Source: Pseudopyrenochaeta lycopersici
Taxonomy: Eukaryota > Ascomycota > Dothideomycetes > Pleosporales > Pseudopyrenochaetaceae
Length of the DNA: 64,000 nt
Direction: 5' to 3'
NCBI GenBank assembly: GCA_003313425.1
Contig: NHZP01000036.1
Location: forward strand, 124,001 to 188,000
The notes below the pieces were generated by a model. The model worked only from the letters and a program-made list of their open reading frames with translations, was not told the DNA's origin and searched no databases. Shown here one piece after another: positions 1 through 64,000 of this stretch (positions within the stretch are counted from its first letter, which is position 1; every line of letters starts with the position of its first letter). The position numbers and the translations under genes were made by a program.

Positions 1-431
1 GCCCCTCAAAGTTACTAGAACTAAGCTCCTTTGTAACTAGCCCCTTGATCATTTATAGCTTTGCTAGGTTCAAGAGATATTTAGTAAATATACTTTATTA
101 CATTAATTAGTACTTAAAGCCAGAGACTATTAAAAAGGTTTGTAGTAGCAGAAGATTATATTATTTGACTACAACGAGCGACGGTGTACGAGCCTAACCT
201 AGGCTAATTTAAACTCCCTCGCTCATGCAGCAAAATTGTTACACTTTGTCACCGTTTCGCCACATTACAAGGGCTTTTCGTGATTTTCGCATTCTTTACT
301 GTAGCTGGCATAACCTGCAGGTTGTAGCTAAGAACTGCAATTTATAATCTTTATGAGCTTATCTCGTTGAAACAGGCGTAGGAAGTTACAATAAGTTGAC
401 GGGAAATTTATCTTGAAAACATTTAGTCATA

Positions 432-625
432 CCTGGGCATATGGTTATAATATGGTTATTCGAATAACTGGTTACGCTATCGCTAGCGTGCCGAAGTCTT
501 GCTTAGCCAATCAGCTGAGCTGGTGTTACTAATGACCTCCATTGGACTTGCTGAAAAGGGCTTTGGTACGCTAGTGATAGCATAACCAGTTATTCGAATA
601 ACCATATTATAACCGTATGCCCAGG
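432..625. mobile_element. 194-bp MITE with TA target site (left arm copy)
   Basis: A short palindromic element. It starts CCTGGGCATATGGTTATAAT and ends with the near-complement, and TA stands directly on each side (430-431 and 626-627). The terminal repeats are about 50 bp and continue into a second inverted motif containing GGTTATTCGAATAACC. It has no coding capacity. The TA duplication suggests mobilisation by a Tc1/mariner- or Pogo-type transposase (inference). Confidence 0.75.
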
Positions 626-723
626 TATGCATTTAGTTAATGTATATTCAGTTTCTTCGACAACAACAGAAGAACGGTACATAGTAACGCGACCGAGGTC
701 GGTTCTACAACTTGGAGGGTTTT

Positions 724-1264
724 GTTCGTTGCAGAAATTGGTGTGTCGTAACCGATCGCTGAAGCTACGTCGTTACGCTACGAACCCGAGCGGGAGGACC
801 CGAAGTTCCTGCCTACGCACTGCGCTAGTGAACGGTCGGCGAAAGGGCATCTAAAGGGGAACCGTTTTACGGGGTCTTTAATTAAAAAACCTTCGTATGT
901 GTTGGATACCGGAAGACGTTGTTTCTAATTGGAGTTACCCCGCTCGTTCCCTACAAAAGTGGAAGGGACGGCACGAGCCGCAGTTTGTATTCGGAGATGG
1001 TGATACGAGAAGTTCTTGGCGCGCCCCCCTCGCAAAAGCTGACGTTTTCATAAGTAGTGTTTTTGTATTGTACGATTCTGCACTATACATTGGCCTGAAA
1101 ATATCTTTCGGTAAGTGGGCCACTAATGCCCAGAGGTCGCAACGCTTGTTCAGTTCTCTGACCCTTCCTTTGCCATTCAATGTTACTACCTTTTGGCTAC
1201 GATAATCATCTTGACAGTCTTTTTTGCCCATTTTGCGCATTGATGCAATTAACATATGCAAGCG
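724..1264. other. spacer of the inverted repeat, no gene recognised
   Basis: This 541-bp stretch separates the two arms. It has short open frames on both strands but none with a recognisable domain, and no intron pattern that joins them into a convincing gene. Confidence 0.5.
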
Positions 1265-1362
1265 AAAACCCTCCAAGTTGTAGAACCGACCTCGGTCGCG
1301 TTACTATGTACCGTTCTTCTGTTGTTGTCGAAGAAACTGAATATACATTAACTAAATGCATA

Positions 1363-1556
1363 CCTGGGCATACGGTTATAATATGGTTATTCGAATAACT
1401 GGTTATGCTATCACTAGCGTACCAAAGCCCTTTTCAGCAAGTCCAATGGAGGTCATTAGTAACACCAGCTCAGCTGATTGGCTAAGCAAGACTTCGGCAC
1501 GCTAGCGATAGCGTAACCAGTTATTCGAATAACCATATTATAACCATATGCCCAGG
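1363..1556. mobile_element. 194-bp MITE (right arm copy)
   Basis: Exact mirror of the element at 432-625, carried by the right arm. Because the copies sit at mirror positions, the MITE was most likely present before the arm was duplicated, rather than inserted twice. Confidence 0.75.
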
Positions 1557-1987
1557 TATGACTAAATGTTTTCAAGATAAATTTCCCGTCAACTTATTGT
1601 AACTTCCTACGCCTGTTTCAACGAGATAAGCTCATAAAGATTATAAATTGCAGTTCTTAGCTACAACCTGCAGGTTATGCCAGCTACAGTAAAGAATGCG
1701 AAAATCACGAAAAGCCCTTGTAATGTGGCGAAACGGTGACAAAGTGTAACAATTTTGCTGCATGAGCGAGGGAGTTTAAATTAGCCTAGGTTAGGCTCGT
1801 ACACCGTCGCTCGTTGTAGTCAAATAATATAATCTTCTGCTACTACAAACCTTTTTAATAGTCTCTGGCTTTAAGTACTAATTAATGTAATAAAGTATAT
1901 TTACTAAATATCTCTTGAACCTAGCAAAGCTATAAATGATCAAGGGGCTAGTTACAAAGGAGCTTAGTTCTAGTAACTTTGAGGGGC

Positions 1988-2308
1988 CTTGCGTATATAG
2001 GTGAAGTCCTACAACTTACAGGAAACAATCTCCTTCCTATTTAGGTATTGTAACACAACTAACTGCACAGTAGGGCCGATTACGTCAATCTGTAATATGC
2101 TGTGCCTAAATACGAGCGACACTTGAGCATTCCTGCGGGCGATCGGAGGGGGAGATAGATAAAAAGATTCTTGAGAGAAAAGATGCTTTCCGTTAAAGTG
2201 GGTATAAGTAGCAGGATGTTGGCTACCACAATTCTCTCTCTATCATTCGATTCAATCAATATCAAAGAAAGCATCTCACTCTCACATCTAAATTTTAGCT
2301 TCGTTACA
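1988..2308. other. intergenic, nothing recognised
   Basis: Flank of the inverted repeat leading to a small secreted-protein reading frame. It could hold that gene's promoter and leader, but no specific site is supported. Confidence 0.3.
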
Positions 2309-2616
2309 ATGAAGTACTTCATCGCGGCAGTTACATTCCTTAGGTAAGCATAACACTCACAATGTAGTTAATTCTGTCCACTAATCTCTTCACAGCCTTT
2401 GCATTGGCGGTAGGTCTACACTTCGAATTCAGTCTTCCCAATAGCTTTGCTAATGTTCGATTGTTTGAAGATGTGGCGGCTATCACCTGCGGTGACCAAG
2501 CTGGCTCGCGAGGCGTCAGATGTGTCGCTTCAGGTACAAACTGCCCATCCGGTTTCCGACCTGTTTTCTACGACAGCCCGACTCCTTGCCGAAGCGGCCA
2601 GCGCTGCTGCATCTAG
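2309..2616 (+). pseudogene. small secreted Cys-rich protein, probably frameshifted
   Basis: An ATG at 2309 opens a short hydrophobic leader (MKYFIAAVTFL) up to a GTAAGC donor at 2344. A TTCACAG acceptor ends at 2395. The following frame runs to a TAG at 2614-2616 and encodes a hydrophobic stretch and a Cys-rich tail (ITCGD, RCVASGTNCP, TPCRSGQRCCI) with six cysteines. This is the layout of a fungal small secreted protein. Joining the obvious donor and acceptor puts the second exon out of frame by one base, so either a base was lost or the intron differs from my reading. No family was recognised. An effector role is inference only. Confidence 0.4.
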
Positions 2617-3331
2617 AAGATGCCTATAGGTTGAAATTGCCTCGACGGTTATTCTTTTGGTCTGCAGCCAAGAACCGGGAGAGCAACGATTTGGGAACCA
2701 CTGCAGGACGGGCAAGCGACAACGATCACGTCCTGTGCTGGTGACGAAGGTTCCTTCGGCTGGGCAACGAGAAGGCTCGAGGGGGGAGAGAAAATCGGGT
2801 TTCTTTGACAACAGCGGTCGATAGCTATTAATTCATACAGAATTCATGAAGTTACCCACCAATTCTGAGCTCATTGCTGTCTCCTCCTATTGCTAATTCC
2901 CTTCGGCAACTATACTCCACTATTTACAACACAGTACGAACTCTGGAAATCTGTAGCGTCCAAGCGATGTGCAACAATATTCTTTTCAAGTGATGATGTC
3001 GGTGCTACTTTGATCTGTCGCTATCGACGACCCTGGTTCGCGTAGCATTTCACCGCTTCCTGGTACCAGCGAAACATAGAGTTAAGCGCCTCCTGAAGTT
3101 CCCCATACGAGAGGATTGACGACATTGGAGGTGAAGCGACGGCATGTTGACAAGATGTTCGTTAGACCTAAAACGCGAACAAACTAAATATTTCACGTGT
3201 TGAAAAAAATTAACCAAATTACAGTTGCTGATTCTGGTCGAGACTCCTCCACGTTTTAAAGCCCTTCATCTGCCTGACAATTTGGAGCCTCCAGCCGCCT
3301 GATATAAAAAAGATTTGCTTCCGCGGCAGTC
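2617..3331. other. intergenic, nothing recognised
   Basis: Contains only short overlapping frames on both strands without a recognisable domain. No repeat shared with the rest of the window was noticed. Confidence 0.3.
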
Positions 3332-4383
3332 TCATGTGCTGCTCTGCCTTCTCCTCGAGCGTGAGGATGTTTGTTCAGCAAATCGGGAGTTGTCGCGCTC
3401 TTCGCGCGTCATCGTACGAATCTGGCTCTTCCGGACGACAATCCCAGTCGTAATAGGCTCCGGATCTTCCCCTTGTACGATGAACAAAATCCGGGGAACT
3501 ATGACAATGAGGTCCTCATTGAGGTCACCGCCTGAGATAGAAGCTGGAGTATTTTCTCTGGCTGTGTCGTGCCCGATCTGATATTTGAATGCTTGCCAGT
3601 GCGTTCCGGGGTCCGAGTTGTACTCAAATTTGCACCCGAAAATATGAGGACTGTACTGAACAGCACGCCAAATGTCCTGAGCGTTGGTAAAAACCTGTGT
3701 CACATCTTGTCTGAATTGTGCGACCGAATTAGGTGGGACAATTTCTTCGACACCAACGTCTGTCAGAAGGTCTATTACAGCGATGCTCACAATTCGTTCT
3801 TCGGCGAGTTTCCTTTCATCTGGAAGGATCGATAGCATTATTTCGCGCAAGAACCTTTCCTTTTCTGGCTCTTCAGATGCCAGCATGCAAAGAAGATATT
3901 TGAATCGACTCTTTTCCGGCAACAGTACGTTGGTTGAAAGATGTGCTTGTTGATCAGATCGGTTAAAATACCAAGCACTCCAACTATCCTCAATTTTTTT
4001 GCAATGGCCGAATTGGACCGTGGAAGCAGCGAATCAAGCAGATACTTGGAGGTTTCGTCCAATGCTTTCCATGGGCGCTGTACATAGTCAGTATGCTACA
4101 ATGTAATAATTGTAACAGATCAGTGGCTTTTACCTGCAGCAAGCCATCAGGTAAGTCCTGACGGAACACATTTCTGACTAGGGATGCGGCAAAGTCCCAG
4201 ATATCGCTCAGTTTGGCAGCCCTAGAGCATCGTTAGCAAGTACTTCACTCAAGCTCACGGACCACTTACACATCCTCTTCATCCGTCTCCTCAAGAAAAC
4301 GCTAAGAAAAACGTCTGCATAGCTATCTCTATAGCTGCCAATAGCCTTACGTCAATCCTATTGCGATTGCAGCTTTGTGTGCT
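3332..4383 (-). pseudogene. broken multi-exon host gene of unknown function
   Basis: On the minus strand several exons join in frame: 4351-4383, 4270-4301, 4134-4221 and 4077-3332, with good GTAAG/GTAAA donors and TAG/CAG acceptors. The protein reads RFLEETDEEDVAAKLSDIWDF, then a segment starting RPWKALDETSKYLLDSLL, and later a hydrophilic C-terminus rich in Arg and Ser. One frameshift lies near 3915-3922, between QPTY and LPEKSRF. Upstream of 4383 the frame meets TAG and no start is visible; Pogo-1 begins about 90 bp further on, so the 5' end may have been lost through that insertion. I do not recognise the family. The good splice signals argue for a former host gene, not a transposon. Confidence 0.5.
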
Positions 4384-4631
4384 CTATATGCGCTGTGTTT
4401 ATTGATTTGTATGGGGGCCGCCTAACAGGTTATGAAGTTTCGGACATTTTGGCGTGGCTCGCTTAAGTTAACGTGTTCAACCACCGAACGCACGTCCCCA
4501 CCGAACGCACGAAAATCGCCCATCCGGCCACCACAAACATGAGGTTATTGAGCCACGTAGAGTAGCTACTATCACAGGATTTCTTGGTGTTGCAATTACA
4601 CTGTGCCAAAGAGTAGTTTTAGAATTTTATA

Positions 4632-6751
4632 TTATGTAAGCAGCTTCTTAGGCAGCCGTATTGGGCGGCCGCGACGAGACTTGAGATGAACCGGCTCTTC
4701 TCCCTCTGCAGCCATTTCCTCTACAATAGTGACTTGGGTAGCCTTTGTAGCTTTGAGGCTTTGCCTCTTACTCTTTTTAGCATATTGTATATCGTTGTGG
4801 AGTTGTTTTGTAAGCTCTTGCTCTATCTTTTTCTCCTCGCGAAGAGCGACTTTGGCAGCAGCGTCAGCAACCCGCTTCTCCTTCGCCGCAGCTGCCTTGA
4901 GACGACGCTCTTCAGCCAGTAAAGCCTTGCTGACTTTCTTCTGCTCCTTAAGCTTCGCAGCCTCACTTTTTTGGTGTAGCTCCTCCTGTTCTGCAAGGTC
5001 CTTTTGTTCTTGCCGTGCCCGAGCTTCAGCTACCTTTGTAGGCGACCAGAAGACAGCTCCTCCATTGTACTCAGCTGGAGCTTCAAGTAATAGAGCCTTG
5101 CCACACTGCCTACGCTTCTTCTCATTGGCTAGAGCCTCCCTAAGGTGCTCATTCTCATGTTGTAGTACTGCATTTTTCGCAGAGATTGTGTGGATCGTTC
5201 GACTGAGTTTCTTTGCATTTGTATCGTATATATCGTCGACAGCCTGCTTAAGTAAGCGCTCAATCTTTCGCCAGTCGCTTGCGCTTAGTATTGACGTTGA
5301 AGAGCTGCTTGAACTTGGCCTTGAAGTCTCTGGGTTTGGTGTTGAGTATCGCTTGAGGATGACGTTAGCGTTGAGGAGAGCAATGCCTGTTGCTTCGAAG
5401 GCCTTTTGGATGAGCTTATTGTTGAAGCTGGTAGCCCAGGCAAGGTAGAAAAGTCGATAGAAGTCTCTTTTGGTGATGCTCGTAAGCCCTTGCGATCGCT
5501 CAAGGAAGCTGATGAGCTCAGCTTTGTACGCAGCTGCGAGTGGAGCAAACATGACGACGTCGAGCGGCTGTAGCGTGTGAGTACTGTGTGGAGGATACAC
5601 CATTAGAAGGATCTTATTGGCGTCGCAATAACTTATAAAATCCATAGTAACATGAGATCCATGGCCATCGAGGAGTAGTAGGCGGTACGATGAGCGCGCT
5701 TTCGACTTTGTTTCGTGATCAAATACCTGCTTGAGCCACGCAAGTCCTATATCATGGCTAGTCCATCCTGAAGGTGAGCTTGTGAAAAAAGCTTTATGTT
5801 GTACTGGGTCAAAGTCCTGCAACCAGGTATCTTGGATGGCTCCCGATTGAGCCTGGTAGATGAGAGCAGGCGTAAGTACAGTACCATCGGCGCAGATGCA
5901 AGCTATAGTAGTAATCCACTCACGATTACCATCCTGGATGATGTGCTTAAGCTTCCCTTGCTCCCATGTGTTGACAGGTCTAGAAAGTATGGTGATATCT
6001 GATCGGAGAAACCGAAATAATAGACTTTCGGTGAGACCGAGAATATCGGATTGACCGTCGGCCAGTCCGAAGAGCTGAAGTTGAGACCGCAGATATAAAG
6101 ACTAGGTTGTGATCTGTAGAAGAAAAAAAAAAGACAACTCAAAAATAAAGATAGTTTTAAGTCTATTGAGAATTGCATCACATGTGCCACATTATTAGGG
6201 TACTCATACTAATACCATGCCTCCCGGGAGAACACACGCTTCATCTTTGATAGCATACCAACAAGGAAGCCCTTCTCATCCATATCGTATATATCCTGAC
6301 TATCTATGTTGTATTGTTCGATTTTATGCCTTAGGAGCTTGAAGTAGAGGCTATACTTAAAGGCAGAGTCGGCCTTGAAGCGGTTGCGATCGAGGCCGGT
6401 GGCCCAGTGCGAGATGAGCTCGATGTTGTGGCGATGGACGAATCGATCAGCCCAATTTTTGCCTACGTCGTTCTTCGCAATCTGGCTTGCAAAATTACGT
6501 ATCATCGGTCGGGATGGAGGCAGGCCGCGGGCTACAAGCTCGTGTATATATTTGACAAGGTAGGACTCCTGCTCGTTGTTGAGTTTTCGACTGTTAGGTA
6601 GAAGAGCTGCACGAGCTTGTTGCACTCCTCTATGGCGCTTCGACAACGTAGACCGATTGCAGTCAAACTTTTGGGCATACAAAGTATAATTGACTTTTTC
6701 TCCTAGTTCTAGCGATTCCAACGCATCAAGCGCAGCCTCAATACCTGCCAT
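4632..6751 (-). pseudogene. DDE_1 transposase of Pogo-1, split by an insertion
   Basis: The N-terminal part (6751-6209) has a Psq-type helix-turn-helix (TLYAQKFDCNRSTLSKRHRG), a CENP-B/Tc5-type DNA-binding region (LPPSRPMIRNFASQIAKN) and the first catalytic Asp in YDMDEKGF. The C-terminal part (about 5990-4632) continues with GKLKHIIQDGNREWITTIAC, the second Asp in LLLDGHGSH and the third in LQPLDV. It ends in a long Ala/Lys/Glu-rich coiled-coil tail, as usual in fungal Fot/Pogo proteins. The two parts fit together across the inserted repeat, which adds stops. The family catalyses cut-and-paste transposition into TA sites. Confidence 0.88.
5991..6190 (+). repeat. 200-bp dispersed repeat, copy 1 (inside Pogo-1)
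   Basis: Starts GGTGATATCTGATCGGAGAA and ends CATCACATGTGCCAC. It shares most of its length with 32512-32709. It begins near TG and ends near CA, which would suit a solo LTR, but no target duplication is clear. It splits the Pogo-1 transposase frame after FSREAWY. Confidence 0.75.
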
Positions 6752-6841
6752 GGTTGTGGAGAAACAATTGCTTGAAATTTGAGAAAAAAATGGTGGAGTG
6801 TGCGTTCGGTAGGGACGTGCGTCCGGTGGTTGAACACGTTA

Positions 6842-7213
6842 TTGGACCCGTCTGACCCACGCACTTGGCCAGTTTCATGCCATGGAGACTTTTTACAGAA
6901 TGCCATCCAATTGTTGATTCCCTATGGTCGTTTACGATCTAAAAAAGGGTTGGATAAGGGAAAGCATTGCTTACGGAGGAGATCTCGCAGATAACTACAG
7001 CTTACTGTTGTTGTTATTAATAATACCTCTGATCGATGATCAAAGCCGCAAGCCCCTCTAGCTGACTTTCTTCCCCTCAGGTGCCCATCGCTCGAATGAT
7101 GGGCTCATGTTCCTGCCAAACGTTCGCGAGTGGCGCTTCATCAATCGAGATAACTACTCGACCTCTTTCTAAACAGAACGCTTTTCTTAGTCTCGGGTCA
7201 TCATCTACTCAAA
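6842..7213. other. intergenic, nothing recognised
   Basis: Region between the right end of Pogo-1 and the SAM-domain stub. No domain, repeat or splice pattern was recognised. Confidence 0.3.
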
Positions 7214-7333
7214 ATGTCCGGCCTGAGGGAAGTATTAGAGCGGTTAGGACTGTCCCAATACCTTGAGGTTTTGATCGCTGAAGGTTTTGATACCTGGGAG
7301 ACGCTACTAGATATTAGGGAATCGGACCTGTGA
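7214..7333 (+). pseudogene. SAM-domain stub, 39 codons
   Basis: ATG at 7214 opens a frame ending in TGA at 7331. The protein MSGLREVLERLGLSQYLEVL continues with IAEGFDTWETLLDIRESDL, which matches the first four helices of a sterile alpha motif (SAM) domain, including the LGLSQYL helix and the FDTWETLLDI turn. SAM domains mediate protein-protein contacts, and in fungi similar N-terminal SAM domains precede HMG-box or kinase regions. The last SAM helix is missing and no downstream exon was found, so this is probably a truncated gene. A very short real protein is less likely. Confidence 0.5.
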
Positions 7334-8217
7334 GATTGCCAATGTCATTGATCGTTCAATCTCAGCCCTAGTGGAGATAAGGATCTCCCGCGCCTGTTAG
7401 CCAACTAGGTAGAGGGAGGCTGATTTCTGCACGGGTTAATTGTAACGATAATTCATGAGGTTACACGCCACACGGCTTCAAATAATGAGAGTCCAAGCAA
7501 AACTCCACATTCAATCCTTGAATTTCGACTTCGTCACCAGACAACCCCTCAGAGAACCAGTAAAACTGTCACATTAGAACACTAAAATAATCATCTGCCC
7601 TAGCATAGAACGGCATGCGCCCATACTTTCCCGCTTCCTCGTTAGCGCCGAAGCCGCCGCCACCTCAGAACCAGACACAGCAGCGCGAGCGCCTCTGACT
7701 CGATGTAGAGGCGGCTTAGATCGCATTATCGATATCTTCTCTGTCAGGAACAGGAGGTGTTAACAATTCTGAATGCCGGCCGCTGTCCTTCCCCTGGTTT
7801 CGAAACCAGACGCCGCCAATCTATGATTCATATTCAATTATTTAGGTTCGAAATATAGCCATCAGCATAATGCTGAAAGCCAAAGAGATCTCAGCCTTAG
7901 GCTAAAGGCTAAGGCGCGTTTCCTTTCCTTTTGCTTTTGTTCACCCACCGTTATTAATACAAACTTTAGGTAGAGCTGAAATACATGTCTTGATTCAAAT
8001 ATATGTCAAGCCGTGATGGTTAAAATCCTGCAACTCTTGACAAACATTACATAGCTGCAATCCAGCCCGGCTAGAAGAAATGCCTCAATCTGTGCATAAT
8101 CTAAATAAGGAAAAGATTCGCCTATCTTCAAGGAATTCAGGGATCAATTGTAGGCTGAATATTCGCCATTTTGGTGGAGGTATCGCGTGTTGAAGATTGG
8201 GTGGAGAATCACGTTCG
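7334..8217. other. intergenic, nothing recognised
   Basis: No convincing gene or transposon sequence. A short palindrome near 7796-7813 was examined as a possible tRNA arm and rejected. Confidence 0.3.
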
Positions 8218-8258
8218 CGTGCGAGCTGTAGGGACGTGCGCGTGGTGGTGGAACACAT
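8218..8258. repeat. orphan right end of a Pogo-type element
   Basis: The sequence GTAGGGACGTGCGCGTGG followed by TGGTGGAACACAT-TA closely resembles the right end of Pogo-1 (GTAGGGACGTGCGTCCGG, TGGTTGAACACGT-TA). No matching left end and no transposase were found upstream, so this is a deletion relic or the end of a short internally deleted element. Confidence 0.6.
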
Positions 8259-9456
8259 TACGCCGTCCACCTCGGTACCTTTTCGGCGGAGTGTTCGTGA
8301 CTTGAAACCCATTAGTACCGATCTTAAGACCTAGTTGGAACTTTCTGTTCGAAGTCACGACTACCTCCCCTGGAGCACGCGTTCCTGAACGACATGAGGG
8401 TCGATTTGGATCCTGGCTGCGCTTAGTCGGGTCAGGGCACGGCACTGCATACCACACCGACTTATCACATAAGGGCAGAAGCACGTTCGCCGTTTCGATC
8501 TAGCGCAAGCGAGGCATGGGTGGCTTATACCTAATTTTCCGAAATGCAAGTTAAAAAGCCAATGCAGGCTTCACCCCAACAATCCGGGGTAGGCCTCTCT
8601 ACATGGAAGATGCCTGTGGAGCAGCGTTCAACAATGCCAAATTCGGAGCCAACGTGATATCTCGGGCGAATGGCGAGGCTCTCGTCTTCACTACAACTTG
8701 TAGTCGAGAGTTCTAGACATGAGTACCCGAGTTACTTTCCTCTTCCGCGATGGCCCTTCCGGCGCCGAGATCCACACTTCTGAACGGGATCCGTTGTCAG
8801 GGTGAGACTAGCTCAAGGAAGGAATGAGCACTGACAAGACTACTGCCATCTGTTAGTGTTCTCGACGACGACTTCGTTTCCACGTTCAACCTTGAGACCG
8901 GCTGCTTGTAAAAGATGGCGAGGGAAGGTTTGCGGGGATGGTTGCGGTATTTGTTTTTTACTTCAATGGAGGCGCCGTCTTCACGCGAATCGGCTTGGTA
9001 GTGGCCGGCGGGCTGGGTCGACATAGAGAGGAGACAGGTTCATTGGACGGGTCACCTCCAAAAGGCATGACGGGCCGATTCGGGATGCCGTGGTCGAAGA
9101 GCGGGGATGCAGGCATGGGTTGGGATTCGCAAACTTACTAGTGCGATAATGATGCTGCTGCTAGTGCGATAATGATGCTGCTGCTACTGTTGCTGATACT
9201 GCGATACGGTCGGCCTCGTATTACTGTTGTAAGGAATATTTTAGCGTCGCATAGATTCAGTCAGGAGCAATAAGGTGGTTTCGTTAATAGTAGATTGATT
9301 AACATGGATACTTCATGGTGTTACTGTGCACTCGTGTGCCTAACAAATTACTCCGAGGACAATACGGGAAAAGACGGTTAATTATATTCGTACATAGGGT
9401 ATGTAGTATGATGAAAACATGCAACATGATGCAAGTGACTGGGAATGCGGGAACAG
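8259..9456. other. intergenic, nothing recognised
   Basis: Short open frames only. Around 8600-8810 two short frames (YMEDACGAAFNNAKFGANVI; MSTRVTFLFRDGPSGAEIHT) look protein-like but end quickly and match no family I know. Confidence 0.3.
9138..9183 (+). repeat. tandem duplication of a 23-bp unit
   Basis: The unit CTAGTGCGATAATGATGCTGCTG occurs twice in direct succession and is followed by further CTG-rich sequence. Confidence 0.85.
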
Positions 9457-9846
9457 TTAAGTGCAATAACGTATCTCGGGTGACTGCGTAGTAGAACATT
9501 GAGATGCTTTTCGAAGAGAATACTGACGTAAGAAAGTGCAACCATGTAAATGAAATGCTACTGAAAGACAAACTTGCAGATACTCCACTAATGCCACACG
9601 TGCGACATGGGAATTGACAGAAATGCTGTGCAGGTAAGGCACCACCTGAGACGAGAGAAACCGAGTCAAAGGGGCATCGCGTCCAAAATCACCCAGCGTG
9701 AAAGATCTTCGTAAATAGGTTTGCGTACTTTTGCTTGGGGTGGTGGGATCTGAGCGAGACCCCGATAGATATACGTTCAATATGCCGTCTAGTGTAGGTT
9801 CAGTAGTCATGGTGTGAATTGGGTGCGTGTTTCTGTTCTGGAACAT
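9457..9846 (-). CDS. unrecognised small ORF downstream of the WOPR gene
   Basis: Encodes up to 129 residues; an internal Met (MTTEPTLDGILNVYLSGSRS) may be the real start. No signal peptide, membrane segment or known domain is visible. It lies on the same strand 3' of the WOPR gene, so it may be part of that gene's 3' untranslated region rather than a separate gene. Confidence 0.2.
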   Translation of the reverse strand: MFQNRNTHPIHTMTTEPTLDGILNVYLSGSRSDPTTPSKSTQTYLRRSFTLGDFGRDAPLTRFLSSQVVPYLHSISVNSHVARVALVEYLQVCLSVAFHLHGCTFLRQYSLRKASQCSTTQSPEIRYCT

Positions 9847-10086
9847 ACTTTGCGTCTGTCACATAGTATAACTGAGGTTGGCCGTAGGTCTGTAGAGCTA
9901 CCGGTGCCAATGCCCGCCTTTGTGGATCGCGCTGCGAAGTTGAATTCTGGCATGGGTGTTGAGCGGACGGCGAACTCTGTGGGACTAGAATGTGAACATT
10001 AAAAGTTGCAGTTTGGGGACAGTGTATTGTGTAGGTTGTGGAGCTTGATGGTGGCAAGGTGGCTAGTACTGCGACGCTGGTACCGG

Positions 10087-11490
10087 TTAGGCATATGGCG
10101 CAGTTGTAGTGGTCTGTGAGGGTGGTTGAACAAATTGCTGAGTTGAAGGTGGTTGAGGAGCGTACGCCTGCGGGGGAGGATGTCGGGGAGCGCACTGATG
10201 CCCGAGCTGTGTAGCGGAGTATTGAGCAGCAGCCGACCGAGGTGAGATGTAATGCTGCGAACTGTGGTGGCTCAGTATATACTGCGATGCCTGCTGACCA
10301 TGCCAGTATTCTGGTACATGTAAGTGAAGAAGAGCATGGGTTTGGATAATAGCGTGTCCTGCATCTGCTTGTGTAACAGCTCCGATGCCATGATGCTGCA
10401 GGTGGCTCGGCTGGATGTGGTGCGGGTAGCCTGCGACAAGCGGCATATCCTCACTCTCTTCATCCTCAAGACTGACCTTCCAGCCTTTGAGCAGCTCCGG
10501 TCGAGGTTGGATACCAGCCAACTTGGGATCTTGAAACGGCCGCCTTAACTTTCCGCTGACGACATCTTCAAGACTGTAGTAGGAGATGACGTGGTGGTGT
10601 GTCCCTCGATACTTGACAGAAATGGTCTTTTTCATCAAACCTCCTTCCTTAAACGCGTGCCTGTCGAAAAGAGATCCACAGAAACGTCGCTGTTGGTCTG
10701 GGGTGAGGCTCTGCTCGAAGTTGACATACACCTTGTTCATGGAGTCGGCGTCACTAGGTACTGAGCCATCGAAGGAAGGGTTCTCGTATTCATCGTTAGA
10801 GTTATTGAGATTCTCGCCAGTTTTGGTCATGGCATGTCCAGTGCTTTCTTTACGCTTTCGTTTGATTCCGCAGGAAGGATTAAGAGCAGTCTTCTTCTCT
10901 TCAGGTTTAAGTGCCCGTACGAGCTGACGATAGATGAGGCAGTTGTTCATGACTCGGCTAGGCGACCAGTGAACAGCATCAGTCCAGCGCTTGATACCAG
11001 AGGCGTTCTCTTCATAAACCAAAACGGTGCCGGAAGTGAGCATTTCTGTCCTTTCTTTGTCGTGAGGTCGACGGCCAACGTGACTCAAACGACCCTGAAG
11101 CGAGGCTTCCACAATGGTCATGGCATCTCTAGTAGTGTCTAGGAAACCCTTCCAGGTAGGCTTGAAGGCAGGCTGGGCCTTCATTATATTTCCCGCTACT
11201 TGGGGCCTCGCGGGCGGTGGCGTGTTAGTTCCAGTCGCAAGGACATGGGCGGTGGCAATCGAATGTTGGCGTGGAGTTACGCGCGATGGAGGTTGCAATG
11301 AAGGCATGAAACTGGTGTATATGGAGGGGTCGAAGACATTCGAACATGAAGGGTGATGCGAAGCCGAATGTTGCGGCCAATTCCATGAGTCGGCGTCACT
11401 ATAGCCTTCCACCTTCTGCACCCCGCCAAGGGACATATCATGCCCAAACGATGGCATCGTCAACATCAATGCCCTTATACCTTGCAGCAT
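10087..11490 (-). CDS. WOPR-domain (Gti1/Pac2 family) transcription regulator
   Basis: A 467-residue protein. Residues about 112-200 match the first half of the WOPR DNA-binding domain: TWKGFLDTTRDAMTIVEASL, RRPHDKER, SGTVLVYEENASGIKRWTDA and WSPSRV. Residues about 285-325 match the second half: LMKKTISVKYRGTHHHVISY then DVVSGKLRRPFQ. Between them lie a basic KRKRK stretch (possible nuclear signal) and an acidic linker. The tail is rich in His, Gln and Pro. Known relatives (Wor1, Ryp1, Sge1, Mit1) are nuclear master regulators of morphology and of secreted-protein genes. Unusually, about 110 residues precede the domain, whereas in relatives I know it starts near the N-terminus; several usually conserved positions differ. 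This may be a divergent paralogue. A start at Met12 (MPSFGHDMSL) is also possible, and a 5' exon cannot be excluded. No stop or frameshift was seen. Confidence 0.85.
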   Translation of the reverse strand: MLQGIRALMLTMPSFGHDMSLGGVQKVEGYSDADSWNWPQHSASHHPSCSNVFDPSIYTSFMPSLQPPSRVTPRQHSIATAHVLATGTNTPPPARPQVAGNIMKAQPAFKPTWKGFLDTTRDAMTIVEASLQGRLSHVGRRPHDKERTEMLTSGTVLVYEENASGIKRWTDAVHWSPSRVMNNCLIYRQLVRALKPEEKKTALNPSCGIKRKRKESTGHAMTKTGENLNNSNDEYENPSFDGSVPSDADSMNKVYVNFEQSLTPDQQRRFCGSLFDRHAFKEGGLMKKTISVKYRGTHHHVISYYSLEDVVSGKLRRPFQDPKLAGIQPRPELLKGWKVSLEDEESEDMPLVAGYPHHIQPSHLQHHGIGAVTQADAGHAIIQTHALLHLHVPEYWHGQQASQYILSHHSSQHYISPRSAAAQYSATQLGHQCAPRHPPPQAYAPQPPSTQQFVQPPSQTTTTAPYA

Positions 11491-13201
11491 AGGGAAGAAG
11501 GTTGGCGAATGGTTCCAGTCGCTTGTCCAAGAGGAGCTCCAGAGTAGAGTAAAGACTGGTTCACCGGATAGCGTTCAAACTATGGAAAGAGATGTTGGAA
11601 CGCAGAGGAAGTGAAGAACATGTGTACAGGCAAGTTGGAACGAATATGCTCAAAAGCAATGTGTGTGCGACTAACGGAGCAGCCGCGGACGATTGTGATG
11701 TTGAGGATCGATTTAGAGATGGACTACTAGCAAGTCAATGTCTATAGCAGTGATAAACGCTTGTGGATGGGACTTACGGGTACGAGTGGCGAGGAAAGGG
11801 CCTTGGTTGGGGTGGTAGTTCAGTGTGGCTAGCGAAGGCGATTATCACCGTGTTGTTGTTGGTGGTGTTGATGAAGCTGGAAGGCGGGGCAGGTTGGGTT
11901 GAAACTGCAGGTTAGTGTCTCTCAGGTGGAATTTGTGCTCTCGCTATTCACAAATGGGGAGGGTTGACATTCAGTGTCGATGTGGCAGAGGCAATAGAGT
12001 GACTGAAGCGATTGTTAAACTACTAGGTGGGTAATGGCAGTGGGCAGGCCTTGAGAGTTGAGGGGCGGCAACATTAGAACGATGCACGTACGGGCCGTGC
12101 AGCTGCAAACGACAAGATCGAGGTAGGTCGCCAGCAAGAGGTACCAGGGAGTAGTCCAGGGAACGGCTGTATATGTGGGCATTAATATTGCGGCGTCGGC
12201 GAATTGTGAAGCGACAAGGATGGCAAGGTAGGCGGCTCCCTGGAACGATAATAAGGAGGGAAGAGAGGAATAGTAGTAATAGCAACGGCGGCATGAACAA
12301 CAGGCATGAACCTGTCCTCGAGGCAAAGCCGCGCTAACTAACGTTTGACAGCCGGACGAGGGCTAATGGGGGCGAGCTGAATGGGAGCGAGCTGGCAACT
12401 CCTGGCAGTGACTCATTGGGCAGGTGAAGCGTGAGGGGATATGCACCAGTGCAAGGGAGACTGGAAGCTTGGAGGGGCTTTTCCTGCTTAGGCTGGTGGA
12501 CAGTTGATGGGCGACAGTAACGTAACGATCGCCCTTGCTGAGTGCTGGACTAGGCCGTGGAGGGAGACTTTGAAAACGAGGCAGCCCTGCTGAGCATGTT
12601 CCCCTCTAGCCCCGTTTGGTTCACTGGTTCTGGCCCATGAGACGATCAACGCAGACAATGAGAGGTTCCCCGCGAGCTCTTTCCCGCCCACGACCGCACC
12701 ATGGCAGTTAGTCCACCTAACTCCGGGTGCTGCGGACGCTGATGAAGTAGCACGCTGAAACTCTCTGGCTCCCTCGACGCTCTGCCTTTAGGAATGACCA
12801 TTCGGATGCACGCTAGCACATAGCACAAGGAGAGGAGGTGAGCAGTAGGCGGGCATCGCGGTGGCTGCTTCGCATGGCTTCCAATGGCCCGAGGTCGGAT
12901 GATTGCAAGAGAAAGATGCGGAGAAAGCTAAGGCGAGGATGTATTAAATATTGAATGATTCCTCACTCGGTAAGGACCCGGGTGTTGGTTGTGCAATCGC
13001 GTCTTAAAGGTTGTTTGTCGCGTCGCTTGCGGAGGGTCTAATAGTTGATGTTGTAGAGCTTTACAGCGGCTCTATTACTTTGAATTTGTCCTATTTCGAT
13101 AGTTTACTTTGCTAGCTATATTTGTGACGCTGAAGGTTGTGGTTGTTCAGTTGTTATGATGAAGGATTAATTGATGGTTTGATGGTGTTGCGGTGACACG
13201 C
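11491..13201. other. upstream region of the WOPR gene, no gene recognised
   Basis: About 1.7 kb between the WOPR start and the next transposon. It has only short frames. It may hold the promoter and a leader of the WOPR gene, since related regulators are known for long upstream regions. No specific site is supported. Confidence 0.35.
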
Positions 13202-14819
13202 CACCAGGTGCCGCAATAATTCGTGAGACGTTTTCTGCTGAGGTAATCAACCCCGCCAAACCTGACCCATCTCATCTCGACAGTGAATGTTCACAAGGCC
13301 ACAACAACATGGAATTGCGCTCAAATAAAGTATATGATGGCTCATTTGAAAGGCCAAAGACTCCTGAACAAAATCCTGTGCTCAAGGTACCTGATACTGA
13401 AGAGCGCGCCCACTTTTTCTGGCATATAGACCATAGACAGCCTGGCGAGAAGATCAAGGATGTATGCGCTCAACATGGGATAAGTAGAGCTACAGGTGAT
13501 AGATGGCGTAAGGAGTATAAGAGATGGGGTAATGCTCACCGTGTGAGAAAGAGGGGGAGCCTAGAAAGGGGTACAAAGCTTGGGAGGCCTTGGCGGGTGA
13601 ATATTCAAAAGTTGGAGCTACTCCTGGATGATTCCACCAACCCTGTGAGGGATAAGCCCTATCAAATTCAAGCTAGAGTGAATGATGTTCCGCTCTGTTC
13701 ACGATCTATGGGGTATAACCTAGTGAATAGAGTAGAATCTCGACTCTATGTAGCCAGCTATTCTAAGGAGATTCGGCATTTCAATAATAAAAAGAGAGTG
13801 AAGTATGGTGAAGATCATAAGAATGAATTACCTCCTGGCCAAGGAGGCTTCTGGGATGGGGTACACTTCACAGATGAGGCTCATCTCAACCCCACAGAAG
13901 ATTTTCAGAAGCCTAGGATCCTCAGGAGAAAGGGGGTTAAGGAGAGACTCAAGCCTGAGAACATCAAACAAAGGAAGCCTATTAAGAAGTCCTCACTCAC
14001 TCTACATATGTTTGCCTCTATCAACTGGTATTTCAAGAGTGAACTGAACTTCTATAATGACGAGAAAGATATGCTAAAGATACCTAAACCACCAAGAAGG
14101 CCAAAGAGATCAAAGTATCACACAGATAAGCGATGGGCTAAAGACCTCAAGGAGTGGGAGGCTCTCTGCCCTCCTCCTATTGAAGGAGACGTCAGTGGCC
14201 ATCACATGAATCAGAAATACTACGCAGAGAATCTCCTGCCCAAGTATATTGAGGCTATTCATCAGGCACGACTTTGGGAGCCACGTGATTGGTATCTTCA
14301 AGAGGACAATGATCCATCTCATGGTACTAAGAGCTCAGACAATGTAGCTATTGAGAAGAAGGAGGCTAATTGGATACCCCTGATCATTCACCCAGCTCAG
14401 AGTCCTGATCTGAACCCAGTAGAAGGTATGTGGCTCATCTTAAAACAGAGAGTTAAGCAAAGATTACATTCACCCCTACCACCCCTAATCCCATGGGATG
14501 GGACTAAGGCCCACCTTCAGGCAATCTGCCGTCAAGAATGGGCATGTATATCAAAGGAGGAAGTCAGGAGTTTAATCTCTGAGATGCCTTGGCGGTGTGA
14601 ACAAGTGGCTTCAAACGGTGGAAGCCTTATTCGCTCAGAAAAATGGTAAAACACCAAGAAAATGATGTATTTACACCTCTATAGCTCTTTGAACAGCCTC
14701 ACGATTATATCTATGCACTCTATTCACTGTTTTGGTGTACAATACTATGGTGGGGTGGAAGCCAAGGCACTGCTTAGCTCAGCAGAAAAACGTCTCACGA
14801 ATTATTGCGGCACCTGGTG
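13202..14819 (+). mobile_element. DDE_3 (Tc1/mariner-like) transposon with 41-bp terminal repeats
   Basis: The left end (13202-13242) starts CACCAGGTGCCGCAATAATT and reads on to CTGCTGAG; the right end (14779-14819) is its complement with one extra T. Bases flanking both ends read ACGC (13198-13201 and 14820-14823), so the apparent target duplication is 4 bp, not TA. It carries one long open frame. Confidence 0.8.
13309..14649 (+). CDS. DDE_3-type transposase, apparently intact
   Basis: 446 residues. The N-terminus carries helix-turn-helix regions (IKDVCAQHGISRATGDRWRK, then GRPWRVNIQKLELLLDD). The catalytic core shows DGVHFTDEAHLNP (first Asp), WYLQEDNDPSHG (second Asp) and SPDLNPVEGMW (third acidic residue). 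By hand count 38 residues lie between the second Asp and the Glu of PVEGMW. An insertion between first and second Asp (IPKPPRRPKRSKYHTDKRWA) is longer than in canonical Tc1. No stops interrupt the frame and both terminal repeats are present, so it may still be mobile. Expected reaction: cut-and-paste transposition. Confidence 0.88.
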   Translation: MELRSNKVYDGSFERPKTPEQNPVLKVPDTEERAHFFWHIDHRQPGEKIKDVCAQHGISRATGDRWRKEYKRWGNAHRVRKRGSLERGTKLGRPWRVNIQKLELLLDDSTNPVRDKPYQIQARVNDVPLCSRSMGYNLVNRVESRLYVASYSKEIRHFNNKKRVKYGEDHKNELPPGQGGFWDGVHFTDEAHLNPTEDFQKPRILRRKGVKERLKPENIKQRKPIKKSSLTLHMFASINWYFKSELNFYNDEKDMLKIPKPPRRPKRSKYHTDKRWAKDLKEWEALCPPPIEGDVSGHHMNQKYYAENLLPKYIEAIHQARLWEPRDWYLQEDNDPSHGTKSSDNVAIEKKEANWIPLIIHPAQSPDLNPVEGMWLILKQRVKQRLHSPLPPLIPWDGTKAHLQAICRQEWACISKEEVRSLISEMPWRCEQVASNGGSLIRSEKW

Positions 14820-14871
14820 ACGCTCGGGTATGGATTACGTCAGCTATGAGGTTTAGGTTAACGTGTTCCAC

Positions 14872-14884
14872 CAGTCAGTGGCGA
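14872..14884 (+). repeat. 13-bp LINE target duplication, left copy
   Basis: CAGTCAGTGGCGA here is repeated at 27490-27502, directly after the 3' tail of the LINE. In the intact right terminal repeat of Pogo-3 the complementary sequence occurs once, which fixes the insertion site. Confidence 0.85.
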
Positions 14885-15013
14885 GAAAAACACGACAACA
14901 GCGAGTATTTCAATTTTTGGAATTAACGCAGTATATCGCACGTAAAAGTCCGCTCAAGACGCCTAACGACTAGCCAGCACTTCAGAAGCAGCGCCCACTG
15001 CTACTGAGGCGTC

Positions 15014-16687
15014 ATGGCGACGCCGTGGCCCCGAAGGGCGACATGGCCTTCCCCGCTTCGCGAGCATGCTACCGCCCTCAGCGCATTTCTTCACGATGTG
15101 CTGAACACTATCGAGCGCAATGGTAGCCAGACCGTGCCAGCGGACCTTGCTGGAGATGTCATTCGCGGGGCACTGACGTTCGTCTTGAAGACGCAGCACA
15201 CGCCTGACCTTGGCACTATCTGCGACGCCCTCAGGGTCGCACAAACTGAAGCTAAAGCTACTGCGGAACACACCGCACAAGCCCTCGATCAGATCAAGAG
15301 CGAGCTCAAGAACACTACAGAAATCATGCAACAGACAGCTGCAAGTATACAGCAGAATGGTAACACAGCAGAGGAGGCGAGGGCCGCTGCGAAAGAAGCA
15401 ACAGAAGTAGGGAAAGCGACCCTAGAGATGGCGAGAGAGATCAAGAATAAAGCACCACAACAGCAGACGAACGGGCCAGTGTCATACGCTGCAGCGGCAG
15501 CTAGAGGTCCCCCACTAGCAGGTACATATAATACACAGAGTCGCAAAGCACCAATTGTGCAGACGCAACGTGAGGTCATCGTGAACATTAGAGATCCGCT
15601 CACCGTACAGGCCCTTCGGGCGATGAACCCCCGCAACCTTAAAGCCCACGTGGAGCGTGCAATCGAGCAAAGCGGGAACGAGAACATTGCAAGCGTGAAG
15701 ATTGTGTCATCTAACCAGCTTAAGAGCGGAGACCTGAGCGTCAAGGCAGCCACTAGCACTGAAGTCGAAGCACTCCGACAGTTCGCAGACGATTGGGCCA
15801 TGCGCATCGGCAACGGGGCCAGCATACAGATCCCGACGTACGGCGTCCTTGCTCACGGCATCCGCACTAACACGATGGATATGGACAAGTTCGAAGAGAA
15901 CAGGAACCAGATTCTGCAGGACAACAGACCGTTCATTCCCCAGGCTGAGATCCGACACATAGGATGGCTGACCAGAGACGCTGCCGTTAAGATCGCATCA
16001 ACTATCACCATTGAATTCACCAAGCCAGAGGACGCAAACAAGATCATAGACGAGGGCCTAGTCTGGCAGGGCGAGGTCTTCCAGTGCGAGCGATACGAGA
16101 GACAGTGCCGCGTGAAGCAGTGCTTCAAGTGCCAAAAATACGGCCACATAGGAACCCAGTGCAAGGCACCAACAGCATGTGGCTACTGTGCGCAGGAACA
16201 CGACACCCGGGACTGCCCAACCAAGTCGGACCGGAACGCGCCCAGGAAATGTACCCTCTGCCGTGGCGACCACGAAGCTTGGAGCCGCCAGTGCCCAACC
16301 AGGAAAGACGAGATTGCCAAAGCAAAGATGGCATACGAGATGCGGCCTCACTACCACTATGTACCCGAAACCAGAGGAAGGACCGTGCAGCTGGAGATGC
16401 CTGCTACTGTGCGTAGAAGCAGATCCGGCCAGAACGCGGCATCAACACAGGTCGTCCAGCTCACCAGGAACCGATCGCAGCCCGGACGAGGACAGAAGCG
16501 AACCAATACTGGAACAACAATCAACCCAATGGACCAGGAAAACATGCCGCCATCAGGAGCTGGCAGCCAGCGACCACAGAGGACCATCATGCCGAGCCGT
16601 AGAGCGCTTGAGGCAATTGGAGTCAACACACAACTACCACAAAGCAGCACTCAGCATATGGAAATCGATTCTACGACCGAAGCATGA
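15014..16687 (+). CDS. LINE ORF1: gag-like nucleic-acid-binding protein
   Basis: 557 residues. The N-terminal half is Ala-rich and predicted helical/coiled. From about residue 370 there are three Cys/His knuckles: CFKCQKYGHIGTQC, CGYCAQEHDTRDC and CTLCRGDHEAWSRQC. This is the layout of ORF1 proteins of fungal Tad-type elements, which bind element RNA into a ribonucleoprotein particle. The tail is rich in Arg, Gln and Pro. The stop TGA (16685-16687) overlaps the ATG of ORF2 (16684-16686) as ATGA, suggesting coupled reinitiation. Confidence 0.9.
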   Translation: MATPWPRRATWPSPLREHATALSAFLHDVLNTIERNGSQTVPADLAGDVIRGALTFVLKTQHTPDLGTICDALRVAQTEAKATAEHTAQALDQIKSELKNTTEIMQQTAASIQQNGNTAEEARAAAKEATEVGKATLEMAREIKNKAPQQQTNGPVSYAAAAARGPPLAGTYNTQSRKAPIVQTQREVIVNIRDPLTVQALRAMNPRNLKAHVERAIEQSGNENIASVKIVSSNQLKSGDLSVKAATSTEVEALRQFADDWAMRIGNGASIQIPTYGVLAHGIRTNTMDMDKFEENRNQILQDNRPFIPQAEIRHIGWLTRDAAVKIASTITIEFTKPEDANKIIDEGLVWQGEVFQCERYERQCRVKQCFKCQKYGHIGTQCKAPTACGYCAQEHDTRDCPTKSDRNAPRKCTLCRGDHEAWSRQCPTRKDEIAKAKMAYEMRPHYHYVPETRGRTVQLEMPATVRRSRSGQNAASTQVVQLTRNRSQPGRGQKRTNTGTTINPMDQENMPPSGAGSQRPQRTIMPSRRALEAIGVNTQLPQSSTQHMEIDSTTEA

Positions 16688-19600
16688 ATCAGCACACCAC
16701 ATTAAGCATACTACAGTACAACGTGCGCAAATCGAGGGATACAGTGATGGCAACTCTGCTTCGAGATTCTAAAGTTCACGAGTACGACATTCTAGCCATC
16801 CAGGAGCCGTGGAGGAACCCGTTCATGGCGACAACTCACCATCCAGCGAAGGACGTTTTCCATCTCTGCTACCCAGCAGCAGCCGAAGAAGGCCCAGCCA
16901 GAGTCTGCTTCTTCATAAACAAGAGAATAGACCATAAGCAGTGGCGATTCAAGGAGCACACGAAAGACATCTGTTCTCTTATTATTGAGCCTAGCGAAGC
17001 ACGACAGGAGCAGCAACGACTGACTATACACAATATATACAACCCTACAAGGAACAGTACTAACACCGGATCTACGCTGACGGATATTCGTACAGTCCTT
17101 AACGAGCACAGGGACAACGAGCAGATACTTCTTGGCGACTTTAACCTGCATCATCCCCTGTGGGGAGGGTTGAACGTCAGACGCATAGATCTAGAGGCGG
17201 AAGAGTTAATAGCGATCATAGAAGACTTTGACCTTAGCAATACACTGTCTCCGGGAACTATCACATACGAAGAAGCGGCTTGGCAATCTACCATCGACCT
17301 GTGCCTGGTCACCGTGGGCCTCAACGACAGGGTGATCAGAAGCCAGGTCGATCGCGATCTCGACCACAACTCAGACCATCTACCGATATGCACCGTGTTG
17401 GATACGACTGTGCAGTACCTAGACAAGGCATCTCAGAGGAACTGGAGGCGCATGGACGAGAAAGCATACACAAAAGCCCTGCAGCAAGCCCTGCCACCGA
17501 CACGCAGACCCGCGACAAAGATGGCACTTGATAGCTACGTCCATGAAGTGATTACGGCGATCAGAAGCGCAATCGACAAAGCAGTTCCGCAAACATGCTT
17601 CTCACCCCGAGCAAGGGAGGGATGGACTGCGGAGTGCAAGGCGGTACTCGCAGAAGCGAAAAGACTAAAGAGACTACACAGCCAGTACAACACAGAGCAA
17701 TCGTGGGAAGAGTACCGCGAAGCTAGAAACCGCAAAGCAAGAACGATCCGCAAAGCGATGACAAAGATGCATAGAGAACGGGTAGAAGACGCGGCACAGT
17801 CGCCAGACAAGCTCTGGAAGCTTGCTAGCTGGGCGAAGACCCGGGGCAACGTGGCGCCTCGGGTTACGCCTAGCATACGAAACCCGACAACACAGCGCGA
17901 GGTTACAGAGCCAGCGGACAAGGCAGACTTGTTCCGCGATGTCTTCTTTCCTCCACCACCAGAAGCAGACCTTGAAGACATCCGAGACGCTGAGTACAAC
18001 GGCCAGATCGAGCTGCCACCCATCACAGAGAAGGAAGTGAGGGACGCCATCTGTGCAGCGTCACCGCGCAAAGCTCCCGGCCCAGATGGTATCATCAATC
18101 GAGCCTTACAGGCAGGATCGAAACTACTTACATCCCACCTGACGACCATCTTCAACCGCAGCCTACGTCTGGGTTACTGCCCATCACATTTCCGCGGATC
18201 GACTACGGTCGTTCTGCGAAAGCCCGGCAAAGACAACTACACCGTGCCAAAAGCATACCGACCAATCGCGCTACTCAACACAGTTGGCAAAACGATGGAT
18301 GCAGTGATCGCCCGGCGGCTCAGTCATCTAGTGGAAACACATTGTGTGCTCCCAGCGACACACATAGGCGGCAGGAAGATGCGCTCCACTGAGCACGCGC
18401 TCCATGCAGTCACGAGCAAGATATACAGTGCATGGAACAGAGGAGCTGGTCAAGTGGCCAGTCTCCTGCTGCTTGACGTCTCTGGAGCCTTCGACAACGT
18501 CTCACACACGCGGCTGCTGCACAACCTGCGGAAGCGAAGAGTAGACGAGAAGACGGCCAGGTGGATTGCAAGCTTTCTCAGTAACAGACATACCCGTATA
18601 GCTATCGATGGCTTCAAGTCACAAGAGTATAGCATAAATACAGGCATACCACAGGGAGTTGAAAATGTGATTCTTCAAGTGTATAGATTGACCTATGGGC
18701 TTGTGTGTACTTATATACATGTAGACTGTCCCCGTCTACATAGGCAGACAAGCCACAGACTCCATCGTGGCGTATTTGCCTATAGGCATATACGCCACCT
18801 CGTCATGTGCTGTTCAGAAACAACTCTCCCACTAACTGCAGGTGGCGAGTCCAATACAGGAGCTCTTGTCCATCCCAAGTCCATTCACCAGATTCTCATG
18901 AGCATCCCTGGGGAGCGGCTTCGTGAGGAGATCAGCCAGATTTTCCTTGGTGCTGACCCTTTGAGTATTGATTCTCCCACTGAGCGTCATTTCTCGCAGA
19001 AAATGATATTTCAGTTCAATGTGCTTTGTGCGGTCATGTAACTCAGGATTACGAGTCAGCTTAAGTGCAGCATTGTTGTCAATCAGAAGCGGAGTTGATG
19101 TGGCTTCCAGGGCTTTGATGCGAAGGTCGTTGATCATATTTTGGATCCAGATGATCTCTTGAGTGGCCTTATATCCAGCCACGTATTCAGCTTCGCAGGT
19201 TGACATTGCTACAGTCCTTTGTCTTCTGGACGACCATGATACAGGGCTCCCTGCAAGTTTGACAACGTAGCCGGTAGTAGAACGTCGAGTGTCTGGACAT
19301 CCGGCCCAGTCGGCATCAACATATGCATGCAGTTCTCGATCTGCACAGTTCCTTTTGAAATGAAGTCCGAGGTTGGGTGTATATTTGAGATACGCATAGA
19401 TATCATCGACGGCTTTCATATGCTCTTCAGTTGGGTTTGCACAGAATCTGGAGACAACTCCCACTGCTTCTGCAATGTCCGGCCGCGTGACCACCATTGC
19501 GTAGTTGAGTGCTCCAACTTTTGATTGGTATCGCCTTTGGAAGTCAAGAGCTCTTGGTGGACCATCATATTTGGTTAGTTTCGGGCTTGTTCGCATGGGC

Positions 19601-22600
19601 GTCTTTCGTGGGTGAATGTCCTGCAATCCATAGCGATTGAGGATCTGCTGGATGTATGATTCCTGATGCAGGTGAACATCGCCATTGGCCTCTTGATGTA
19701 CGTGCATCCCCAGGTAGTAAGCACAGAGGCCAAGGTCTGTCATGTTAAAGCGTGAAGCCAATTGACGTTTCATGGCTATGATACGATCTTCATTTTGGCC
19801 GAAGATGTTAATGTCGTCGACATAAACTTCCATGATCAGGTTCTCGTCGTCTTTGATGAAGACTGAAGGATCAAAGTTTGAGACTCTCCACCCATTTTCT
19901 TCGAGGAAAGCCCTGAGTTTGAAGTACCACTGTCTCGGTGCCTGCTTTAGTCCGTACAAGGACTTGCACAATTTAAGAACATGATTGCTTGCTTCAGGAT
20001 AGCCTTCCGGTGGTTCGACGAAGATTTCGTGTTCAAGGTCGCCATTGAGAAATGCTGTCTTGATATCCATTTGGTGGCACTTCCAGCCATATCGAGCTTG
20101 AAGTGCAAAGAGTATTCGGTAAGATGCTGACTTAACGACAGAGGCGTATGTTTCATCGAAATCAAGGCCATATATCTGTGAGAAGCCTCGCACGACAAAT
20201 CTTGCCTTGTGTCGAGCAACTTCTCCATCTGAGCCAAGTTTCCGCTTGAAGACCCACCGACCGGTGAGTACTTTGCGGTTTGTCGGTCGATCCACCACTT
20301 CCCATGTCTTGTTTTCCAGCAAGCTGTTGTACTCTTCTTGCATGGCTTGCTCCCACTGATTCCATTCAGTGGAGGCCAAGGCAGTCTTCCTGTTGTGTGG
20401 TTCAGGACCAAGTGAGTTGGCTGAGACCGACATCATACAGATGGTTGGCCTACTGGCTTCCTCCATGGTAATCTTCCCCTTGTCGGCCGTTTCCCGAAGG
20501 GAGACGGGCGACGAAAACGTGGAGGTTGTTGAGCTACTGTGGAGACGCAAAGGCGACAGAGAATGATTTCCTTTCTTGAGGCAGGATGCAATGACGAGAT
20601 TGGCTTGTGGCTCCAACAGCGCAGGGTCGATGAGCACTTCGCTATCCTGGATTTCGAGATCTTCGTCAAGGGAGTCATCCAGCGTTTGCCAATCTTCTTC
20701 GTCTTCCCCCATCGTCGTGCCTGCCTCTGTCATTGGTGGCGGTGATCTCAGACGTTGCGGTGGAGGGCCCCGCAGAATGCCACGAAAGAAATAACGTTTA
20801 TATCCTCCATCATCATTAGACTGGAGACACGTCGCGCCTTCCTTCGTTCCAAGGAGCTCCTGCCTTGCGATACATATGTTGCATGGGAACTCGTAGTCCG
20901 GATGAAAGATGGCGTCAATGTCTTGGCCAAGTTCGGCGCAGCGGGCACAGCACTCATGCTGAATACCAAGATCATGAATTCTGTGCCACATTGATTTGGG
21001 GTGAAGGTTCTGCAGTATTGGGTGATACACCGCAGTATTCGGATTGACACGGAAACTGCAGGATGTCCTTCCGGACGTTCGACAGTGTAGGCATGGTATT
21101 GCCTGACATCTTCTGGCATTTCCCCATCTTCGGCTCCCCTGACAGGCAACACATTCCGGATCGTTTAGAGGAGCCAGCATGGAGCACCTGAATCTGCCCT
21201 TTTGGCAGGGAATGCATCTTGTCTCTGCTGAGCCCCCCTCACACCATCTCTTCGTCTTCCTGCACTGCTTGCATTTGTCCTTTGGGTCCTGTGTACCCCG
21301 TGGGACATTTCCACTGAAGGAGCATTTGTACCCTCTCATCGGGCAGTTCCTGCAAGTCTTGGGGTCCTCTGTAAGGTAGCACCGGCGGCGTTCTTTGGTA
21401 CATGCGTAGCATTTCTTCTCCGGTGGAAGATATGTGTCTGACCATCTTGGTACCTTGTTGTCCTCGGGCACGAAAGAGCAAACTCGGCTCACCGACTGGC
21501 ACTTATCGCATCTGGAGTGGGGATTGGATCGTCTACAGACGGCTCTTACTTGTCGACATTGGTCACATTTGTCTTGTGGTGGTTGTCCCTTTCGCCTGTC
21601 GTCATCCGGCGCAAAAGAGCAGATGAGGCCGCATGTGTTGCAGTGATCGCATCTCGAGGTAGGATCGGATCGTTTACAAACATGACCGTTCTTACGACAG
21701 CGTTCGCACTTGTCTTGTGACGGTTGACCTCGGGGGCATCTTTTCCTTTTCTTCAGTGATGCGCTTGGTTTTACATGTCGCACATGAGTGCTACCATTAG
21801 AGAAGTATGTGCCTTGCCTGGTGAGTATGTTCACTTGCGGCATAATTCTATTTCGGGAGTCGTAAACGGCGTAAGCATCGTCCCATGTATCATAGTCAAT
21901 GCCAGCTTCTGAAAACGCTTTATGTATGGGGCCCATTTCGCGTGCTTCTTCTTGGTTATTGTCTGGTTCGATGTCTGAAAAAGTACTTGAAGACTGGCTT
22001 TGGGTCTCAGATAGACTGTCTGAATATGGATGTACCTGGTCGTTACTGTCTTCCTCAGGGTGGCGCACAGTATTGTGACCAATCTGTGCGAAGTAGGGAG
22101 AGGTTTTGGAAACACTTCGGGTTGAGTAGCGAGGGACTTCTGGACCGGTTTGTGTAGAATTAGGAAAACTCCCTGGGCTACTTGCGTGGGGTTGGGAGGT
22201 TGTTTCCAGGATCGACTCGTTGTCTGAAGCATCGTCATCCAAAGTTATGTCACCGATTGGAATTCGATTGGAGAGGGTTTCGCCGTCATGGTCGTCGGTC
22301 TGGCCTTGGCCATCGTCGACACGTGGTGCAGTAATGCGTACGACGCGTTTCTTATCTGGGTGCCAAACTCTCAGTACGGCTTCAGTTTCGAAACCAACGA
22401 AGTACCCAATCCATCCTCGTGGTTGGAGAAGGGTTTTCTGTCTATGCTCTGGTGGATAGGTGACATAGACCCGACTGCCGAAGATCCGTTCGATGTCGAG
22501 GTTTGGTTTGAGTTTGTAGAATGCCTCCCACGGCGTTATTTTCCCCTCGAGGGCCCGTGATGGTGATCTATTTTTGATCCAGATTGCATGTGAGAAAGCT

Positions 22601-25600
22601 TCAACCCACAGTGTTTCTGATAGGGAAACGTTCCTCATTGCTTCTTCTGTGCGTGTACCAAGTATCTTGGAAATTGTTGATGAGACGCTGTTTGTTGCTT
22701 CTTGCAGCATTGCTGAAGCTCGTTCTCTGTCTGTACGGAAACCTCTTTCCGCAACACCGTTCATATGGTGCGTGTAGGGTACTGAGTTTTCCAGAGAGAT
22801 TGCATGTCGCTGGAACCAGTCTCGAAGTTCTCCATATAGTGGAAATTCGTTGTCGAGCCGGTATGCGCGAATTGTCATGTTGTTCCGTTTTTCAATAGTC
22901 CGATGAAGATGTCGGAAAACTTCCGGAATCTTGTCCTTGGTTGCATATCTTGCTGACCAGGTGAAACGAGTTGTATCATCGGTTATGGCCAAAATATATA
23001 TGGTGCCATCCCACGCGCCAATGGGATATGGTCCCCAGGCATCTGCGTGCATTATTTCTCCTGGATTCGTGGCTCGTCGAGTTGCCGGATCTCTAGGGAT
23101 TCTGTTTACTGCTCTGGTGGTAGCGCAGACAGGACAGATGGTACCCAATTTTGCCCGTAATTGTTTGTCAGTCAGATCAATGCCATTGCTTACTTTGAGG
23201 AGAGCCCTCAAGCTCTGAACGCTGAGGTGTCCCATTCTTCTGTGCCATTTCCAGACTGGGTCGTCGTAATCAAGTAGAGACACAACGAAAGGTGGCTGAA
23301 CTCCTGGTGGGAGTTGTTGGTCCGGAGTTCGCGTAGAGTCTTCTCCCACTGCTTCAGCATCTCTTGTGCTGTTCGCTTGTAGTAAGATTGGTTCCCCTTG
23401 ACTCGGTTGGAGGTCATTTGGGTGTTCCGGTGGGTCGATTTGTAGGTGAAAGAGTCCATCAATCAGGCTGGCGTGGCCAATTTCAAAACCTTCAGCAGTT
23501 CTGATGGATATTCCTTTGATTCCCCAGACTCCTGTGAGTTTTGCCCTTTCAGCGATCCAAGAGAGTGACAGAATGTTGCATCTGGCGTCCTGAGCATAGG
23601 CCACATTGTGCAGCTCTAGTTCGACTGGTTCATTTCCATCGGTAGTTAGCTGGAGAAGTACAGTTCCAGCTCCTTCGATATGCAGGCCACCGTTATTTGC
23701 AGTTCCAACGGTGTATGTGATTTTCTGGAATTCAGAAAACCATGCTTTGTCATTTGCAATGCAGACATTTGCACCTGAGTCAACAATCCATTTGGAGCTT
23801 CGTTCCACTGCGTCATCCTTGAGCAGCATCATCGTTTGTGGATTGAGACCATCCATGAGTCGTGGCCTTCCTGGATACAGAGAGTCACCTGGATTGTTGT
23901 ATTCCGGGACTTTGGCTTCGTCCTTCATGGAAGTATGTTTGTCCAGGTTCGTTATCTTGTCGCTTGATCCGGCATTTGCACATGTTGCCTCCCATTTGCT
24001 GCGGTGGAGCATGGCAGTGGCCACAATTCTGCCTGGGTGCTTGGGATCATGTCGCGACTGAGGTTTGTGGTGATCCTTGGATCCCGTATTTTTGACGGTA
24101 TTAACCTGTCCTTTGAACTGTTTCGAGGTTTCCTCGTGTTTGTTGAATTTGTTCTCCCTGAATTCGGGGTGCGCGATCCAGCATTCTGATTCGTTGTGGG
24201 TGCCCCACTTGTTGCATCCTTCACAGAGTTGCCGGTCTTTTCTCTCTCTTCCCTTGTTCTTTGCATCACTCTCTTTGTTATCCTTTTCTGATGCCAGCTG
24301 TGCCTCCACTCCTAGAAGATGTCCGTGAAGAGTTACCAGGTCGCGTGGAAGAGCAGCTGTTCCAGCCAAGAGGTTCCAGGTATCTAGGAATCTGTTGAAA
24401 CGGTTCGGCAGGGAGCGTACGACCTTTGACATGAGTTGTTCGTCACTGAAAGTGCCCTCGAGGTCGATGATGTCTTGTTGCAGGGTTTTGAGAGTGTTGA
24501 TAAGATCAGATACTGATCCCTTGAACTTGAGTTGTTCGATTTTTCCTAGAGTCATGTCCAGGGCGCGAGCGTCATTCATCTTGCAGAGTCCCTTGAGCTT
24601 CTCCATTGCCAGCTGTGGATTCTCTTCATCCTTGATGCATCCTCGAAGGGCTGTGTTGATGGTGGTGGAGAGGAGGCCTCGTGCATATCGAAGACGTTTC
24701 TGCTGTTTTTCGTATTCGTCAAGATCGAGCTTGTAGAACTGGATGATCAGACTCAGCTGATCGCTTGTCTGAGCATCCACACTGCTGCCGATTGGGTCAG
24801 CGTCTTTGGCGTTCGACTTCTTGCCTGGTTTGGCTTGAGTCGAAACCCCAGAGAGGGTTGGTCGCGTTGGCTTGTCTTGGATAGTCTCTTCTCCGGTAAG
24901 GATATTCCAGACATTATTTGCCTCGGCGATGAACTTCAGGTCGCGCTTCCATGCAAGGTAATTTTCCTGGCCTTGAAGTACTTCGACCCGTGCTTCAACG
25001 GATTCGTTGGTGAGTTTGATGCTAGCCATGGCTGCAAACGTTTGACTTCTTGAAGACCGGATTCGGACTATCACTGAAAGGGTGCAGTATGCACAACCGG
25101 GCTCATAACCAGTTGAAAATGTGATTCTTCAAGTGTATAGATTGACCTATGGGCTTGTGTGTACTTATATACATGTAGACTGTCCCCGTCTACATAGGCA
25201 GACAAGCCACAGACTCCATCGTGGCGTATTTGCCTATAGGCATATACGCCACCTCGTCATGTGCTGTTCAGAAACAACTCAGGGCTCGCCGCTATCGCCT
25301 ATCCTTTACCTCTTCTACAATGCTGACCTGATAGAGGAGTGCAACCAAGAGACGAACGCGATGTCGACAGGATACATAGACGACGTGGGCATCCTCGCAT
25401 GGGGCAACACAACAGAAGAGACATGTAACACATTGAACCGCATTCTTAATAAAGCACAGCGTTGGGCTAGCACCCACGCTTCCATCTTCGCCCCAGACAA
25501 GTTCCAGCTGACTCACTTTACGAGATCGCGCACGCGCATCGATACAGGCAGACTAATCCAAACCGACTGGGGTGAAGTGAAACCCAAGACAACGTGCAAA

Positions 25601-27172
25601 TACCTGGGACTGACCATGGACACGAAGCTGCAGTGGAAAGAACACCTAGAAGAGGTCAGACGGAAGGCGACAAAGACTGTTAGTGCACTCAGCTGCCTCG
25701 GAGGTTCGACCTGGGGCATAACCTTTGCAGACATGCGGAAACTGTACGAAGCTACTGCACTTCCCCAGATGATGTACGCGTGCTCAATCTGGTCCAATGC
25801 TAGCATCAAGGGCAAGACATACACAAAGAAGACACTTAACGTCTTGCAAAGCATACAAGCAAGAGCGGCAAGGGCTATCTGTGGGGCGTTCAAGGCTACC
25901 TCCAGAGTGGCACTCGATGTCGAAGCATACCTTTTACCTATTGAACAACAGATCTGGAAACACAACACGGACGTCATCACCCGACTTCTCTCGTGCAAGG
26001 GTATTGCAGATACAGCCGGCCTTCAGACAAGCAGCATGCAATCTACCACCGCAATAAGAAACCGCATCAGACACATCAACTCTTGGCAGAAGATCTACGA
26101 CGACATGAAGAGCCAACACAGCCAGGGCTTCGACACGCAGGAGCCAATCCCACCCTTCATAACCCCGACATGGCAAACTGGCCCCATGACATACATAGAC
26201 AAGAACGCCGACAAGGCACGGAGCCGGCACGACAGAGCGAATGAGACAGGTCAGAGCCTCAGCATCTACACAGACGGCAGCGGCATAGACGGTGAGATAG
26301 GCGCAGCAGCGGTATGCCCGCTCACCCAGCAGACTCGCACCGTACATATGGGATCAGACACAATCTCGACAGTATATGCCGCTGAGCTACAAGGCATAAG
26401 CCTAGCACTGCAGATAGCACGAACGTACGCAGAGCAAAGGGGCGAACGACGAAACGTCGCCATCTACACCGACAACCAGGCGGCCATCTGGTCTATAGCC
26501 AAAGCCGAGGGTCGATCAGGAGCCTACATCCTCGAGGAGATCGCACGACAAGTCCAGGAGCTCCAGGATATGGGACGACCAGTAACAGTAAGATGGATCC
26601 CCGCCCACGTAGGAATCCCAGGAAACGAAGCTGCAGACAGAGCCGCTAAGGAGGCGACCGGATGGAGAGAAGACGGCCGCAGACGTCCGCCGGTAGGTGC
26701 GCCACCTAGACTCCACCGGCTCAGAACAGCCGTCAAGCGATGGTGCAAGACCCAGACAGAACGAGCGTGGAGAGCCAAGTGGCGAGCAGAGACAAAAGGT
26801 CGCGCGACATATCGACACACACCACTGTCTACCAAGAAGGTGCTCCAGCTCCACGAGGGACTCAGCAAACGACAGAGCGCGATGCTGGTGCAGCTGCGCA
26901 CCGAGAAAATCGGCCTCAACGACTTTCTTTTTAGTCGAAGAGTACCAGGCGTCGCCAGCTCTCGCTGCCCGTGCGGCGAGAGGCGGCAGACCGTCGCTCA
27001 CGTCCTCCTCCGCTGCAGGACGTACAAGGACCTCCGGAACCAGGTATTCGGCAACCTCTCTGGACGATATAACCACCGGGCCATCCTGAGCAAGCCACAG
27101 CTAGCCACTAAAGCCATCCAGTTTATAGAGCAGACGCAGATCCTTGGGCAAGGGGGGATCACAGACGCGTAG
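16684..27172 (+). CDS. LINE ORF2: endonuclease-reverse transcriptase-RNase H, split by Copia-1
   Basis: The frame runs 16684-18656 and resumes at 25285-27172; together 3861 nt, 1286 codons plus stop, with no other interruption. Order of domains: AP-type endonuclease (QYNVRKS, QEPW, LLGDFNLHHPLWGG, SDHLPI); reverse transcriptase (KAPGPDGI, YRPIALLNTVGKTMD, LLLDVSGAFDNVSH, IPQG-SPLSP, and the catalytic GYIDDVGIL); RNase H (IYTDGSGIDGEIGAA, AAELQGISLAL, IYTDNQAAIW, WIPAHVGIPGNEAADRAA); and a C-terminal knuckle (CPCGERRQTVAHVLLRC). The protein nicks DNA and copies element RNA at the nick. Copia-1 cuts it between IPQG and SPLSP of the reverse transcriptase, so this copy is now dead. Confidence 0.93.
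18657..18825 (-). repeat. Copia-1 3' LTR
   Basis: 169 bp, starts AGTTGAAAATGTGATTC and ends GAAACAACT, so the termini form the inverted repeat AGTTG/CAACT rather than a bare TG/CA. It is the 3' LTR with respect to the minus-strand element. Confidence 0.95.
18826..18838 (-). other. Copia-1 polypurine tract
   Basis: On the minus strand the bases just before the 3' LTR read AGTTAGTGGGAG, a short purine-rich run in the position where plus-strand synthesis is primed. Confidence 0.5.
18832..25074 (-). CDS. Copia-1 gag-pol polyprotein with an inserted Zn-cluster array
   Basis: 2080 residues in one open frame, long for a Copia polyprotein. Order: gag (about 20-260); zinc knuckle CEGCNKWGTHNESEC (284-298); aspartic protease VDSGANVCIA (Asp432); pre-integrase HH-CC (HRRMGHLS, CPVC); integrase with Asp678, Asp741 and Glu776 (HADAWG, RLDNE, NGVAERG); a Ser/Asp-rich linker; a Cys-rich array at 1123-1401; another acidic linker; reverse transcriptase from about 1565 (WNQWEQAMQEEYNSL, KARFVVRGFSQ, MDIKTAFLNG, YGLKQAPRQW, YVDDINIFG); RNase H (YVDADWAGCPDTRRSTTGY). 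The array has four motifs C-X2-C-X6-C-X8-C-X2-C-X6-C with identical spacing plus two degenerate ones. That spacing fits fungal Zn2Cys6 DNA-binding clusters. The standard parts make virus-like particles, copy RNA and integrate DNA; the array's role is unknown. The protein lacks any visible defect. Confidence 0.93.
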   Translation of the reverse strand: MIVRIRSSRSQTFAAMASIKLTNESVEARVEVLQGQENYLAWKRDLKFIAEANNVWNILTGEETIQDKPTRPTLSGVSTQAKPGKKSNAKDADPIGSSVDAQTSDQLSLIIQFYKLDLDEYEKQQKRLRYARGLLSTTINTALRGCIKDEENPQLAMEKLKGLCKMNDARALDMTLGKIEQLKFKGSVSDLINTLKTLQQDIIDLEGTFSDEQLMSKVVRSLPNRFNRFLDTWNLLAGTAALPRDLVTLHGHLLGVEAQLASEKDNKESDAKNKGRERKDRQLCEGCNKWGTHNESECWIAHPEFRENKFNKHEETSKQFKGQVNTVKNTGSKDHHKPQSRHDPKHPGRIVATAMLHRSKWEATCANAGSSDKITNLDKHTSMKDEAKVPEYNNPGDSLYPGRPRLMDGLNPQTMMLLKDDAVERSSKWIVDSGANVCIANDKAWFSEFQKITYTVGTANNGGLHIEGAGTVLLQLTTDGNEPVELELHNVAYAQDARCNILSLSWIAERAKLTGVWGIKGISIRTAEGFEIGHASLIDGLFHLQIDPPEHPNDLQPSQGEPILLQANSTRDAEAVGEDSTRTPDQQLPPGVQPPFVVSLLDYDDPVWKWHRRMGHLSVQSLRALLKVSNGIDLTDKQLRAKLGTICPVCATTRAVNRIPRDPATRRATNPGEIMHADAWGPYPIGAWDGTIYILAITDDTTRFTWSARYATKDKIPEVFRHLHRTIEKRNNMTIRAYRLDNEFPLYGELRDWFQRHAISLENSVPYTHHMNGVAERGFRTDRERASAMLQEATNSVSSTISKILGTRTEEAMRNVSLSETLWVEAFSHAIWIKNRSPSRALEGKITPWEAFYKLKPNLDIERIFGSRVYVTYPPEHRQKTLLQPRGWIGYFVGFETEAVLRVWHPDKKRVVRITAPRVDDGQGQTDDHDGETLSNRIPIGDITLDDDASDNESILETTSQPHASSPGSFPNSTQTGPEVPRYSTRSVSKTSPYFAQIGHNTVRHPEEDSNDQVHPYSDSLSETQSQSSSTFSDIEPDNNQEEAREMGPIHKAFSEAGIDYDTWDDAYAVYDSRNRIMPQVNILTRQGTYFSNGSTHVRHVKPSASLKKRKRCPRGQPSQDKCERCRKNGHVCKRSDPTSRCDHCNTCGLICSFAPDDDRRKGQPPQDKCDQCRQVRAVCRRSNPHSRCDKCQSVSRVCSFVPEDNKVPRWSDTYLPPEKKCYACTKERRRCYLTEDPKTCRNCPMRGYKCSFSGNVPRGTQDPKDKCKQCRKTKRWCEGGSAETRCIPCQKGRFRCSMLAPLNDPECVACQGSRRWGNARRCQAIPCLHCRTSGRTSCSFRVNPNTAVYHPILQNLHPKSMWHRIHDLGIQHECCARCAELGQDIDAIFHPDYEFPCNICIARQELLGTKEGATCLQSNDDGGYKRYFFRGILRGPPPQRLRSPPPMTEAGTTMGEDEEDWQTLDDSLDEDLEIQDSEVLIDPALLEPQANLVIASCLKKGNHSLSPLRLHSSSTTSTFSSPVSLRETADKGKITMEEASRPTICMMSVSANSLGPEPHNRKTALASTEWNQWEQAMQEEYNSLLENKTWEVVDRPTNRKVLTGRWVFKRKLGSDGEVARHKARFVVRGFSQIYGLDFDETYASVVKSASYRILFALQARYGWKCHQMDIKTAFLNGDLEHEIFVEPPEGYPEASNHVLKLCKSLYGLKQAPRQWYFKLRAFLEENGWRVSNFDPSVFIKDDENLIMEVYVDDINIFGQNEDRIIAMKRQLASRFNMTDLGLCAYYLGMHVHQEANGDVHLHQESYIQQILNRYGLQDIHPRKTPMRTSPKLTKYDGPPRALDFQRRYQSKVGALNYAMVVTRPDIAEAVGVVSRFCANPTEEHMKAVDDIYAYLKYTPNLGLHFKRNCADRELHAYVDADWAGCPDTRRSTTGYVVKLAGSPVSWSSRRQRTVAMSTCEAEYVAGYKATQEIIWIQNMINDLRIKALEATSTPLLIDNNAALKLTRNPELHDRTKHIELKYHFLREMTLSGRINTQRVSTKENLADLLTKPLPRDAHENLVNGLGMDKSSCIGLATCS
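20872..21708 (-). other. tandem Zn2Cys6-like cluster array within the Copia-1 polyprotein
   Basis: Codes residues 1123-1401. Complete motifs have their six cysteines at 1123/1126/1133/1142/1145/1152, 1170/1173/1180/1189/1192/1199, 1222/1225/1232/1241/1244/1251 and 1268/1271/1278/1287/1290/1297. Degenerate motifs follow at 1308-1339 and 1375-1401. Repeats 1 and 2 are similar (QPSQDKCERC and QPPQDKCDQC; both end CSF.P), suggesting internal duplication. The array is flanked by low-complexity acidic linkers. Zinc binding is inferred from spacing. Confidence 0.85.
25096..25110 (-). other. Copia-1 primer-binding site (half-tRNA type)
   Basis: Directly after the 5' LTR the minus strand reads GGTTATGAGCCCGGT. 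This is complementary to GGGCTCATAACC, the anticodon arm of eukaryotic initiator tRNA-Met, rather than to a tRNA 3' end. Drosophila copia uses the same kind of internally cleaved half-tRNA primer (established knowledge). Confidence 0.75.
25111..25279 (-). repeat. Copia-1 5' LTR
   Basis: 169 bp, read as identical to 18657-18825. It should contain the element promoter; the RNA start cannot be placed from sequence alone. Confidence 0.95.
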
Positions 27173-27470
27173 ACGACAGCCAAGCGCTGGGGGGAGACTG
27201 TAGGTATTGCAGCCGCAAAATACGAGGCAGCGTGCCTCTACGAGCCTAGAAGCACAGTATACTGTTAGTAGAACCATTATCTAGATGAGCGAGCAAGGCA
27301 AATGTAGATAGCGGTTGAGGGGAAACGGCAGGCCTCTAGGAACAGCTGGCTCCTGTTTAGGGAGTGACGTGGGGCGGCGCGGATTAACGTCTGTGCCGCG
27401 TCGGCTGTTAGCTAAGCCAGCCAACCGGGCATAGCTGCGGAGAAAACGCGGCTGAAACCGAGTAGGACAA

Positions 27471-27489
27471 AATCAATCAATCAATCAAT
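27471..27489 (+). repeat. TCAA tail of the LINE
   Basis: Four to five copies of the tetranucleotide TCAA end the LINE, in place of a poly(A) tail, directly before the right target duplication. Confidence 0.8.
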
Positions 27490-27784
27490 CAGTCAGTGGC
27501 GAACACCAGTCAGTCGCGCACCATCACGAAACGAGAGGATCTCAACACACGATAACGCGACAACCACGCAGCAAATTTGCTAGTAAATATAGTAATAATA
27601 TTCTCTATCTCTGTCTACACGAGGTGCGAATATGACCTTGAACTCCGCACTTACTGCAGGTTGGAGGTGCTCGTTGCCGAGGCCGAGAAGCCTCACCCTC
27701 CACCCTTACATTTAAGGCTCTTTCAGCAGCCACAGCCAACGCACGACCTGCCTCGACCTGCAACGCGCCTCCAGCTGCAATATA

Positions 27785-29239
27785 TTATCGCTGCCTGTCC
27801 TTCCTACGTCGTAAACGCGTGTTTGAGGCACGGAGTTTGCTGTTTTCTTCTGCTAAGATTGTAGCTGAGTTCATAGCTAGCTGACAGCCTTTGACGAGCT
27901 GAGCGAGAGCCCTGCTTGAGGGGCTCTGTGATTGACGGTGGAGGAGCTCACGTACGAGACGGGCCTGTTGATTGAGTTGATCTATCGTGTGAGGCGTTTC
28001 TGTTGTCCAAACAGCCTCAGCCGTGGCCTCTGTCTGTGGAGGAGACGGTGTACGGACAACTGTAAGCGTTGATAGGACGCGTTCAGGACAGAACGGGACC
28101 AAGCCTGTCGCCCGAAAGCCTCCAAGGATGTTTGAAACTGAGAAAACAGTTGTACGTATATCAGGATATATATATAGAAACTCGTCCTTATTAATAAACT
28201 GCACCCGTTGGCGCGTAAGCCTGTCTATCGCGTGTCCGTACGCTGTCTTAAGAGGCGAGAAGTAACTAACATCGAGAGCCTGTAGCTTATGAGACGTATG
28301 AGGAGGCATATAGAGGGTAATAATGTTCCTCTCTGAGCAGTAAGTATCGAATGCAGGCGTTGCGTGGCTGTTGTGGCCGTCTAGTATAAGAAAGCGATAG
28401 CTTCTAATTGTACGTGAGGCCGTGAGGACGTTAAAATGCTTTAACTAGGCAAGGCTAAGGTCGTCGGTTGTCCATCTATTGTTGCTTACACTGATACTCT
28501 AGTCACTAGGTAGCTGAAGCTTAGGACTATACTACGACGCCTGGCGGACCTTACCCTTAAGGATAATAAAGGGAGGCAGTACGTAGCCTACAGCGCTTAC
28601 ACACTTAATTGTTGTTGTCTAGTTATGGTTGCCAGGCTGTACAACAGTTGCTCATCTGATAGTATTAGAGCTAGTAATAACCTTTGACGTTAAGGCGATA
28701 CCTATTATAAACCCTGTCTTATCAAAGTTATAGGTGTCCTCTACTACTATCCCGTACGTCTTAATTGTGTCCCTCACAAGGCTATACTAGGCGTTTATCT
28801 TTATAGGATCCTCGCATTTTGCGCGCTGTGAGTGGAATTTACGGTTCTACTTTGTCTGAAGCTCTGACTGAGCCTTAATAAAGCGAGAGACCCAGTTCTT
28901 ACCGAGAAGTGGTGGAGGAGGCTGCTGACCTCATGTAGCGAGAAGGGCGTCTCCCATCTAACGTACGTTAATAATATAAGGCGGAAAGCCTTGTTGATTA
29001 AGCTCTAGTATCTATTGAACAAGGCTCTGTTCCTCAGTAGGTAATAGCTTCCGTTTACGTGCGTTGATAATAGGTTGAGGTAGGCGTCCGTCAAGGCGAC
29101 CTTGGAGCGTCGAATCAGGAACGTTAAACAGCTTCGCAGCCCTCCGGACGCTCTTTATCTGCTTCAAATTAAAGGCCTGCGATGCAAGAAGGACACGACC
29201 TTCCTTTTGAGCTGCAGGAGGCTGTCGTTGAGAGGTCAT
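27785..29239 (-). pseudogene. decayed DDE_1 transposase of Pogo-3
   Basis: The N-terminal end (29239-29012) shows a helix-turn-helix (SVRRAAKLFNVPDSTLQGRL) as in Psq domains. The C-terminal part (28309-27785) begins MPPHTSHKLQALDVSYFSPL, holding the third catalytic Asp, and ends in a Lys/Arg-rich coiled tail (LAEENSKLRASNTRLRRRKD). Between about 28310 and 29010 the frame is full of stops and rich in TpA, as expected from RIP. The protein is not functional. Confidence 0.75.
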
Positions 29240-29323
29240 CGTTGTTGTTTTGAGAGCAAGCGTGGACGATTTGGTGGGGTGCGCGACTGACTGGTGTTCG
29301 CCACTGACTGGTGGAACACGTTA

Positions 29324-30231
29324 AGTTATAAGCCATCAAACTATCTATAGCTACTTATATTTGACAGGAAGTCTAATGTTGCGGCCGCTCTAACACTTGC
29401 CTTGTGTTTCAGCAGTTTGTGGAAGTTAGGTCAGACAGCTATATGTGATCTAAATAACTTCGCTAAAAATACAAACAATGATCTACCTTGGTCCTAATTA
29501 GCGCAGCGTTTTAATCTCTAAACTATCCAGCAAATCCAAAGTCCCATAATCAAGTACCGACGTACTGTTTTACGCTACCCAAACCCGCTATTCACTTCCA
29601 ACGTCGTGTTATACCCACCCAGGTCCCGTTGTACACTGCCGACGTCATAGATTACCCCACTAATGGCAATACAATCCTATTTGCCTGCTAAGATCTTGTC
29701 GCAAGCTGAGCATACTCTAGCGAGCCCCAGGAAGCAACTGTATTAGTAATCCTGCTGTGATGCTGCATGTAAATCTGCGGGTTGGACTACCCCACACTTC
29801 AGACACAACATCAATCAATAAAACGCTGCTGCTTGTCATCATTATCTCAACTTTAATCGTTTTAGCACGTTCAGTGCGACAGATTTCAATGTTTTTAAGG
29901 TAAAACAATTAGCGGTTCGCTTGTCCAACCAAGCCATTAATCATGCCGTTAGTCACTTCGTGCAAGTTGGATGACGACACCATCCAAGGGTTGACTAATT
30001 TTTTCGTCGAGTCTCTCATGTACTGTACCGCTTGGCGCGTGTACCGTGCGCGATGGCGTACCGAGGTTGACGGCATAACGAGCACAAGCAGAACTTTGTT
30101 CCTCTTGAGGTCTTTGGATGCAGGAATCTCGGATCTCAATCTGAAGCAACTCGTATTCTCTTTTATCGGCTGTTCATTGGCCCTCGAGTGAGCATAGACC
30201 CCTCCCGATCGGGCCGTGACGCAAAATAACG
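29324..30231. other. intergenic, nothing recognised
   Basis: Between the ends of Pogo-3 and Pogo-2. A minus-strand frame at 29909-30274 extends into the left end of Pogo-2 and shows no known domain; I do not call it a gene. Confidence 0.3.
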
Positions 30232-30233
30232 TA

Positions 30234-32506
30234 ATTCCCGGCATCTTGACCATCCCTGCATCTTGACCACCCATCCAAAATCAAGTGCCTGATTTTAAAA
30301 TGGTCTTATTCCACAACAGATTAATAAATTTATTTAAAAGTGTGAAGCCTTATAGAATAGAACCTTAAGAAGATACTTGTCGTGTTTTTTAGTCTAAAAA
30401 CCGCCGTGGGGGACCGATTTTGCGCCCGGTCCTCGAAACTCCCAAAACCTGCCCATCCTGATTTGACCCATTGCGATCTGATCCACAAACGGCTGCAGAC
30501 AAATTTGCTGCCATAGCCTGATTCTTCGAAACCTGTTTCTCTATTCGAGTCGCTTTTTAGGCGCCTTCGCCTGTTCCTGGGTTGCGATCTTGCGCCTTTT
30601 TACCGCTGGTTTTCCTCCATCTTCTCCGCCCCGCTTTCTCTGAGCCTCTCGCTCAGCAACTAATTGAGCCTTTTTTTCAAGCTGGATTTGTTTTGAAATA
30701 AGTTTTTCAGCTTTGTGCTCTTCCTTCTGTTTTGCAGCATGTTCGCGCTCTGCAATTTTGGCTTGTTTTTTTGCCTCTCTTTCTCGTGCCTTTTCCGCCT
30801 TTGCCCGGGCTTTCTCCTCCTTGTCTTGCGCCTGCTGGGCCTTCCTTTCCTCTGCGAGAGACTTTTGCAGTTGGCTTTCAATCTCTATCTCTTCTGCTCG
30901 TTGTCTAACTATTGCAACCATTGATGGCGTAAAGAATTGCGCTTCTCCAGGCCGTTCTTTATCAAAAAGTCCCATACCTTCGCCTCTTTTCCGCTTTTTC
31001 TTCTCTCCTACAAGTGCTGCACGCAACCCGGTAACCTCATGCTGGAGAATATCATTCCGAACTGCCAGCTTCCTACACGCTCAGATAATTTCTTCCATTT
31101 TGGCTGTGTGCACAGCTTGTTCCTTGCGGATTTCTTTGGCCAGTCGACGGATTCCTCTCACAGACCCCGGCGTCTTCTTCTTTAAATCATTGTCACTGTT
31201 TTCCGGAGACGGAGTCTTTGCCTTTATTGACTTGAGCACCTTTTCGGGCTCTAGAGGGAAGATTCCAGGCCCGGAAAATGCCGATTTAATGTTTGATACG
31301 GTGAGCGAGCGCTCCCAGGCCGTTGAAAAAAGCCGCCAGAAGCTTCGTTTTGTTAGGCGAGCGAATCCGCAGCTTGATTGAATCAACTGATCAATCTCTT
31401 GTGAGTATGCATGCGCAAGAGGCGAGAAAATGCCAACGTCAAGTGGCTGCAGGCGGTGGGTTGAATGTGGAGGTAAAACTACTAGTAGAATCCTGTTCTC
31501 GTCGCAATAGTTGATAAAACGGAGGTTTACGTGACTTGAATGGCCATCGGCGAGCAATAGACGCCTCGAATTACCCGCCTTCTCCTTTGTATGCCGGTCA
31601 AATATCTCGAGCTATTTTATCCCAAGATCCTCGTTTGTCTATCCTTTTTCTGAAGTTGCAAAGTATGCTTGGTCAGATGAGTGATCAAAATCCTCTAATC
31701 ATGTGTCTTGAAGGCCTCCAGAGGTACCCTGGTGAATAAGAGCTGGTGGAATGGCCGTTCCGTCCGCACAGATACAGGCCAGTAGAGAGATAAATTCTCG
31801 GCTCCCATCTTTGCTCGCACCAATGATTTTCTTGCTTTTGAGTTGTTGGATTGCAACTATGCGCTTCATGGAATGGCAGATGCCAAGAAGAAAGCCTTTC
31901 TCATCAAAGTTGTGGATGTTGTGTGGCTTTATGTGGTATTTTTCTATTACTCGCTTCAACTTTTAAGCTGTTAGTAATAGAATATAATAATAGGCTTTAG
32001 GACCTTACATTAGCATAGAAGTGTTCAAAATAAGCAGAATTATCAGCGACTTGACGCGTTTGATCAATTGCGCGAAGATAGAGGCTTTTAATCTTGTCTT
32101 GGTGACGCTTGCAGAATGCGGCGACCCAGTTCTTTCCAGGCTGCTTTTTCGCAATCTCATACACGAGATTCCTGAGAATTTGAGGCGTAGGGGGTAGGAC
32201 ACGATCCGAAAGATTATTGATATGCTGTATAAGAACCTCTTCTTCTTCAACTGTAAGCAGCATATGAGAGTCAGAGTATGCGAGCTCTTTCGGCTTCGAA
32301 ATGCCTTTATGCCTGCGCTGGAGGGTTCTGCGATCGATTTCAAATTTCTTTGCAGTCGCAGAATAATTTGGCACTTCTTGCGATTCCAGATCATCAAGCG
32401 CCTTCTGAATATCTGCTTCGTTGACCATTTGGCGCCGTGTTGAAGTTGGGTGGTGAAGAGGCGGTGAGGGTGGTCAAGATGCAGGGATGGTCAAGATGCC
32501 GGGAAT
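30234..32506 (-). mobile_element. Pogo-2: Fot/Pogo-type element with inactivating stops
   Basis: 2273 bp, flanked by TA at 30232-30233 and 32507-32508. The terminal repeat starts ATTCCCGGCATCTTGACCAT and is about 42 bp, built from two copies of a CATCTTGACC motif. It is unrelated in sequence to the Pogo-1/Pogo-3 ends. It holds a DDE_1 transposase on the minus strand with in-frame stops. Confidence 0.9.
30541..32428 (-). pseudogene. DDE_1 transposase of Pogo-2
   Basis: N-terminal exon 32428-31997: Psq helix-turn-helix (NYSATAKKFEIDRRTLQRRH) and CENP-B-like region (LPPTPQILRNLVYEIAKKQP). A probable intron of about 50-60 bp starts GTAAGG near 31994. Next comes HNIHNFDEKGFLLG with the first Asp, LLLADGHSSH with the second and HRLQPLDVGIF with the third. 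The C-terminus is a Lys/Glu/Arg coiled coil. In-frame stops: a TGA replacing a likely Trp near 31699, two TAG replacing likely Trp in the 31605-31640 region, and one TGA near 31081 that may replace an Arg (CGA). The element is inactive. Confidence 0.88.
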
Positions 32507-32511
32507 TACAC

Positions 32512-32709
32512 GGTGATATCTGACTAGAAGAGACCGAAATTCTAGACCTTCGGTGAGACCGAGAATATCGGATTGACCGTCAGCCAGACCGAAGAGCTGA
32601 AGTTGAGGACGTAATATAAAGATTAGGCTGCGCTTTGAAGAAAGTGTGAGAGATTACTCAAAAATTAAGATAGTTTCAAGTCTATTAAGACTTGCGTCAC
32701 ATGCGCCAC
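32512..32709 (+). repeat. 198-bp dispersed repeat, copy 2 (abuts Pogo-2)
   Basis: Shares start (GGTGATATCTGA), the block AGACCGAGAATATCGG-type core and the end (GTCACATGCGCCAC) with the copy at 5991-6190. It begins four bases after the TA of Pogo-2. No coding capacity. Confidence 0.75.
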
Positions 32710-32719
32710 TCCCTCATCT

Positions 32720-33370
32720 TAGTGTGGAAATTTCTTGACGTACTACCTAGGTGGTTGCCAGCAGTTTTCTATAGGAGCTAGGTCAGGGCTAGAGTGACAG
32801 TTGAAGTAACTCTTGAGCCTATAGAGATCTTTCTACTGCCGTACTATGTTGTTTTTGCTTGGCCTGTGGCCTGAGTCACCATCCTCCTCGAGTATAAAGC
32901 TGTCTCCTTGTTCAAGCCAGGGCTTGACCACAGGCTCAAAGATCTGACCTATGTAGGCGCATAGAAGGTGAGAGCTGACTTGGAGTCGAAATGAACAGCC
33001 ACCCAGGCATGTACTTTCTTGAGGTTGCGCTTGTAATTATCCCCCCTACCCCGCCGTTGGATACACTCGCCGAAGTAGCGCTCACCTGGCTTCTGGATAA
33101 TATATATACTGCCTTGAGGACTAGTAGCCTAGTGTACCTTATTAGAAAACCTAACCTAGTGCTAGTCGCTCGCATTAGGATAGCGCTGGAATATAGCAGA
33201 GGCCTAGGATTTTCTTGCCTAGGCTGTACAATTATTCATCTATCTTCTCTAGCATGTAATGCACTTAGAGTCGCTTATAGTATCGCCTATTGCGCGCGAG
33301 ATAGTATATGCTAAGACTCCTTTAATACTAGCCTAGCTTAAGCTATAATAGCTTCTTTGCTTTAAATCCT
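32720..33370 (-). pseudogene. Tc1/mariner-type transposase relic
   Basis: The minus strand still reads QGDSFILEEDGDSGHRPSK, where EEDGDSGH corresponds to the second catalytic Asp, followed by SSPDLAPIENCWQP with the last acidic residue. Further upstream RGDNYKRNLKKVHAWVAVHF is recognisable. Several frameshifts and stops, many in TpA context, interrupt it. It is an old copy, probably degraded by RIP. Ends were not found. Confidence 0.7.
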
Positions 33371-33379
33371 GGTGCGGGA

Positions 33380-34552
33380 ACCACGGTGGTTACCGTGACA
33401 CAAGGCTAGATGTCCAGCTGCGTACGCTATGACCAGCAGCTCAGTTAGGAGCTCAGCAAAGGAGCTCTCCGGGAGCCTCAAACACCAAGGAACGTACGTG
33501 AGTTTGAGGCTCAATCAACTCTAATTAGCGATCGCGTTCAACGGCATAAGAGCTCATCGCCAGCCTTAATTATTAAGGCGCTTTATCAGTTTGTAAAGGG
33601 GGCTATAGTAGGGGCAGGAGCCTGCCAGCTTATATCTTAACATAGATTGTCCTATCCCGAGATTTGCGCTCGTGTTTGAGACGCTGGCGCGCTTCTGTGA
33701 GAACCGAGCACATTGTCGTAGCTACTGTTCTCTCAGATTTTTCAAAAATAAAAGTACCCCTCTGCCACCGTCTGACTCTCCACCAAAAGCAAAATTACCA
33801 TTGTTTGCACGCGCGCTCGGTTACATCTCGCCTACCTCCATTACCCCGCACGCAACCGATCCCCCCTGATCCTACCTAGCACAGATCCTACCACACCTCC
33901 ACCCAGCTTCCCGGACATGGATGTGCCATTGTAACTCCATGTATACATGCATGACGCGCATGTTGCGAACCGTTATTCACTTTTAGCGCGGGCGTGCTAA
34001 GACGCAGTTGTACCCCGGTTGATATGTGATCGCGATCCGATCAGCGTTCGGCGTTGATGCGGGACAGCTTCGTATATATGCGGAGGGTCGGGTACATCCA
34101 TCCATTCCCCTTCTTGTTTAGGCTTCATCACCACTATTGGTAAAATTTACCAGCCATGAACCTTGTTTGGCATACGATACATGCGCCTGTGATCAGCCCT
34201 GCGGCCTGGTTTCAGGATCCCCGAATGACGACGCTCAAAATGCCGTTTTGGCCCCACTTGTGCACACGTTCCGAGTCCCATACGCCATCTTGATGGCTTA
34301 ATACCCGCAATTACTGGCTTCGTGTAACAGTACACTAGGCCTTATATACGAACGTGTTCCTGGCATGTCTGAGCGACCCTGACTCAGTCCTGGGCGGAGT
34401 CTCTGAACACCCCTTCGACTGTCCCACGCCTAGATTTAAGTACTTAGCTCGGCTTAATGGAACATTTGTCCTTGGAAATGCTCTTTTCATAGCTGCCTTA
34501 CGCTCCACACTATCAGGGAGCTTGAAGATATTGTGTATCATTATCAGGAACG
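33380..34552. other. intergenic, probable upstream region of the CFEM receptor gene
   Basis: No domain recognised. The stretch 34000-34552 may hold promoter and leader of the gene that starts at 34553; no specific site is supported. Confidence 0.3.
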
Positions 34553-35860
34553 ATGAGACCTCTGCAATTGCTAGTCCCATTCATAATATCAATTTCGTTT
34601 GGGCTCGCCCAAGATCCTGGATTGTCCCCGCCTACTGAAACCTTTCCCAAATGCGCGGTACGATCTCGTTGGAAATCCCAAGCCCATTTTCATAGATTAA
34701 CTGGATTTGACAGCTATCGTGCCTTCTCACCTCAATACAAGATTCACCCTGCGAACTTTCGGACCAGAAGTGCATATGCACCAATGTTGAGCTACAAGGG
34801 AGCATCGAACGCTGCGTACGGCAATCTTGCACTGTTAGGGAAAGCCTGAGTGAGTGGCAGGTCGTCATCATCATTCGGAAATATTGGCTGATCAGTTCGC
34901 ACCTAGCCGCGAAGAATGCTACCCAACCAATCTGCAATGTTCCTATGCGGTACAAAGGAAACACGACTCGTGCTTGCAGCCTAGTTTTCTCGATTCTTTG
35001 CCCCTTTATTGTCTTCGTACGACTCTTATACAAGGCAATGCTGTCAGCTACGGATCTGGGTTGGAACGATTGGGCCGTTCTTCTTTTACTATGTGTCAGC
35101 GTACCTTCTATGGTCATCATCGACAAATACGCAATCCCGTACGGCGCTGGAAGCGACGTTTGGACTGTACCTTTTGACCACATCACCAAATTTGTCCGCT
35201 GGTTATACGTGCTTGGAGTCCTCTACTTTCTCCAGATTGCACTCCTGAAACTTAGCATACTCCTTTTTCTGTTAAGGATATTTCCTAGACCACTGACCAA
35301 ACGGCTTCTCAAGGCTACCATCGCATTCAATTTGCTCTATGGCGCAGCTTTCGTCATTACTGGCATCTTCCAATGTCAACCTATCAGCTTCTATTGGACA
35401 TCCTGGGACAAGAACCCAGCCATCCATGGAAAATGCATGAACATTAACGCTCTGAACTGGAGTAATGCCGTAATCGGCGTTGTGCTGGATGTTTGGATGC
35501 TAGCCATTCCACTGTATGAAGTTTTTCACATACAGTTGTCGTTGCGGAAAAAGATCAGTGTAACCCTAATGTTCTTCGTTGGTACATTGTACGTATTGCA
35601 GCTAGAAGACATTCCGCAAAATTTTCTGATCATGTTCCAGTGTTACAGTAATATCAGCTGTCCGTCTACAGTCTCTGGTAACCTTTGCCGCCTCGTCGAA
35701 TCCGACCTGGAATCAAGCCGACGTCATCACCTGGTCACTTATCGAGATTGGAGTAGGCATTGTATGCGCTTGCATGCCCGCCCTTCGTGCAGTGATCGGA
35801 ATGGTCTGGTATGAGTTGGTATTGGTATGGTACATACCGCCAAGACCTGGTATGGTTTGA
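34553..35860 (+). CDS. CFEM-domain Pth11-type membrane receptor, 3' end altered by a TIR element
   Basis: Four exons join in frame: 34553-34657, 34714-34849, 34907-35588, 35641-35860 (380 codons). Introns of 56, 57 and 52 bp have GT/AG borders. The start [20 protein letters not shown] is a signal peptide. Next is a CFEM domain with eight-cysteine pattern ([31 protein letters not shown]). After it come hydrophobic helices ([131 protein letters not shown]), so about seven segments. Pth11-type proteins are plasma-membrane receptors for surface sensing in plant-associated fungi. After ALRAVI the frame enters a TIR element and stops at 35858, so the usual cytoplasmic tail is missing or replaced by about 18 foreign residues. 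Function may be impaired. Confidence 0.82.
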
Positions 35861-35881
35861 GGAGATCTCAATACCATGGTA

Positions 35882-37236
35882 CAGTACTAGGACAAAAGTT
35901 TGTTCGCGTCGCGCACGTGTCCGAACAACAACACGCGAACGCGCAGAACCACTGCTTCTCCAACTCAACATAACTACATTAAAATGAGAGCTTTTGGCAC
36001 AGAAATTAGTGGTAATCGAATGCAGGGAGGTGAACTATCAGAAAGCCAGCGCAATTATGTTCTAGCCCAGAAAGAGGCGGGTGTGCGGACTAGGGAAATC
36101 GCAGAGACTCTTGGCTGTTCGCAACGCTGCGTTCAGAAGACAATACAACGATGGGAGGCCACCACCAGCAACACCTCGCGCCCTCGGATGGGCCGTCCAC
36201 CTATTTTAACTAGGCACGATCATCGCAAGCTGCTTCGCCTTGCTAGAAAGTTCCCAAAAATTGAGTACCGCAAGCTCCTTGAAGAGGCTGGGATGTGGGG
36301 AGCTAATGAAGCTACCCCCCATGTATCAAAGAAGACTATTCAACGTACCCTCCTTGAAGCTGGATTACACAAGTTCAGAGCAAAGCGCAGACCAAAATCA
36401 ATAGAGCTAGAGCAATTTTACGTCTTAAGTTTGCTGCAGATTGGCATAGCTTCAATTGGCAGAGGACAGTCTTCAGGTTCAGCGACGAGTGCTCAATCGC
36501 CCGAGGCTCTGGCCACAACACACCATGGGTATGGCGATTACCTGATGAGAAATGGAGGCATGAGATGATAGATGAGGTTACCACTGCTCGCCAATCTGCT
36601 CGCATGGTGTGGGCGTCAATATGGATGACTGCAGGGGGTCGTGTTGGGCGTAGTCCTCTAGTAATTATGACCCGCGATCCATCAGCACGACGTAAAGGCT
36701 ATAGCGCATGGAGTTATACTCAGGCCCTTGAGGAAGGCCTATTGCCTCAATATAGAGCTGGCGAGAGGTTTATGCAGGATAACTCACGTATCCATACTGC
36801 TGCTCTCTCAAAGGAGTGGTTGGAGGTTCACGGCGTATGGACAGTTGACTTCCCACCATATTCTCCAGACCTCAACCCAATTGAATATCTCTGGTGGGCA
36901 CTCAAACAGAAGGTTCATGAGCTCCACCCTGAGTTTGATCATATGGGAGAGTCTGAAGATGACTGGGATCGCTTTGAAATGGGGTTATTGGAGGCGTGGG
37001 CAGCCATCCCCGACTCACTGATCCGCAAGCTGATCACTAGCATGCCACACCGCCTTGACGCTGTAAGACTTGCACAGGGCTACCAGACTAAATATTAAGT
37101 GTATTGCGATTAATTTGCGCTAAAAATTGTCTAGTTTAGTCTATCCTACGTGATGATATAGTGCTTTGAAGTTGAGGGTTTGAGTGGTGATGGGGACGCT
37201 AACCTCCTTGGCGAACAGACTTTTGTCCTGTGACTG
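35882..37236 (+). mobile_element. Tc1/mariner element with CAGT ends
   Basis: 1355 bp, flanked by TA at 35880-35881 and 37237-37238. The terminal repeat starts CAGTACTAGGACAAAAGTTT at left and ends GACTTTTGTCCTGTGACTG at right. CAGT termini and TA target are typical of Tc1 elements. It contains a transposase with one frameshift. Confidence 0.88.
35984..37098 (+). pseudogene. Tc1-type transposase with a single frameshift
   Basis: The N-terminal part has helix-turn-helix domains (GVRTREIAETLGCSQRCVQK; GRPPILTRHDHRKLLRLARK). After RRPK near 36393 the frame must shift by one base to continue with INRARAILRLKFAADWH and then the first catalytic Asp (VFRFSDECSIARG). The C-terminal part holds FMQDNSRIHTA (second Asp) and SPDLNPIEYLWWALK (final Glu). 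The shift lies in the run CCAAAATC, consistent with loss of one A. Otherwise the protein is complete. Confidence 0.85.
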
Positions 37237-37401
37237 TATTACCAGTATACCACGTCATACCAGTAACGCTAAAAATGAGCCGAGGTTAAGAAGCTCGGGG
37301 CAGCAGGCGGCTGGATTTCCGACTAAACTGGCTAGTGCATCCGAAGACATCCTTAACCTGAACTAGTAATTGCAGTCACAAGAGCATCTTATACCATTAT
37401 C

Positions 37402-37872
37402 ATGGGATCACCGGTTCCGGCCTCGCCATCATCATTGACGACACGTTCAGCATCAATATCCCTCCAGACTCCTACGTCATCACCTGCTCCCACATTACCT
37501 GTCTCGACGCCATCACCTACCCCTATTCAATATCCCAAACCTCCGGATGAGTTTGTGCAAGACCACATCACATACCTGAATCGCGGGAAGACCACAAAGA
37601 AGGCAGCTCGTCTAGGCTCATCGCATGTATGGAAGTATGGCCTCCATTACATCCGAGACAGTGGTAAGAAAGAGGTGTATTACTGTCACGAGTGTGCTGT
37701 TGGAAAGTATAAGCAAGAGCTATTTATTATCAACGGAACGTCTGGAGTGAGAAATCATCTTGAACAGAAGCACCAAATTGATCGCCAGAGTGGTATCAAG
37801 AAACATAGTGCGACACGGAAGTCTCTACTGGAGCAGCAGAAGAGTGCGGCTACTACTAATACCTTCTTCTGG
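37402..37872 (+). pseudogene. truncated hAT transposase, N-terminal BED finger part
   Basis: Begins MGSPVPASPSSLTTRSASIS, a Ser/Pro/Thr-rich head, followed by a BED-type zinc finger: SSHVWKYGLHY, VYYCHECAV and VRNHLEQKHQI give the Cys-Cys-His-His set. Coding similarity ends near 37870 (TTNTFFWKDSI), where an unrelated minus-strand coding sequence begins. The catalytic part is absent. Confidence 0.65.
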
Positions 37873-38339
37873 AAAGACTCAATTAGATCGGAGCCAAACT
37901 TTTCGACTAGTTCAGTCATGTTGAATAATTCGAGCGCTTTGTTCTGATCGAGTTCAGAGCGATAGTCGCGTACAGTTTTAGCTGTTTTGTTCAAGACACC
38001 AGTGCTATCGTTCACGAGAACAAATATATGTAGCGCTCGGTCTGCCTTAGAATTGGCGAGGTAACTGCAGGGGTATCTTAATCTTCTCTCAAGTACTCCT
38101 AGATCGGTGCCAAACAGTCGAACAGTCATGCCCAATCTTTGCATTGTACAGAATTCTTCCGTGCTTTTGAAAACATCGTCTAAAAAGTTCATGTATCGAT
38201 CCCACTCCCAAGGGGATAGCCGACAGCCAATAGCCGCAAGTAGTTTCGCAATATCGAATGGTGGTAGCAAAGAGAGCAATATGCCTCTTAATGTGGAAAT
38301 GTCCATGAACTGAGTGGGCAGACTATAATGGGCTCTCAT
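37873..38339 (-). pseudogene. host-gene fragment, unrecognised
   Basis: The minus strand reads MRAHYSLPTQFMDISTLRGI followed by LLSLLPPFDIAKLLAAIGCR and LSPWEWDRYMNFLDDVF, then a basic region ending ELVEKFGSDLIE. The LPPFDIAKLLAAIGC part resembles the helical start of fungal F-box-like or related uncharacterised proteins, but I am not sure of a family. It is fused tail-to-tail with the hAT fragment, so the 3' part is lost. Confidence 0.4.
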
Positions 38340-38403
38340 ACTTCCATTCTAATCTATTCAAGTACTACGGCGTCAGCAAAGAGCAAGGATGGGCAATCTT
38401 AAG

Positions 38404-41249
38404 CAGTGTGAGGAATGGATGGATTTGGCGGCGCATCCATTTGCCAACTGGTAGTTGGATGGATGATGGAAAAATTTCCGGAAAAATCCGAGTTCACTTA
38501 TGCGAGACGAGGTTACAGGGTTTTTTTTTACCGCTATATAGGTGCTATCTCCGTTTCTTTGATTATAATAATATTTGCCTTGTCCCAAGAATGCAAACAC
38601 TGAGCTGCTTGTATCGTAGGCTGCTCAAGATGTTGCGACGGGTCGTGATCATGAGCCCCATTCGGCTGAATACACGCTCAGGCTCATCGCTCATTGCTGG
38701 AATCGAGAGAATATCGAATGCCATTTGAGCCAGATGCGGGTACTCCTTAATACCAATAGTCCGCCACCATTCAAGTGGAAACTCAAGCTCGATTGGCTCT
38801 TGGTTGCTATATCGCTCAAACTCATCTGGGACAGCTGCTTTTTGGTTGTTACTTCGTGCCTTGGCCAAACCTTTTGCGCGGTTATGAAACGTCTCCAGCG
38901 TATCAGGTTCATGTATCGTAGTCTTCTTTGCTGGTGACATGGCATCTAAGACGGGTAGTTGCTTATAGGTCGAACTCCATAGCGACTTGACTGCTTTTCG
39001 GCCGGCCGTAATCCACAACTTGTTGTTTGCCCATTGAGACTCGATGACCTTCCAGGTGTAGGCAGGATGTAGCACGGCAGCCGCAAGATATGCCGGTGAG
39101 TCGTCGAGTTTTGCGTAGTACTCTTCAGCTTTATCAAGTGCAAGTTTAATCTGCGTAACGAAGTGCCATTGGCCTTCAGTCGTAGCTAGTGATGCATGTT
39201 TGTAACGTTCGTAAGCGGCCGTAAGTTCCTCAATAATAAATTCAAGGTCAAATTGAACTTTGCTGATCCCACAGGACTTGCCATCACCTGGCCGACCTTC
39301 AAGGTCTATTGTTGCAAGCCAGCAAGGCTCTAGCAGTTTTTGATACTGGGTCAAGATCTCCCAGTCTTCTGAATCAAGCGTATCTTTTAGGATGGCATTC
39401 CGAGAATGATCCTCGTCTTGAATCCAGCGTCCTTTAGACTTCTTTCGTACGACACGTTGGCGCTCAGATAATAAGAAGCCTTCGAAAGGGGCTCGGAGTT
39501 TGAGGAGTATCTTGATCTCGTCGTAGACGCTGTTCCAGCGTGTGTCGTTGCTTCTGTGGAGCTCACGCGTTTTGATCGTATTCCATTCGGTTGGGTCGAT
39601 AATGGACTTGAAGTATTTGAGTTGGGCCTGGTGCCACCGTTTTCGTCTTTGTGGACTTGCGTATATCCAAACGACTAGATTATGAGCCTTGCCAACTGGT
39701 CCTATTCGCCTCCATCGATTTAACTCTTCCTTCAAATTCGCCGGCACCGACCCTTCGAATTCGAAGAGGTTCTTATCGAAGCCGAATAAGAGATGGCGGG
39801 CAATAAGGTTAATAATATGGCCTGCACAGCGCAGGCGGCGCTCGTCAGGATCGAAGCCAAATTCTTCTCCAATTACTTTCATTGCCGAATCGTTGCTCGA
39901 AGCATTATCCAGTACAAAAAAGCCGAGTCTGTCTTGAATACCAAAGTCCTTGATCACGGAAATAACCTGCTCCGCAATATATATACCCGCATGCGAGTCG
40001 GTTTGCTCGGGTGTTGCTAGCAGTATCGTTTGGTTCTTGAATTCCGCATTGATAAAGTGAGCAACAATGCCGTTGAGCGAGAGGCAATTTCCAGAGGTCC
40101 AGAGGTCGAAGGAGATGTGGATCTTGCTGACGGAATCCTGCAACTCCTGTTTGACTTTGGCCTTGTGAATCCTATCGCCTTTCATGATCCAGTCTTTGAC
40201 AGTCTTTGCGGTAGGTATTGCATCTTTTGCGCGGGGCGAGAGATAGGCAAGAAGGTCGCGAAACGGCTCACTATCAACCTGCCTAATTGACACATTGTCA
40301 TAGACAATCTAGCGAATAAGAAGCTTTGGAAGGTGGCTTCATCGAAGGCCAATGCCAGCGCATTTAATATCTCTTGCTCTCGAGACTCATTTGTATCTAA
40401 GGCTGCTGGCACCGATATACCCCTTCTTTTGAAAGGGATAATTTCTCTCTCCTTGTTCCAAGTTTTGCCGTGAACTTGGCGGATGTGTTCAACTACATTC
40501 GTGCTTCCGCCGTCGACCTTGTAATAATGAGCGTGACATGTCCGTGAAATCGGGTCGGAAGTATGGCAGCGGACACATAGCCACCAGCGGGCGCCAGTCT
40601 CAGTATGTTCAATTGGTACGCCAAACTTCCAGATAGGTGAGTTTAGCCTAGCCGTACGCCTCGAGATCGGAATACTGAAGCCAGGAAGTCGAGACCAAAC
40701 AACACTATCGTATTTGAATTTTAATCCCTCAATTAGTGAGGCGTCGGCCGTACGCGCTTTTGTGCTCCACTCCGACTCGAAAGTAGGCTCTGTTGAGATG
40801 TCTGAAGCAATATCAGAAACACTATCTAGTGATGACTTTACCGACGACGTTGGCGAAGACGGTAACGAAGGTTGCTCAGAATGAGCTTGCTGAGCCTTCT
40901 TCATAATATAGAAACCTTTTTGATATAGAAGTTTAGAGAGTTTGTACGTATAGTACGGAAAGTTATATAGAAAAAGGTTAATAGTATAAGATATGATGGG
41001 TCCGCGGTGGTGTCTATAGATATAGTGATAGTATTATTAAATGTGATAGCCCCTAAGCCCCTGCATATAATATTAAATATAATATTAGATGTGATATTGA
41101 ATGTGATAGTGGATGTGATAGTGGAGGCAACGTACTATACCGATGCCTTGAAATGGATGGATTTGGATATCCATTCTGCATCTGGATAACCGAGATTTGG
41201 ATGGCTTTTCCAAACACATCCAATTCAGATCCATCCATTCCTCACACTG
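38404..41249 (-). mobile_element. hAT element with CAGTGTGAGG ends
   Basis: Terminal repeats CAGTGTGAGGAATGGATGGA at left and the complement (TCCATCCATTCCTCACACTG) at right. Several ATCCA-type motifs lie just inside, as is common for hAT. Flanking 8-mers differ, so the target duplication is lost. It holds one transposase with a frameshift. Confidence 0.85.
38563..40904 (-). pseudogene. hAT transposase with one frameshift
   Basis: The N-terminal part (40904-about 40310) has a BED-like finger (WWLCVRCH, STNVVEHIRQVHGK). The frame breaks near 40308 (FQSFLFAR) and resumes as IVYDNVSIRQVDSEPFRDLL. The catalytic region shows ISFDLWTS, GFFVLDNASSNDSAMK, RRLRCAGHIINLIARHLL and SNDTRWNSVYDE. The hATC dimerisation region near the end reads YPHLAQMAFDILSIPAMSDE then ERVFSRMG. 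hAT enzymes cut and paste DNA with 8-bp target duplications. Apart from the shift the protein looks complete. Confidence 0.88.
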
Positions 41250-42813
41250 ATGCACGGTAGTAGTCCGCGCCACTAAGTTCACAGAGCGGATTGTCACAAC
41301 TGAACATCTGTAGTCGGCGAGAAGAACCGTGGTTCACACTCGCTTCAACGATGGCCAATTGCCTGATTTATTTTTGAATTGGCATGTAAGTCTACAGTAA
41401 TGCCCGGGATTTCCTCGAATTCAACCGTTCCAGATGATTGTTATCTTGGAAAGCTTTATACGAGTGAAGGTGTTGTCGGTCCTACAATTTATTTACAGTT
41501 AGGTGGCATCTAACTACAAAAGCTCTGTGCTCACACAGTTGCAAGGCCTGTAAAGTGCCTTAGGTCAGGTCTCTCATGCTACTCATGGCTAACCATTTTC
41601 GCAGTTCTGGCGACGCAAATGGCCGTAGTCCTTGTTCGAGACCCAATGCGAAGCTTCATTACATCACACACAGAGCCGCCAGCTTGCTATCCAGGCCGCA
41701 GTTATCCGGCCGTCGCCGTTCACTACGCCGCTTGCCTCTTTGGTGGTCTTCGATGGCACTCCCATTACGACTAGGCCGTGTTTGTCCCAATGAGCAAGCA
41801 GCTCGCTCAGCTCCTTCACCTCCACAATCATGCGAAGTCTTCGGTCGTCAATTAGCAAGCCATCAAATCGGAAATCCTTTGACATTCAAGATGATTTTTA
41901 TATGCGCGAAATGTGGACGACTTCCGCGAACCTCCGCCGTCCATCGCCTGCCGACTGTCGACTACCAGTACCTGGGAAGTTCAACGCCATGTGCTGGTGG
42001 CCTGCCCACGGATGACGCATGGGAAATAGGAATAGCCGTGGATAGGGAGAAGCAAAGGTGTCCCTTTATTTCTGTCGGCGCGAAAGCCGCCGCGCTGCTA
42101 GGAATTTGATCTCCTCATGTTCTTATGCAACGGCCGAAGGGGTATAGTATAGTCCGCATATGGTGAATAGTTGTACGTCGGTACTTCCTCATCCTGTGAA
42201 AGACGGTGCGGCGAGAGCTTTGCCTGAATGGAGCCGATGTACTCAATCTTAGCGGAGGCAAGGAGAGCCAATAAGACTTTTCCACGGAAGATAAACTGTC
42301 AAACATCAGTAACACTTCGACGATAACATCAAATCATACCTTATCATCTTCCATCTTACCCCGGGTATAGTTCAGAAGCGATTCGTCGACTACTGAGCTC
42401 TAATCCATGTTAGAAGTGGGCATTTGCAGGTTTCGAAACCCCCCTTCGATCGGCCTTGCGTCGGTCGTGGACAGTCGGCGGCTTTGGTTTCATAGGAGTC
42501 GCGACGTGAAAAGCGACAACAAAGCACGTTTAGAGATCCAACGTATGTTGATCTCTACATCTGGGGGACAATTAGAATTTACATGCTCCCGAGAGGAGGG
42601 CCGATAATGGCTGCATTGCGCCAACTTTGGCGAGTGCCAGAATGTGCCGAATCTCAAAGGTGTAGAGAAAATCGCTTTGATGGTCCTATGAACACTCCAC
42701 CTAGATGAACTAGAGTCAGTATCCTTATCCCAAGGGCTGTTAACCTGGCATACCTCGTCGTCAATGCAACTACGGTATCACTTTACTTACAATTAACAAT
42801 GATGCATTAAATC
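41250..42813. other. region between two hAT elements, one unrecognised coding-like stretch
   Basis: On the minus strand at 41885-41664 the frame RFDGLLIDDRRLRMIVEVKE continues LSELLAHWDKHGLVVMGVPS and looks protein-like. I could not connect it to a start or family. The rest shows nothing. Confidence 0.3.
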
Positions 42814-45750
42814 CAGGCGGCTTCAGCGCTGATTCAATGAATCTGAATCGCAGTCCCGCTTCAGATTCAATGAATCAGGGCCTGCGTCAGAATCAGTTGG
42901 TTGAATATATATATATGGACCGTGATAGGTTAGTAGGTTCCACCGTTGGACACGTACAGCCAATCACTGTGCCAAGATTATTCTTAGACGAAACAACGCC
43001 GCAACCAATAAGTTGTATAGTTTTAGACAGTTTTGTATTACTTATAAACGCTGGCTCCCTCCTACATTTAAGTACTTTTAGTTCTTTTAACCCACCTTTA
43101 ATTAGATTATCGTTTCTAAGTGCCCTTCAAAGTTCCACATACACGCTGCAATCTTAATACCGTTATAACATGCCTTCTCAGAGCCCTCTAGCAGCTGAAG
43201 CGCCTGTTTATGACCTTTCTAGCGATAACGAGAGCGACACCCCTTCTACTGCTCTTGCTACCATAGAAAATGACCCTCCAGAGGCCAATAGCGAGGTGAA
43301 CAGTAACTGGACCAAGAAACGTACTCGTGGGGTTGTTTTGACAGATATCTGGGCCGCAGCTCGTGAACCAAAGGAGGGAGAGCAGCCCAGGGGTAAGCAT
43401 GGCCATCGATGGTTCTATTTCTCGATTTGTAAGTGGAGGGGTGCCGCTTCATACCGTATACGAACGCACCTTTGTTCGCATAATATACGGATTGACGATG
43501 CTCAACCACCAGCTAAAAAAAAGAGCAATAGAGAGGGCAATATCGGGCTTACCTGGGTTCTTTGACCGCCAGAAGGCGAAGCAAGAAGGTCATGATCTTA
43601 CAGAGGAGAAATACCTTAGCAACACAATCAACAAGCCCGCGTTTCGGCCCTGGTACAGCTTATTAGTAAGCACTCACTACCGCTTAGCATAGTCGAATGG
43701 CCAGAGTTTTACGAGCTCATTGCTTCCGTCAGCTACGTAGCCGCGAACGTAGTTAAAGCAAGCCGCAATAAAGTCCCAGACCTCCTCAAGTCAAGCTTCT
43801 TTATGCACAAAGACTAAATCAAGACACGGCTTCAAGAATCGCTTACCTGGATACACTTCTCTATTGATATGTGGAGTTCTCCAGGAAAGACTGGCGTACT
43901 AGGAGTTGTAGCTCACTTCATAGACAAGTCCTCAAAAAAGGTTGAAAAGGCGCTTTTAGCTCTCAGAGAACTGCCTGGTACTCACAGTGGTGAAGCTCAA
44001 GCTGAGCATGTTCTACACGTTATCAATGAGTATAATCTTGTAGACAAAATTGGCTTCTTTACTATTGACAACCACGGTGCCAATGATACAATGCTACGAG
44101 CGGTCGCACGCTCTATCTCACGCCTTGATCCTACACGGTGTAGAATTCGCTGTAACGGCCACATCATCAACCTCGTCGTACAAGCATTCTTGTTTGGAAA
44201 GGACAAAGAAGCTACTGAAGAAGCTATCCGGCAGATCGGCGATCTTTCAAAGCAAGAGCGGAAGGGTAGCAGGGAGAGACTACAAACAGCTGCTGAATGG
44301 AGAAAGCTTGGCCCACTTGGAAAATTACACAACCTTGTGATCTGGATACACTCTTCTACAAGACTCTATAAGGCCTGGATTCGGCTTACTGGCCGTATGA
44401 TACCCAGAGACAACAAGACAAGGTGGAATTCATGGTGGTTGATGATACACGTAGCGCTTAAGCCCCGTAAAAAGATGGATAACTTTGTACAAGACCACTG
44501 GTTGGAGGATGAAATTAAAGAGGATTATTTAGATCCAAATGATTGGCAAGAACTGATAGAACTTCTATCAGATACATGCTACTCTACCAGGCAATGCCAG
44601 TAGTAGGCAAAATAGTAGGGCCGATACGACGGAAGTTCCGGAAGTATAAAAGGCAAGAGTACACAGTAGATACAGAAGGAGAAGGAACACAATCATGATT
44701 AACACATAATCCATCATCGCAATCATCAATTTCTGAAAAGCGCATTTCAGCATTTTATCTAACAACTTCACAACTTCCTTCTCCCGTTCTGGGAGATTAC
44801 ACAGGGCACTCAATTCGATATTTCAAGCCTTGATCAGGCTCTGTCAGCAATGGACTTCCTACTCCTCCATTTTACCTCCCAATCTGCTCTATACAAAGAC
44901 CGCAAAGATCTTGCAATGGAGAGCCGCCTTGTGACTAGTTGGTTCAAGTTTGGAGAGTACTACAAAATGACAGAAGAGTCTCCAGCTTATGCTGCCGCAA
45001 TTCTTCTACATCCTTCACTTCGTAAAGCTTGTCTCCAGAACTCAGATTCGTGGGAGAAAACCGATATCAATAGAGCAGTTTGGGAGGTTAGAAAATTATG
45101 GAAAGATCACTTCAAGCCAGCTATAGAGCAGCGCTCTGTTCAAGATACGCTAGAAACGCCATACGAGCGATGGAAGCGCGAGAGGTATTTAAATATAGGT
45201 GTTGGTAGTACAATAGGTGATGACTTTGAGCGTTTTATCATAGTATGTTTGCTGAATCTTCATATAGTTAAGCTAATTAATTCTACAGACTAGTCCTTAT
45301 TCCATTGGTGAACAGTCTCCTCTTGAATACTGGCTTGAGCCAACGCAGCAGAAGACGTGTCCTGAACTCAGTTTAATGGCCATCACAATATTCTCTATAC
45401 CCGCGATGTCCGCAGAGGTGGAGCGTGTATTTAGTAGTTCTCGGCGTACAATCTCATGGGATCGAACGAGGCTTTCAATCAAGACACTAGAGATGCTGGA
45501 GTGCGTGAAGCATTGGATCACGAGTGGGCTTTCTTATGAGACTTTTCTGACAGATGAGGCGGTTCAGAGGGCTATAGAGTCTACGGAACAGGAGCTTGCG
45601 TGACTGGAGGCTAAATTAGAAGGTAACAACTCATAATAATACTGCTACACCGTACGTCATACATCACCGCTTCAAATTAGTGAATCAAACTGAATCCGAT
45701 CCCTGATTCAATGAATCATCCTGAAGCAGGCTCTGCTTCAGGATCAGTCC
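42814..45750 (+). mobile_element. old hAT element with GATTCAATGAATC subterminal repeats
   Basis: Both ends carry the palindromic motif GATTCAATGAATC several times (from about 42829 and near 45700) next to AGCAGG/CCTGC motifs. Exact ends and target duplication could not be fixed. Inside is a plus-strand hAT transposase with several breaks. Confidence 0.65.
43170..45603 (+). pseudogene. hAT transposase, broken
   Basis: N-terminal segment 43170-43565 includes an acidic head and a degenerate finger (WFYFSICKWRG, YRIRTHLCSHNI). Frameshifts and stops follow to about 43860. The core (43869-44570) reads SIDMWSSPGKTGVLGVVAHF, GFFTIDNHGANDTMLRAV, RCRIRCNGHIINLVVQAFLF and DNKTRWNSWWLM. After another break come AYAAAILLHPSLRK and, at 45310-45603, YWLEPTQQKT with LMAITIFSIPAMSAEVERVF, the hATC region. 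Not functional. Confidence 0.82.
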
Positions 45751-45757
45751 GGTTCAA

Positions 45758-45784
45758 TGCTCGTTCGCAACTTGCGAACGAGCA
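45758..45784. repeat. 27-bp near-perfect palindrome
   Basis: TGCTCGTTCGCAA, a single C, then TTGCGAACGAGCA: 13-bp arms with one base between. It lies just outside the hAT element. Purpose unknown. Confidence 0.8.
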
Positions 45785-48691
45785 CTGACAGCACCTACAG
45801 CGTATGCTCAGTCTCTTCGGCCTCAATAAGACGCGGGCATTATGAGAGAATGTGGGGACTGACCCATCATTGTTGTTTTATCTGTCCTGAAATGTGTAGT
45901 CACGGACTTGGTGTTGGGGCAGCTGATGTGGAACAAGCATGTGCATGAGAACTCCTCCACCTAAACTTGTCTAGCTCGCATTGCTACAGCCCTACGGCAT
46001 GCTTCTCAGTCGAAATTGGCCGGTCCGGAGTATGCCCGTTCTCTGATACAGAGCACCTCATCACCATCGGTCCTTCCAAATAGTTGTCGGTACCAAAAGT
46101 ATAAAAGGCGCGTCGACGACCTCACCAAAAAATCATCCTCAGTTCGATCCAGGACAGTTCATCAACAGTTTCCAAGGCCTCTCTCGTTGGCTCTTTACCT
46201 TCGTTTCACCTTCGCTCATTTTCCGCTACTAGCTAGCCTTCATTCGTTCACTCCTTCAATCTCTATATCTGTAAGTGGCAGTGAATAGGCTAGTGGATAA
46301 AAACTATGCGAGTAGTGCTGGCCCTGCTGGGACGGTTGAAGATTTGTCTGTAGAGGGGGAAATTTAGTAAAAAAGTGTACGCACGGATGAAAAGTAGCGA
46401 CTTTATAGCGCGACAGCAAGGTCTACAGAGATCATAACAGAGATCCAGTGTTACCAATGGGTAATCAGACTGGACTGGAATGATTGAAGGGACTGATTAA
46501 GGTAGCAGTCTAGGGCCTTGAGCAGAGCTAGTCTAGTACGAGTTAGGATAGTTCATATACGGCTTAACCAGTTATTATTATAACGAGTTGCCCAGGAATG
46601 GTTCGCTCGGAGCCTACATTTGTAGTAAAACAGTATCCCTTACTACGGCTCCACTATTAAGCTCTTACATTCCTACAATAGTTATAAAAGGTCTTATCTA
46701 AGCCTAAGAGCTGTTACGATCCTGCCCTGCACCCTCCAGCGAACCATGGGCCAACCTGGTTCGGTCACACTTAATCATAAACCCCCATGTTAAAGATCGC
46801 ATTCGGTGTTCTTCAAATAGGTACTCTGCGGCCTCACAGAGTGCAATTCCAGGTGGAGAATACTGAAGTGCTTCCTCATATACCTAATTTCTATCGCATT
46901 TTCAAATACCTAATGCGCTCAGAATGCCGCAAATCGCAATGCCGTCATGTCATAGAAGCTGCATTTGTTGACGAAATCTTGGCTTGGTGTATCCTTTCAA
47001 TTTCAGCGAGCGATTCCAAAGGCAAGAATAGATCAGGTACGTACGGGCTTCTTTTGTAGACTCTGCACATCTTCACTGGCTGTTAGGACAATAGGATGAT
47101 CGTGAAGCGAAGACTCACAGCCTGCGTGCACTTGAGATGGAGTACCTGGAGTGGAGAGGCTTTGATATGCCCTGAGGCTCTCCACGCGAGTGCAGCCCTA
47201 CACAACACCGTCTTTGCGCAAGTACGCGGCAGACGCCCTTGCGGATTGCGTGCTCGTGTATCGCTTGATGAACCGAGTACAGTGTCCTTCGATGCCGATG
47301 CTGTTCTACATTAGTCTTCGTGGAGCGCATCTTGGGGCGATGGGTTCGCAGGCTTTACGCTTGACGCCTTCCTTCGGTCTTCTCAGGTTCGAAAATAGCG
47401 GCATAACTGTATGCAGTCGCTTCTCCGTTCAGTCCCTTCAAAGAATCGAACGTTTGTGTAGGCTTGCGTGTTTACTAGGGTTAGGGCTCGTGCGCATTTA
47501 TAAGTATCTCGAGTAAGACGTACGCGTCAGCGGATATCTTTTCTTTATTCCGCACATACGCCGGACTCAGCGGCAACGACTCCCTTCGCTATGTAAGCGC
47601 TGAGGAGTAGCCACTTTTTTCAGCGTTTGTCGATTGTCTGGTTGACAACTCTGCAAATAGCAGCTTCGTGAGACCAATAATATTAGCATTTCTGGCTGCT
47701 TACTTATGTGATGCTTTGTGCGGAGAAGTTGCATCTTATCGATGACGTCGTGTTGTTCTCAACGGCGCGATCGGCCGGTCACCGTTGTCAATTCTACAAA
47801 TCTGCCCTCCATTGTGGCCCTGCACTACGCATTCATTCAGTATGCATGCTGAGGAAGAGCTACTTAGCTAAGCGTGCGATTGGGCTACGCACAGAGGCGC
47901 GAGGGACTATGGCGGCGGAGCATTCCTCCTATTCCTTACGGCGGTTAACAGCGTACACTGATTTGCACTGGCATACGGCAAAGATACATGTTTCTCGCTT
48001 TGAAAGCCCCCGGTCATGCTGATATGGGCTTTACCTAGTATATATCTAGTGCCAAGCAGCAAAGCCTATCGCCAAACCGATTCGCCAATGGAACCTTGGG
48101 CTACCATAAAACCAATGAAGCAAAGTCATCTGCGAAGCAAGAAAACCGGAAACTGCAACTGCATCTCAGTGTATATACTTGCTCAAACTGCTCGTCGTGA
48201 CAATGAGTGATGTTTATAGCATAATGCAGGACAGTGCAATCAAACTAGCAAAATACGGAAGTCACGTTCACTGTCAATATATTTTGCCATACAGTATATA
48301 CCCATGTCCCAAAGATTCTTAGAGAGCCAGGTGTTAACGCCTTGCACTAGTGAATAAACACATGCTAATTGTAAGTTAGCTGCTCTCTACTTAGTATTCT
48401 TAGTCGAAGTGCTTACAGTAAAGACTAGGAATTCGGGTCTAAAACCTTGAGCTGTCAGCAATAAAATAAGCTGGGCTCAAAGAAGTGATTTTGATCTAAA
48501 AGATGGCCTATTCTGCCTGGTTTCTTTCCTGTCTTAGCTTGATTCTTACTTGGTCTGTTTAGCGCCAACAGTCACAGAAGCAAATTTGATTTGGTTGCTG
48601 ACTTCTCTGCTTAAACAAGTAAGCTAGTACATACAGCTCCTTGAAAGATCGCGTCGTCCTTCGTCTTTCAGAGCGCTTCGCAACACCCATT
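45785..48691. other. long intergenic stretch, few relics
   Basis: No gene recognised in 2.9 kb. A CT-rich run at 46170-46270 resembles a fungal promoter/leader but no coding exon follows. A MITE-end relic lies at 46561-46595. Near 46709 TGTTACGATCCTGCCCTG could be the start of a Gypsy-type LTR, with no support beyond the motif. Confidence 0.3.
46561..46595. repeat. relic of the 194-bp MITE end
   Basis: TTAACCAGTTATTATTATAA followed by CGAGTTGCCCAGG resembles the right terminal repeat of the MITE at 432-625 (AACCAGTTATTCGAATAACC ... TATGCCCAGG), with changes. Confidence 0.45.
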
Positions 48692-49122
48692 ATGCGCCTA
48701 TACAACCTCGCCGTCATCGCCCCAGTGATTACCATAGTCCAAGCCGCATGTTACAAATTGACGACCGGCATGTATGGTCAGAACATGGATGGCGCAGACG
48801 CAGTGGTCGACAAGCTCTGTGACTATGACTTAGCTGGCTACTTCACCGAAGGCCAGACCAAATACCGTTGTTTTCAGCTGCCCAAGAACAAGGTCGAACT
48901 CTGGGTTGGTTGGAAGGGCCGTGGCGGCCTAACACTGAATAGTAAGGACTGCAAGATGCGTCTTAAGAACGAAATGAATGGGTGTGCTCTTGGTGGTGAA
49001 AATGTTGTAGCTGACTGGTACTTCCGGTAAGCACTCTTGCCCCTTGTCACACTTAGCAGAACCTTCAGACGGTTTTCTAACCCTAACGTAATAGTGTCGA
49101 TCCTAATTGGGGAGAATGCTAG
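48692..49122 (+). CDS. small secreted cysteine-rich protein, candidate effector
   Basis: Two exons, 48692-49026 and 49095-49122, give 120 residues. The intron is 68 bp with GTAAGC donor, TTCTAAC branch-like motif and TAG acceptor. The start MRLYNLAVIAPVITIVQA is a signal peptide likely cut before ACYKL. The mature part has six cysteines: ACYKL, KLCDYDL, YRCFQLP, KDCKMR, NGCALGG and a final C just before the stop (ADWYFRVDPNWGEC). The pattern ending GGxN...WYFR-DPNxGxC resembles a group of secreted proteins of plant-associated fungi, but I cannot name the family with confidence. An ATG further upstream in frame (48641) would destroy the signal peptide, so 48692 is preferred. The isolated position among transposons suits an effector (inference). 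Confidence 0.75.
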
Positions 49123-51779
49123 ATAGAAAAGAGTTGACATCATGGCTAGAAGCAACGTTAGGGGTTCGTAGGCAATAGGTAGATGAGATCGAAGAATTAG
49201 ATATAGATGAATGTGAGCTCCTCGTTCTTCTAGGTTATTTACTCTAATACAGTGAGCCTCATGCTTGGGCGGTAGCTAGACTAGGGCCTAAATATAGTTC
49301 CTTGTTACTTACTGAAATGCTTGTACATCTTCACTATTTCCTAGTGAGAGTTGATTGGAAATCCACCATTGTGGAAAAGCAACGTTGTGGAATACCAGTA
49401 CACAACCCCACAATAAGCCGTAGAACAAGGATAAGAAAGGGCAACGAAAAATGAGCAGAAGAGTAAGCAATCCACCGTGGTGGGGGTCATGGCGTTGGGT
49501 TCCCAACTGTAGCGTTCGCTTTTGCTTGTGCTTGTTCTTTACCAGATTAGGACCAATCAATCATTCACTTCCTAAGACAATATTTATGAGCACTTCCATC
49601 TGCCAAACATGATCTCCATCATAATTACGTCCCAAAATGCCCGGATGTCATGGATTTGTTCAAGAGCAATCCAAACCAATAACCCATCCAATTGCCAGTC
49701 GACGGGCAACCTGGTCATCCGAAGCGTTGAACGAGATGCTGCAGCCAGGAACTGGTTCTCGAAGCCGAAAACCCAGGCCAGCGTCAACCAAAAAAGCTTT
49801 AAGCGACAATTCTTCCGCGCCAGACGTGAATCTTATCGATGCATGTGGACTACGTAAAGGCGTGCAGAGTGTTCATTGCTAGCCAGACATTACTTAACTT
49901 ACATCCTGTAAGCAGCTGTCAGTAGTCACACGCTGCCGTTCTGTTCTGGGTGCCAATGCTGACCCTAAGCAAATGTCCTCAACTGGATGACTTTGCCAGT
50001 CGATCAAAATTCTGCGCATGTGCGCCCAGATCCCGACTGGATGAGTGCAGATTCTTTCCAGCCTCTGCCCGTTGTTGCCTTCGAGACAACGTGAACAACT
50101 CGCAACGTTCATGGGAGAAAAGTTTCATCACGACTGACACCTCGCTATCGCTGCGGATAGTAAAGGGAGAGTACCAATTCGCAAGAAAACAAGGAGAGAA
50201 TCGGCCAGCTTCTCTTAGAGGATTAATTTTCTCTTCAGCGATAGATTTCAAGTTGAATTTGATTTTTAGGAATGATATTGACTTAGAAAACGATGCGTAC
50301 ATGGTCACCTACAGGCCAGGAGAAGGGGAAGGAGTCCCAATACTGAATGCGGCGCAATACCGTCGTCGCGCCAAGCTCACAGGACATCTGACGCTCTTGT
50401 CAAATCTTGGGGGGTGTAAGAGTTGTAGTATTATCAAGGTGGGATCTAAGACTAAGTAGTGGCGCTAGTTAGTCATGTGCATCGGTCACATAACCACTGC
50501 GTTCATCGCCCATCTTGACAGCTCTCTCAGCTGATCAAAATGTGACCTCAATACATACATGTGGATCTAATGTTCGATGCTCAAGACGAGATCTTTCAAG
50601 CCTTAAATATCATACTCGGTCACATCCCAGAATTTGCAGTCGATTAAGTTACTCAAATGTGGAGACTTCGAAATATGAGTTCTACGAGAAGTCGTTGGCG
50701 ATTTTGCTCCACAAAAGCCCAAGGGTGGACGAAAGCGTCAAGGCTTCGTTGCGTATCTCAGGGGTCCTTCCTCGTACTTGATGCAGCACACTTCTGAGCC
50801 ATTCATTCAACTTAAAGCGGTAAATATCGTTCATTCAAAGCGCTTCCCTTATGCTGCTGTAGGGGTATCACACGCCGATTCTTGTCATGGGAAATTTGAA
50901 CGCAGTCGTGTTGGCCTACCCAATCTCTGGGTACACGCCAAGCAAATGCGTAAACACAGCTGATACAAGCCGGCCTCTGAGAATTGCGGGGTCACTTAAT
51001 GAGCGTGGAAACGTACTTGTTCTGCTGGATAAGCAAAGGTGACTGATGAGCAATCATGACATGCAAGCTAGATGTCCTGAAAATTTGGCTCAATGCTTGG
51101 AGACGTCATCATGACCTCTTCCCCATGACTGATCAGCTCTCCAACCCATTCGCGAGCTGTTGCAAAGTATTTTAGGCCGTCGCATCCTTGTGCATGTTCA
51201 ATTGCAGGTTTCCAATCGCGGGAGCTCCGTCCAGTTCAAAGCTAGAGTCACGACAGGGCGCCAAACTGCCTGCTCAGAAACGCAAGTGAATCTCCTTCTC
51301 ATCAATAGAGATAGACACAGGTAAAGACCATCAGGTCTGGATGATACTACTGTCGTCAATGTTGACCAAGAATCGATATCGGGCATCCGTTGCGGAAGCA
51401 GTAGGCTTTCTTGCTTTGGCGGTTATGGCTGATGCGCACATGTAAGTACTCGTCCATAGATCACTTTGATGGCAGCTACCCATCTTCCATGATAGTTGCA
51501 ACAGCAATGCGAAGATTGTATTGACTGGCAAAGCCACTCCCAGGTCGCTCTGGTATCCCGGGCCTTTAGGTAGCGTCAAGGAAGCAAATGCATTTGCTAC
51601 TCGGCCAGATCCACTGTCAAGATGGGCGATGAAGGCAGTGGTCATGTGACCTTGTGTCAGAATTTAATGAATCTTTTTGGTCATGATCGTGGATCAGAAT
51701 TGATTGTATTTTCGTTGGTTCTGTTTTCTCTCCTTTTTAAACACAGACCTGATACATCGATGATACATAGGTGATACCG
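49123..51779. other. intergenic, unrecognised coding-like stretches
   Basis: Minus-strand frames at 49584-49787 (FGFENQFLAAASRSTLRMTR) and 51331-51645 (MTTAFIAHLDSGSGRVANAF, ITAKARKPTASATDARYRFL) look protein-like but could not be assembled into a gene or assigned to a family. No repeats were noticed. Confidence 0.3.
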
Positions 51780-52058
51780 TCCACGATGCAGTATTCGTAT
51801 ACTTCAGTTTTTATGCCTCTTATCTGACACCATGAGGTGTCGCAGTATGGCTTATAGTATGGATGGAGTATCGTGGCCGCGTAGTACGCTGGAGAGAGGT
51901 CGAGCTTAGAGTAGTACTCGCTGGCTTTTGCCCAGGCGGCTCTAAGGTTGATTGCTAGATGATCTTCAGGGGCCTCGTCATGCGCGTTATAGTCAACTGC
52001 CTCGTAAGACTTGACGCGCTGCTCGTAGTAAGTTAATATATATTCAAATACTGGGATA

Positions 52059-52080
52059 ATGTCAGCTATATGTCAGCTAT
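52059..52080. repeat. 11-bp tandem duplication
   Basis: ATGTCAGCTAT occurs twice in direct succession inside the outer hAT transposase and creates a stop and frameshift. Removing one unit restores the frame on paper, which shows the duplication is secondary. Confidence 0.85.
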
Positions 52081-54401
52081 AGAGCCATAGCGACCGCTTC
52101 TGCCGCGACCTTCAAGACGCTTTGTTGCTGACTTCAGCGGCTTCAGCACATCTATATATTCGGTAACTACTGCCCAATCAGCAGCTGTTAGTCCGTCAGA
52201 TCGCATCCACGGCTGCACGTCGGGCAGTTTGTTGCCTCTGCTTATCGCGTACGTGTCTTCGTCTCGCACGCGTCGTATATGATGGTTGGCGTATGCGTTA
52301 ACAGCCGACTGCAGTTTGACAGCACGTTCAAAAGCGGAGTGGTACGAGTTCCAGCGCGTAACAACTGGCTTGACTGGTTCAAGTATTTTGCGGTCCTCAG
52401 CGGGAGCGTTGACTGGTAGCTCACGGTGGGCGAGACGCTGAAAGTCAGCAAAAAGCGTGTACTGTTGTGGGGTTCTAATGTGGTTGATAACGATTAGCAG
52501 TACACTAAGTGGGCCATCTTGTCTCCAATTGCGCATGAAGTTGCTCTCGTCTGCGAGCTGGCTAACGTCGTTATCAAAAGCGTCATCGTTGTTGCCCTGG
52601 AGCAGTGTCTGGCCGATAAGATTAAGTGTATGAGGGCCGCAGCCATACTTGGGCATTGTAGAGGGAGCTCTACCCATTCTACCCGGTAGGGTAGAGGGGG
52701 TACCTTCTCTACTCTACCTTGGTAGAGTAGAGTAGAAATGGGTAGAGCTACCCACTCTACCCACTCCTGATTGGTCAATTAGATCTCATCATCTGATAAG
52801 ATTGTAAGATTGTGGATGCTGAAGTCCTTGAGGAGTTGTCCAATATTATTGATTGTGCTCAATATATATTGCAGTGACTTCTCAGGTGAGTTTAGACGCA
52901 AACCGAACATGTTGCCTGCTACTGCCTGCACTAGGTCGGCTACTGCCTACCTGCAGCCTACGTTGAAGAGCTCACTCCTTTGCAGGTTATGTAGCTAAAA
53001 ACCTTTGCAAGGAATGAACTTAGTTCTCATCTCCTTCCCTCCCTGTTACTACCAGCATCCACACCAAGATTTTGTTTTATCCTCAATATTTATTATATAG
53101 ATCTTTAGCCATGTCTTTCTCCCAAGATTCATTACCCCTCACCGTCCCTACAACGCCCTCCACGCTGAACCTCGCATTACCAGCGCACAGTGTTGCTTCC
53201 AGTGCTCCTCCGAGTAATTCCTCGATTCCCGCCGAGAAACTTTCAATCTGGGCCTTCTTTCGATATGCCAGGAGCTCGGAGCCCGAATTCAGGCCGAAGG
53301 AGAGATCTGATCGAAGTGGGAAGTCCTCAAATAAACGCCTACATTATTGTATCGCTTGTTAGGACGATAAGAAGAAAATTTGGAGTGCAATATACACATC
53401 GGGAGCCCGGGATCATCTTCGTCTTAATCACCCATCTCTGTGGAAGAGATGGCTGGATATAGAAGACCGGCACACCTCTTCTAGGCCTAAATTAGTGCCT
53501 GGCCAGCAGTTTATGAATTCTTATTTGCTTCAAAAAGATAAGGCATCGAGAGAAATAGTCCTCCGAGAGGCTTATGATCGGCCGCGGCATCTTCAGGCGT
53601 TGCTAGCACTCTGTGCTAGAAGGAGGCTTCCTCTCAATGCTATTGAATAGCCAGAACTCCATGATCTCCTCCTCTCTGCTAATCCAGAGATCTCGGATCT
53701 TGCACAGTTTAGCAGAAGAACATTCACTCGTGCCCTAGTTCTCAACTACGAAAGATATCGCCAAATACTCCAGAAAAACGTTCAGGAAGCTATTAGGGAT
53801 ATCCATATATCAACAGATATGTGGACTTCTCCAGCTCGAAAGGCATATCTCTGCATCTGTGTTAGGTAGATCTCCCAGGATTACTAGTTCAAACACGGGA
53901 TGCTAGCACTCCCACGGGTGCTCTTTAGCCACTCTGGAGAGATACAAGCGGCTATCATCCTCCGCACCCTTAAATCCTTCGGGATAACAACTAAACTCAG
54001 CTACCACACTACAGATAACGCCACTTCGAATAACACTCTGCTCATAGAGCTCTCTAGGTCTCTAAAACTTGAATTCGGGGTTTGTATACACTAGCCTTTA
54101 GATAGTTATTTACTTATATCGAACAGATTGACTATGATCCAATTACCCATCGCATCCGCTGCCTTGATCATATTCTTAACCTTGCCCTTCAAGCCTTTCT
54201 TCTTGCAACCTCAAAAGAAGCTCTTAAAGCTGCTCTTGCGGCTATTGAAGAGACCAAAGATACCAACCCTTCCGAGCTATTCTCCGCCTATCTTGATGTA
54301 CCAGTCGTTGAAGATAATCTAGCCTCAATAAGAGCTCATGAACAAGCCCAGAGAAGAGGGAGTAAAGTTAAAGCGAAGCATAAAGGTTTTGAAGGCTGGG
54401 G

Positions 54402-57400
54402 CAGTGTTCGAAATGGATGGAGGAGGATCCTCCACCTCCATATCCATAAATCCATGGAGGTTTGGATGGATTGCCAAGCTCATTGGGTCCACCCATATGA
54501 CACGCCCAATGTTTACAATCTACATAATGAAAACCTTAAATAAACAGTGAATATCAAGTAAAGAGCTAAGGTCACATGAACTCGTTTGGTTAAGCTAGAT
54601 ATGATGGATTTTGAATGGCTATCTAATTGCTAACCTAGCTGCTATTGTCGGAGTAGAGAGACTCTTTAAAGAGGACTATCTCATCGCGAGGATCCAGCTC
54701 TAGTTGAAATGGGAGATCGTCACCGCTGTTATTAAAGATATTGGCCATCTGACTGCCACGAAGCTCCTGAGTGTGCTCTCCTATCTCTACCAACCCATTT
54801 CTCCCCCAGTTAGCGAGGCAAATAGAGGCTTCTACTGAGTCCTCTCTTAGGCGAGCTCTACGCGGGGAGATCATGTTGCCGGCCAAGCTGAAGATCCTCT
54901 CTGCCTCACTGCTCATGGCCGGGATAGAGAGGATATCAATCGCCATCCGCGAGAGGCGCGGGTACTGAGCTTTGACGGAAGGCCTCATCCAGAATTCAAA
55001 GGGCGCTAAGGTAGAGTTGTGCTCGAGGCGATCAGCAAGATAGCTATCGAGCTCACTCTCAATCATAGGTGCAAGGGAGATCTTTCGAGTCTCCTCAAGA
55101 GCTTCATCAATTTGACGAAACTTTGGTTTCTTGCGTCGTCGTCGGTTGCCGGATATCTCTGAGAGAGCCTCCTGGGATGAGATTAATGGCCCAGAGATTA
55201 GTAGTTCCTCATACTCCTTTTGGTATAGCTCTTTGACGAGAGCAACACCGCTCTGAGCGTCTTCAAGGCCCCATTCTCGCTCCAAATATTGCCGCTTAAG
55301 GCGAGGATTAAGGAGGATCGCCGCTGTGTAGGCGGGCGTGCGGTCGGTGATTCTATAGTAGTAACTTGCTTTCTGCCAAGCCTGCTCAATTGCCACCCAG
55401 ACTGGCCGATCAGGGGGATATTCAGCGTAATGGAGCTTCAGTTTCTCGAGATTCTCAAGGAGGATCTTCAGGACAGGTACAACGTCTGCGAATCCACTTG
55501 CAGAGGCCTCGTTTGGCCTACTTTCAAGCTTCTTAGTTCCGTCTTTAAAGGGCTCGAGTAGCTCTGCAATCTCTGCAATAATCGCCCAGTCGTCAGGCTT
55601 CATACGATTCTGGAGAATGATCCTCGTCACTGAGTCCTCAGGCCGCTCAGAGAGGGGTTTTTCGACCCGCTCTTTTACCAGATATTTAAGACGGAGTGTC
55701 TCAAGGTCTAGGAAGTGCTCAATTGCTCTACGGAGCCTTAGGGCGCGTACGATCATGTCGTAGGTTGAATTCCATCGAGTCGAGTTATTCATAATAAGGC
55801 TAAGAATCTGGGGATCGCCAGAAGCATTTGGATGACTCTCTTCCCATATAGTCTTTTGGGCGTTATTGAACCGTTGAAGTCGTCCTGGAGACCTTCGAAT
55901 CCATCGAACAATAGTCGCGAGATGGCCAATTGGGCCCTTCTTTCGCCATGCGGTAACCTCATATTTTAGGTTATTAATATTGGCGACAACGTTCTCAAAC
56001 ATCTCGTAGTCTGCTCCCCAGAGGACCTCTTTGGCGACAATATTAATTATATGGCCAGAACAACGGAGGCGGCGCCAGCGAGGATTCAAGCAGAGCTCCT
56101 TGCAAATAAGCTCTACTGCCTTATCGTTATTTGTGGCGTTATCTAGTACAAAGTAACCAATCCTCTCTTGAATCCCGTAGTCGTTGATAACTCTTAGAAC
56201 GTCAGTGCAGAGCTCTTTTCCACCATGAGTATCAGCTAACTCTGTAAGAGCTAAAAGAGCTGATTGGCACTTGCCATCTTTGTCAACCCAGTGAGCGACA
56301 ACACCATTAAGAGCCTTTATCCTTCGGGAAGTCCAGACGTCAAAGGACAGGTGGATTTGGCTGCAAGAGCTTGTAAGAAGCTTCCTAATATCCGCCTTAT
56401 GCTGCTTAAACTCTTGCATAACCCACCTCTGGACTGTGCGATCAGTTGGCAATCTTGATCGATTCGAAAAGGGCGTTAGGCGAGAGAGTAGTGTTCGAAA
56501 ATAGGAGCTCTGAAGCTTATAGAAGGGGATGTTGTCGAAAACCACCCATCTTAGGAGGTCCTTGTTAGAGATATCTTGATTAAATAACTGGGTGAGCTCG
56601 TTCAGGATCCGGCGCTGCACAGGGTCGTTTCTATCTAGCCTATCTAGGAGAGTTTCGTCGTCAAATTGGGCGTCGTGAGGAAGGTCTTTCTCTATCTCGA
56701 AGGTCGTATGATGGAGGTTTCTAAAGTGATCTCGGGCACTGCAGCGGCCTTTGGTGATATTAAGCTTGCAGGTTGACCTCCGGCCAATCGTATAACACGT
56801 ATGGCATAAGAAATAGGTTAGAATAGCCCTCCGGCCATTGCCTTGATCCACTCGAGCCTCGAGAGGCACTCCGTACTTCCACCACCATGCGCGAGTCTTG
56901 ATAGCCTTTGATGGCAGAGTGAGGCCGTCAAGCGCCGGATCATCAAAATCCACCCAGGAGTAGTCGAAAGGCGATTGAAAAACAGGTCTACTATCCTTAT
57001 TGGTGCGCTGCAGCCTAGTAGGGACCAGAACGTTCTCAGACTCCAGCTCCGTGAGTGACTCTTCATCCGAGGTCAAGTCAGCTCCATCAGATGGCGGTTG
57101 TGCAGAGGGCGAAGGAGCGTCAAGGGATGATCGAGTTCGCTTTCTCGACTGGATAGCAGCCTGATAAGACGATTGCGACCCCTCTGGCGGCATTTGATTA
57201 GGTACTGGGCGAAATAGAGGTCAGTGAGTGAGGGAATGGAGAGAATCGCTGATGAGATGGATGAGACAACGTAAGAATCACCGCTGAGCACAGGCCAACT
57301 ATCCACTTCACTGCGGCGACTATAGCTTCAGTATTCCCCAAAAGGATAGCTGAAACGTCTCTCATACGCCAAGAGGTCCTTCCAAACCTCCATGGCTCTC

Positions 57401-57456
57401 TGGAAATGGATGGAGGTCCATGGAGGTGGATTTACCTCCATCCGTTTCGAACACTG
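54402..57456 (-). mobile_element. inner hAT element, intact, 8-bp target duplication GGCTGGGG
   Basis: 3055 bp. It starts CAGTGTTCGAAATGGATGGA and ends TCCATCCGTTTCGAACACTG, with one mismatch in the first 20 bases. GGCTGGGG flanks it at 54394-54401 and 57457-57464. GGAGGTGGA-type motifs repeat just inside both ends. The transposase frame is uninterrupted. Confidence 0.95.
54635..57193 (-). CDS. hAT transposase, full length (852 residues)
   Basis: An acidic Ser-rich head is followed by a BED-type finger (FLCHTCYTIGRRSTCK, ARDHFRNLHH). The RNase H-like core reads IHLSFDVWTSRRIKALNGVV (first Asp), IGYFVLDNATNNDKAVELIC (second Asp region), WRRLRCSGHIINIVAKEVLW (hAT Cys/His insertion signature) and MNNSTRWNSTYDMIVRALR. 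The C-terminus has the hATC dimerisation domain: FEFWMRPSVKAQYPRLSRMA then IDILSIPAMSSEAERIFSLA. No stop or shift. With matching terminal repeats and target duplication this copy looks autonomous. It could also mobilise related short elements. Confidence 0.93.
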   Translation of the reverse strand: MPPEGSQSSYQAAIQSRKRTRSSLDAPSPSAQPPSDGADLTSDEESLTELESENVLVPTRLQRTNKDSRPVFQSPFDYSWVDFDDPALDGLTLPSKAIKTRAWWWKYGVPLEARVDQGNGRRAILTYFLCHTCYTIGRRSTCKLNITKGRCSARDHFRNLHHTTFEIEKDLPHDAQFDDETLLDRLDRNDPVQRRILNELTQLFNQDISNKDLLRWVVFDNIPFYKLQSSYFRTLLSRLTPFSNRSRLPTDRTVQRWVMQEFKQHKADIRKLLTSSCSQIHLSFDVWTSRRIKALNGVVAHWVDKDGKCQSALLALTELADTHGGKELCTDVLRVINDYGIQERIGYFVLDNATNNDKAVELICKELCLNPRWRRLRCSGHIINIVAKEVLWGADYEMFENVVANINNLKYEVTAWRKKGPIGHLATIVRWIRRSPGRLQRFNNAQKTIWEESHPNASGDPQILSLIMNNSTRWNSTYDMIVRALRLRRAIEHFLDLETLRLKYLVKERVEKPLSERPEDSVTRIILQNRMKPDDWAIIAEIAELLEPFKDGTKKLESRPNEASASGFADVVPVLKILLENLEKLKLHYAEYPPDRPVWVAIEQAWQKASYYYRITDRTPAYTAAILLNPRLKRQYLEREWGLEDAQSGVALVKELYQKEYEELLISGPLISSQEALSEISGNRRRRKKPKFRQIDEALEETRKISLAPMIESELDSYLADRLEHNSTLAPFEFWMRPSVKAQYPRLSRMAIDILSIPAMSSEAERIFSLAGNMISPRRARLREDSVEASICLANWGRNGLVEIGEHTQELRGSQMANIFNNSGDDLPFQLELDPRDEIVLFKESLYSDNSS

Positions 57457-58688
57457 GGCTGGGGTGCTACTACTGCACTCCAGAAGCTTCATAACCTAGC
57501 TATATAGCTTCGAAACAGCTCTATCCATCTTGACCGATAGATAGAGGCTGTCGGCATTACATTAGGGATTAATAACGATACTCGATGGTCCTCATGGTAT
57601 CCTCTTATCAAGCGTACGACACGCAAGGAGCGAGAGATTAAGGACTTCATTGATAAACACCCTGAATGCGATAACTTTCGACTTAATGGTGTTGAGTGGG
57701 ATACACTTAAGCGCACAGAGAGGTTTCTCTCTGTATTTGCTAGTGGTACACTATGGGTGGAAGGCAGTGAGGCTTCATTATCCCAGAGCCTTACCCTGAT
57801 GGATGCTATCCTCACCTTCTTTGAGGATCAGAAGGTTTATCCTATTTTATCAAGATAAGTATTAAAGCTAACGCTTTATAGGTGCTATATAGATCAGGCC
57901 CACAGAAGGACCTCCGCATGGTTCATTCTATTGAGATGGGTTGGTTTATCTTTGATAAATACTACGCCCTCGTTAAGTCAACGCCAGTATACGCTGCCGC
58001 GATGCTTCTCAACCCCTCGAAGCGGAAGCATTATCTTCTTCAGAACTGGCCTGAAGAGTGGCATCAGAAGACTATAGATGCTGCTTATTCCATCTGGCAG
58101 AAGGAATACGCGCATCTCCCTCACGAACCACTCCCTGCTGCTGCCGCTGATATCAATACATCTCATCCATCCTCGATGAAGAAGGTAGAGAATGAATTAG
58201 ACCGGCTGAAACGTCGTCTAAGAGTTCAGCCTACTTCGCAAGAGGATGAAGATACGATTATGGCGTTTATTGAAGATAAAACTATCGATCTTGATGCTAT
58301 AAAGATAACTCCTCTTCAGTGGTGGTTAGTTCCAGAGCAACGCCGGCGCTATCCTCGTCTCCACCGTATGGCCATCAACATCCTCTCAATCGCGCCCTCA
58401 TCCGCCGAACCAGAACAACAATTCTCGGGGGCGCGCCGTACACAGAGCTAGGACAGGCTTAGATTATCGCCGGAGAACCTCCAAAGGTTAGAGTGCATGG
58501 GCAACTGGTTTGCGCGGAAGCTCATCTCTTCGGAGGAGCTGCTTGCGATGATTGTAGAAGCTGTGGAGATGGATGATGAGATGGATATTGATTTCGATGC
58601 GGAGGATTGGAATGTATAATAAAGTGGCATATTTCGAAGAATTGAGCTTGTATACAGCATCTACCTTCCTAACCTACCATATCGTCTA

Positions 58689-58748
58689 CCCACTACTCTA
58701 CCCACCACTCTACCCACCACTCTACCCACCACTCTACCCACTCTACCC
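58689..58748 (+). repeat. subterminal tandem array of CCACTCTACCCA units
   Basis: About four to five 12-bp units near the right end of the middle hAT. The inverse motif GGTAGAGTAGAG occurs near its left end (52690-52760). Such arrays are usual binding sites for hAT transposases. Confidence 0.8.
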
Positions 58749-60700
58749 GGGTAGAGTAGAGGGGACCGCTCCTCTACCTGGGTAGGGTAGAGAAGTGGGT
58801 AGAGCTCCCTCTACTCTACAATGCCCAAGTATGGCCGCAGCGGAGGCGGCGATGGGGTGCGATAGAGCCCATCTGCTGCGCGAGGTTGAGAACGGCGGTG
58901 TCGTTATTTCTGGCGTTGTCGAGTACAAAATAGCCAACAGTAAGCGGGCTAATACCAAACTGCTGCAGTATTTTACTAACAACTTCAGTCATCCTCTCAC
59001 CACTATGAGTGCCTATTAGCTGCGGCAGCGCGATAGGCAAGTCCTTAACGTCGCCAGAGCAATCGACGTAGTGAGCAACCACTCCCAAGAAGCCACGCTT
59101 GCCGCCTTTGGTCGTCCAGCCGTCAAAGCTAATATGGATTTTGCTAAGTGATTGCGACAGCTCAGCGACAACCCGAGGCAACATATAGTCGTAGAGCCGC
59201 ATAACGTATAGAGAAACGCTACTATGGGCAGACCATAAAGCCGCTTCTGCTTGTGGGTTTGCTGCTGCGACCAACTGGCGAAAAGCAGGTGTTTCAAACT
59301 CCTTGAGCGGATGGTTATTCTCTACCAACCAGCTGACAGCGGCGAGTCGAAACTTCTGAATATCGAAGCCAGCAAGCTCGTTAGCGACGTCTTGGGACAG
59401 CTTAACCCTGCCATCCTTAAGGACGCTCCGTAGCCAACTCTTCGTTTCGTATATTGCCTTGCCAGGCGCCTGATGGTAATGGCCGCGCTTCTGCTGTTCG
59501 AGGTGGCGCGCTGAGGTTGACGTTGATTGCGTTGTCTCATAAACACCAGGGCCACCAGCGTCTATAATCTTGCGTTGATGGCAAAAGCGGCAGATGAAGA
59601 AGATCCTAGATGGGTCCTTATGCAGCGCGACGCGATAGCCATGTTGGTATACCCAGCTCTTCTTTCCTCTCTGCGTAGCTAACAGCTTCATATATTTAGG
59701 TAAACGCGTCCAATCAATACCGTTATAGTCGTCTGTAAGGTGCTCATCAAATCCCTTACCACCACTGTTGCTGTCCTCTGCTGTAGCCACTGTAACAGCT
59801 TTGCTGCCCTCAGTGGGCGCTGCAATCGCGCCTTCAAGCTGGGATTCGCGCAACTGCGACTCGAACGTGGGCGCCTCGGACGGCTGGGATGCGGTACCTA
59901 GGGCTTTACGCGGTGATAGACGTTGTGATAGCTGCTGGCTATTATCAACCTTAGCAGGTCGCGTAGAAGTGCCTCGAGCAGCGACTTTGACACGCTTGTT
60001 AGGAACAATAGTACTGCTGCGAGTAGTACTATTGCGGGCGTGTTTTAGGCTAGGTAGTGCCATATTAACGAAGAGATCAAGTAACAACACTAAAATTGAG
60101 CAGGTAGAGCTGCTCAAAAATATATAATAACGCGTCAAAGTTGAGATAGTGGATAGCTAGGTAAGGTGCCATGCTTACTAAGCTAACGACAACCCAAAGA
60201 AATTATCGCGATATAGCGCATACAGCAAAGTCAGAAACTTCATCAAAAATCGCTACCTAGACATCAAGCCAGCCAAGCCTATCAATCAAGCCTTCCCTCA
60301 AGGCTTGATTTGGCTAACAAATTACTATGGGAAGGCTTGACTTGTTGGAATGCTTATGTAATCAAGCCAAACAATCAAGTGCTTGATAGAAGCTTGATTG
60401 TCGACATGTCTGCTGACCAAGTTGCGTTGTACAACGGGCTCGAGAGGCGAAGAAGCGCCTTAGCAATCGAGAGGGGGTTCAGGACGAGCCAAATGGAAGT
60501 CCCTGAACTCGTCAGAACGGTGCAAGAGTAGCCAAAGAGGTACACGCGTCCTTCCGGACGATCCGAGGCCTTGAAGGGCCCAAAAGGATGATGGGCACCG
60601 AGTAGAAAATACTTCCATCGCAGCACCCGTCAACCATCAGCAATCGGCACGAGCACGCAATATAGTTATTGGAGAAGCCTTCTCAGCCACTGTCCTAGAG

Positions 60701-61912
60701 ATGTCCTCAACTCGACCCACTCGTCGCAATATCACCGCCGCCGAACAGCGTCGGCTTGAAGAAATGGAACTCAACCGCCGCATCAATCTGGACGGAAGCA
60801 CCAGTGGGCGGGCGATGCACGAACGGCAAGAGGAGAGAGGGCAACTAGGGCAGGAAGGTGGAGATAACGGACATGCGGCAAGGCGTGACGAGATGGACAG
60901 ACTAAGAGCGGAGAACCGCAGACTCAGAGACTTGACAGGGGAGCTACAAGTGATAAGTGAAGGTCCAACAGGCAGCACAGATGACAGCGATCTGGTGGAG
61001 GCCTTTCTGGACTTTGAGAAACATGCCAAGGTTAGCAGCGCTGGCAAAGCTGTTAATGAGCAAGGCTTCAAGAAGTTGGGAGGAGTCACCAACTACGAGG
61101 GGTGGAAGAAATCGTTTCAGACCGTGGCTGAAATACATAATCTCTGGGAGATGTATGAAGGCAAGTTTGATGCGCTTTCGACTACCATAATTCAGACAGT
61201 GTCGACGAAGTTCAAACGACTTTGCCGAAATGCCATGGGCATCCTTCACACTGCCTGCGACGGGACGATCAGGTCGTCACTCCAAAGCGAGAGCATCGAG
61301 CTGCCCTCCCAGGCAATGGCACTCCTAGGCGAGCGCAACCGCCAGCGGGGGAGCGCGATCGTCTGGTCATTGTTCAAAGAGTTCTTGGGCACCACACTCG
61401 CTAACACTGGGAGCGTTAGCGAGTTTCGCAACAAGCTGATAGAGGTACAGGAGAAACTGGTCGCGGTTGACGCAGGCTATCGCCTGCCGTCGTGGCTTGT
61501 CAACTCCCACTTCTTGACGGCACTCACCAGTGCGTTCGACAACAAGGTCGCAGTCCTGAGCTCGGATGAGTCCATTGTCTCAGTCACCGACCCGAAGGAC
61601 TTCCAGAGCTTGGCGCGAGAAGTGATCCAAGGGGAACAACGACAGATGAACAATGACGACGGCATTACTCTGGCAGTGAACAGCCAGAAGAGGTGCACGC
61701 ATTGTGGCAGAGTGGGCCACCTGGCCGTTGCAGGGCCGAAAGGATGCTACAGAATGAGCCAGAACGCCAGATACAGGCCGAAATGGTACATTAAGCACCT
61801 TGAGAATCAAGGCAGAAAAAGATCTAGTACAGAAACAGTGCACCCAGAGAGTGCTGCAAAGAAAAGAAGAATCGAAGAAAGTGACTTCGTACAAGGATCC
61901 ACCTCCGATTGA
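60701..61912 (+). CDS. Copia-2 gag
   Basis: 403 residues. Charged N-terminus with a Glu/Arg-rich helix (AAEQRRLEEMELNRRI; DEMDRLRAENRRLRDL), a UBN2-like gag region (VTNYEGWKKSFQTVAEIHNL, SEFRNKLIEVQEKLVAVDAG, WLVNSHFLTALTSAF) and one zinc knuckle at about 330 (CTHCGRVGHLAVAGPKGC). A basic stretch (AAKKRRIEES) follows. The frame ends in TGA at 61910, directly followed by CTA, and the pol frame continues without shift. Gag assembles the particle; readthrough of this stop would give gag-pol (inference). Confidence 0.88.
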   Translation: MSSTRPTRRNITAAEQRRLEEMELNRRINLDGSTSGRAMHERQEERGQLGQEGGDNGHAARRDEMDRLRAENRRLRDLTGELQVISEGPTGSTDDSDLVEAFLDFEKHAKVSSAGKAVNEQGFKKLGGVTNYEGWKKSFQTVAEIHNLWEMYEGKFDALSTTIIQTVSTKFKRLCRNAMGILHTACDGTIRSSLQSESIELPSQAMALLGERNRQRGSAIVWSLFKEFLGTTLANTGSVSEFRNKLIEVQEKLVAVDAGYRLPSWLVNSHFLTALTSAFDNKVAVLSSDESIVSVTDPKDFQSLAREVIQGEQRQMNNDDGITLAVNSQKRCTHCGRVGHLAVAGPKGCYRMSQNARYRPKWYIKHLENQGRKRSSTETVHPESAAKKRRIEESDFVQGSTSD

Positions 61913-61915
61913 CTA
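61910..61915 (+). promoter_or_regulatory. putative stop-readthrough site UGA-CUA
   Basis: The gag stop TGA is followed by CTA with pol in the same frame. UGA followed by CUA is among the best-known leaky stop contexts (established knowledge). Whether it acts here is inference. Confidence 0.55.
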
Positions 61916-64000
61916 TCAGTGCGCAGGGAGAGTCTCTGCTGGGGCATGGTTATCGCATACGTGTTATGCCTGTCGCAGTGGACTGCTTTCGCCTGCGTAA
62001 TGGTGGCGTTGGGAGCAAGATGGTGGATGGAAGTCGAGGCGGAGACATGGGCAGAGACCAACGGCCCATGGCTGCCACTAGCATTAAGCGTCATCAACGG
62101 ACGACTGGCCCCAGATGATTGGGTCCTCGATAGTGGAAGCTACACACACGTGACCGGAAGACGGTCGCTTTTTGAGACACTAAGTCCGGCGCCACCTGGG
62201 AAGCGGGTGATGGGCGTCGGCGGAGGCGTGGCAATCGCTGGCGTTGGGACAGTCAAGATCCCGATCGCCTGCGAGGTCGACGGCAAAGTCTATAACAAGA
62301 CCTTCACCATTCAGAACATCTCGTATGCGCCAGGTCTCCCTTTCAACATCATCTCTTGTCGAGCGTTGACGTTGACGAATGACGGAGAGAGGGCAGGCAT
62401 ACGCTTCGTGATGGATGGCCATGATCTTGAGATTGTGCGGACAGAGACTGGCCAAGTGGTAGCCACGGCTGACTGCCGCACCACCGACCTGTACGTGCTG
62501 TCACGACCGAAAGCAGAAGCCACCCGAAAGCGGCGACCGCAGCCATATGCCTTTACAGCAATACCCTCAGACGTGCCTATCGAGACTCACCATCGTCGAC
62601 TGGGGCATCTCGGAGAAGGGAGGTTGAGGAGGCTGCTACGACGTCTCAAGGTGTCAAGTTCAGAGGACCCACTACCTCCATGCGAGTCCTGTATCCGAGC
62701 AGGCATGAAGAGGAGAAACTTCAAGGACTCCGGGATAAGGAGCAAGAAGCCTTTGCAGAGGGTCTTTGTTGACCTAGCAGGGCCAGTCAACGCGTATGAT
62801 GGCAAGAAGAAAGTCAATGATCGCTTCGCTCTCACCATTACAGACGATTATACAAGATACAGATGGGTGAGAGTGTTGCGACACAAGAACGATGCAGCAA
62901 GAGAACTGCAAATCTGGAAGACCCAGGTCGAGAAAGAACTAAAATACGAACTGCTAGCCATCCGAAGAGATAATGGCGGAGAGTTCGATAACAAACTATT
63001 AAACGAGTTTTTCAGAGAGACAGGTGTCAGAGTTGAGCCTACAGCACCACATAATCCAGAGCAGAACGGGGTCGCAGAAAGGGGCATGAATATTTTGTTC
63101 ACTGCAGTAAGAGCGATACTAGACGAGTCGAATCTCAGTCAACATTGTTTCGCTGAGATCCTCATCAGTGTCACTGACATAGTCAACTATTGCCCAACGT
63201 CGGCTAATCCCAACGATCAGCCACCATACGAGCGACTGTATGGAAGGCCACCGCCGATTGAGCACCTGTGCGTGTTGGGCTGCGAGTGCTGGAAGCCCCG
63301 ACCCCGAAACGACTACTCGAACTTTAGGAAGCTTGATCCCCGGGCGGATAAGTGCTATCTTCTCGGTTGCGTTGCGAAACATCAGTATCGTGTATGGAAC
63401 ACCTGCACCGAGCGAGTTGAGTTAGTTCGAGATCTGCACTTCAATGAGGACATATTTGGTCCAGGGGGAGAAATCCCCGAGACCGTGCGCCGGCCAGCCC
63501 ATTGCGATGAGGTTAGAATTCAAGATACCCTCGCACAGAGGACTAAGCGGCGAAGGTACTCCACGATCGAGGGGGAGACTCTAGCGGCTTTGTCAGTGAA
63601 GCCTGCCGCGATCGATGGAGGACTCGTGTTAGTCGCCGAAAACGGCGAGATAAATGAAGCGGAACGCTTCTCCGAAGAGAGTACACAGACTCAGGTGGCC
63701 CAGTCGCTAGCGTCCGCAGACCATGACGATTGGAGCGCAGTAATTGAGTGTTTAGCTGCGCTGTCAGCGCTGGAGAAGAATCAAGATAAACTCGAGAACC
63801 ATGTGGTTGATTATGCTGCTGGTGACGCATACGAACCAAAGAACTATGAGGATGCTGTCACGTGTGCGGACGCATCACGATGGCTTCCATCTATGGACGA
63901 AGAAGTCAAAGAGATTATAGCCAACGACGTGTGGGATGTCGTGGATACCCCACCAGGAGTGTCAATCCTAACCGGCAAGTTTGCATACAAGGTCAAGACC
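61913..64000 (+). CDS. Copia-2 pol (protease, integrase, start of reverse transcriptase), partial
   Basis: Open from the base after the gag stop to the window end, in the gag frame. A hydrophobic segment rich in Trp and Met comes first, then protease WVLDSGSYTHVTGRRSLFE (Asp at codon 477 counted from the gag start), pre-integrase HHRRLGHLGEGRLRRLLRR with CESC, and integrase with VFVDLAGPV (first Asp), AIRRDNGGEF (second Asp) and NPEQNGVAERG (Glu). The reverse transcriptase begins at YEPKNYEDAVTCADASRWLP. There is no independent start codon evidence, so translation most likely depends on passing the gag UGA. No defects are seen in the visible part. Confidence 0.88.

What the first reader, a model, noticed from the sequence alone, without database searches (positions are those of the whole stretch)
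20872..21708. Copia polyprotein carrying a tandem array of fungal Zn2Cys6-type clusters
Between integrase and reverse transcriptase, Copia-1 encodes four motifs with exactly the spacing C-X2-C-X6-C-X8-C-X2-C-X6-C and two degenerate ones. This fits the binuclear zinc cluster of fungal transcription factors. I know of no Copia element with such an array. It could direct integration to chosen DNA or chromatin, much as chromodomains do in some Gypsy elements, or bind nucleic acid in the particle. Repeats 1 and 2 look like recent duplicates, so the array may still be changing.
Basis: partly seen in the sequence, partly recalled or inferred. Interest (0 to 1): 0.88.

Follow-up and report, generated by a model that had tools for sequence, protein, structure and literature searches.

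The report
Homing Copia retrotransposons with zinc-cluster arrays
A fungal jumping gene carries a row of zinc-cluster modules like those of fungal gene regulators, and it and its nearest relative land again and again at exact DNA sites inside other jumping genes, which suggests that the row reads DNA and aims the insertion.

Summary
In detail: a 2080-aa Copia polyprotein (window 25074-18832, minus) has four exact C-X2-C-X6-C-X8-C-X2-C-X6-C units plus two degenerate ones between integrase and reverse transcriptase. The array marks one lineage: 11 of 11 full-length integrases at least 50% identical to family C's lie beside it (families A, B, C); 33 of 42 Copia spans examined, none from A-C, lack it. 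A and B keep 30 of 30 aligned array cysteines but 80 of 236 other residues. A family-C unit passes the Pfam Zn_clus cut-off; the window's units do not.

The larger result is target choice. In 34 of 34 readable outer LTR ends, family A lies at one position in LINE reverse transcriptase genes, the PQ|G codons, in at least eight LINE flank types and both orientations. All five family-B locations lie at one position inside an A LTR. Three C-type LTRs lie in pogo-type transposase genes, one by coordinates only. Three array-less families show no shared target.

I infer that the array reads DNA and aims integrase; that step is not shown. Structure models failed; literature tools were down.

The parts
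18832..25074 (-). Family-A Copia gag-pol ORF, 2080 aa from GTG; first in-frame ATG at 25029
   Evidence: Retrotran_gag_2 (below cut-off), Pol_BBD, gag_pre-integrs (below cut-off), rve, SH3_retrovirus, RVT_2 in Copia order
20872..21708 (-). Array of six-cysteine units between integrase and RT
21619..21708 (-). Zn2Cys6-type unit 1 (aa 1123-1152), exact spacing
   Evidence: Pfam Zn_clus 13.0 bits, below cut-off 21
21478..21567 (-). Zn2Cys6-type unit 2 (aa 1170-1199), exact spacing
   Evidence: Zn_clus 17.0 bits, below cut-off
21322..21411 (-). Zn2Cys6-type unit 3 (aa 1222-1251), exact spacing
   Evidence: Zn_clus 17.8 bits, below cut-off
21184..21273 (-). Zn2Cys6-type unit 4 (aa 1268-1297), exact spacing
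   Evidence: Zn_clus 18.9 bits, below cut-off
21052..21153 (-). Unit 5, variant six-Cys unit C-X2-C-X11-C-X4-C-X2-C-X7-C (within aa 1308-1341), spacing kept in family B
   Evidence: no Zn_clus match
20812..20949 (-). Unit 6, degenerate Cys pairs (within aa 1376-1421), cysteines kept in family B
22336..23271 (-). Integrase region (gag_pre-integrs, rve, SH3-like); D-X34-E pair in the alignment
   Evidence: 80-81% identical to B, 52-53% to C, 21-29% to other Copia spans
19591..20313 (-). Reverse transcriptase RVT_2 (aa 1588-1828)
   Evidence: E 4.1e-69
18657..18825 (-). 3' LTR (coding sense), 169 nt, termini AGTTG...CAACT
   Evidence: identical to the other LTR
25111..25279 (-). 5' LTR (coding sense), 169 nt, identical
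18652..18656 (.). Target-site duplication CAGGG (left copy)
25280..25284 (.). Target-site duplication CAGGG (right copy)
16684..18656 (+). Target: first part of LINE ORF2 (endonuclease, RVT_1 profile positions 3-107) up to the PQ|G codons
25285..27172 (+). Target: rest of LINE ORF2 (RVT_1 profile positions 123-204, RNase H), in frame when the flanks are joined at the TSD (1286 aa)
15014..16687 (+). LINE ORF1 of the target element; weak zinc-knuckle match below cut-off
18767..18798 (.). 32-nt palindrome in family A's LTR; it contains the single site (LTR nt 116-120) used by family B

Best explanation
The window holds a member of a Copia lineage (families A, B, C and relics) with a tandem array of Zn2Cys6-type units between integrase and RT. 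Families A and B are site-specific: each inserts at fixed nucleotides inside other mobile elements, and C-type elements probably are too. Most likely mechanism: each zinc cluster contacts a short stretch of DNA, several together recognise the target, and the adjoining integrase joins the cDNA there with a 5-bp duplication. Families would change target as the array diverges in loop residues and unit number while its cysteines stay fixed. Shown: the array, its cysteine conservation, its confinement to this lineage among the spans examined, and site-specific insertion by A and B. Inferred: zinc binding, DNA binding, and that the array rather than another part of the protein sets the target. A likely benefit, also inferred, is that targets are codons other elements cannot easily lose and sites where insertion is harmless to the host.
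For: Array. Same lineage: 11 of 11 full-length integrases at least 50% identical to C's lie beside an array; 33 of 42 spans examined have no array and none of them is from A, B or C. Constraint: 30/30 Cys against 80/236 other residues kept, Fisher p 2e-13. Zn2Cys6 identity: family C 30.3 bits (unit) and 31.1 (array) against cut-off 21; PDB profile hits LEU3 2.3e-5 and PUT3 4.5e-4 with family C included; LAC9 0.0049 from A and B units alone. Site specificity: A, 34 of 34 readable outer LTR ends at LINE PQ|G, TSD CAGGG/CAAGG, at least 8 LINE flank types, both orientations; B, 5 of 5 locations at A-LTR nt 116-120, duplication GTATT read on both sides at four and on one side at the fifth; C-type, three LTRs in DDE_1 genes, two of them at one nucleotide, one of these by coordinates only. 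Controls: of 26 flank pairs from three array-less families 0 are similar as DNA and 1 weakly as protein; the same tests on 19 A flanks find 48 and 105 of 171 pairs. A and B differ in target and differ most in aa 921-1430 (35-45% identity against 81-93% in integrase and RT).
Against: No DNA- or zinc-binding evidence. The AF2 models are poor: one unit, pLDDT 69, matched nothing in the PDB at E<=0.001 and weakly resembled defensins; the whole array, pLDDT 39. The window's own units score below the Pfam cut-off. A and B also differ in the linkers around the array (40% and 61%) and in part of gag (61%), so the target-setting part is not isolated. The control has limited power at small numbers: on four full A copies the same DNA test finds only 1 of 6 pairs and the protein test 2 of 6, because copies in opposite orientation expose opposite sides of the target. 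Three of six C-type locations are unread, and the C34 copy of C does not share the exact CTGTT junction of the C5 copy. Seven of nine full-length E LTRs are unread. A short integrase piece 71% identical to C (C11) has no array found beside it. All data come from one genome.
Confidence: 0.66

Rival explanations
1. Site specificity is real, but the integrase or its C-terminal linker reads the target; the array serves another role, such as nucleic-acid packaging or contact with a host factor.
For: Integrase and array are inherited together, so lineage data cannot separate them. The array is basic (57 K+R, 30 D+E in 294 aa), as expected of any nucleic-acid binder.
Against: A and B integrases are 80-81% identical and RT 93%, yet their targets are unrelated; the divergence is concentrated in the array and its linkers. 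Gag has its own knuckle-like CX2CX5HX4C.
Confidence: 0.2
2. The shared target arises from cDNA recombination into existing copies, or from amplification and segmental duplication of already interrupted LINEs, not from targeted integration.
For: Some copies are recombinants (C5:1807783 and the C85 copy have outer flanks from different LINE types), and several locations share one near-identical LINE flank.
Against: Eight upstream LINE flank types (clusters at 80% ungapped identity over 90 nt), two TSD spellings, both orientations in the same LINE type, and family-B insertions in separate A LTRs with matching TSDs. LTR ends and TSDs are those of integration.
Confidence: 0.06
3. The array is a Cys-rich nucleocapsid or RNA-binding module unrelated to targeting, and specificity comes from tethering to a host protein, as recalled for Ty1, Ty3, Ty5 and Tf1.
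For: Tethering is the usual mode in LTR elements (recalled, not looked up).
Against: Targets are exact to the nucleotide and lie in coding sequence of different LINE types, in a transposase gene and in an LTR, with no obvious shared bound host factor.
Confidence: 0.08

Closest known systems
Ty1/copia LTR retrotransposons (Pseudoviridae)
   Same: gag-protease-integrase-RT order, Pfam RVT_2, rve and Pol_BBD, short LTRs, 5-bp TSD; primer site matching the initiator-tRNA anticodon arm, as recalled for Drosophila copia
   Different: A linker of about 675 aa between the SH3-like domain and RT holding the array; nucleotide-exact targets
Fungal Zn2Cys6 (Gal4-type, PF00172) transcription factors
   Same: Six-cysteine spacing, basic residues in the first loop, profile matches to LEU3, PUT3 and LAC9
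   Different: Several units in tandem inside a retroelement polyprotein, where transcription factors usually have one (recalled); window units below the Pfam cut-off
Chromodomain Gypsy elements (chromoviruses; recalled)
   Same: Extra domain placed C-terminal to integrase that may steer integration
   Different: No chromodomain match at E<=0.1; target is DNA sequence, and the domain is a zinc-cluster array
Ty5, Ty3, Ty1 and Tf1 targeting (recalled)
   Same: LTR retroelements with non-random targets in safe places
   Different: Those use protein tethers (recalled); here the same nucleotide is used at every readable A and B site
Homing endonuclease elements and site-specific LINEs such as R1/R2 (recalled)
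   Same: Fixed targets in conserved codons of a repeated gene, insensitive to wobble positions at the PQGS codons (CCNCARGGNTC)
   Different: LTR retrotransposon with integrase; targets are genes or LTRs of other transposons

Membership tests
Ty1/copia LTR retrotransposon | Integrase precedes RT; RVT_2, rve and Pol_BBD above cut-off | tested here: met
   RVT_2 233.3 bits, Pol_BBD 54.2, rve 33.8 against 32.6
Ty1/copia LTR retrotransposon | Identical LTRs and 5-bp target duplication | tested here: met
   169-nt identical LTRs, CAGGG on both sides
Ty1/copia LTR retrotransposon | LTR termini TG...CA | tested here: not met
   AGTTG...CAACT. Non-canonical ends; a usual rather than defining feature (recalled)
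Zn2Cys6 binuclear cluster (PF00172) | CX2CX6CX5-12CX2CX6-8C | tested here: met
   four units in the window; family B has two exact and one CX9 variant; family C has further units, some with altered spacing
Zn2Cys6 binuclear cluster (PF00172) | Pfam gathering score (21 bits) | tested here: inconclusive
   window units 1-4 13.0-18.9 and family-B array 15.7, not met; family-C unit 30.3 and array 31.1, met
Zn2Cys6 binuclear cluster (PF00172) | Binuclear-cluster fold | tested here: inconclusive
   low-confidence models, no Zn2Cys6 match
Zn2Cys6 binuclear cluster (PF00172) | Two zinc ions bound; DNA binding | not testable with these tools
   needs protein
Site-specific retroelement | Independent insertions at one nucleotide position with TSD | tested here: met
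   A: 34 of 34 readable ends, 8 LINE flank clusters; B: 5 of 5 locations
Site-specific retroelement | Targeting domain identified | not testable with these tools
   correlation only
Chromodomain Gypsy (considered) | Chromodomain after integrase; RT before integrase | tested here: not met
   no chromodomain match at E<=0.1, Copia order

The most novel reading that the evidence does not exclude
A clade of LTR retrotransposons carries a modular DNA-reading array of Zn2Cys6 units whose loop residues and unit number diversify while the cysteines stay fixed. Each array gives its family a nucleotide-exact homing site in an essential codon motif of another transposon or in a sister family's LTR, so that elements stack: LINE, then family A in the LINE, then family B in family A's LTR. 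It would be a natural zinc-cluster code for DNA, and the first LTR retrotransposons known to me (from recall, not from a search) that home like endonuclease genes.
Probability: 0.5. Interest if true: 0.95.

Novelty: new variant of a known kind. Interest (0 to 1): 0.9.

Why it matters
How LTR retrotransposons choose targets is known mainly from protein tethers (recalled). A lineage with nucleotide-exact targets, and sister families that differ in both array and target, makes it directly testable whether tandem zinc clusters read DNA and steer an integrase. It would also extend Zn2Cys6 domains, known as regulators, to a selfish-element role, and would describe hyperparasitism in which transposons use conserved catalytic codons of other transposons as homing sites.

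Tried and rejected
Structure prediction: one unit aligned with three other window units and the whole array alone; both too weak to use. Foldseek on the first gave weak defensin-like hits, probably a disulphide artefact.

Cross-species search: the protein database was switched off. Three IMG/VR scans, with the A+B array alignment, the A RT and the A+B+C integrase alignment, confirmed no relative. Whether the lineage occurs in other fungi is therefore open.

Literature: nine searches of the paper library timed out, one was rejected for a term, and three tries to open one paper on fungal LTR retrotransposons failed (71 by an argument error). No paper or listing was seen; all comparisons with the literature are recalled and novelty is unverified.

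Rejected: 'units 1 and 2 are recent duplicates'. A dN/dS test of the array was not usable because synonymous sites are saturated there. I first misread a 76% LTR match beside a 100% half match as an LTR mosaic in family B; it is a family-B insertion inside an A LTR. One search used an LTR end one base short; one search corrects it. The E LTR looked like a second family specific for the A LTR: one copy (C62) is read there and one more (C3) lies between A-LTR halves by coordinates. The TSD pattern was meant to cover both orientations but, by my error, could match only GTATT and not AATAC (checked); its single match (C62) therefore tests one orientation only, and no search was left to repeat it.

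Full report
THE OBJECT. The window is G000:C36:124001-188000 of an unnamed 62.7-Mb assembly in 188 contigs, fungal by its gene content (my judgement). A Copia polyprotein ORF of 2080 aa runs on the minus strand from 25074 to 18832. It has Pfam Pol_BBD, rve, SH3_retrovirus and RVT_2 above their cut-offs, and Retrotran_gag_2 and gag_pre-integrs below theirs. The LTRs are 169 nt, identical, with ends AGTTG...CAACT; the 5-bp duplication CAGGG flanks the element on both sides. The sequence after the 5' LTR (coding strand GGTTATGAGCCCGG) fits priming from the anticodon arm of initiator tRNA, as I recall for Drosophila copia.

THE ARRAY. Four exact CX2CX6CX8CX2CX6C units lie at aa 1123-1297. They are the only matches to the general Zn2Cys6 spacing in all six frames of the window. 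Shuffling the 294-aa array 20,000 times gave the strict motif once in 11 cases and twice or more in none. Unit 5 has six cysteines with other spacing and unit 6 is degenerate; the cysteines of both are kept in family B. Window units 1-4 score 13.0-18.9 bits against Pfam Zn_clus (cut-off 21), unit 5 has no match, and family B's array scores 15.7. In family C one unit scores 30.3 and the array 31.1, above the cut-off; of the two other C units scanned alone, one scored 16.1 and one gave nothing. A profile of 14 units from A, B and C finds LEU3 (2.3e-5) and PUT3 (4.5e-4) first among solved structures; 15 of its 19 hits at E<=1 are, by the recalled family of the named proteins, Zn2Cys6 proteins, the other four being two Endonuclease 8-like 3 and two ginkbilobin-2 chains. 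A profile of seven A and B units alone finds LAC9 first (0.0049), and 4 of its 8 hits at E<=1 are Zn2Cys6 proteins. AF2 was not informative: one unit aligned with three others reached pLDDT 69 and resembled no zinc cluster, and the whole array alone reached 39.

THE LINEAGE. Own-genome search with the array found seven A copies (four with no stop in the array region, including the window; one with one stop; two decayed) and two B copies; the call lists 10 pieces, two of which belong to one decayed copy. A third, diverged array was found at C5:1931944; searching with it gave a second copy at C34, relics at C46 (two) and a short match at C59. With C's integrase as query, 11 full-length matches have at least 50% identity, and all 11 lie beside an array found. 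One short 71% piece and one decayed 30% copy lie on C11, with no array found there; the remaining seven matches have 23-33%. In a direct comparison A's integrase is 80% identical to B, 52% to C, and 21-29% to the 16 of 17 other Copia spans that gave a hit; one further span, L084, was left out. I examined the stretch upstream of RT in 42 of the 152 RVT_2 matches (30; 12 more, picked to cover different families): nine carry an array, all A, B or C; 33 do not. Several of the 33 (L011, L029, L032, L033, L036, L039, L040) are rearranged or out of frame upstream and count weakly. An RT tree of 13 of the 30 RT loci puts A, B and C together (support 100/99), with a long-branch warning for C.

CONSTRAINT WITH DIVERGENCE. 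Between A and B, integrase and RT are 81-93% identical, aa 921-1430 only 35-45%. In aa 1150-1430 all 30 aligned cysteines are kept against 80 of 236 other residues. A has one unit more than B at the front. Units A1 and A2 share 18 of 34 aa and B1 shares 17 of 34 with each, so the duplication is about as old as the A-B split, not recent. Synonymous sites are saturated in the array, so dN/dS was not interpretable there.

TARGETS OF FAMILY A. A DNA search with the LTR gave 59 pieces, of which the first 26 (L041-L066) are A-type LTRs (86-100% identical) or 119-120-nt parts; the others are B-type LTRs, remaining halves and self-matches of the palindrome. Of the 52 ends of these 26, 13 face the element's interior (12 scored by script; L063 left by eye as a variant), 5 are cut by a nested insertion at LTR nt 119/120, and the remaining 34 all lie at the junction between the PQ and GS codons of a LINE reverse transcriptase. 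The TSD is CAGGG or CAAGG (TAGGG in mutated copies). The 18 upstream flanks fall into 8 clusters at 80% ungapped identity over 90 nt; 19 hits have one orientation relative to the LINE and 6 the other, with both in the same LINE type. Rebuilt sites agree at first and second positions of the PQGS codons and vary at the wobble positions, CCNCARGGNTC. In the window, joining the LINE flanks at the TSD gives one open 1286-aa ORF2 ending at 27172; RVT_1 is split between profile positions 107 and 123. Two A copies are recombinants whose outer flanks come from different LINE types (C5:1807783 and the C85 copy).

TARGETS OF FAMILY B. Seven full-length B LTRs mark five locations. All five lie at nt 116-120 of an A LTR, in both orientations; the duplication GTATT is read on both sides at four and on one side at C5:1959887. 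Two shorter B pieces (C76, C27:14306) were not read. The site lies in a 32-nt palindrome of the A LTR (window 18767-18798). A 123-nt LTR of another family (E) sits at the same nucleotide in C62 with GTATT on both sides and, by coordinates, between A-LTR halves in C3. The other seven of nine full-length E LTRs are unread. The pattern test matched only C62, but through my error it covered one orientation only, so E is neither shown nor excluded as specific.

TARGETS OF FAMILY C. The C5 copy is flanked 3' by a DDE_1 (pogo-type, recalled) transposase starting at the codons VECISADG (PF03184, E 4.9e-29), with CTGTT at both ends. A relic at C46 (LTR 77% like C) has as 3' flank the same gene reversed (75% identity over 231 nt), starting at the codons of DGF, which I take for the catalytic DG-F/H-GSH motif (recalled). 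A third LTR at C45 (87% like C) meets a DDE_1 match at the same codon by coordinate arithmetic; that match runs 25 nt into the LTR, so the junction is less certain. Three more C-type locations (C34, C43, C28) are unread; C34 does not share the exact CTGTT junction.

CONTROLS. Three array-less families were read at the 3' end: F28 (5 of 7 loci; two dropped because homology ended early), F16 (4 of 4) and F35 (5 of 5). None of 26 within-family pairs of 300-nt flanks is similar as DNA at E<=1e-3 on the same strand or on either strand; as six-frame protein one pair is (F16 L016-L026, 22 residues, E 7.5e-4). A fourth family, F12 (5 loci), was not used because its ends were unclear. How strong is this control? 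On four full A copies the same DNA test finds 1 of 6 pairs and the protein test 2 of 6, since opposite orientations expose opposite sides of the target; on 19 A flanks it finds 48 and 105 of 171 pairs. At A's rates about 7 DNA and 16 protein pairs of 26 would be expected; 0 and 1 were seen.

INTERPRETATION. Site-specific insertion by A and B is shown by sequence. That the array selects the site is inferred from its position next to integrase, its Zn2Cys6 features, its co-inheritance with a site-specific integrase clade, its absence from the three families without a shared target, and the concentration of A-B divergence in it while their targets differ. The main gap is that integrase and array are never separated in these data. 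The paper library did not answer and no other fungal genome could be searched, so novelty and spread are unverified. I file it as a Copia element (membership met except for TG...CA ends) that works like a homing element, with a probable Zn2Cys6 array.

Noticed in passing
L006, L007 (G000:C5): Two decayed A copies differ from the window copy almost only by C>T and G>A (166 of 169 and 115 of 118 substitutions), mostly in CpA/TpG context: a repeat-induced point mutation signature.
   Followed up: partly
C5:1807783; C85:25732-38818; C3:2287234-2287466: A copies whose two outer flanks come from different LINE types or whose LTR halves point the wrong way: probable recombination between insertions.
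   Followed up: no
window 60701-64000: An array-less Copia element (its RT is the L028 match) runs off the window end.
   Followed up: partly
window 4635-5822, 13309-14646, 38566-40293, 54638-57193: DDE_1, DDE_3 and two hAT transposase matches; the region is dense in mobile elements.
   Followed up: no
window 10090-11490, minus: A Gti1/Pac2-family gene (E 2.9e-53) lies among the transposons.
   Followed up: no
G000:C73, C78, C185: Zn_clus matches in long frames (522-857 aa) about 1.3 kb from, and opposite in strand to, Copia RT fragments; relation unknown.
   Followed up: no
G000:C6:666022-666352: An E LTR split by 203 bp with a 5-bp overlap of the halves: probably another nested insertion.
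   Followed up: no
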